Made by a program: the position numbers and the translations under genes
Shown: piece after piece, positions 1 to 27,985 of the stretch
Numbering within the stretch: the stretch's first letter is position 1
Layout of the letters: each line of letters begins with the position of its first letter
Virus record (IMG/VR): IMGVR_UViG_3300023174_003957
Coordinates: 1-27,985 of that record
Length of the DNA: 27,985 nucleotides
Source: a virus
Strand: one strand, 5' to 3'
The notes under the pieces: generated by a model
What the model was told of the DNA's origin: nothing
What the model saw: the letters and a program-made list of their open reading frames with translations, nothing else
The model's database searches: none

Positions 1-445
1 GTTCTGGATCTGCTTCCCAAATTGCTTTGGCTTCGTTACCAATTTTACCATCAACCGGACATGGAGTACCAGCATTCATCATAGCAGTAAATACTCGTTC
101 ATCTTGGCAAAGAGTAGCAACAGCAGCCACTTTCATACCCATGTCATGGAGAGTTTTGGAAAGTTTTAAACGTTCACAATTTTTATCTACAAAAGTAGAA
201 CCAATTGCAATACCGAGAATTTGGGTTTGAGCTGCACCCGAAACACCTACAGCACAAAGGTCGTTGTTAATGGATGTGATGTTTGGTGCCACAGCGGTTG
301 GTGGCGGAGATTTAACTGTGGTGGTACTATTAGATGTGGATTCCGTATAACTTCTAGTTGTGGAATCTGTTACAATAGGATCAGCAAAGCTATTGCCAGC
401 AAGCAACATTACTGTTACAATTGCGATTATCTTACTTTTAAACAT
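1..445 (-). CDS. Exported protein of unknown function (3' end beyond window)
   Basis: The minus strand is open from an ATG at 445 to the window edge (148 codons seen, no stop reached). The codon just before the ATG is TAA, which fixes this as the first possible start. Residues 1-21 form a Sec signal peptide: positive start MFKSK, a hydrophobic core, and a probable cut after SFA. A Ser/Thr-rich stretch with PPP follows (about residues 25-50), then a region with three or more Cys residues (DLCAVG, KNCERLK, TLCQDE, TPCPVDG), which suggests disulfides in the periplasm. I recall similar exported proteins in environmental T4-like phages but know no function. It is the only minus-strand gene here and is transcribed away from the replication module. 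No convincing promoter or close Shine-Dalgarno was seen for it. The gene call is firm; the function is open. Confidence 0.82.
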   Translation of the reverse strand, partial: MFKSKIIAIVTVMLLAGNSFADPIVTDSTTRSYTESTSNSTTTVKSPPPTAVAPNITSINNDLCAVGVSGAAQTQILGIAIGSTFVDKNCERLKLSKTLHDMGMKVAAVATLCQDERVFTAMMNAGTPCPVDGKIGNEAKAIWEADPE

Positions 446-524
446 TTATTTTTGATAAAGGTTGTCCTCTACCATCCTCTGTTAGATTTTTAATGGGGGA
501 TAATAAAGAATACCGAATGTCAGG

Positions 525-553
525 TTGACATGGAGAGATAAATTTGATATAAT
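525..553 (+). promoter_or_regulatory. Perfect sigma70-type promoter (TTGACA-17 bp-TATAAT)
   Basis: TTGACA at 525-530 and TATAAT at 548-553 are separated by exactly 17 bp, so both hexamers and the spacer match the housekeeping-sigma consensus. The first gene to the right starts at 596, giving an expected 5' leader of about 35 nt. It probably drives early transcription of the replication module by unmodified host RNA polymerase, as T4 early promoters do. Only in vivo activity is inferred. Confidence 0.85.
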
Positions 554-595
554 TTCACTTCAACTACATAGTTATTTAGTCATTGGAGATAATAA

Positions 596-907
596 ATGAA
601 AGTATTAACGTTAAAATTGGTAACCGGAGAAGAAGTTTTAGGTGAAATTGAGTCGGAATCCGAAACTGAATTTGTTCTGGTAAATGCTGTAGGTATCGCT
701 GTTGTGCGTGGTAAAGATGGACAACCTAATGTGGGTTTTGCACCGTTTCCTATTCATGCCGAGCAAAAAACTGGTGCCACGGTTGCCTTAAACAAGAAAA
801 GTGTAGTATACTCTTATATTCCAGCACAAGATTTTATCAATAATTATAATCAAATTTTTGGATCAGGAATTGTGGTACCTCCAACTAAAACACTAATTAC
901 AGGTTAA
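596..907 (+). CDS. Sm-like (LSm/Hfq-fold) small phage protein
   Basis: A 103-residue protein starting at ATG 596 with GGAG at 585-588. The first 45 residues read as a strongly bent beta-sheet: LKLVTGEEVLGEI followed by a FVLVNAVGIAV strand. This is the pattern of an Sm1 motif (a conserved G and E/D in a turn, then a second strand). Sm-like proteins form rings that bind RNA, and some T4-like phages encode short ones near DNA polymerase; that assignment here is an inference from the pattern. The C-terminus has YIPAQDFINNYNQIFGSGIVVP and no membrane segment. It is the first gene after the strong promoter and its stop overlaps the polymerase start (TAATG), so the two are translationally coupled. 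It could equally be an unrelated beta-barrel protein. Confidence 0.7.
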   Translation: MKVLTLKLVTGEEVLGEIESESETEFVLVNAVGIAVVRGKDGQPNVGFAPFPIHAEQKTGATVALNKKSVVYSYIPAQDFINNYNQIFGSGIVVPPTKTLITG

Positions 908-3444
908 TGAGTTCTTTCTATACTAATGTTCAGAGTATTGGTGGCAACATACTCTATCGTGGCATTCAAAACGGCAAAAGAATAAAAACAAAGGTTGAAT
1001 ATACTCCATCTTTATTTTTACCATCCAAAAAAATCACCAACTTTACAAATTTAGAAGGTGATTATCTTGATGAAAAAAAGTTCGCCAATATCAAAGCAGC
1101 CAGAGATTATATCAAACAATTTGATGGTGTGTCTGGTGCCTCTAAGATTTATGGCCAAACTCGTTTTGAATATGCTTTCATTGCTGACCAACACAAAGGT
1201 ATGGTTGATTATGATTATGACAAAATAACAATCGCCATTATAGATATCGAGGTTGGTTCTGAGAATGGTTTTCCTGATCCATATCAAGCAAACGAACCCA
1301 TCACAGCAATCGCAATTCGACAACTAAATGGTGGCATTACTGTTTATGGATGTGGTGAGTATCAGGTTCAAGGTGAAGAAATTTATATTCGTTGTAAAGA
1401 TGAATACAATCTCTGCAAAATATTTTTAAATCACTTCAAAGATAATTATCCAGATATCATTACTGGTTGGAATACAAAGTTCTTTGATATACCATATCTC
1501 ATTAATCGTTTCAGAAAGATTCTTGGTGATGATGAAGCCAAGAAACTATCACCATGGAATTTTATTACTGAAAGAAATGCCTATGTCAATAATCGACAGT
1601 TGATTGATTATACACTTGTTGGCATTTCATCACTTGATTATATTGAACTATACAAATGGTATGCTCCTGGTGGTAAGTCACAAGAATCATATCGTCTGGA
1701 TAATATTGCACAAGTTGAACTTGGTGAAGGTAAGATTGCATATGATGAATATGATAACCTTCATGCTCTATATCGTTTGAACTATCAAAAGTTTATTGAG
1801 TATAATATTAAAGACGTTGATTTGATTCTTAAACTAGAAGATAAACTAAAACTTCTTGAGTTGGCTGTAACTCTAGGTTATGATACCAAATCAAATTTTG
1901 AAGATGTGTTTGCACAAACTCGTATGTGGGACGCACTGACATATTCTTATCTGCGTGATAAAGATATTATTGTTCCACCACGAATTGTTAAAGATAAAGA
2001 TTCAGCCTTTGAAGGTGCATATGTTAAAGATCCACAAGTTGGCTTACATGATTGGGTGGCATCGTTTGACTTGAACAGTTTGTATCCACATTTGATGATG
2101 CAATATAACATTTCACCAGAAACTTTAATTGAACCTGAAAATTATACAGATGCAATGCGTGAGGTTCTTTCACAAGGTTTATCTGTTGAGAAGTTATTGT
2201 ATAAAAAGATTGATACTTCAAATTTAGAAGGTGTAACAATCACACCTAACGGACAATTCTTTCGCACAGACTTTCAAGGTTTCTTACCTAAAATGATGGA
2301 AGAAATGTATACTGACAGAAGTAAGTTTAAGAAGTTGATGTTGCAAGCAAAACAAGAATATGAAAATGAAAAAGATCCAAACAAACTCTATGAAATCGAA
2401 AAACGAATTGCCAAATACAACAACATTCAATTGGCGAAGAAAGTTTCCCTTAATTCTGCTTATGGTGCTCTTGGTAGCCAATATTTCCGTTTTTATGATT
2501 TACGAATGGCCCTTGGTGTTACTACTGCTGGACAGTTAAGTATTCGTTGGATTGAAAATAAAATTAACGATTACATGAACAAGTTGTTAGAAACAAATGA
2601 TAAAGATTATGTAATTGCTTCTGATACAGATTCAATCTATTTACGCATGGGTGAATTGGTCAACAAATTTATCAAAGATACATCAGACAAACAAAAAGTA
2701 ATTTCTGTTATGGATAAAATTTGTGAAGATAAACTGCAACCATACATTGATAAATGTTATGGTGAACTTGGAAATTATGTTCACGCTTATCAACAAAAGA
2801 TGGAAATGAAACGAGAAGGTCTATCCAATAAAGGCATCTGGACCGCCAAGAAACGATATATTTTGAATGTATATAACAACGAAGGTGTACAATACAAAGA
2901 ACCACAGATGAAGGTCATGGGTCTTGAAATGATCAAGTCATCCACGCCATCCGCCATTCGTGAGAGAATGAAAGAAGCCATTCAATTAATGGTAAACGGC
3001 ACACAAGAAGATGTATATAAATTTATTGAAGATTTTAGAAAAGAATTTAAGACGCTGCCAGTAGAAGAAATTTCTTTTCCTCGTGGACTCAATGGTCTAA
3101 ATACATATTCTGATAGCTTATCATTGTATAAAAAAGGAACGCCAATTCATGTTAAAGGTGCCATTCTTTATAATTACAATTTAAAACAAAAAAATCTCAC
3201 CAAAAAATATCCACTCATTCAAGAAGGTGAAAAAGTTAAATTCACTTATCTAAAAATGCCAAATCCATTTAAAGATACTGTTGTTTCTTATCCATCTCGT
3301 TTACCAAAAGAATTCGAACTACAACAATATATTGATTATGATATGCAATTTGACAAAGCATTCTTAGAGCCAATTAAAGTTATTCTTGATTGTATGGGTT
3401 GGAAAACAGAAAAAACAAGTTCGATAGAGGATTTCTTCACATGA
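907..3444 (+). CDS. 43: Family B DNA polymerase, T4 gp43-like
   Basis: Replicative DNA polymerase with 3'-5' proofreading, 845 residues (T4 gp43 is 898). Exonuclease motifs are intact: Exo I D113-I-E115, Exo II in GWNTKFFDIPYL with D194, and Exo III YNIKD with D303. The polymerase motifs are also intact: motif A FDLNSLYP with D388, motif B KKVSLNSAYG at 511-520, motif C SDTDS with D573 and D575, then the KKRY motif at 648-651. The C-terminus ends SSIEDFFT, which resembles the clamp-binding tail of T4-type polymerases (hydrophobic, then two aromatic residues). The gene overlaps its neighbours by 1 bp upstream and 3 bp downstream. No split, intein or intron interrupts it, although these are common in gp43 genes of other phages. 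Identity is very secure. Confidence 0.98.
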   Translation: MSSFYTNVQSIGGNILYRGIQNGKRIKTKVEYTPSLFLPSKKITNFTNLEGDYLDEKKFANIKAARDYIKQFDGVSGASKIYGQTRFEYAFIADQHKGMVDYDYDKITIAIIDIEVGSENGFPDPYQANEPITAIAIRQLNGGITVYGCGEYQVQGEEIYIRCKDEYNLCKIFLNHFKDNYPDIITGWNTKFFDIPYLINRFRKILGDDEAKKLSPWNFITERNAYVNNRQLIDYTLVGISSLDYIELYKWYAPGGKSQESYRLDNIAQVELGEGKIAYDEYDNLHALYRLNYQKFIEYNIKDVDLILKLEDKLKLLELAVTLGYDTKSNFEDVFAQTRMWDALTYSYLRDKDIIVPPRIVKDKDSAFEGAYVKDPQVGLHDWVASFDLNSLYPHLMMQYNISPETLIEPENYTDAMREVLSQGLSVEKLLYKKIDTSNLEGVTITPNGQFFRTDFQGFLPKMMEEMYTDRSKFKKLMLQAKQEYENEKDPNKLYEIEKRIAKYNNIQLAKKVSLNSAYGALGSQYFRFYDLRMALGVTTAGQLSIRWIENKINDYMNKLLETNDKDYVIASDTDSIYLRMGELVNKFIKDTSDKQKVISVMDKICEDKLQPYIDKCYGELGNYVHAYQQKMEMKREGLSNKGIWTAKKRYILNVYNNEGVQYKEPQMKVMGLEMIKSSTPSAIRERMKEAIQLMVNGTQEDVYKFIEDFRKEFKTLPVEEISFPRGLNGLNTYSDSLSLYKKGTPIHVKGAILYNYNLKQKNLTKKYPLIQEGEKVKFTYLKMPNPFKDTVVSYPSRLPKEFELQQYIDYDMQFDKAFLEPIKVILDCMGWKTEKTSSIEDFFT

Positions 3445-4439
3445 CATTAATCATATTAACATTTTTATCTGCACTATTTTTATCTGGTATTGCAGCCTAT
3501 TATTCAATTATTGGACTGGCTGCAATATTTACTGGTGCATTTTGGCCAATCGTTTTCATGGGTTCGGTTCTTGAGATGAGTAAATTGGTTACTACATCAT
3601 GGTTATATCGTAATTGGAAAACCTGCCCACTTTTATTAAAATCATACTTGACATCCGCTGTTGTTATATTAATGATAATTACAAGTATGGGTATTTTTGG
3701 ATTTTTATCCAAAGCACATATAGATTCGACATTAGAAGCGGGTGCAAACTCAGTTGAAATTCGCACAATCAATCAACAAGAGAAAATTGCCAAAGAACGA
3801 TTGGAGTATTTACTAAAACGTGCTGGTAATCCAGAAACGGCATCAGCCAATGTAGACAGACAAATTCAACAAACACAAAAAGAACTGGCGGATATTAGTA
3901 AAAGAAAACTACCACTTCTTAAAGAAGAAAATAAATTGATTGCCGAAGTTGGTCCTATTAAGTATATCGGTGATATGGTATATGGAAATGATGATGACAA
4001 TGCGATTGATAAAGCGGTTCGTTTGGTAATATTGTTAATAATGGTTGTATTTGACCCATTGGCTGTGTTATTATTAATAGCAGCAAATATGTCTTTACAA
4101 CAAAGAAAAAGTATTGTAATCAACAATGAAAATGAAATAATTAAAATAATACCAGATGTACCAATACAAAATACTGAAGTTGCTAATGGTAGTATAGAAA
4201 TACCAAAAGAAAATATTATTAAAATAGATGAACAGCCTATTGTAATAGATCAAGTGACAGGTGAAACTATTCCTCCATTAACAGTACATATTGTTCCTGG
4301 AGTCTATGAAGAACACCACAATGTTGAACAAACACCAGAGCAACCAAAGAAATTAGAACCTAAGTATGATTATGAAGCTGAGTTTGCTTTCAAAGAAAAA
4401 GCAAACACGACAACGAAATTAGATGGTGGTGACTTTTAA
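3441..4439 (+). CDS. Membrane protein with coiled coil, between polymerase and uvsX
   Basis: I place the start at ATG 3441, which overlaps the polymerase stop in an ATGA; an upstream in-frame start at 3390 would lie deep in the polymerase gene. The 332-residue product has hydrophobic segments at about 3-22, 24-44, 68-89 and 194-216. A charged stretch at about 105-170 is predicted to be helical or coiled coil (QQEKIAKERLEYLLKRAG, TQKELADISKR). The C-terminal 115 residues are polar and Pro/Glu/Ile-rich, probably cytoplasmic. I do not recognise a named family; the overall plan (paired membrane helices with an internal coiled coil) resembles DUF4407-type proteins, but I cannot confirm it. Its place between the replicative polymerase and recombinase genes, transcribed with them, hints at an early role at the inner membrane. 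Confidence 0.8.
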   Translation: MTLIILTFLSALFLSGIAAYYSIIGLAAIFTGAFWPIVFMGSVLEMSKLVTTSWLYRNWKTCPLLLKSYLTSAVVILMIITSMGIFGFLSKAHIDSTLEAGANSVEIRTINQQEKIAKERLEYLLKRAGNPETASANVDRQIQQTQKELADISKRKLPLLKEENKLIAEVGPIKYIGDMVYGNDDDNAIDKAVRLVILLIMVVFDPLAVLLLIAANMSLQQRKSIVINNENEIIKIIPDVPIQNTEVANGSIEIPKENIIKIDEQPIVIDQVTGETIPPLTVHIVPGVYEEHHNVEQTPEQPKKLEPKYDYEAEFAFKEKANTTTKLDGGDF

Positions 4440-4453
4440 TAAAAAGGAAAATT

Positions 4454-5533
4454 ATGAGTATACTTGACAAGATTAAAAAGAACAGTAGTATTAAAGAATC
4501 AGCAATTCTTTCCAAATCAAAGTTCTTTACTGACAAAGATATGATACCCACATCGGTGCCTATTATCAATGTGGCATTAAGTGGTCGTTTAGATGGCGGT
4601 TTAACACCAGGTCTTACAATGTGGGCCGGTCCATCAAAACATTTTAAAACAGCCTTTAGTTTATTGATGGCAAAAAGTTATTTGGAGAAATATGAAGATG
4701 CGGCGTTACTATTTTATGATTCTGAGTTTGGCACTCCTCAGTCTTATTTTGACAGCTTTGGTATTGATACCAATAGAGTTCTACATACACCTCTTACTGA
4801 TATTGAACAATTAAAGTTTGATATTATGCAACAGTTAACCAATCTTGAAAGAGGTGATAGGTTAATTATTGTTATCGATTCAATTGGTAATTTGGCTTCA
4901 AAGAAAGAAGTTGAAGATGCTTTAGAGGGTAAATCAGTCGCTGATATGTCCCGTGCTAAACAAGTTAAATCATTATTTCGCATGGTGACACCACATCTCA
5001 CAATGAAAGATGTGCCAATGATTGTAGTAAACCATACATATAAAGAAATTGGCATGTTCCCCAAAGATATTGTTGGTGGTGGTACAGGTTCATACTATTC
5101 CGCTGATAATATTTTTATTATTGGTCGTCAACAAGAAAAAGAAGGCACAGAAATTGTTGGTTACAATTTCATTATCAACGTAGAGAAGTCACGATATGTT
5201 AAAGAAAAATCTAAAATCCCCGTTTCTGTTTCTTTTGATGGCGGTATTAGCCGTTGGAGTGGGTTACTTGATATTGCACTCGATGGTGGATTTGTTGTTA
5301 AGCCTTCTAATGGATGGTATTCGAAAGTAGATGAAGATGGTGTAATTGAGGATAAAAAATATCGTATCAAAGAAACCGACACAGCTGACTTTTGGATGCC
5401 AGTTTTGAAAAGTAAAAAGTTTCAAACTTATGTAAAAGAAAAATATCAAATTGCTGCGGGTGAAATTATGCAAGGTGGCATTGATAATTTATTCGATGAA
5501 GTTGTTACCATGAATGGAACCGAAAATGAGTAA
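4454..5533 (+). CDS. uvsX: UvsX-like RecA-family recombinase
   Basis: A strand-exchange ATPase for recombination-dependent replication and repair, 359 residues (T4 UvsX is about 390). The Walker A loop AGPSKHFKT lies at 58-66, with K65 and T66; this S-K-x-F-K-T form is typical of phage UvsX rather than cellular RecA. Then come FYDSEFG with E91 (in the place of the RecA catalytic Glu), Walker B LIIVIDS with D142, and VVNHTY at 191-196 in the place of the RecA allosteric loop (UvsX has His where RecA has Gln). The start at 4454 has AAAGGAAAA just upstream. It sits between polymerase and helicase genes. No UvsY mediator is recognisable nearby. Confidence 0.95.
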   Translation: MSILDKIKKNSSIKESAILSKSKFFTDKDMIPTSVPIINVALSGRLDGGLTPGLTMWAGPSKHFKTAFSLLMAKSYLEKYEDAALLFYDSEFGTPQSYFDSFGIDTNRVLHTPLTDIEQLKFDIMQQLTNLERGDRLIIVIDSIGNLASKKEVEDALEGKSVADMSRAKQVKSLFRMVTPHLTMKDVPMIVVNHTYKEIGMFPKDIVGGGTGSYYSADNIFIIGRQQEKEGTEIVGYNFIINVEKSRYVKEKSKIPVSVSFDGGISRWSGLLDIALDGGFVVKPSNGWYSKVDEDGVIEDKKYRIKETDTADFWMPVLKSKKFQTYVKEKYQIAAGEIMQGGIDNLFDEVVTMNGTENE

Positions 5534-5765
5534 TGAAGATGCTAAATTAAAACATTCTAAGCGTATTCAAAAAACTCAAAATCAAATTAAAAAACAAACT
5601 AAGATTGCTAAATCGCATGGCATGCCGGTAGATGAACCACACAAATTTGCCAAACACCATGCAATGGACTGTGGCAATCCTGAATGTACAATGTGTGGTA
5701 ATCCTAGAAAAATATGGAAAGAAAAAACCATACAAGAAAAGAGATTTGAGGTGAAAGATGACTGA
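5526..5765 (+). CDS. Small basic protein with Cys cluster (zinc-knuckle-like)
   Basis: The start is ATG 5526, overlapping the end of uvsX; an in-frame ATG at 5514 would extend it by four residues. The 79-residue product has a Lys-rich helix-like first half (KLKHSKRIQKTQNQIKKQTK) and then HHAMDCGNPECTMCGNPRK, with C49, C54 and C57 and nearby H44/H45 that could complete a metal site. The CxMCGNPRK end is a motif I recall from small phage and bacterial proteins of unknown role. It overlaps the next gene by 8 bp. A nucleic-acid-binding role would fit the charge and zinc-type motif but is not shown. Confidence 0.75.
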   Translation: MSNEDAKLKHSKRIQKTQNQIKKQTKIAKSHGMPVDEPHKFAKHHAMDCGNPECTMCGNPRKIWKEKTIQEKRFEVKDD

Positions 5766-6078
5766 GGGTATTGATTATTGTTTCATTTATCCAAAAAATG
5801 ATGGCACTGCGGTACACATTAAATTTTTGGAAGGATTCTATAAAGACACCGTATTTAAATATGGTAAGGTAAAGTTTAAAGAAGAAAATGATCAAGTGTA
5901 TTTACTTTTTGCTTATGATGTGTTAGAATCTACAGTAGATAAACCACGAAAATTGGAAAAAGATGAGAAGTTTAAAAATTATATTGGCGACTTACTCGTG
6001 GAAATTATGGGCAGTAATATTGAACAGGAAATAATTGATGAAGCTGGAACAAGCGATATTAAAGAATCTGGTCTATAA
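5758..6078 (+). CDS. Hypothetical protein between uvsX and helicase
   Basis: A 106-residue, acidic protein starting at ATG 5758 (GAGGTGAAAG precedes it). It appears to be a small alpha/beta fold: strands DYCFIYP, VHIKFLEG and VYLLFAYDVLE, then an acidic C-terminal helix (FKNYIGDLLVEIMGSNIEQE). No catalytic motif, signal or membrane segment is visible. It overlaps both neighbours, by 8 bp upstream and 41 bp downstream, so its synthesis is tied to the uvsX-helicase operon. I recall short proteins at this place in other T4-like phages, so it may be a helicase- or recombinase-associated factor; that is only context. Confidence 0.75.
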   Translation: MTEGIDYCFIYPKNDGTAVHIKFLEGFYKDTVFKYGKVKFKEENDQVYLLFAYDVLESTVDKPRKLEKDEKFKNYIGDLLVEIMGSNIEQEIIDEAGTSDIKESGL

Positions 6079-7429
6079 TGAGGACTATTTACGAAAAGTA
6101 TTACCATTTCTAAAAACTGAATATTTTACCGGTAATGTAGAAAAAACTTTATTCAATGAAATTACATCATTCACAAGCACTTACAATACTACGCCAACGA
6201 TTGAAGCACTTAGTATTGCCGTCAAAGAAAGGCGTAATCTTACAGATGATGAAGTTCAGAGAACCCAAGATTATCTTACAGAGATTGAAAAGAATAAATC
6301 AGAAGAAACCGAGGTTCAATGGCTTGTTGACAAAACAGAAAAATTCTGCCAAGAGAAAGCAATCTACAACGCAGTATTGGGGTCTATTTCGATTCTCGAT
6401 GGCAAGGACAAAGTTCACGACAAAGGTTCGATTCCCAAGATATTATCGGACGCTTTGGCCGTTTCTTTCGACAACTCGGTAGGCCACGATTACTTACAGG
6501 ACTCAGATGCTCGATATGAATTCTATCATAGAAAAGAGGAAAGAATACCTTTCGACCTCGACTACTTTAACAAAATCACAAAAGGTGGTTTACCTAATAA
6601 AACACTCAACATCGCTCTTGCTGGTACTGGCGTTGGCAAATCTCTTTTTATGTGTCATGTGGCTGCTTCGTGTATGGTTCAAGGCAAGAATGTATTATAC
6701 CTCACTATGGAAATGAGTGAAGAAAAGATTGCAGAACGAATTGACGCCAATCTATTAAATGTTACAATTGATGATTTGATGGAGTTACCAAAAGATATAT
6801 ACGATAAGAAAGTTACTCGTGTTCGTGAGAAAACGACCGGTAAACTTATTATCAAAGAATATCCGACAGCTTCAGCATCAACTATTCATTTCAGGACACT
6901 ACTAAATGAACTTAATCTCAAGAGGTCTTTTGTACCTGACATTATATTTGTTGACTATCTCAATATTTGTTGTAGTGCTCGTATTAAAGCTGGTAGCAAT
7001 ATTAATTCATACACCTACGTTAAAGCGATTGCAGAAGAATTACGTGGCCTTGCTGTTGAGTTTAATGTTCCTATTGTATCTGCTACACAAACTACCCGTT
7101 CAGGATTTACTTCCAGTGATCCGGGACTTGAGGATACGAGTGAGTCGTTCGGACTTCCCGCCACCGCAGATTTGATGTTTGCTTTGATTTCTTCTGAAGA
7201 ACTAGAAGAACTTGGCCAAATCATGGTTAAACAATTGAAGAATCGATATAATGATCCAACATTCCACAAACGATTTACTCTTGGTGTCGATAGAGCCAAA
7301 ATGAAACTATATGATGTTGAACAAGCTGCACAGATGGGTATCGCTGATGCTGGCCACGATAAACCTTTAAACACATTTGGTACGAGAGAAGAAAAACAAA
7401 AGAAATCATTTAGTGGATTTAAAGTATGA
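6038..7429 (+). CDS. 41: DnaB-family replicative helicase, T4 gp41-like
   Basis: A hexameric 5'-3' helicase that drives the phage fork, 463 residues (T4 gp41 is 475). I chose ATG 6038 because AGGA at 6026-6029 is well placed; a TTG one codon earlier is the only nearby alternative. An N-terminal helical domain (1-150) is followed by the RecA-like core: Walker A AGTGVGKS at 195-202, TMEMSE at 223-228 with the likely catalytic Glu225, Walker B IIFVDYLNI with D306, SATQTTR at 348-354, and a KNR arginine-finger candidate at 401-403. The first 41 bp lie inside the previous gene in another frame. No primase (gp61) gene is in this window. Confidence 0.95.
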   Translation: MKLEQAILKNLVYNEDYLRKVLPFLKTEYFTGNVEKTLFNEITSFTSTYNTTPTIEALSIAVKERRNLTDDEVQRTQDYLTEIEKNKSEETEVQWLVDKTEKFCQEKAIYNAVLGSISILDGKDKVHDKGSIPKILSDALAVSFDNSVGHDYLQDSDARYEFYHRKEERIPFDLDYFNKITKGGLPNKTLNIALAGTGVGKSLFMCHVAASCMVQGKNVLYLTMEMSEEKIAERIDANLLNVTIDDLMELPKDIYDKKVTRVREKTTGKLIIKEYPTASASTIHFRTLLNELNLKRSFVPDIIFVDYLNICCSARIKAGSNINSYTYVKAIAEELRGLAVEFNVPIVSATQTTRSGFTSSDPGLEDTSESFGLPATADLMFALISSEELEELGQIMVKQLKNRYNDPTFHKRFTLGVDRAKMKLYDVEQAAQMGIADAGHDKPLNTFGTREEKQKKSFSGFKV

Positions 7430-8535
7430 TTATCTCCAAAGACGATGGTTTGTATTGTGCCAAGGCCTTTCATGATTATTTTAATAATTATGGCGACATA
7501 GAACAATACATGCGAGAGGAAAAAATAAAATCTCTCGATCAAATACCAACATCAATATTTCCACCAGAAGATGACCTATTCTCAGATTTCACTATGCATC
7601 CAAAAGATATGGATATTGAAGTGGTAGAAATACCAGGTCAAACATGGGAAACATTACTTTCGATTACCTCATCACACATCAATAAAGCACCAGTTGGTAG
7701 AAATGTACAATTGGCAGTCAAGGAAAAGAACACAGGAAAGATTCTAGGTTTTATTCGATTAGGTTCACCAGTAATCTATATGCGGCCTCGTAATGAAATG
7801 CTTGGACAAGTGTTCTCGCAAACCTCAGAAACATCCAAACGATTTAATGCTTCTGCTATGATGGGATTCGTAATTGTACCATCTCAGCCATTTGGTTTTA
7901 ATTATTTGGGTGGTAAATTGATGGCTGCCATTTGTACCAGCCACACAGTAAGAGAAATCTGTAATAAAAAATATGGCATGAATCTTTGTTTATTTGAAAC
8001 TACCAGTTTATATGGTTCAACAAAACAAGTATCACAATACGATGGTATGAAACCTTATATTCGATATAAAGGTCTCACAGAATCGGATATTGTGCCGATG
8101 ATGCACGGCAAAGCATACAATGATTTAAAAGAATATGTTGAGAGTAAAGTTGGAGATATTTTGGGCGGTGATGAAAGTACCACCAGTAGAAAATTGAGAA
8201 CATTTACCAAGATTATTGCTCTCACCAAAGCTGCTTTAAAAGGATCAACTGAAGCAGAGGCATTCTCTTTAACGATTGAAAAGGCTAAATCGTTGACAGA
8301 AAGAAAAAGATATTATGTTGGTGATTATGGATTTAAAAATATGGTTGATTATGTTAATTTAAAAACCGATAAACTTTTACCTGGTGAAAATTATCATAAA
8401 CACGAATTGAATAATGTCATTGAATGGTGGCGGAGTAAAGCTATAAATAGATACGAAACCCTTAAATCTGAGGGTAGATTACGAACAGAACTTGAAGTAT
8501 GGACTTCAGGAAAAGACATTCAAATTATTAGGTAA
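7426..8535 (+). CDS. DUF4338 (DruA-like) protein
   Basis: A 369-residue protein overlapping the helicase stop by 4 bp (ATGA). The central part (about 145-215) matches the pattern of DUF4338, the family of DruA from the Druantia anti-phage system: SAMMGFVIVPSQPFGFNY, LGGKLMAAICTS, then YGMNLCLFETTSLYGSTKQ and a Y-x-G motif (the ET...YGS...Y arrangement is typical). The N-terminal 140 residues and the C-terminal Lys/Arg-rich tail have no motif I know. The family's biochemical role is not established. Tight coupling to the helicase in this and, as I recall, other T4-like phages points to a DNA-transaction role rather than defence. Family assignment is fairly secure; function is inferred. Confidence 0.75.
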   Translation: MIISKDDGLYCAKAFHDYFNNYGDIEQYMREEKIKSLDQIPTSIFPPEDDLFSDFTMHPKDMDIEVVEIPGQTWETLLSITSSHINKAPVGRNVQLAVKEKNTGKILGFIRLGSPVIYMRPRNEMLGQVFSQTSETSKRFNASAMMGFVIVPSQPFGFNYLGGKLMAAICTSHTVREICNKKYGMNLCLFETTSLYGSTKQVSQYDGMKPYIRYKGLTESDIVPMMHGKAYNDLKEYVESKVGDILGGDESTTSRKLRTFTKIIALTKAALKGSTEAEAFSLTIEKAKSLTERKRYYVGDYGFKNMVDYVNLKTDKLLPGENYHKHELNNVIEWWRSKAINRYETLKSEGRLRTELEVWTSGKDIQIIR

Positions 8536-8537
8536 AA

Positions 8538-9797
8538 ATGGCAGACGATACCTCAAAAGCAGAATCCGCACAAGCATTATTTTGTGCTATGGCCGATTTC
8601 ATAGGAGCATCAAAGGTTGAAAAGGTATTTGATGAAAAACTTTATCCAACATATAAAATATTTAAAAGATTTTGGGATGAAAATTATCCAACAGCAAAAA
8701 TTGGTGTTGCATTTAGAACACACGTTGATTCTGGAACAACCAATTTAAAAGAAATTGAAGATTTTTTAATGAAAGATGATAGTTGGTATATTTCTTCTTT
8801 AAAAATTGCAAAAAAACTTATCAAAGATTTAGATGATATATCAAACAAATTTACTGCAATAAAAAGACCATCATGGTCATCCGTTTTTTATGTGCGAGGC
8901 GATAAAGAAGTTATGGACAATATTCAAGTATTATTTAAAGAAGCCAATGATGATCAAAAGAAAATTAATCAAATGTTAGTTGAAAGTGGTCAGGCTAGAA
9001 AATTATTATTTGGTGACATCAATAAATGGTCTCCCGCCGACATATATTTTGCTTCACCCAAAGCAAAAAAAGATATACAAAAAATGGTAACAAAAAAACA
9101 AGGTTTAACATTCACAACATTGAATAGTTTTATAGCTTCATTAATTTCGTCCGGAAATTTACTACCATTATCATTAAAAAAACAAACTCAAGAAGTAAAA
9201 ATCTATAAAATTAATTTCAGTCGACCAAACGAATTAAGAGAAATAGAAAAAGTAAAGTCATACGGATTAAGTGATTGGCAACCAAGAAAACCTGGTGGAA
9301 AAAACGCCAGAGATTTAAAACTTTATATGTCACAGGATAAAACAAAATATATTCAAATGTTACATGTTACTGATGAGAGTGGTGGATGGAAAGCAAACAA
9401 TATGGATAAAAATTCTGAAGCTAGACATGGTTCTTTAGCATCACAATATGTTTTTTCTGATGCACTTTCTCTTGTTGATAATAGTTTTTCTTCTAAGTGG
9501 TTATCACAGTTTAAAATATCAAATGATAAATTTAAAAAAGAATTAAAAGATTTTACTAAAAAATATTCTGGTGGAAAAAAACCAAAACAGCCTGCGGGCC
9601 AAAAAGAAAAAGATCCAATAAGATTGATGTACGAAGAAACAAGAACAGAACTAAGTGCTGAGGTAACAAATAAATTAATTCCTATGTTGATTTCTTGGTT
9701 CAATAAAGGTGATAATGCCGACAAATTTGTTCGTGTCGTATATCAATATACATCATCTCGATCTGAAGATTCTGGTCCTTTTGTGATTGCAAAATAA
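8538..9797 (+). CDS. Hypothetical protein, 419 residues
   Basis: It starts at ATG 8538, two bases after the DUF4338 stop. The protein is Lys-rich and soluble, without signal peptide or membrane helix. Recognisable blocks are an acidic-helical N-terminus, KWSPADIYF near 155-165, LTFTTLNSFIASLISSGNLLPLSLKKQ (about 186-212), KNARDLKLY near 255 and a C-terminal all-alpha part with a Lys/Gly/Pro linker (YSGGKKPKQPAGQKEKD). The pattern W-x-P-A-D-I plus LLPLSLKK recurs in phage proteins I have seen, but no function is known to me. A perfect late-promoter octamer lies 88 bp before its start, inside the previous gene, so it may also be made late. It could be a structural or DNA-associated protein. Confidence 0.8.
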   Translation: MADDTSKAESAQALFCAMADFIGASKVEKVFDEKLYPTYKIFKRFWDENYPTAKIGVAFRTHVDSGTTNLKEIEDFLMKDDSWYISSLKIAKKLIKDLDDISNKFTAIKRPSWSSVFYVRGDKEVMDNIQVLFKEANDDQKKINQMLVESGQARKLLFGDINKWSPADIYFASPKAKKDIQKMVTKKQGLTFTTLNSFIASLISSGNLLPLSLKKQTQEVKIYKINFSRPNELREIEKVKSYGLSDWQPRKPGGKNARDLKLYMSQDKTKYIQMLHVTDESGGWKANNMDKNSEARHGSLASQYVFSDALSLVDNSFSSKWLSQFKISNDKFKKELKDFTKKYSGGKKPKQPAGQKEKDPIRLMYEETRTELSAEVTNKLIPMLISWFNKGDNADKFVRVVYQYTSSRSEDSGPFVIAK

Positions 9798-9799
9798 CT

Positions 9800-10078
9800 A
9801 TGGCACTAATTGATTTCGATAAACTTACCCAAGAATTTGACCAAGAAGATGACTTTGGTTTTTCTGCCGTTTCAGAAGAAGAATATAATTCTGTTATTAA
9901 TAAAACGGCCGAGACCGCAGAAGATTATAAAGTTCGATTAAAAGAAGTAGAGAAAATGATTGTTCCTTTTCTTACTAAATTACATTCGACTGGAGATAAA
10001 GAATATATATATTGGCCAAATCGTAAACCTATTATAGAAAAACAAATAGAAAAAATACTTAAACTGACGAGAGATTAA
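9800..10078 (+). CDS. Small acidic protein conserved in T4-like phages
   Basis: A 92-residue protein, two bases after the previous stop. The N-terminus is very acidic with an FGFSAVSEEEY block, followed by a helix (DYKVRLKEVEKMIVPFLTKL) and the motif DKEYIYWPNRKPIIEKQIEKIL. I recall the KEYIYWPNR-type block from marine T4-like phages, where the gene is common but uncharacterised. No membrane segment or cysteine is present. It closes the replication-side operon; glycan genes start three bases later. Confidence 0.8.
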   Translation: MALIDFDKLTQEFDQEDDFGFSAVSEEEYNSVINKTAETAEDYKVRLKEVEKMIVPFLTKLHSTGDKEYIYWPNRKPIIEKQIEKILKLTRD

Positions 10079-10081
10079 ATT

Positions 10082-10795
10082 ATGTCCGCTACCGTGATTA
10101 TACCAACCACTGGATCACCAGAAGTTAAAAATGCTGTTGAATCCGTTTTGAATCAAAGCCACCATACAGAATGTTATGTTGTAATAGATGGTGACGAACA
10201 TCTAGATAAAACATTAGAAATATTAGGCTCAGCTGTTGATGATATACGAGTTCATGTTTGTTCTCTACCAATCAATGTCGGTGCCAAAGGGTTTTATGGA
10301 CACCGTGTCTATGCAGCTTTCACACATCTAGTTAATACAGAATATGTCGCCTATCTTGACCAAGACAATTGGTTATATCGCTCTCATGTTGAACAATGTA
10401 TTAAAACAATTAACACAAGAAGTTTAGACTGGTGTTATTCTTTACGCCAAATATATAATAAAGAAGGCAAGTTTGTTTGTTTTGATGATTGTGAATCATT
10501 AGGTAAGTGGCCAACTTATCATGGAGTACATCATATAGATACGAATTGTTATTTCATTAAAACAGAAATAGCAAATAAAATTGCAAGTGCTTGGCACGGT
10601 GGTTGGGGACAAGATAGAGTATTTCTTCAAGCAATCACACATCACTTTCCTAAATTTGATTGCACAACTTCATATACAACGTGCTATAGAGTAGATGGTG
10701 GTAAAGGCTCTGTTAATGCAGAATTTTTTGAACATGGCAATAGAGTAATGAATGAAAAATATAATGGAGAATACCCGTGGCGAAAAAGCATTTAA
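10082..10795 (+). CDS. GT2-type (GT-A fold) glycosyltransferase
   Basis: A 237-residue enzyme with the layout of a short family-2 glycosyltransferase. It opens with a nucleotide-binding strand (ATVIIPTTGSPEVKNAVESVL), then VVIDGDEH, then the metal-binding motif YLDQDN (D93-Q-D95, the DXD-like site), and late in the chain WGQDRVFL (Q176-D177) in the place of the catalytic ED motif. It would transfer a sugar from a nucleotide donor in the cytoplasm; the donor and acceptor cannot be read from sequence. It is the first gene of the ten-gene glycan cassette and overlaps the next by 19 bp. No membrane anchor is seen. Confidence 0.85.
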   Translation: MSATVIIPTTGSPEVKNAVESVLNQSHHTECYVVIDGDEHLDKTLEILGSAVDDIRVHVCSLPINVGAKGFYGHRVYAAFTHLVNTEYVAYLDQDNWLYRSHVEQCIKTINTRSLDWCYSLRQIYNKEGKFVCFDDCESLGKWPTYHGVHHIDTNCYFIKTEIANKIASAWHGGWGQDRVFLQAITHHFPKFDCTTSYTTCYRVDGGKGSVNAEFFEHGNRVMNEKYNGEYPWRKSI

Positions 10796-11613
10796 TTATT
10801 GGCGGTTTTACAAATTACGGAATCAATCAACTTAAACCTTGGGTTATTTCAGCAAAAGAAGTTGCTGGTAATAATGATGTTGTTTTAGTTTATGGTAATG
10901 CAACAGACGAGACCTTAGATTGGTTGGTTGAACAAAATGTTGTTATCGTTCCTATGTTACAAGTTCAAGACGTGCCAATTCATGTGTTACGTTTTTTATC
11001 AATTTATGAATACTTGGATAAACATTGGCAACATTATGAGTACGTTGTTACCACAGATGTTAAAGATGTTTATTTTCAAGCAGATCCATTTAAATTCCTT
11101 GTTGACCGTAAACTTGTTATTGCTTCAGAAGGTTTAAAATACAAAAATGAACCTTGGGGCAATGAGAATCTATTTCAAGCTTATGGTCCTTATGTTTATG
11201 AAAAATTTAAAGATAATGAAATCTTTAACGTTGGAACATTCGGTGGCAAATCAGAGTATGTAAAAGATATGGTGTTTCATATCTTCACCAACGGCATCAA
11301 CCGACCAATTCCTATTTGTGACCAAGCCGTATTCAATGTATTAATCAATACACAACCATTCAAAGATATTGTAACTGAAACGGATGCATGGGCTGCTGAG
11401 TTGGGTACTATCATGGATCCATCAAAGATTGATGCGTTTAGGCCAAATTTACTTTTTGATGAGCCAGTATTTGAAGATGGTTTATTAAAAAATTGTACTG
11501 GTTTTACTTACCCAATTGTACATCAATACGACCGAGTACCAGAAATTAAAAAATTTGTCCAAGAAAAATATGGACAAGAAGATGAATCACAATACTTTAC
11601 TTATAGGGTGTAA
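10777..11613 (+). CDS. Putative GT-A-like glycosyltransferase (GTG start)
   Basis: It starts with GTG at 10777: GGAG at 10766-10769 is correctly spaced and the reading frame opens AKKHLIIGGFTNYG, a typical first strand. The 278-residue protein has the GT-A feature VVTTDVKDVYFQADPF (D94 and D97), which corresponds to the donor- and metal-binding loop of enzymes that carry T-D-x-x-D-V-x-F-Q-x-D-P-F. It also has CDQAVFN and PIVHQYDR near the C-terminus. Such proteins resemble predicted glycosyltransferases of bacterial surface polysaccharide loci. The 19-bp overlap with the preceding enzyme suggests coordinated synthesis. Substrates are unknown. Confidence 0.75.
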   Translation: MAKKHLIIGGFTNYGINQLKPWVISAKEVAGNNDVVLVYGNATDETLDWLVEQNVVIVPMLQVQDVPIHVLRFLSIYEYLDKHWQHYEYVVTTDVKDVYFQADPFKFLVDRKLVIASEGLKYKNEPWGNENLFQAYGPYVYEKFKDNEIFNVGTFGGKSEYVKDMVFHIFTNGINRPIPICDQAVFNVLINTQPFKDIVTETDAWAAELGTIMDPSKIDAFRPNLLFDEPVFEDGLLKNCTGFTYPIVHQYDRVPEIKKFVQEKYGQEDESQYFTYRV

Positions 11614-11615
11614 AA

Positions 11616-12257
11616 ATGGATTTTGAAAAAATATATAAAGAAGCTGTAGCAGATAAGACCGGTGATATGTATGTACATTTACCAATAATTTCAAAACTTG
11701 TTGAAGATTGCAAGCATGTTACCGAATTCGGTTTAGGTAAAGCGGAAAGCACTAAAGTTTTTTTACGACACGATGTTGAAATTCATACTTATGAAATTGA
11801 TCCGTTACCTGAATCCGTTAAATTTATTGAACAAGCCAAAAGTGCTGGAAAAAATATTACTTTGCATATAAATGATACTAGAGCAGTTGAAATTGAAGAA
11901 ACCGATCTTTTATTCATCGATTCTTATCATTCATATGGTCAGGTAAAAAAAGAATTAGAATTACATGCAGAAAAAGTTAGAAAATATATTATGTTTCATG
12001 ATACAACATTGTATGGATTTGTTGGTCAAGGCTATAAACCTGAATCCGATTATTATGAAATTGGTATTTGGCCGGCTATTCAAGAATTTTTAGATACAAG
12101 TATACAATGGCAAATCATACATCATGTTGAAGAAAATAATGGTTTTACTATACTACAAAAAAAACCAGAATTTAATGTAAAAATTGTGGCACACAATTTA
12201 GACGCTTCTAAAAAAGTTATGAACCCAATGACAGGTGAATATAAAGATGAATATTAA
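11616..12257 (+). CDS. Class I SAM-dependent methyltransferase
   Basis: A 213-residue protein. Motif I appears as EFGLGKAES (37-45), the acidic residue after strand 2 as E60-I-D62, and LLFIDSYHSYGQV (98-110) followed by YIMFHDTT gives the arrangement of Methyltransf_24/cephalosporin-hydroxylase-like enzymes: an ID..H.Y block, then a strand ending HD. In sugar pathways such enzymes O-methylate hydroxyl groups, often metal-dependently through the D...HD residues. It lies two bases after the second glycosyltransferase, so a sugar or glycan substrate is a reasonable inference. The last 20 residues are extra and overlap the next gene. Confidence 0.8.
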   Translation: MDFEKIYKEAVADKTGDMYVHLPIISKLVEDCKHVTEFGLGKAESTKVFLRHDVEIHTYEIDPLPESVKFIEQAKSAGKNITLHINDTRAVEIEETDLLFIDSYHSYGQVKKELELHAEKVRKYIMFHDTTLYGFVGQGYKPESDYYEIGIWPAIQEFLDTSIQWQIIHHVEENNGFTILQKKPEFNVKIVAHNLDASKKVMNPMTGEYKDEY

Positions 12258-12819
12258 ACTAATTGACATTATACACCAGTACAATCTTCGAAATGATACA
12301 AATTATGATTTTGGTACTGATAAAGAATATGGCCACAAATACATAAGCAATTTTTATGAAAAAGAATTTGAAAAATATCAAGATAAACCAATTTCTTTAT
12401 TGGAAATAGGAACACACAAAGGTGGAAGTTTAGCTCTTTGGCATTACTATTTCAAAAATGCTCAAACTATTGTTGGTATGGATGTTGCTGAATTTGGTGC
12501 ACAAATGAATTGTTTGAGATTTAATAATGTTAAAATTATTTATCAAGATGCGTATCTTGAACCTGTTGCCAGTTTTTTACCCAATTACGACATTATTATT
12601 GATGATGGTCCACACACCAAGGAAAGCCACCTACAATCACTAAAACTTTATTTACCTAAACTCAACAAAGGCGGAGTTTTTATTGTTGAAGATATTGCTC
12701 AAATGGAATGGACGGAAGAATATAAATCACTTGTTCCTCCATGGATGACATATGAAATATTTGATATTAGAGAACCTTCTGGTATTTCTGACAGTATTAT
12801 TTTCTGTGTGAGGCATTAA
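12247..12819 (+). CDS. Class I SAM methyltransferase, macrocin/MycE-like
   Basis: I chose ATG 12247 with AGGTG at 12233-12237; a GTG at 12235 is a weaker alternative. The 190-residue protein carries FGTDKEYGHKYISNFYEKEF, then motif I LLEIGTHKGGSLALW (E53, G55), VGMDV (D79), IIIDDGPHTKESH (D119, D120, H123) and GGVFIVEDI. This series matches the sugar O-methyltransferases of the MycE/macrocin group, which use a metal bound by the D-D-x-x-H residues. It overlaps the previous methyltransferase by 11 bp and the next gene by 1 bp. It probably methylates a deoxysugar or hexose in the glycan built by this cassette. Confidence 0.82.
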   Translation: MNIKLIDIIHQYNLRNDTNYDFGTDKEYGHKYISNFYEKEFEKYQDKPISLLEIGTHKGGSLALWHYYFKNAQTIVGMDVAEFGAQMNCLRFNNVKIIYQDAYLEPVASFLPNYDIIIDDGPHTKESHLQSLKLYLPKLNKGGVFIVEDIAQMEWTEEYKSLVPPWMTYEIFDIREPSGISDSIIFCVRH

Positions 12820-13547
12820 TGTCCAGTATTTCTTTTATTCATCTCGCCAGCGCAGGCAAAAAAGTATCTTCTTCTCATATTGTTAAACAAATAAGAAGTT
12901 TGTATCCTGATGCTTATTACCTTTTGGCTTCTGATGGTGCCGATGATTTGGAATCAATTGCCAAAGGTAACAATACCGATTACAAATACTATACAGAAAA
13001 GTTAGGATATCCAGGTTACGATGGCCAAAAGTTGGTTACTTGGTTACAAAGATTTAGAGAGGCTTGCCTTCAAGCTAATACCTCACATATAATGATGGTT
13101 GAAGATGATGTATGGGTAAAGAAACAACTTACAGTACATGATGATTGGGAAATGGCTTGTCATTATCAAGGACATGGTAATATCATGCATAATGGTTTGA
13201 TGGACATGGTGGAACGATTCTCTGGTAAAAGGTCAAACACCAATCAATACGGCGGTGGAGGTGGTTCAATATATAAAGTATCCACATTCTTAGACAATTT
13301 TGAAACAGTATCAAATTGGTTTCTTAATAATACTGATTATGTTAGAAGTTTTTATCCTGAATTAGGTTTTATGGATTGTTATATGCCAATCTACTATATG
13401 TTATGTGGAAAAGATTATACGATTAATCCATATATGGTAGATACGCACAATCATAAAGACAATGGATTTGATTGGGATGGTTTTGTTGAATCAACATCAA
13501 AAGAAATTGAAATTGTAAATAATTATAAAAAATATTATTGGGTATAA
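12819..13547 (+). CDS. GT-A-like glycosyltransferase, hypothetical
   Basis: A 242-residue protein starting in a TAATG overlap with the methyltransferase gene. An N-terminal Rossmann-type strand (ISFIHLASAGKK) is followed by YYLLASDG and the motif IMMVEDDVWV with E95-D96-D97, the usual place of the donor- and metal-binding acidic cluster of GT-A enzymes. Further on are QYGGGGGSIYK (144-153) and GFMDCYMPIYYML. The general design fits capsular or LPS-type glycosyltransferases, but I cannot place it in a named family. Cytoplasmic, with no membrane helix. Confidence 0.68.
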   Translation: MSSISFIHLASAGKKVSSSHIVKQIRSLYPDAYYLLASDGADDLESIAKGNNTDYKYYTEKLGYPGYDGQKLVTWLQRFREACLQANTSHIMMVEDDVWVKKQLTVHDDWEMACHYQGHGNIMHNGLMDMVERFSGKRSNTNQYGGGGGSIYKVSTFLDNFETVSNWFLNNTDYVRSFYPELGFMDCYMPIYYMLCGKDYTINPYMVDTHNHKDNGFDWDGFVESTSKEIEIVNNYKKYYWV

Positions 13548-13548
13548 T

Positions 13549-14346
13549 ATGAATGACATTACTATTGTAACGGCCTTTTTTGACATTGGTCGTGGTGATT
13601 GGACTCCAGATAAAGGACTTCCACATTACCTACACAGAACAACTGATACATATATGGAAAGATTTGGCCATATGGCTAAATTAGAAAATGATATAATTGT
13701 CTATACTTCTCCAGAATTTGTTGATAGAATCAAAGAACTCAGAGGTGGCCGTCCAACCAGCATTTTAACTGTAGATTTTAAAAATAATTTTAAAGTGCTT
13801 CGTGATAAAATTACAAAAATACAAAAAGATCCAGTATATCAATCAAAAATAAATCCCATGCAAGCACGCAATCCAGAATACTGGTCTGCGGATTATGTCG
13901 TAGTAAATTCTTTAAAATCTTCATTTGTAAATCGTGCTAGAGAAACAATAACAACCGATTTGGTTGCTTGGATGGACTTTGGTTATTGCAGAGAAGAATC
14001 TACAAGAAATAATGTAACTCATTGGAAATATCCTTTCAATAAAGATAAAATTCATTTATTCAATATTAAAGATTGGAAAGAAGGAACCTTTATTGAAAAT
14101 GTTATTTTTAATAATGATGTTTATATGACGGGTCCTTGCATCGTTGCTGGTAAAGATATGTGGTTACAATTAGAACAATTAGTCCACCACAGTTTAAATG
14201 AATTGTTTAATGCAAATTTGGTTGATGACGACCAAACATTATTGTTGATGTCTTATCTTTTAAAACCTGAATTGTTTGAGTTACATTCAGTTTCAAAAGA
14301 GGACTGGTTTATTATTTTTAAGGATTATAATGCAAATATTCTTTAG
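13549..14346 (+). CDS. HtrL/YibB-family glycosyltransferase-like protein
   Basis: A 265-residue protein with the signature of the HtrL/YibB (WlaTC) family: TIVTAFFDIGRGDW at 5-18, YLHRTTDTYMERFGHMAKLEN, VVYTSPE-like VYTSPE, then EYWSADYVVVNSLKSSFVNRA (110-130) and LVAWMDFGYCREE. Members occur in enterobacterial LPS-core loci and Campylobacter LOS loci, where they are thought to transfer sugars. It follows the previous gene by one base and overlaps the next by 17 bp. The presence of an LPS-core-type enzyme in a phage supports a host-envelope or LPS-like glycan as the target. Family assignment is strong; the transferred sugar is unknown. Confidence 0.85.
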   Translation: MNDITIVTAFFDIGRGDWTPDKGLPHYLHRTTDTYMERFGHMAKLENDIIVYTSPEFVDRIKELRGGRPTSILTVDFKNNFKVLRDKITKIQKDPVYQSKINPMQARNPEYWSADYVVVNSLKSSFVNRARETITTDLVAWMDFGYCREESTRNNVTHWKYPFNKDKIHLFNIKDWKEGTFIENVIFNNDVYMTGPCIVAGKDMWLQLEQLVHHSLNELFNANLVDDDQTLLLMSYLLKPELFELHSVSKEDWFIIFKDYNANIL

Positions 14347-15067
14347 GGATCCCCCAAATCTAGGTGATTTTTTAAATGTAATACCAGTACTATCGGGCAT
14401 TTATAAATCAACTGGTGAGCAAATTGAATTTGTTCTTCGTCAAGATATGAAAAAATTTAATGGTATCAGAGAATTTTTAAAGTACCAAGATATGTTTAGT
14501 GATGTTCTTTTTGATGATGAAATATTTTCTTTTGGTGATCCTCCTGTTATGATGAGCTCATGGACTAGAGAAGATAAAAAGAATCCATTGAGACCAATTG
14601 AAACTTGTCGCTATGAAAATAACACCAATGATTATTATCCACATCTAAAATTTGAAGTGGATGATTCGTTCATATTAAAAGTTCCTGAATTAAATTTACC
14701 AGTTGCCGATACATTCTATATTGGAGATAGATGGTTCCGTGACGATATGGATATGAGAAGAAAAAGTGGCATCTTATCACATCTTGACAAAGGGGTGTTT
14801 TTAGATTATAATAGACCAATAATGGAAAATGCCTATCTAATTAAGAACAGTAAATTTCCATTTGTTTCCACTTTTACTGGAGTTTCTAATATTGCTGATT
14901 TATTGAATGTAAAACATTTAGTAATTTATGATGATGAAATTAAAATTTGGAATGATAAACCAATTCAATATTCATTTGAAAAACATTATTATGGCGACCG
15001 TAATGGTAAACTCTTATATTTGAATGACCTTAATACAGACAATCTTGATGAACATTTTAAACTATAA
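14330..15067 (+). CDS. GT9/heptosyltransferase-like protein
   Basis: I chose ATG 14330, with AAGGA at 14320-14324; an upstream in-frame start at 14276 lies deep in the htrL-like gene. The 245-residue product begins MQIFFRDPPNLGDFLNVIPVLSGI, the first strand and glycine loop of ADP-heptose:LPS heptosyltransferase-like (GT-B) proteins (compare the L-G-D-x-L-x-x-x-P pattern). The C-terminal part carries FPFVSTFTGVSNIADLLNVKHLVIYDD, comparable with the donor-site region, though the usual D-[ST]-G-x-x-H box is replaced by TGVSNIADLL. It is shorter than cellular GT9 enzymes (about 320-350). It could be a degenerate or non-catalytic relative of the second GT9-like gene at 15536. Confidence 0.65.
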   Translation: MQIFFRDPPNLGDFLNVIPVLSGIYKSTGEQIEFVLRQDMKKFNGIREFLKYQDMFSDVLFDDEIFSFGDPPVMMSSWTREDKKNPLRPIETCRYENNTNDYYPHLKFEVDDSFILKVPELNLPVADTFYIGDRWFRDDMDMRRKSGILSHLDKGVFLDYNRPIMENAYLIKNSKFPFVSTFTGVSNIADLLNVKHLVIYDDEIKIWNDKPIQYSFEKHYYGDRNGKLLYLNDLNTDNLDEHFKL

Positions 15068-15539
15068 AAATAAAACTTATCCACAATTTCAATCTGAAGG
15101 TAACGCATCACAATTTGCTATTCCATTTGCAAAACATTTTTGTAAAGGATACGGAATAGATGTTGGATGTAATCGCCAAGACTGGTGTTTTCCTGGTGCA
15201 ATTGGAGTTGATTTAAATTTCAATGACGGAAACACAGCATACAATTTTGAATATAAAGATTTGGATTATGTTTACTCCAGTCATTGTTTAGAGCATCTTA
15301 CTGATTGGGTTACAGCTCTTGATTATTGGACAGCAAATCTAAAACCAGGTGGAGTATTATTCTTATATCTTCCACATTACAATCAAGAATACTGGCGTCC
15401 ATGGAACAACCGTAAACATAATCACATTTTCACTCCTGAAATTATTAAAGATTACATGATAGACCGTGGTTACATAAATATTTTTCATTCGGAACGTGAT
15501 TTAAACGATTCATTTATAATTGTAGGTGAAAAAATATGA
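15048..15539 (+). CDS. Class I SAM methyltransferase (Methyltransf_11-like)
   Basis: A 163-residue enzyme. The start is uncertain: ATG 15048 gives a natural N-terminus (MNILNYKNKTYPQ) and overlaps the previous gene by 20 bp; an in-frame ATG at 15024 adds eight residues, and neither has a clear Shine-Dalgarno. Motif I is GYGIDVGCNR (34-43), then GVDLNF, then YSSHCLEHLTDW (76-87), which is the motif III position of Methyltransf_11 proteins. It continues with LKPGGVLFLYLPH. Typical substrates in such cassettes are sugars or glycolipids; no direct evidence of substrate. It is the third methyltransferase of the cassette. Confidence 0.8.
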   Translation: MNILNYKNKTYPQFQSEGNASQFAIPFAKHFCKGYGIDVGCNRQDWCFPGAIGVDLNFNDGNTAYNFEYKDLDYVYSSHCLEHLTDWVTALDYWTANLKPGGVLFLYLPHYNQEYWRPWNNRKHNHIFTPEIIKDYMIDRGYINIFHSERDLNDSFIIVGEKI

Positions 15540-16231
15540 TTGTAAATGTTTCTCGTGAAACTTTTGGTGGTGCTATTCGTAACGGCGATTTAATTGCTGT
15601 TGCTAATATTGTTGAACATTTAAGAAAGAATATTCCTGGTTTAAAATTCTATTTTACACCAGGAACTTTATTTGAAGCTGACTATGTGCATAAGATGCAT
15701 CAGTTTTTTTTAGATCATACAGATTATTTTTCATTAGGTACCGGCACGGCTGATTTGCCATGGAAAAGAGTTAATATTTGGGACTTCCGTGATGTTGCCG
15801 GTGATGTTGTAAAGATTCCAAATAATCAACAAAAACAAAAAAAGATTGTTGTGTGTCCTGTATTTGATGCTAAGTATAATACTTATCGTAATTGGCCAAT
15901 GGATGTTTTTGAAAAAATTCTAAATGAATGTGATCAAGCTCAAGGTTATGAAAAGGTAATATTACAATCCGATAATACTCGTTACAGAGATGGTTGGATT
16001 CATAGCTCAGATTTTAATGATAACCTAATACACATTATGCAAGCAGAAATTTATGTTGGTGGTGATACGGGTCTTTCTCATTTTGCTGGTGCATTAGAAC
16101 ATGGTCCTCAACCGGTTTATTATACCTCTAGCCGAGGATTACTACACACCACTCCATTTTATTGGTATACACACAAAAAAGGTACGATGAAAACCTATTG
16201 GTTGGATTTTGAAAGGACAGAATGGCAATGA
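15536..16231 (+). CDS. GT9/heptosyltransferase-like glycosyltransferase
   Basis: A 231-residue protein overlapping the methyltransferase gene by 4 bp. The C-terminal half contains IYVGGDTGLSHFAGAL, with D177-T-G-L-S-H182, which matches the donor-binding D-[ST]-G-x-x-H-x-A box of GT9 heptosyltransferases, preceded by KIVVCPVFDAKYNTYRNWPMD and VILQSDN strands. The N-terminal GT-B domain is short. Members of GT9 add heptose or similar sugars to LPS. Together with the GT9-like gene at 14330 this could form a split or paired system, but each may act alone. Cytoplasmic. Confidence 0.75.
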   Translation: MIVNVSRETFGGAIRNGDLIAVANIVEHLRKNIPGLKFYFTPGTLFEADYVHKMHQFFLDHTDYFSLGTGTADLPWKRVNIWDFRDVAGDVVKIPNNQQKQKKIVVCPVFDAKYNTYRNWPMDVFEKILNECDQAQGYEKVILQSDNTRYRDGWIHSSDFNDNLIHIMQAEIYVGGDTGLSHFAGALEHGPQPVYYTSSRGLLHTTPFYWYTHKKGTMKTYWLDFERTEWQ

Positions 16232-17235
16232 AAAAGATTTTTATAACTGGCGTAGCAGGTTTTTTAGGTAGTCATTTAGCAGATGCATTTCTAGCCAAAG
16301 GATATCAAGTTGCAGGAATTGATAATCTTTTAGGTGGATATCGTGATAATGTACCTGAGGGCGTTGAGTTTCATAATTTCGATTTGCTTGAATTCGATAA
16401 ACTTAAAAGTATAATGACCGGATGTGATGTTGTTTACCACACTGCGTGTACCGCATATGAAGGACTTTCTGTGTTCTCTCCTTCTCTAGTTGTTCAAAAT
16501 ACTACACAAATTGCTGTTAATGCAATGACTGCTGCTATTCAAGCCGGTGTTCCTAAGTTTGTACATTGTTCATCTATGGCCAGATATGGTACTCAAGATA
16601 GAGTTCCTTTTACCGAAGATATGACTTGTAAACCTCAAGACCCATACGGTATTGCCAAGTATGGTACAGAATTATTATTACAAAATCTTGCCGAGATTCA
16701 TGGTATCGAATTGGTAATTGCCATTCCACATAACATCATTGGTCCTAGACAGAAATATGATGACCCATTTAGAAATGTGGCAAGTATTATGATTAACTTA
16801 ATGTTACAAGGTCGTCAGCCAATCATTTACGCAGACGGATCGCAAACCAGGTGTTTCTCGGATATCTCGGATGATGTCGGTTGTCTTGTTGAATTTGCAG
16901 AGAATCCTAAGGCGGTTGGAGAAATATTTAACATTGGTCCAGATGAAAATCCGGTAACTATTTTAGAGTTGGCTCAAATTACCGCAAAATTATTGAATTT
17001 TAACTTGGATCCCGTTTTCATGCCAGGTCGACCACAGGAAGTAAAACATGCAAATTGTTCAGCCGATAAAATTCGTTATTTCTTTGGTTATCAAACTAAA
17101 ACCACTCTAGAACAATCATTACAAAAACAAATAGATTATATTAATTTACGTGGACCGAAACCATTTGAATACCATCTTCCTTTGGAAATAATTTCAGATA
17201 AAACTCCAAAAACTTGGACACAAAAATTATTTTAA
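16222..17235 (+). CDS. NAD-dependent epimerase/dehydratase (extended SDR)
   Basis: A 337-residue nucleotide-sugar epimerase or dehydratase. The start ATG 16222 has AAAGGA at 16212-16217; a second ATG at 16228 is possible. The dinucleotide-binding motif is ITGVAGFLGSH (G10, G13, G16), followed by GIDNLLGGYRDNV (D34 suits NAD). Catalytic residues are HCSSMARYG (S117/S118) and Y142-x-x-x-K146 in PYGIAK. Further blocks are PHNIIGPRQKYDD and FSDISDDV, typical of UDP-glucose 4-epimerase and related enzymes. It could make a donor sugar for the transferases upstream. It is the last gene of the glycan cassette and is followed by a 124-bp spacer. Confidence 0.9.
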   Translation: MAMKKIFITGVAGFLGSHLADAFLAKGYQVAGIDNLLGGYRDNVPEGVEFHNFDLLEFDKLKSIMTGCDVVYHTACTAYEGLSVFSPSLVVQNTTQIAVNAMTAAIQAGVPKFVHCSSMARYGTQDRVPFTEDMTCKPQDPYGIAKYGTELLLQNLAEIHGIELVIAIPHNIIGPRQKYDDPFRNVASIMINLMLQGRQPIIYADGSQTRCFSDISDDVGCLVEFAENPKAVGEIFNIGPDENPVTILELAQITAKLLNFNLDPVFMPGRPQEVKHANCSADKIRYFFGYQTKTTLEQSLQKQIDYINLRGPKPFEYHLPLEIISDKTPKTWTQKLF

Positions 17236-17306
17236 ATCCAACAATCCAGCAGCGTATATATCGAACCCAATATTTTTAGAATTTCTTGGCTCGGATTCAA
17301 ATCTTA

Positions 17307-17314
17307 TATAAATA
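17307..17314 (+). promoter_or_regulatory. T4-type late promoter TATAAATA
   Basis: The perfect octamer TATAAATA lies in the spacer between the epimerase gene and the gene at 17360. The expected transcript start is about 10-15 bp further on, leaving a leader of about 35-40 nt before the ATG. In T4 this octamer is the only element needed for late transcription by gp55-bound RNA polymerase. The remainder of the spacer (17236-17306) shows nothing else I can support. It fits a switch from the glycan cassette to late genes. Confidence 0.7.
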
Positions 17315-17359
17315 AGCGAATCGGCAACCAAAGTGTGTTGCAAATCTAAAGGAAATTCA

Positions 17360-18550
17360 ATGTTATCATTTAAGTCATTCTTAACTGAAGAATCTGAACA
17401 AGGTTCTGAACTCAAACATATACATCATGCAGAAGATAGACCACTAATGCACGGTCATTCTGGTTTTGAACATGCACACGCCGCTTTAATGCAAGCTCAT
17501 GCTCATATGAAAGCTGGCCACAAAAATACCAATTTGACAATGAAATATGATGGTTCTCCATCAATTGTTTTCGGCCATCATCCTAAGAATGGTAAATTCT
17601 TTGTTGCAACCAAATCTGCGTTCAATAAAACTCCAAAGATTAACCATACAGAAAAAGATATTGATAAAAACCATGGCCACGCTCCTGGTTTAGCAAAAAC
17701 ACTCAAGCACGCTTTGAAACATTTACCAAAGGTAACACCTAAACATGGTGTATACCAAGGCGATTTGATGCACCACGCCGATACAAAAACTTTACACGAA
17801 AGTTATATCATAGAAGCGAAAGGTGATGTTTCATTTACTCCTAACACAATCACTTACACCGCAAAAGGTAAAGAAGCGGCTAAGATTAAAAAATCTAAAG
17901 TTGGTGTGGTAGTTCACCACCAATATAGTGATGACATGAAACACGCTTCGCCTCATGTAGATACATCAAAGTTTAAAGAACATCCAGATGTACACATTCA
18001 TGGCGCTGAACACGACACAAGTAAAGTTAAACATTCCGATGAGAATGAGAAACACTTTCAAAAACACATGGCTGCAGCAAAAGAGATACATGATACGCAT
18101 GGCCACAAGATGTATGATTCTATACACAAAAAGCATAGCGGAGAAGCTGGCCACCTATCGACATACATAAACAAGACAGTACGACACGATGAAGTACCAA
18201 GTGTTAAAGGATTCAAAGAACATCTACATGATATTCACGCAAAACAAGCTGCCAAAGTTACTACTGAAAAGTCTAAATCTGAAAAAACAAAAGAAGGTGC
18301 TTCACAAATTTCTCATGTAGAAAAACATAAAGCACATTATGGAAATTTATTATCGATGCATCATCATCTACATCAAGCCAAAAATGCTTTGGTAAAATCA
18401 TTAGAAACACATGAAGGACATTACCAACATCACATCGCTGGTAAAAAATCAAAACCCGAAGGATTTGTGGTACACCATGATAGTCAACCAACCAAGTTGG
18501 TTAATCGTGCAGAATTTGCTAAACAAAATTTGTTAAAAGTTCGTAAATGA
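17360..18550 (+). CDS. His-rich KxDG ligase-like protein with capsid-targeting-type N-terminus
   Basis: I chose ATG 17360 (AAAGGA at 17348-17353) over a GTG at 17333. The 396-residue protein begins MLSFKSFLTE, which matches the T4 capsid-targeting pattern with E10. It then shows LTMKYDGSPSIVFG, in which K62-x-D64-G65 looks like motif I (the adenylated lysine) of the DNA/RNA ligase and nucleotidyltransferase superfamily. GVYQGDLM (130-137) and KVGVVVHHQY (180-189) fall where motifs III and IIIa would lie, KPEGFVV (E367-G368) resembles motif IV and TKLVNRAEF (378-386) resembles motif V. A long charged, helical insertion fills 200-360. By my count about 55 of 396 residues are His (about 14%). 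I think this is the DUF6267-type family of T4-like phages. Ligase chemistry is inferred from motifs only. Confidence 0.75.
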   Translation: MLSFKSFLTEESEQGSELKHIHHAEDRPLMHGHSGFEHAHAALMQAHAHMKAGHKNTNLTMKYDGSPSIVFGHHPKNGKFFVATKSAFNKTPKINHTEKDIDKNHGHAPGLAKTLKHALKHLPKVTPKHGVYQGDLMHHADTKTLHESYIIEAKGDVSFTPNTITYTAKGKEAAKIKKSKVGVVVHHQYSDDMKHASPHVDTSKFKEHPDVHIHGAEHDTSKVKHSDENEKHFQKHMAAAKEIHDTHGHKMYDSIHKKHSGEAGHLSTYINKTVRHDEVPSVKGFKEHLHDIHAKQAAKVTTEKSKSEKTKEGASQISHVEKHKAHYGNLLSMHHHLHQAKNALVKSLETHEGHYQHHIAGKKSKPEGFVVHHDSQPTKLVNRAEFAKQNLLKVRK

Positions 18551-20304
18551 AATCATTTTTAGATTTAGTCCAAGAAGCTGAATCATCACAAAAACATCAT
18601 GTGATGACTTTTGGCCGCATGAATCCTCCTACAACTGGCCACTTAAAACTTATTCATAAAGTAAAAGAAGTTGCTGATAAACAAAATGCTGGGCATACCG
18701 TCATAGTTTCACATTCACAAGATTCCAAAAAGAATCCACTATCAGGTGAACAAAAATTAAAACATTTAAAACGTTATTCTCCTGGTACCAATTTTAAAAC
18801 TTCTTCAAAAGAGCACCCTTCTATTTTTCATCACGCTGCCGATTTACACAAGAAAGGTGTGACACATCTTCATGTTGTGGTTGGTTCTGACCGTGTTAAA
18901 GAATTTAAAGATTCTCTACACAAGTATAATGGTGTAAAAGGTAAACACGGACATTACGACTTTAAAAAGATTACAGTACATTCCGCCGGCCACAGAGATC
19001 CTGATGCTGAGGGTTCCGCCGGAATGTCAGGTACCAAAATGAGAGAACATGCCAAAAATAAAAACTTTGGAGAATTTAGAAAAGGTGTTCCTGAACATGT
19101 GTCCGATAAACATGCTAAAGAACTAATGCACGACACTCGTAAGGGTATGGGTTTACACGAACAATATAACCGTGGTCAATTCAAAGCAATTTTTGTGACT
19201 GGTGGTCCAGGTTCTGGTAAAGATATCGTAATTCGTGAAGCTATTGCTGAATCGAAGATTGTCGAATTGAATTTTGTACAGGCTAAAGAATACTTGGTTG
19301 ATAAACAAAAACTATCAGAAAAAACAAATGATTTCCGTAGAGAAGCTATTCGTAGAAGAGGTCCATTAATTATTAACGGACCAGCCGATGACACCGAAAA
19401 ACTATCATATATAAAAGAGGAATTGGAAGAATTGGGGTATGACACCATGATGATTTTTGTCAATACCACCAATGAAGTTAGTAAGGAGAGAAACTCAGCA
19501 TTATCTAGAATGATGGTGGAATCTGTACGGTATGACAAATGGTTGAAATGTCAAGAAAATACTAAATATTTCAAAGAAGCGTTTACCGATTTTATTGGTT
19601 TTGATAATACTGGTAATATAGACACCAAAGAAGAAGATATTACAGAGGTGTATCAATTTACTAAACAATTCTTGGATGCTGGCAATATTGGTGATATCGC
19701 TAGTGATTGGAAAAATAGGAATGTTTCATTATTTAAGGAAGAAAAAAATGTTAAAAGCACTAATCGATTTTATAAAATTAAAACCTCGCCAGAACTCAGA
19801 GCAAGTGGCCTCGATAGTTTGCCCCCCGACAATCGAGCCGGAGACCCAAGCGCAGACGACATCAAGTGGAACGCAAACAAAACCCGTGGAACCTACACCT
19901 TCCGCACCTACAGCGAAGCCCAAAACCCAAGCCTCAAAATCTCGCCAGTCCCCAAAGAAAGCAACTTCTCCAAAGACAAAGAAAAAGTAGGCAAAAAACG
20001 GTTTACCGACATACAGTCGGTAAACCAAAGAATGAGAAATGTGACCGGAATAGGTCCAGAATTCGATACACGCCAACAGGGAACAGTATATCCCATGTCC
20101 GGACTAGGCGATGTAACATATAGAGAACAAAAAGAATTTAGTAAATTTAGAAAAGTACTAGAAGCTATAGATGACCCTGGTGCTAATGATATGGGTGTTG
20201 GTGGTGTTCTTGGTGGTTCAACTAATAAAGAACCTTTGCAAACTTATAAAGATGCCGATAAAAATATTGGTATTCAAATAAAACTTAAAAAGAAAAAGAA
20301 ATAA
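18547..20304 (+). CDS. Nucleotidylyltransferase-kinase fusion with capsid-targeting-type N-terminus
   Basis: A 585-residue protein overlapping the ligase-like gene by 4 bp. It begins MKSFLDLVQE (E10, capsid-targeting pattern). Domain 1 (about 18-180) is a cytidylyltransferase-like adenylyl- or cytidylyltransferase: TFGRMNPPTTGH with T29-T-G-H32 in the HxGH place, and MSGTKMR (160-166) in the ISSTxxR place. Domain 2 (about 212-380) is a P-loop kinase: IFVTGGPGSGKD with K225. The plan resembles NadR (NMN adenylyltransferase plus ribosylnicotinamide kinase), but the substrate is unknown. From about residue 410 to 480 codon use changes sharply to C-ending codons, with a second frame open at 19748-19990; the C-terminus (ending in Lys-rich IQIKLKKKKK) returns to normal use. 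Confidence 0.88.
   Translation: MKSFLDLVQEAESSQKHHVMTFGRMNPPTTGHLKLIHKVKEVADKQNAGHTVIVSHSQDSKKNPLSGEQKLKHLKRYSPGTNFKTSSKEHPSIFHHAADLHKKGVTHLHVVVGSDRVKEFKDSLHKYNGVKGKHGHYDFKKITVHSAGHRDPDAEGSAGMSGTKMREHAKNKNFGEFRKGVPEHVSDKHAKELMHDTRKGMGLHEQYNRGQFKAIFVTGGPGSGKDIVIREAIAESKIVELNFVQAKEYLVDKQKLSEKTNDFRREAIRRRGPLIINGPADDTEKLSYIKEELEELGYDTMMIFVNTTNEVSKERNSALSRMMVESVRYDKWLKCQENTKYFKEAFTDFIGFDNTGNIDTKEEDITEVYQFTKQFLDAGNIGDIASDWKNRNVSLFKEEKNVKSTNRFYKIKTSPELRASGLDSLPPDNRAGDPSADDIKWNANKTRGTYTFRTYSEAQNPSLKISPVPKESNFSKDKEKVGKKRFTDIQSVNQRMRNVTGIGPEFDTRQQGTVYPMSGLGDVTYREQKEFSKFRKVLEAIDDPGANDMGVGGVLGGSTNKEPLQTYKDADKNIGIQIKLKKKKK
19748..19990 (+). CDS. Possible overlapping gene in +1 frame of the kinase gene
   Basis: An 80-codon frame with ATG 19748 and AAGGA at 19735-19739 (8-nt spacing), ending in TAG at 19988-19990. 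It predicts MLKALIDFIKLKPR, a short amphipathic helix, followed by a Pro/Thr/Ala/Lys-rich tail ending PKTKKK. The frame begins just before and ends exactly where a GC-rich patch stops: I count 97 G or C in 19801-19980 (54%), against about 27-32% in the 120 bases before. Pro/Thr/Ala/Ser bias is partly forced, because the main frame there uses C-ending codons, so second position of this frame is C. That makes the coding claim moderate. No known relative. Confidence 0.35.
   Translation: MLKALIDFIKLKPRQNSEQVASIVCPPTIEPETQAQTTSSGTQTKPVEPTPSAPTAKPKTQASKSRQSPKKATSPKTKKK
20000..20026. other. Perfect 11-bp inverted repeat (hairpin)
   Basis: GGTTTACCGAC (20000-20010) and GTCGGTAAACC (20016-20026) are fully complementary around the loop ATACA. 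Ten bases separate it from the stop of the overlapping frame. It lies inside the kinase coding region. On the plus strand no T-run follows, but on the minus strand the stem is followed by GTTTTTTG, so only a minus-strand intrinsic terminator would fit; no minus-strand gene is found there. Confidence 0.75.
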
Positions 20305-20315
20305 CGGAGAAAAAA

Positions 20316-21911
20316 ATGTTTACAAAAAGTAAGGTAAGCCAATCTTTAGTGGATGCTGTTAAAAATATTATTAATGAAGCTGGTCCAATTAAAGAACCTA
20401 CTTCTACAGGCATGAAGGTTTATGGCCGTAGTTATGGTAATTCTGCAAAAGCTAAACAAGATCAAACTAAATCTTCAGTTGATGATCTTAAAGGTCCTAA
20501 AACAAAAGAATTGATGCAAAAGGACAAAGAAGATTACGTGAAAACAAAAGGCAAGTACGATGAAGCCGCCAAGCCAGATTACTTGGACTTTGATAAAGAT
20601 GGTAATAAAAAAGAGCCTATGAAAAAAGCTTTGGCTGACAAAGAAAAAATGCAAAAAGAAGAACTCAAAAAAGAAGAACTCAAAGGCAACCAACACAAGA
20701 TTGATAAAAATAAAAATAACAAAATAGATGCTCAAGATTTTGCCATTCTCCGTGGCCAAAAGAAAGTCAAAGAAGATATGTATTTTGCGAAAAAATTAAT
20801 TGAAGGTATTAAGCGTTCTGATGTTCCTGCTTCTGTTCGCAAAGCTCGTGGTGATGCACCATTAACACCAGCAGAAGTAAAATCTGGTTCTAAAGATTCC
20901 ATTTCTGATTCAAAGAATCTTGCAAAAGCACGTAATGAAGAAGTTGAATCTTTAGATGAAAAAAATGTGCCAACAAGTCCAGAAAAATGGGCTAAAGCCA
21001 AAGCTGCAGCTAAGTCCAAATTTGCCGTGTATCCTTCTGCTTATGCCAACGGCTGGGCTTCAAAGAAATACAAAGCAATGGGTGGCGGTTGGAAATCAGC
21101 CAATGAAGAAGTTGAACAAGAAGAAGAATTGATTGATGAGAAGGCTGGATATTCTGCTAAAGCTGCTCGTGCAGGTAAAGATATTGGCAAACCAGGCAAA
21201 GCATTCTCCATGATTGCAAAGAAAGCTGGTGAGCGTTATGGTTCTTCTGAATCCGGCAAACGAGTTGCTGGCGCCATTTTAGCTAAATTACGTAAAGAAG
21301 ATGAAGATTGGTCTGATGAAGATATTGATGCTCTATTTGAAGTTTATGAATTAGAAGAGCGTAAAATGTCCGACTCTGAAATGAAGAAGCGTGAAGATAT
21401 CGTCAAAGGCATGAAAAAAGGTTTATCAGGTTTTAAAGCACGTTACGGTGCTCGTGCTAAAGATGTAATGTATGCTACAGCCACAAAACAAGCAATGAAA
21501 GAAGGGGCTGAAGATTCTGCTGCAATAACAACCGACACATTAGTTGGTCGTATGCCTGGTGGTAAATCAAATGATTTTAAATCTTATAAATTGAGAGTTA
21601 GACCATTGGATAAAGAAGGCGAACACCAGCCAAAAGATTCTACACCAAAGGCTATTCAACCTGACGATACTCCAGCAAGAAAATCACACGAAACCAAACA
21701 ATCACTAAAACTTAAAGAAGGTAAACGTCCCGAAACGGATGATGCACCTCCATTTGAAGGACCTTATACAAAGATTCCAAGTGATGTTAAGGACAAATCT
21801 GGAGCAGTTCACACACCAATGTCAAGAGCTAGAGATTTAGCCAAATCTGCAATGAAAAAACTCAAAACTGAAATGTTAGGTAAAATAGGAACTTCAGAGA
21901 GCAAAAAATGA
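20316..21911 (+). CDS. Multi-module late protein with EF-hand loops
   Basis: A 531-residue, highly charged protein with GGAG at 20306-20309. The N-terminus (MFTKSKVSQSLVDAVKNIINEAG) ends in I-N-E|A, which is a gp21-type prohead protease site. Modules in order: DFDKDGNKKE (91-100), a partial EF-hand loop; DKNKNNKIDAQD (130-141), a full 12-residue EF-hand/dockerin-like loop with acidic or Asn residues at 1, 3, 5, 9 and 12; a KFAVYPSAYANGWASKKYK block (235-253) of a kind seen in many environmental phages; YSAKAARAGKDIGKPGKAF plus RYGSSESGKRVAGAIL (279-323); and SGFKARYGARAKDVMYATATK (371-391). No catalytic motif is visible. A 15-bp tandem duplication at 20655-20684 gives the repeat KEELKKEELK. 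Probably a virion-associated or packaged protein. Confidence 0.8.
   Translation: MFTKSKVSQSLVDAVKNIINEAGPIKEPTSTGMKVYGRSYGNSAKAKQDQTKSSVDDLKGPKTKELMQKDKEDYVKTKGKYDEAAKPDYLDFDKDGNKKEPMKKALADKEKMQKEELKKEELKGNQHKIDKNKNNKIDAQDFAILRGQKKVKEDMYFAKKLIEGIKRSDVPASVRKARGDAPLTPAEVKSGSKDSISDSKNLAKARNEEVESLDEKNVPTSPEKWAKAKAAAKSKFAVYPSAYANGWASKKYKAMGGGWKSANEEVEQEEELIDEKAGYSAKAARAGKDIGKPGKAFSMIAKKAGERYGSSESGKRVAGAILAKLRKEDEDWSDEDIDALFEVYELEERKMSDSEMKKREDIVKGMKKGLSGFKARYGARAKDVMYATATKQAMKEGAEDSAAITTDTLVGRMPGGKSNDFKSYKLRVRPLDKEGEHQPKDSTPKAIQPDDTPARKSHETKQSLKLKEGKRPETDDAPPFEGPYTKIPSDVKDKSGAVHTPMSRARDLAKSAMKKLKTEMLGKIGTSESKK
20655..20684 (+). repeat. 15-bp tandem repeat, two copies
   Basis: The unit AAAGAAGAACTCAAA occurs twice in a row, in frame, within the EF-hand protein gene. 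It encodes KEELK twice, lengthening a charged helix by five residues. It looks like a recent slippage duplication. Confidence 0.85.
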
Positions 21912-23275
21912 CAAAAAAATTAAAAGATATTATTGGCGAAGCTAGTGAACAACAACTTCTAAATGTATATTTGAATTCGAGAGGAATTAATCCTAAATTT
22001 GTTACAACAGATACAAAAATTGCTCACGCAAAATCCTCACAGTTTGCAAAATGGAAAGCAGACCACCAAAATGATAGACAGTTTATTGAAGAACTGGATT
22101 TATACGAAGGTGCAGATAAAGAAGATGTGTTATCGTTTGACATTCCATTATTCATTCGTATTTTAGAATTGGCTCGTGAAGATGTTAAAGAGGATATGGA
22201 ACTCCACCGTATCACAGAAAGACTCCTTTCGATACGCAAAAAAGGTGTTTTGACTATGGATGATTATGATTTTATTGCAGGTTTAAAGAAAATTAAAGAA
22301 TCTATTGAAGAAGAACATATCGATGAAGTTTATCCTACAGGAGTACAAGGCCATCTATCTCAAGGTACATTGGATTCCATAAAAAACAAGCGTAATGTAA
22401 AGGTTAATTTAGGTACTCCAACTTATAAACCAAAACCAAAATCTTTGGCCAAGAAACCAGCAAAAAAATTATCTTTCATAAACAGATTATTTAAAACTGA
22501 AGAAACAGAATTAGAAACAGAAGCATGGGACAATAGTGTAACTAAAATTAAAAAAAGTTTAAGAAAAGGTAGTTACAATGTTAAACCAACAGCATTAGAA
22601 AGATTTCGTGCAGCTGCAGCAGAACGAGCAAAAAAGCACGCTGAGATTGAAAAGAAACAATCGAAAGATGGCTCTGGTATGACTGCTGCTATTGACCGAT
22701 TGGAAAAACATCTAAACAAAGAAGAAGTAGAACAGATTGATGAACTTAAAAAGTCCACAGTATTTTCTTGGTTAAAACAACAACCAGTTGTACCCGAGAA
22801 AAAACCAGGTATGAGTAGAAAAGACCACAATAAAAAGATTAAATCTCATAGTAAGAGTTGGAATAGAGCTTTAGACCGTTTAGCAGGTTATAAACCAACA
22901 TCAGAAGATACATTTCAAGATTCTTATGCCGCCACACAAACAACTGGTATGGAAATTGTTGATTTACCAGCAGAAACCAAAGTAAACAGAAAAGAGTTAT
23001 CCAAATCAGCAAGAATGATTAAATCTCTATACAAAAAATTAGATATGAAAGAGGAACTTTATGACCATGAAAAAGAAGATAAATCTGTAGTTACCTATGG
23101 TAAAAAACCTACCATAACTAAAATTGACAAAAAAATGAATGCGGGTGACAAAGAACCCCAAGCCGCAGCAGTTTTAACTGGAGGTAAAACTTTAACTGGT
23201 CAGAACAGAGATACTCTGGAAATTGATCCTTTAATGAGAAAACCTGGTCCATTAGACCAAAACAAAAAAACATAA
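21908..23275 (+). CDS. Late-module protein with IIGE-A N-terminus, function unknown
   Basis: A 455-residue, charged protein overlapping the previous gene by 4 bp. Its N-terminus MTKKLKDIIGEA ends in I-G-E|A, the prohead-protease site pattern. Blocks I recall from other environmental T4-like phages are LLNVYLNSRGINPKFV with TDTKIAHAKSSQFAKWK (17-50), and FDIPLFIRILELAREDVKEDMELHRITERLL (78-107), a helical region. The rest is Lys/Glu-rich and probably disordered, with an ERFRAAAAERAKKHAE helix and a KPTSEDTFQDSYAAT stretch. No enzyme motif, signal or membrane helix is visible. It could be a scaffold-like or packaged internal protein. Confidence 0.8.
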   Translation: MTKKLKDIIGEASEQQLLNVYLNSRGINPKFVTTDTKIAHAKSSQFAKWKADHQNDRQFIEELDLYEGADKEDVLSFDIPLFIRILELAREDVKEDMELHRITERLLSIRKKGVLTMDDYDFIAGLKKIKESIEEEHIDEVYPTGVQGHLSQGTLDSIKNKRNVKVNLGTPTYKPKPKSLAKKPAKKLSFINRLFKTEETELETEAWDNSVTKIKKSLRKGSYNVKPTALERFRAAAAERAKKHAEIEKKQSKDGSGMTAAIDRLEKHLNKEEVEQIDELKKSTVFSWLKQQPVVPEKKPGMSRKDHNKKIKSHSKSWNRALDRLAGYKPTSEDTFQDSYAATQTTGMEIVDLPAETKVNRKELSKSARMIKSLYKKLDMKEELYDHEKEDKSVVTYGKKPTITKIDKKMNAGDKEPQAAAVLTGGKTLTGQNRDTLEIDPLMRKPGPLDQNKKT

Positions 23276-23277
23276 GA

Positions 23278-23285
23278 GATAAATA
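23278..23285 (+). promoter_or_regulatory. Probable late promoter GATAAATA
   Basis: GATAAATA differs from the T4 late octamer TATAAATA only in the first base. It lies in the 40-bp gap before the Ig-like gene, just upstream of AAAGGAG (23304-23310) and the ATG at 23316. The spacing leaves a short 5' leader. This fits high late expression of a virion surface protein. A one-base mismatch and AT-rich context keep it tentative. Confidence 0.45.
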
Positions 23286-23315
23286 ACTAACAACGGACAT
23301 TTAAAGGAGAAAAAG

Positions 23316-24038
23316 ATGTCATCGCACGGAAATTACGATAATGCAGCCAATGCACCATATTGGGCTGTCAACTCAACAATAGTTAACGCAACCAATGTGA
23401 AAGCCAATTATTCGGCTCCAACAGCGGCCAATGTAGCTTTACTATACGGTAACACCACATCTGGTGCTTATACTGCCGGTGAAACCATTGGTTTGTTCAT
23501 GGTCGATGCAAACGAGCAAGATGCTCAAAAAGCGCTTGGTACTCCTCCTGCACACAAAGGATGGAACTTAAAAACGACTGGTTCTGGTGGTCGTGCAGGT
23601 CGTGTTCAATGGGAAACATTAGTTGCTTTGGCAATAGGTTCTTCAGATAACAATGATGATGATACCACATTACCAGATTCAGTTATTACTATTACATCAC
23701 AACCTTCCACATTACAGGGTCCAGTTAGTGCAGCTTCTGCAAATACTGTAGCGTTCTCTGTAACTGCTGCAATCACTGCAGGCGCATCAGCTGCTTTGTC
23801 ATATCAATGGCAAGTTAATAACAACTCTGGCGGAACATGGGTTAATATTGATCCTGGTACAAATGTGTCAACTGGCCAACCTGGTGCTATGAACAAAACT
23901 GGTGCTAATACTGCGACATTAACATTAGATCCAACAGGTACAGCTGCAAATAACTTTGTATTCCGTTGTGTAGTAACAGCGGCAGGTACCGGTGCATCGG
24001 CAACTTCTGCTAATGGCCGTATCTTAATTACTGCCTAA
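23316..24038 (+). CDS. Virion surface (decoration-type) protein with C-terminal Ig-like domain
   Basis: A 240-residue protein. The N-terminal domain (1-110) has blocks shared by many environmental T4-like phages: NYDNAANAPYWAVNS, LLYGNTTSGAYTAGETIGLF, VDANEQDA and GWNLKTTGSGGRAGRVQWETL. An Asp-rich hinge at 111-119 leads to an Ig-like domain (about 123-240) with SYQWQV (W165) and FRCVVTA (C218); the partner Cys is absent, so no disulfide is expected. Ig-like domains on phage heads and tails bind carbohydrate weakly on cell surfaces or mucus. It lacks the capsid-targeting N-terminus of its neighbours, which agrees with an exterior place. Exact role (outer capsid or tail) is inferred. Confidence 0.8.
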   Translation: MSSHGNYDNAANAPYWAVNSTIVNATNVKANYSAPTAANVALLYGNTTSGAYTAGETIGLFMVDANEQDAQKALGTPPAHKGWNLKTTGSGGRAGRVQWETLVALAIGSSDNNDDDTTLPDSVITITSQPSTLQGPVSAASANTVAFSVTAAITAGASAALSYQWQVNNNSGGTWVNIDPGTNVSTGQPGAMNKTGANTATLTLDPTGTAANNFVFRCVVTAAGTGASATSANGRILITA

Positions 24039-24391
24039 TGTTGAAATTTAATGAGTTTTTGGAGAATGACGGAGATGACTTAACGGTTATCTCCGTTTCT
24101 TCCTTAGAGATTGATAAAATCAATGAAGAATTAATATTATCATTAAATGAATCATCTGTCAATCCTTATTCTGATTGGAACAATTGTCGGAAGGTTTTGT
24201 CAAATTTTAACATCAATTTACCTAAAACAATATTTGAAGATGTTGATGAGGGCGAAAAGATTGTAATACTCAATTGTGAAGATACTGATTATTATTTTTA
24301 CTACTGTTTTTATTTGAATGAAGGTTATTATGAATCATTCGCTACAGTAACAGATGAATCAGGATTGGAAGAATTGTTAAAAGAAGAATAA
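24038..24391 (+). CDS. Small acidic protein, N-terminus MLKFNEFLEND
   Basis: A 117-residue, strongly acidic protein starting in a TAATG overlap. MLKFNEFLEN is close to the capsid-targeting pattern, but residue 10 is N with E at 9, so it may be a variant or coincidence. The middle (SDWNNCRKVLSNFNINLPKTIF) and aromatic-rich strand DTDYYFYYCFYLNEGYYESF suggest a small alpha/beta fold. No known family comes to mind. It lies between the Ig-like protein and the DUF7207-like gene. Confidence 0.7.
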   Translation: MLKFNEFLENDGDDLTVISVSSLEIDKINEELILSLNESSVNPYSDWNNCRKVLSNFNINLPKTIFEDVDEGEKIVILNCEDTDYYFYYCFYLNEGYYESFATVTDESGLEELLKEE

Positions 24392-24395
24392 TAAT

Positions 24396-24782
24396 ATGTT
24401 TGATAATTTGACTGATGATAATTTTGTGATGTATGCAATGAAATATTATAATTCACCATTGTGCATAATGTCAGAATTTGAGGGTGATATAAAAAGAATA
24501 AAATATCTAAAAAGATTATTTCGTAGATATAAAGTTACCAAGTTTGTTAAAGAAAGGTTAATTTTAAATCATATTATTTTATTAAATAATGTTTTTGGGC
24601 CGGAAGCCACAACAAGAATATTGTTTTATAAAATAGATCAAAGAGATTATGATGTATTAAAAACATTTTTAATGTATTTAAATATTTTGCCTGATATGAT
24701 TTATGGTATTGATGGAAAAAATATACGAACCGGAGATATTCCTTTGGATATCAATATTGCAGAAATATTACAACGAATATGA
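24396..24782 (+). CDS. DUF7207-type protein conserved in T4-like phages
   Basis: A 128-residue helical protein with the strongly conserved blocks of a common cyanophage and T4-like gene: MFDNLTDDNFVMYAMKYY, EFEGDIKRIKYLKRLFRRY, then ERLILNHIILLNNVFGPEATTRILFYKI and TFLMYLNILPDMI. I associate these with DUF7207, whose function is unknown. Its usual neighbours are structural and late genes. No signal peptide or membrane segment. Start ATG 24396 lies four bases after the previous stop. The family call is from memory and could not be checked. Confidence 0.82.
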   Translation: MFDNLTDDNFVMYAMKYYNSPLCIMSEFEGDIKRIKYLKRLFRRYKVTKFVKERLILNHIILLNNVFGPEATTRILFYKIDQRDYDVLKTFLMYLNILPDMIYGIDGKNIRTGDIPLDINIAEILQRI

Positions 24783-25099
24783 AAACATTTAAACAATTTG
24801 TAATCGAAGAATACTTAGATGAAAAATCTCCAGCTTGGCAAAGAGCTGCGGGTAAAGATCCTAAAGGTGGTTTGAATCGTAAGGGTATTGCTTCATATCG
24901 TAGAGAAAATCCTGGTTCCAAATTGAGTATGGCTGTTACAACAAAGCCATCAAAATTAAAACCAGGATCCAAAGCCGCCAATCGTAGAAAATCATTTTGT
25001 GCAAGAATGGGTGGCATGAAAAAACGTTTAACATCTGCAAAAACAGCAAATGATCCGGATAGCCGTATCAATAAAGCATTAAGAAAGTGGAATTGCTAA
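24779..25099 (+). CDS. DUF6321-like small basic protein with capsid-targeting-type N-terminus
   Basis: A 106-residue basic protein overlapping the previous gene by 4 bp. It begins MKTFKQFVIE with E10, the closest match in the window to the T4 internal-protein leader MKTYQEFIAE. The rest is the conserved unit SPAWQRAAGKDPKGGLNRKG, SYRRENPGSKL, KSKAANRRKSFCARMGGMKK (65-82) and LTSAKTANDPDSRINKALRKWNC, which I recall as DUF6321. After cleavage at E10 a small, very basic protein would remain, suited to DNA binding inside a head. Two Cys (C74, C106) could pair or bind metal. Function unknown. Confidence 0.82.
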   Translation: MKTFKQFVIEEYLDEKSPAWQRAAGKDPKGGLNRKGIASYRRENPGSKLSMAVTTKPSKLKPGSKAANRRKSFCARMGGMKKRLTSAKTANDPDSRINKALRKWNC

Positions 25100-25779
25100 T
25101 GAGAAGTTTCAAAAACTATCTTGGTGAAGATTTACGCAAGTGGTTTAAGCAGAAGTGGGTTCGCATGGACACCAAAGGTAATATTAAAGGTGATTGTGCA
25201 AGAGAACCAGGCGAAGGCAAACCAAAGTGTTTACCCCAGGCCAAAGCACACGCAATTGGCAAAGAAGCTCGTGCAGCAGCTGCTCGTAGAAAGCGTAGAG
25301 AGGATCCTAATCCAGAACGCCGTGGTGCACCAATTAATGTACGAACAGAAGCATGCTGGACAGGATATAAAGCAGTTGGTTTGAAAAAGAAGGGTAACAG
25401 AATGGTGCCAAATTGTGTACCAGAAGAAACAGATTTAAAAGATAGATTTAAGAAATACATTAAACCAATAGTAAAAACAACTTCAAAGATTGAGAAAATA
25501 TCCAATCCAGCAGGACGAACAACTGACCATGTGGAGTACAAAGTTACTGAACCAACAGGTATGGTTCAAAGGTTTAAATCTAAAAGAGAAGCACAAGCAC
25601 ATTTCGATTCATTAAAAGAAGATGGTGCTATGGGTGGTTCTGCTGGTCCAACGAATGTGGCTGGTGGTGGTGCAATCGCAGGCATCGGTGTAGGTAAAGA
25701 TGGTGAACCTGGTGTCAATTTAAAAAAGAAAAAAACTCCGGTCCTTATGTCGATTCGGAGAAAAACACCTAAGGTTTAA
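25099..25779 (+). CDS. Basic Cys-motif protein with capsid-targeting-type N-terminus
   Basis: ATG 25099 overlaps the previous stop (TAATG) and is preferred over an in-frame GTG at 25087. The 226-residue protein begins MRSFKNYLGE with E10. A first unit (11-70) has DLRKWFKQKWVRMDTKGNI, GDCAREPGEGKPKCLP (C33, C44) and AARRKRREDP. A second unit is ACWTGYKAVGLKKKGNRMVPNCVPE (C86, C106), a motif found in many environmental phage proteins. The C-terminus (190-226) is Gly-rich: AGPTNVAGGGAIAGIGVGKDGEPGV, then LKKKKTPVLMSIRRKTP. The paired Cys units may bind zinc. No catalytic residues are evident. Confidence 0.8.
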   Translation: MRSFKNYLGEDLRKWFKQKWVRMDTKGNIKGDCAREPGEGKPKCLPQAKAHAIGKEARAAAARRKRREDPNPERRGAPINVRTEACWTGYKAVGLKKKGNRMVPNCVPEETDLKDRFKKYIKPIVKTTSKIEKISNPAGRTTDHVEYKVTEPTGMVQRFKSKREAQAHFDSLKEDGAMGGSAGPTNVAGGGAIAGIGVGKDGEPGVNLKKKKTPVLMSIRRKTPKV

Positions 25780-25781
25780 AA

Positions 25782-26276
25782 ATGTGGTTTTTGTCATTCA
25801 TACCTGATTGGATTTTACAATGGGCAATACATGGTCTGGTTATACTTGGATTGTTATTGACATTTATAGGTTCACTTGTTAAATTTATACCTGTAATTCA
25901 ACCATACGCTTTGGTTGGCAGACAATTAGGTATTGTGTTATTAGTTGTAGGTGTATTCTTTGAAGGAGGATATGCCACAGAAATGTCATATCGTGCTAGG
26001 ATAGCCGAAATGCAAGCGAAGATAAAAGAAGCAGAAATTAAATCTGCAAAGGTTAATGAAAAATTGGCAATCGAAGTTAGTAAGAATAAAGAGTTGATTA
26101 AAGAGAAGGTGAATAGAAATGCTAGGGATATTGAAGCAAAGAGAGAAGATATTAATTCTAAGTGTGAGTTGTCTGATGATGCTTGGATGCTCTACAACCG
26201 TGCCATTGAGCCAAAAATTTCCAGAGGCCCCTCAAGTGCTAATGGAGCCCGCTCCGGTTCTAAAGCCTCTAAGTGA
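25782..26276 (+). CDS. Inner-membrane spanin (i-spanin)-like protein
   Basis: A 164-residue protein, two bases after the previous stop. Two hydrophobic helices (about 12-35 and 45-62) anchor it in the inner membrane, followed by a predicted periplasmic coiled coil at about 68-123 (RARIAEMQAKIKEAEIKSAKV onwards). A CELSDDAWMLYNRA block near the C-terminus resembles the end of phage Rz proteins. Its 3' 158 bases also encode the lipoprotein at 26119 in the +1 frame, the classic Rz/Rz1 overlap. Classical i-spanins have one N-terminal helix, so the extra helix is unusual. Spanin role is inferred from architecture. Confidence 0.75.
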   Translation: MWFLSFIPDWILQWAIHGLVILGLLLTFIGSLVKFIPVIQPYALVGRQLGIVLLVVGVFFEGGYATEMSYRARIAEMQAKIKEAEIKSAKVNEKLAIEVSKNKELIKEKVNRNARDIEAKREDINSKCELSDDAWMLYNRAIEPKISRGPSSANGARSGSKASK

Positions 26277-26412
26277 GAATAAGAAAACATTAGCTGACCT
26301 TTTACAAAATGCTAATGAAAATTATGGACTTTACTATGAGTTGCAAGATAGATACAATGCATGGCAGTTATGGTATAAACAACAAAAACAAATATTTGAA
26401 AGTGTAAAATGA
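26119..26412 (+). CDS. Outer-membrane lipoprotein spanin (o-spanin, Rz1-like)
   Basis: A 97-residue protein starting at ATG 26119 within the i-spanin gene, +1 frame, preceded by AGGT at 26107-26110. A signal peptide (KQREKILILSVSCLM) ends in the lipobox M-L-G-C24, so Cys24 should be lipidated and moved to the outer membrane. Residues 25-52 are Pro-rich (VPLSQKFPEAPQVLMEPAPVLKP), as usual in Rz1-type proteins, and the rest is helical (LADLLQNANENYGLYYELQDRY). With the i-spanin it would fuse inner and outer membranes in the last lysis step. It is longer than lambda Rz1 and extends past the i-spanin stop, then overlaps the nuclease gene by 4 bp. Confidence 0.82.
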   Translation: MLGILKQREKILILSVSCLMMLGCSTTVPLSQKFPEAPQVLMEPAPVLKPLSENKKTLADLLQNANENYGLYYELQDRYNAWQLWYKQQKQIFESVK

Positions 26413-26843
26413 AAAAACTACTAACATTATTATTGCTATTACCTACATTGGTTATGGCACAAAAAACTCCACAAGGTGTAACCTATGATGCTCAGATTGT
26501 CCGTGTAAACGATGGCGATACTGTTGTCATAGCAGCTCCCTTTTTACCAGCACCACTTAAACCAGAACTTGCCGTTAGAATATTCGGCGTTGATACACCA
26601 GAAAAAGGATTCAGAGCTCAATGTCCTTCAGAAGATGCCAGAGGCCAAGCCGCTACTGAATTCACAAAAAAAACCGTGGTGGGTTCCAACAGCCGGCAAG
26701 TTGTGTTGTATGGATGGGATAAATTCGGGGGCCGTGTCTTGGGAGATATCATATTAGATGGTAAATCATTACGATCAGGATTAATTCAAAATGGATTTGC
26801 TCGTGAATATTTTGGTGAAGCAAAACAATCATGGTGTAATTAA
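26409..26843 (+). CDS. Exported thermonuclease (SNase family)
   Basis: A 144-residue protein with a signal peptide (MKKLLTLLLLLPTLVMA, probable cut after residue 17). The SNase fold follows: IVRVNDGDTVVI with D35 and D37, AVRIFGVDTPEKG with R57, D62, T63 and E65 (the equivalents of SNase Arg35, Asp40, Thr41 and Glu43), and KFGGRVLGDI with R109 (equivalent of Arg87). All catalytic residues are present, so activity is likely: Ca2+-dependent cleavage of DNA and RNA outside the cytoplasm. Two Cys (72, 142) might form a disulfide. It lies between spanin and lipoprotein genes, so it is probably made at lysis and acts in the periplasm or in released debris. Confidence 0.9.
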   Translation: MKKLLTLLLLLPTLVMAQKTPQGVTYDAQIVRVNDGDTVVIAAPFLPAPLKPELAVRIFGVDTPEKGFRAQCPSEDARGQAATEFTKKTVVGSNSRQVVLYGWDKFGGRVLGDIILDGKSLRSGLIQNGFAREYFGEAKQSWCN

Positions 26844-27248
26844 ATGAAAAAGTTATTGGCGATTGTTTTTGTTTTTAGTTTGTCTGGTTGTACATTATTT
26901 GATGCCTATTTTATGGCCAAATATGACACCAATGAATATTTTATAGTTAATGACATTAAAACAAAGGCACAAATAGCCGAAGAAAATTGTAATAACCAAT
27001 TGTTGGTTGTTACACAAGTAAATGAATTGTATATTAAGGCTTTAGAGTTTAAGAATTTCACAATACACATACCACGAAACAAAGATACGGATAATATGTC
27101 AACAAAGTTGTTAACATTGACAAAAGACACAAGAGATTATTTTAATAAAGCAGACAAGATATCACCAATATTCTGCAAAGCAAAATTACAGCAAGTAATT
27201 AAGTCAGCAGATACAATTCAACATGTATTAGGGAGTAAACCAAGATGA
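26844..27248 (+). CDS. Lipoprotein of unknown function in lysis module
   Basis: A 134-residue protein starting right after the nuclease stop (TAAATG). The signal peptide MKKLLAIVFVFSLSGC carries the lipobox L-S-G-C16, followed by TLFDAYFMAKYDTNEY. The mature part is helical (IKTKAQIAEENCNNQLLVVTQVNELYIKALEF) with further Cys at about 49 and 111. No +2 Asp is present, so outer-membrane sorting is expected if the host uses the E. coli rule. Being in the lysis cassette it could act in envelope disruption or in superinfection exclusion; neither is shown. Confidence 0.75.
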   Translation: MKKLLAIVFVFSLSGCTLFDAYFMAKYDTNEYFIVNDIKTKAQIAEENCNNQLLVVTQVNELYIKALEFKNFTIHIPRNKDTDNMSTKLLTLTKDTRDYFNKADKISPIFCKAKLQQVIKSADTIQHVLGSKPR

Positions 27249-27451
27249 CACCAGATCAATTAAATGCTTTAATCATTGAGTATAATAAAGCTCTCGAACA
27301 AGGCCAAATAACAAAAGAAGAATATGTCGAATTGCTGAAAGGTATTAATATTATGGAAGGTATTGCTGATGATGCTGAAGGATTAGCATTAAAAGAACAA
27401 TTAAATTTAATTATCAATGCTGCTATTAGTGCAGCTTCTTTAATGGCATAA
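27245..27451 (+). CDS. Small protein before the endolysin gene
   Basis: A 68-residue acidic protein overlapping the lipoprotein gene by 4 bp. It reads as a helix-turn-helix hairpin (LNALIIEYNKALEQGQITKEEYVELLKG) and ends in LIINAAISAASLMA, a weakly hydrophobic tail too short and polar to be a clear membrane helix. Its position just before the endolysin is where a holin might lie, but it does not look like a typical holin. Function unknown. Confidence 0.65.
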   Translation: MTPDQLNALIIEYNKALEQGQITKEEYVELLKGINIMEGIADDAEGLALKEQLNLIINAAISAASLMA

Positions 27452-27453
27452 AA

Positions 27454-27985
27454 ATGGAACTGACAAAAGACCAATTGAAGCAATTGCTTCCAAAGAATCC
27501 TTATATTGACCAATGGCACAATGCATTGGCACAATTACTACCTGACTATGGTATCAATACACCACAACGTATTGCAGCCTTCATAGCTCAATGTGCTCAC
27601 GAATCTGGTAATTTTGTATTTCTCAAAGAGAACCTAAATTACAAAGCACCTACACTACGCAAACTCTTTGCTAAGTATTTTCCAACAGATGAGTTGGCCA
27701 ATGAGTATGCAAGCAAACCAAACAAACAAGAAGCAATTGCAAATCGTATCTATGCTAATCGTATGGGTAATGGCGATGAGGCCTCTGGTGATGGTTTTAG
27801 ATATTGTGGTCGTGGTCTGATTCAATTGACAGGTAAAGAGAACTATTCTTGGTTTGCTGCCTCAATTGAAATACCTGTTGAACAAGCATCTGAATATTTA
27901 CAAACATTTGAAGGTGCAGCTCAATCTGCTTGCTGGTTTTGGGAAACAAATAACCTAAATCAATGGGCTGACAAAGGCGACATAC
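27454..27985 (+). CDS. GH19 chitinase-like endolysin (3' end beyond window)
   Basis: It starts at ATG 27454, three bases after the previous stop, and stays open to the window edge (177 codons seen). The GH19 lysozyme-like signature is clear: FIAQCAHESGNFVFLKENLNY with the general-acid candidate E50, NRMGNGDEASGDGFRYCGRGLIQLTGKENY with second acid E109 and the R-G-L-I-Q-L-T-G substrate-groove motif, then SACWFWETNNLNQWAD. Phage members of GH19 cut peptidoglycan between sugars. It has no signal peptide, so it would need a holin to reach the wall. The C-terminus is missing from the window. Confidence 0.92.
   Translation, partial: MELTKDQLKQLLPKNPYIDQWHNALAQLLPDYGINTPQRIAAFIAQCAHESGNFVFLKENLNYKAPTLRKLFAKYFPTDELANEYASKPNKQEAIANRIYANRMGNGDEASGDGFRYCGRGLIQLTGKENYSWFAASIEIPVEQASEYLQTFEGAAQSACWFWETNNLNQWADKGDI

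Follow-up and report, generated by a model that had tools for sequence, protein, structure and literature searches.

The DNA analysed here, which we call the window, is a virus record of 27,985 bases from a T4-superfamily phage whose gp43 is ~50% identical to cyanophage polymerases. The window also encodes UvsX, a DnaB-type helicase, a cytidylyltransferase-like protein, a possible head protein (head240), a spanin-like protein, and an endolysin. Its gp43, UvsX, and gp41, together with a gp23 taken from a relative rather than from the window (G001, 65% to Melnitz and Mosig), were related to those of the pelagimyophage/cyanomyophage-like T4 superfamily. We rejected a cyanobacterial host because psbA and psbD were found in none of 14 relatives, with the P-SSM4 control positive. 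Between positions 10082 and 17235, ten + strand ORFs separated by gaps of ≤3 bases or overlapping by up to 44 bases encode a GT2 transferase, a GT-A-fold transferase, three methyltransferases, a protein with an EDD motif, an HtrL/YibB protein, two GT9-like proteins, and an NDP-sugar epimerase/dehydratase. The features of this locus, some with their frequency among 53 related islands or 80 loci with divergent g2 genes, are as follows.

8442..8449, + strand: TATAAATA, a T4-late-promoter-like motif within the end of u369, 5′ of u419, u92, and the island
8538..9797, + strand: u419, phrog_1462; probably opens the transcription unit
9800..10078, + strand: u92, a conserved small protein marking the left edge of the island; 5′ of g2 in 73/80 divergent loci
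10082..10795, + strand: g1, GT2-family GT-A glycosyltransferase (PF00535, 2e-10); 49/53 islands
10777..11613, + strand: g2, predicted GT-A-fold glycosyltransferase and anchor gene of the island (phrog_1579, 2.5e-6); 52/53 islands
11616..12257, + strand: g3, RMNT_CmcI-type methyltransferase (Pfam, 4.9e-6), probably a sugar O-methyltransferase
12235..12819, + strand: g4, Methyltransf_24-type methyltransferase (1.9e-9; phrog_21658, 5e-20)
12819..13547, + strand: g5, unassigned, with no Pfam match; invariant EDD motif
13549..14346, + strand: g6, HtrL/YibB family protein (Pfam HtrL_YibB, PF09612, 1.4e-59)
14330..15067, + strand: g7, predicted GT9/WaaC-fold (GT-B) transferase, from an AlphaFold model
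15024..15539, + strand: g8, Methyltransf_23/11-type methyltransferase (Methyltransf_23, 1.6e-9); rare, 3/53 islands
15536..16231, + strand: g9, plausible GT9-like transferase, weak by sequence (PF01075, 20.3 bits)
16222..17235, + strand: g10, NDP-sugar epimerase/dehydratase, extended SDR (PF01370 Epimerase, 4.7e-46)
17307..17314, + strand: TATAAATA, a late-promoter-like motif before u405, at the right edge of the island
17360..18550, + strand: u405, DUF6267, right flank; found without the island in Melnitz
18547..20304, + strand: cyt585, cytidylyltransferase-like plus P-loop domain, right flank

The Pfam families and ORF spacing bear out the original prediction of a tightly packed, ten-gene glycan cassette, and the HtrL/YibB-type protein, three methyltransferases, and sugar epimerase that it named correspond to Pfam matches for g6, for g3, g4, and g8, and for g10, respectively. 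GT-A enzymes are also present as proposed, g1 by its match to PF00535 and g2 by its modelled fold. GTG is the listed start codon of g2 and g4, and g7 probably starts at the ATG at 14330; the TTG listed for it at 14276 falls within g6. Hydropathy analysis found no transmembrane segment in any cassette protein. The cassette genes are under purifying selection (dN/dS of 0.03–0.24 in comparison with the related locus L002), and homologues in the same order occur in dozens of other viral contigs, indicating that the cassette is not a chance assembly.

The AlphaFold model of g2, built with 36 relatives, had a pLDDT of 94.9. Foldseek placed GT6 enzymes at the top of its matches to this model (1.5e-10), and a second aligner, VIA, gave Z scores of 17.7 for the LH3 collagen glucosyltransferase domain, 17.3 for GT6, and 16.4 for Mimivirus R699; GT6 and LH3 are thus level by fold, and g2 had no match among Pfam or PDB sequences. 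A T-D-x-x-D motif (T93, D94, D97), of the acidic metal-binding type, is invariant. On the predicted structure, g2 is a GT-A-fold transferase. A collection of isolate phages yielded one distant match to g2 and otherwise almost no counterpart.

For g7, the AlphaFold model (pLDDT 91.9, built with 15 relatives) aligned with WaaC over 217 residues at 3.5 Å with a Z score of 14.2, well above unrelated rows, and also matched WaaF and TibC. The g7 sequence matched neither PF01075 nor any other Pfam family meaningfully, and profile comparisons revealed no similarity between g7 and g9, so the link of g7 to GT9, that is, to the heptosyltransferase (GT-B) fold that its model carries, rests on fold. The g9 protein scored 20.3 bits against PF01075, below the Pfam cut-off of 22, but 11 of 16 members of its family matched GT9 weakly, and a heptosyltransferase I model matched at 4.8e-5, making a GT9-like transferase plausible. 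Of the two GT9-like proteins originally predicted, g7 therefore stands by fold and g9 is plausible only. The g6 protein, assigned by profile to the HtrL/YibB family with a putative role, scored 202.4 bits against PF09612 (gathering cut-off 24.1), covering model positions 2–265 of 267, and fell below the YibB equivalog cut-offs (214.5 of 264.9 bits for TIGR02192 and 265.7 of 342 bits for NF008462). The g10 protein is LegB/GalE-like yet under every equivalog cut-off shown, and the EDD motif of the unassigned g5 suggests a possible GT-A enzyme. Profile comparisons of g2 with g5 and with g6 showed no similarity, and searches of PDB sequences with g2, g5, g6, g7, and g9 returned nothing useful. Among phage isolates, matches to g6 were limited to Campylobacter phages A11a/A18a (41%) and one weak marine hit, and a near-identity search with the cassette found no match.

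Relatives of g6 were found at 54 viral loci with a gene order common to them. For a sample unbiased by the cassette, we collected 80 loci by helicase, 30 of which had ≥5 kb of downstream sequence; g2 was present in all 30, g1 in 24, and g6 in 17. With a divergent g2 query, g2 proved to be encoded at at least 591 viral loci or contigs, and in the best 80 of these it sat among the flank genes of this site wherever the contig extended that far, with u405 preceding u92 in this divergent group rather than lying 3′ of the island. The 53 islands showed 36 gene orders, some of them cut by contig ends. The genes were represented in these islands at very different frequencies (g2 52, g1 49, g6 49, g7 36, g5 35, g9 34, g10 29, g3 24, g4 17, and g8 3), the count for g6 being inflated because many loci were fetched via g6. 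Judged from their sequences, the genes replacing those of the window resemble other transferases and methyltransferases, and nucleotidyltransferase-, kinase-, and aminotransferase-like genes also occur among them. Methylophilales phage Melnitz (MZ577098) and Prochlorococcus phage P-SSM4 keep the flanks, with the same gene order from dnaB to the cytidylyltransferase-like gene, and lack the island. The island is a hypervariable one that occupies a fixed place after the dnaB helicase gene in a large uncultured clade of the T4 superfamily; g2, usually with g1, is its constant left anchor, and the middle varies.

We compared the window with three close relatives (L012, L016, and L028) gene by gene. 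The UvsX, DnaB, u369, g1, g10, and u405 proteins were 91–98% identical, whereas identity was 60–62% for g2, 52–54% for g3, 56–57% for g5, 72–73% for g6, 52–53% for g7, and 51–52% for g9. Synonymous divergence rose in parallel, from dS values of ~0.3–0.6 in most left-flank genes to 0.9–2.4 in g2–g9; g10 and u405 had dS values of 0.5–1.7 with few protein changes, and u419 was likewise variable in two of the three relatives. Comparison with L002 gave the opposite pattern, with g7 and g9 98–99% identical (dS 0.22) and u92 and u405 80% identical (dS ~1). In 11 pairs of loci, helicase and u369 were ≥93% identical and island genes ≤70%, and nine pairs showed the reverse; most of these pairs have a member in common (the window or L062), and the number of independent exchange events is therefore smaller. 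These comparisons show that g2–g9 are exchanged en bloc between phages, as in bacterial O-antigen/LOS loci.

The TATAAATA motif, which we take to be the T4-type late promoter word, was present 5′ of u419 in 17 of 22 relatives, and NATAAATA in all 22. In the window, TATAAATA also lies 26 bases 5′ of the listed u405 start, and it occurs near u405 in 30 of 37 relatives. NATAAATA preceded head240 in 7/7 cases; before u419, its position varied with respect to the helicase. It was found 5′ of g1 in 0/66 loci and 5′ of g2 in 0/63. The late-type word was not enriched genome-wide in G001 (11 found, ~17 expected), so its position constitutes the evidence, and the relatives are not independent. Perfect sigma70-type sites occur near the u419 junction in L003–L008 and L037, and the window has one inside g7. 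The transcription unit probably begins upstream of the island, at u419/u92, and from these motifs we infer late or mixed timing of island expression. Assignment of the cassette to an early replication unit is weakened by the late-type motif 5′ of u419, with the sigma70-type sites partly counter to this.

The island probably serves to alter the surface of either the infected cell or the virion. Neither the initiating phosphotransferase family PF02397 nor the flippase family PF01943 was detected in the window or in the records of 12 relatives (0/13 each, controls positive), as the original prediction held for an initiating lipid transferase and a flippase, and this result also sets the locus apart from Wzx/Wzy polysaccharide loci. 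Because no such genes were found, the cassette is most naturally read as extending an acceptor that already exists, in agreement with the proposal that the cassette modifies a glycan already in place. The LPS-type families noted originally are evident in the WaaC-like predicted fold of g7 and in the bacterial context of HtrL, which was rare (3/398 genomes sampled) and in two of three cases adjoined LPS-core-type surroundings (GT4/GT8, or GT25/capsule-type genes). HtrL has been noted in an Acinetobacter LOS outer-core locus (PMC4172580; LOS loci also in PMC10327509), and authors working on pelagimyophages read the glycosyltransferases of related phages as agents of O-chain modification (PMC7029224). 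LPS is favoured because of the neighbours of bacterial HtrL and the occurrence of HtrL in LOS loci, and we tentatively give a little less than an even chance to a site-fixed, allele-swapping surface-glycan island that acts on host LPS. The soluble phage enzymes would act one after another on the cytoplasmic side of the inner membrane, where g1, g2, and the putative GT9-fold enzymes g7 and g9 would lengthen an acceptor already present, most likely the lipid A-core of an infected Gram-negative host. In this scheme, g10 would supply a modified sugar nucleotide, g3, g4, and g8 would O-methylate the added sugars, and the host's own LPS transport would display them. The altered LPS could then hide a receptor, keeping out competing phages, and newly made phages would not be trapped on the infected cell or on debris from it; swapping of the middle block would follow if rare glycan types are selected for.

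Several points speak against action on LPS. The g2 gene stays constant over a wide clade whose members probably infect different hosts, a pattern that a phage-encoded acceptor would explain no less well than a variable host LPS; modification of the virion would also be compatible with the late-type motifs; GT9-fold enzymes can also glycosylate proteins, as TibC does; and G001 and G002 have additional sugar genes next to tail-region genes. The enzymes might instead decorate a structural protein of the phage (a capsid decoration, an Ig-like head protein, or a tail fibre) with a methylated oligosaccharide whose base, made by g2 and g1, is constant and whose outer part, made by the variable genes, differs between strains, an arrangement comparable to that of chloroviruses. 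We regard this alternative as possible but doubtful. It accords with late-type motifs that lie on both sides of the unit and hardly occur within it, with the pairing of a constant anchor and variable outer genes, with the solubility of every enzyme, with the near-equal standing of LH3, Mimivirus R699, and GT6 as structural neighbours of g2, and with the protein-glycosylating GT9-fold enzyme TibC. In addition, a GT4 gene in G002 lies beside collagen-like tail-region ORFs, a collagen-like ORF in G001 adjoins a 2OG-Fe oxygenase, and there is a precedent for a virus that encodes the glycosylation of its capsid, with a conserved core (PMC11571054). However, in bacteria GT9 and HtrL are families indicative of LPS, and some loci have perfect sigma70-type sites near the u419 junction. 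Collagen-like genes turned up in only 2/20 records, of which many are fragments, and G411, a 133-kb relative with g2, yielded none, leading us to reject a collagen-like acceptor as a general rule. The more specific version, a serotype-like glycan coat in which g2 starts a constant base on a fibre or capsid protein (a collagen-like, hydroxylated fibre possibly being used in some relatives) and swappable genes add strain-specific methylated outer sugars, is somewhat unlikely; if true, it would be a bacteriophage counterpart of chlorovirus capsid glycosylation.

It is improbable that the island instead serves a different host structure (capsule, pilus, flagellin, or a small glycolipid) by making sugar nucleotides or glycans for it, with no masking of a receptor: the variable sets do hold nucleotidyltransferase-like, aminotransferase-like, and kinase-like genes, but the swapping pattern points to recognition from outside, and no pathway for another acceptor was found. 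T4-like glycosylation of modified bases in the phage genome is very unlikely, even though the island adjoins replication genes and the T4 beta-glucosyltransferase gene lies near uvsX and gene 42, because no gene for a ThyA-family dCMP hydroxymethylase was found in 26 relatives' records (many of them fragments, but including contigs of 214, 136, 133, and 115 kb) and no C5-methylase in 12, and such a function would not be expected of ten genes that include sugar-type methyltransferases and a heptosyltransferase fold.

Prophage gtr seroconversion cassettes of the P22 and SfII type are phage-borne systems that change host surface sugars and block other phages; they encode the membrane proteins GtrA, GtrB, and Gtr and are expressed from the prophage, whereas the island consists of ten soluble enzymes beside T4-like replication genes. 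Bacterial O-antigen/LOS outer-core loci, such as the Acinetobacter OC locus (PMC4172580), resemble the island in their constant flanks, variable centre, and mixture of glycosyltransferases and sugar-modifying enzymes, with HtrL in one type, but here the locus belongs to a phage genome, and searches for a Wzx-type flippase and for an initiating transferase were negative. Chlorovirus PBCV-1 likewise encodes glycosyltransferases that add variable sugars to a conserved core (PMC11571054), but it is a eukaryotic virus, and its acceptor is known.

If confirmed, action on a surface glycan would mean that a common uncultured phage group alters that glycan during infection by means of a locus evolving like a bacterial serotype locus; phage–phage competition or virion-glycan variation would become testable, and the islands would provide a collection of sugar transferases and sugar methyltransferases that are small and soluble. 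Phage glycosyltransferase clusters are already known, and those of pelagimyophages and other aquatic phages have been read as serving O-chain modification or DNA or virion glycosylation (PMC7029224, PMC12619734). In the literature searched, which took in few subscription papers and no preprints, we met no account of an island like this one, fixed in site, anchored, and allele-swapping. The original prediction, for its part, contained neither a site-fixed, g2-anchored, hypervariable island exchanged en bloc nor a probable unit start upstream at u419/u92. The LPS-related clusters and host recognition cluster of pelagimyophages (PMC7029224) are among the closest in kind, with several glycosyltransferases in related T4-superfamily aquatic phages that were read as modifying the LPS O-chain; the freshwater group of these phages has no LPS genes (PMC7029224). 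Most of the pelagimyophage genes are located in the tail-fibre region or form clusters of two or three, whereas here 5–8 kb with a constant anchor and a swapped middle occupy one fixed site after dnaB.

The alternative reading, in which the virion (fibre or capsid) is glycosylated, brings in collagen-like ORFs carried by relatives from the same uncultured clade. In relative G002 (31175-40461; loci L157-L158), collagen-like repeats occur in three ORFs of up to 1352 aa, which are surrounded by baseplate-type genes and adjoin a GT4 glycosyltransferase. In relative G001 (93910-96286; L141), a 2OG-Fe(II) oxygenase immediately adjoins a collagen-like ORF, a pairing that could possibly give a hydroxylated fibre. 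The tail-fibre region of G001 also contains a second sugar-gene cluster:

G001 68946-75054 (L140): UDP-galactopyranose mutase, GT2, methyltransferase-like, GT25 and sulfotransferase-domain proteins

Elsewhere in G001 (L139:5321-6109), a cytidylyltransferase-like domain is fused to a mannose-6-phosphate isomerase-type cupin, with recombination genes close by. The isolate Campylobacter phage A11a (L153) carries an HtrL/YibB homologue with 41% identity to g6, the cassette's member of that family.

A perfect sigma70-type promoter match (TTGACA-17-TATAAT; 14784-14812) lies within g7, the GT9/WaaC-fold transferase gene, and is common to the window and its close relative L002. A further ORF lies upstream of the cassette:

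7426-8535: u369, between dnaB and the cassette

Residues 87-197 of u369 match Druantia DruA (PF14236; 2e-9), and a DruA-like gene regularly adjoins the helicase across much of the window's clade.

Follow-up and report, generated by a model that had tools for sequence, protein, structure and literature searches.

The locus studied here raises the question of why several unrelated proteins of one phage begin with nearly the same ten residues. The window, by which we mean the whole stretch of 27,985 nt that was analysed, is a 28-kb record of a T4-superfamily phage with a family B DNA polymerase, UvsX and a gp41-type helicase, and megablast of it against phage records gave no match. Four unrelated late proteins, referred to by the first position of their genes (17360, 18547, 24779 and 25099; Table 1), were found to open with M-x-x-F-x-x-[F/L/Y]-[L/V]-x-E10, and no further gene among the 35 in the window starts with this strict motif. 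The leaders have positions 4, 7, 8 and 10 in common: phenylalanine at 4 in all, F, L, F and Y, respectively, at 7, leucine or valine at 8, and glutamate at 10. They are very probably real head-targeting signals; the mechanism itself is known, but its occurrence in such a setting has largely gone unrecognised. We estimate at about 0.86 the probability that they act as T4-type capsid targeting sequences, i.e. that the products of a late block are loaded into the prohead, cut by a gp21-type protease and ejected with the DNA.

Table 1. Features of the leader-bearing block in the window. A slash marks the putative cleavage position.
Feature	Position	Strand	Size and pI	N-terminus	Basis
T4-type late promoter TATAAATA	17307..17314	+			exact match, 53 nt upstream of 17360
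DUF6267 ligase-like protein	17360..18550	+	396 aa, pI 9.5	MLSFKSFLTE/E	PF19782, 317 bits
Nucleotidylyltransferase + P-loop kinase	18547..20304	+	585 aa, pI 9.4	MKSFLDLVQE/A	PF01467, Zeta_toxin-like P-loop
Basic protein	20316..21911	+	531 aa, pI 9.4	longer leader ending V15-I18-I19-N-E21/A	sequence, relatives
Basic protein	21908..23275	+	455 aa, pI 9.4	MTKKLKDIIGE/A (L5-I8-I9-E11/A, register shifted by one)	sequence
Ig-like head/virion structural protein	23316..24038	+	pI 4.9	no leader	phrog_613 head protein, E 1e-9
Small acidic protein	24038..24391	+	117 aa, pI 4.1	leader-like MLKFNEFLEN, without E10	sequence
DUF7207 protein, conserved block neighbour	24396..24782	+		no leader	PF23837, 127 bits
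DUF6321 basic protein	24779..25099	+	106 aa, pI 10.7	MKTFKQFVIE/E fused to domain	PF19846, 70 bits
Small basic mosaic protein	25099..25779	+	226 aa, pI 10.2	MRSFKNYLGE/D	phrog_727 and others

The first-pass annotation had reported all four ten-residue leaders, and their occurrence is beyond chance. The strict motif stands at 4 of the 35 gene starts of the window as against 1 of its 204 internal methionines, and when residues 2-30 were shuffled, a mean of 0.02 matches was obtained and none of 20,000 trials reached four. When the window was pooled with 176 related loci (2.1 Mb in all), the motif was found after 6.6% of first ATGs and only 0.15% of internal ATGs, where it is about 40 times rarer. 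All strict matches on two long contigs of relatives, G001 and G004 (157 and 116 kb), fall within the cargo block. These statistics use the strict ten-residue motif only, which was chosen because a relaxed motif of variable register also picks UvsX (MSFLNDIAKE) and other non-virion proteins. With regard to the start codons, that of 17360 has a Shine-Dalgarno-like site (AAAGGA) close upstream and is preferred over a GTG at 17333, and that of 25099 overlaps the stop of the preceding gene (TAATG) and is preferred over a GTG at 25087.

Short motifs can arise by chance, and mosaic domains are common to some of the small basic proteins, which would be in keeping with coincidence or common ancestry as the origin of the shared N-termini. 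This explanation is nevertheless refuted by the shuffles, by the rarity of the motif at internal ATGs, by BLAST, which found the leader-bearing bodies in the window to be mutually unrelated, and by domains that are found both with and without the leader. In the podophages HTVC115P (gp68) and HTVC035P (gp29), the DUF6321 protein starts with the domain itself (MAKSPAWQRK...). Similarly, DUF6267 carries the leader in the clade of the window phage and lacks it in the cyanophages S-CREM2 (58890-59777), S-SZBM1 (S-SZBM1_141; locus L198, 7986-9179) and S-SCSM1 (221406-222290), its leaderless status in S-CREM2 being judged from an alignment that starts about 7 residues after the annotated start. As DUF6267 occurs in both forms, one and the same enzyme has either acquired or shed the leader. 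In the AF2 model of DUF6267 (pLDDT 85, pTM 0.83), residues 1-18 are a low-confidence segment (pLDDT <50), within which residues 4-11 are modelled as a helix. The leader is therefore a detachable module.

As for the two enzymes, KxDG (K62-D64-G65) and EGxV (E367-G368-V370) of 17360 are invariant down to 33% identity. They represent motif I and motif IV, which are typical of covalent nucleotidyltransferases and ligases. A Foldseek comparison of the DUF6267 fold with the PDB gave nothing at E <0.001, an RNA editing ligase and DNA ligases being found only as insignificant matches, and the term ligase-like is therefore based on the motifs. The product of 18547 matches PF01467 above the cut-off, and in a Foldseek comparison its fold matched NadD as well as polynucleotide and adenylate kinases (E about 1e-4); both a NadD-like and a P-loop kinase fold are present. 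Profiles of both enzymes gave no significant match in a sequence search of the PDB.

The remaining proteins of the block are more varied. The longer leaders ending in I-x-E/A that had been proposed for 20316 and 21908 share the register of the strict motif, and six relatives of 21908 carry a strict ten-residue leader, e.g. MKTFKTYIKE/A. The EF-hand label given to 20316 was abandoned, since Pfam and PHROG searches gave no support for it and only two DxDxDG-like stretches are present. The N-terminus of 24038 is leader-like, as claimed, but has asparagine at position 10; in 8 of 12 distinct relatives it is strict, with E10. The Ig-like protein 23316 has no leader, in agreement with the first-pass annotation.

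Genetic analysis of T4 IPIII assigned targeting to residues 4 and 7 and processing to residues 8 and 10 (PMC9026906), and these are the fixed positions of the leaders described here. The leader recurs in related genomes. Orthologues were picked by protein body alone and their starts by distance, and column entropies were then computed. In DUF6267, positions 4, 7, 8 and 10 show entropies of 0, 0.25, 0.14 and 0 bits, while positions 2, 5, 9 and 12-16 drift (1.5-2.8 bits). The corresponding values for the nucleotidyltransferase are 0.13 (position 4) and 0.27 (position 10), and positions 7 and 8 are hydrophobic in most of its 54 distinct N-termini, position 7 being occupied by K, T or D in about one sixth. 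An alignment of this enzyme from 40 relatives has only M1, K2, F4 and E10 invariant before residue 23. As the codons at positions 4, 7, 8 and 10 vary synonymously, selection acts on the protein.

Applied to the T4 genome, the strict pattern returned IPII, IPIII and gp61.1, and loosening position 4 to any hydrophobic residue added gp24 and Alt, so that four of the five annotated T4 matches are proteins known to be processed or to lie inside the head. The leader MKTYQEFIAE, which had been ascribed to IPI-III collectively, is correct for IPII and IPIII, but IPI starts with MKTFKEFTSTTTPVSTITE/A and has a 19-residue propeptide. The T4 protein gp61.1 (AF158101, 19130-18966, minus strand, locus L213), to which no function is assigned, starts with the strict leader MKTFKEFIKE/D and, judging from this N-terminus, may be an internal protein of T4 that has so far gone unrecognised. 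A homology between gp61.1 and the C-terminal tail of 25099, suspected by eye, was rejected, as PHROGs puts gp61.1 and a relative of the tail in separate families.

The first-pass annotation had proposed looking in related genomes for the leader and for a gp21-like protease, and both checks spoke in favour of its interpretation. A gp21-family protein exceeding the Pfam cut-off was found in 8 of 11 long contigs of relatives and gp23 in 9 of them, and an L-N-E site is conserved around residue 52 in the gp23 of the relatives. The record of the phage itself, which is only a 28-kb fragment without head genes, contains no gp21. It is conceivable that the leaders target the prohead core and that many of them stay uncleaved, in which case E10 would contribute to docking, not to a protease site, and the cargo would keep its N-terminus. 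The T4 D10 variant, which retains targeting while its processing is blocked (PMC9026906), is in line with this, as are N10 in 24038 and the often acidic P1' residue (E or D, as in DUF6267 and 25099), where T4 leaders have A or S. However, E10 is present in 49 of 49 distinct N-termini of DUF6267 and in 52 of 54 of the nucleotidyltransferase, which is stricter than docking alone needs, and both gp21 and the gp23 site are found in relatives. We therefore consider such a lack of cleavage unlikely and favour targeting followed by a cut after residue 10; 24038 itself might be targeted but uncut, by analogy with T4 D10.

TATAAATA is no more frequent in the window than expected by chance (2 matches versus 3.9 expected). 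Its position is what is conserved: of 75 distinct sequences from upstream of the block in relatives, 64 contain it, at 51-66 nt and nearly always at 51-55 nt, against a background of 1.2%, and the block is therefore very likely late. Late in infection, the block would be transcribed from this T4-type promoter. The leader would form a short amphipathic helix, whose face made of F4, [F,L,Y]7 and [L,V]8 would dock on the scaffold core of the prohead, and the basic enzyme or small protein that follows the leader would thereby be built into the prohead. A gp21-type protease would then cut after E10 and free the cargo, which would stay among the packaged DNA and be ejected along with it. The window phage thus probably loads enzymes into its head along with the DNA and delivers both to the cell together.

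Several genes outside the block were also recorded. The product of 8538-9797 is related to the S-SCSM1 virion protein ORF90 (E 2e-6, shared INKWSPADIY); it has no leader, and TATAAATA stands upstream of it at 8442. Between this gene and the DUF6267 gene, 10082-17235 holds, by eye, glycosyltransferase-, methyltransferase- and NAD-epimerase-like genes, an island that S-SZBM1 does not have there. Adjoining the helicase gene, 7426-8535 matches PF14236 (DruA, a Druantia defence protein; E 2e-9) and phrog_19197. A protein that resembles staphylococcal nuclease and apparently has a signal peptide is encoded at 26409-26843, next to an Rz-like spanin candidate (25782-26276) and an overlapping lipoprotein-like ORF (26119-26412).

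The strongest evidence comes from published virion proteomics of other T4-like phages, in which leader-bearing homologues have been found in purified particles. The order polB-uvsX-gp41-...-DUF6267-nucleotidyltransferase-virion proteins is common to the window, S-SZBM1 and S-SM1. In S-SCSM1, ORFs 89-93 are all listed as virion proteins; among them, the NMNAT ORF91 starts with MKSFLQFLKE/A, and ORF92 shares the stretch PDYLDFDKDGNKKEPMKKA with 20316. The domain of 24779 and the core domain of 25099 recur in the S-SCSM1 virion protein ORF29, and 23316 is a homologue of S-SZBM1_136, a virion protein strongly detected by MS. The virion nucleotidyltransferase of S-SM1 starts with MKKFSAFLNE/A, the S-CRM01 kinase, cited as virion-associated, with MISFDQFLSE, and the detected nucleotidyltransferase of S-SZBM1 with a nine-residue variant, MRFRQFIIE/A. 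Taken together, these reports place homologues of the nucleotidyltransferase in the virions of four cyanophages, of the kinase in two and of the SAM lyase in one. The nucleotidyltransferase of P-HM2 has no leader, and the NMNAT of S-CBWM1 was set aside, as this is a different, non-T4-like phage and the N-terminus is unrelated.

In S-CREM2, according to the published list, all four proteins with a strict leader were detected, compared with 52 of 219 overall (P = 0.003): ORF6, a SAM lyase (MKDFDSFLEE), ORF14, a kinase (MKRFDAFLTE), ORF136 (MQTFSMFFSE) and ORF154, the nucleotidyltransferase (MKNFSSFLTE). Variants were detected as well, in ORF13 (MKDLHSFLTE) and in ORF12, which has LRFASFMAE/A near its N-terminus. 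An S-CREM2 gene set (OR473000, locus L199, 3837-13331, minus strand), whose products have leaders or variants of them and were detected in virions, comprises the SAM lyase, an HNH/Cas9-annotated protein, an APH-like kinase and small proteins, and a similar gene set is present in S-CRM01 (L219, L220). By contrast, the small strict-leader proteins S-SZBM1_191, S-SZBM1_192 and S-SCSM1 ORF30 are absent from the detections reported for these phages. When the three phages with complete lists are combined, 5 of the 8 strict-leader proteins were reported as detected as against 1.6 expected (P = 0.009), a result driven by S-CREM2.

The authors of the proteomics left open whether such enzymes are cargo or CsCl carry-over, and one could accordingly suppose that abundant proteins adhere to the particles and that the leader serves otherwise, e.g. 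in recruitment to a replication or assembly compartment. Yet DNA polymerase, UvsX, gp32 and ribonucleotide reductase, which are abundant, are absent from the S-CREM2 list as published, while its four strict-leader proteins are present. The leaderless DUF6267 proteins of S-SCSM1, S-SZBM1 and S-CREM2 are likewise absent from the virion lists of the same phages, and the leader residues match the T4 targeting sequence. Carry-over is therefore very improbable, and packaging directed by the leader is preferred.

The likeness to T4 extends from the ten-residue leader, with hydrophobic positions 4, 7 and 8 and E10 as in IPII and IPIII, to unrelated, mostly basic cargo, late expression, and the presence of gp21 and gp23 in relatives. 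In contrast to T4, the leader is found here on a ligase-like protein, a nucleotidyltransferase-kinase and DUF6321-type small proteins of uncultured T4-superfamily phages, the leader genes form a contiguous block of at least four, and P1' is often E or D rather than A. N-terminal signals likewise load ejected proteins in the cases of T4 Alt, the propeptide-bearing ejection proteins of Salmonella SPN3US and phiKZ, and the packaging signal of P1 DarB. In both T4 and the giant phages, the prohead protease cuts after E. However, several giant-phage propeptides exceed 100 residues, unlike the ten-residue leader (PMC5694885), and the P1 Dar proteins have no consensus N-terminus in common (PMC9024508). 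A further parallel is found in T4-like cyanophages (S-SCSM1, S-SZBM1, S-CREM2, S-SM1 and S-CRM01), which have a virion-associated NMNAT/cytidylyltransferase, kinase and SAM hydrolase; their nucleotidyltransferase is homologous, lies in a syntenic position and mostly carries the same leader. In their accessible parts, the cyanophage virion proteomics reports list the proteins and note no leader or targeting mechanism. In the open-access papers surveyed, the term capsid targeting sequence is used for T4, P1, P22 or giant phages, and the only one of them that also mentions a cyanophage is a T4 review. As this search covered open-access literature only, it is not certain that the leader is described here for the first time.

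The leader provides a specific and testable reason for the presence of NMNAT-like enzymes, kinases and SAM hydrolase in cyanophage particles. It also provides a sequence rule, by which the ten N-terminal residues suffice to find injected proteins in T4-like genomes. An enzyme that enters together with the genome can be active from time zero, be it to counter host defences or to reset metabolism. Which of these roles the cargo would take on entry, be it NAD supply, RNA repair or anti-restriction, is a matter of speculation. Beyond this phage, we lean slightly towards the view that aquatic phages of the T4 superfamily use the capsid targeting sequence as a general code for delivery, in which a conserved late cargo island would load the ligase-like enzyme, the nucleotidyltransferase-kinase and lineage-specific enzymes such as SAM lyase, protein kinases and an HNH nuclease, so that NAD or RNA repair and anti-restriction would act before phage gene expression.
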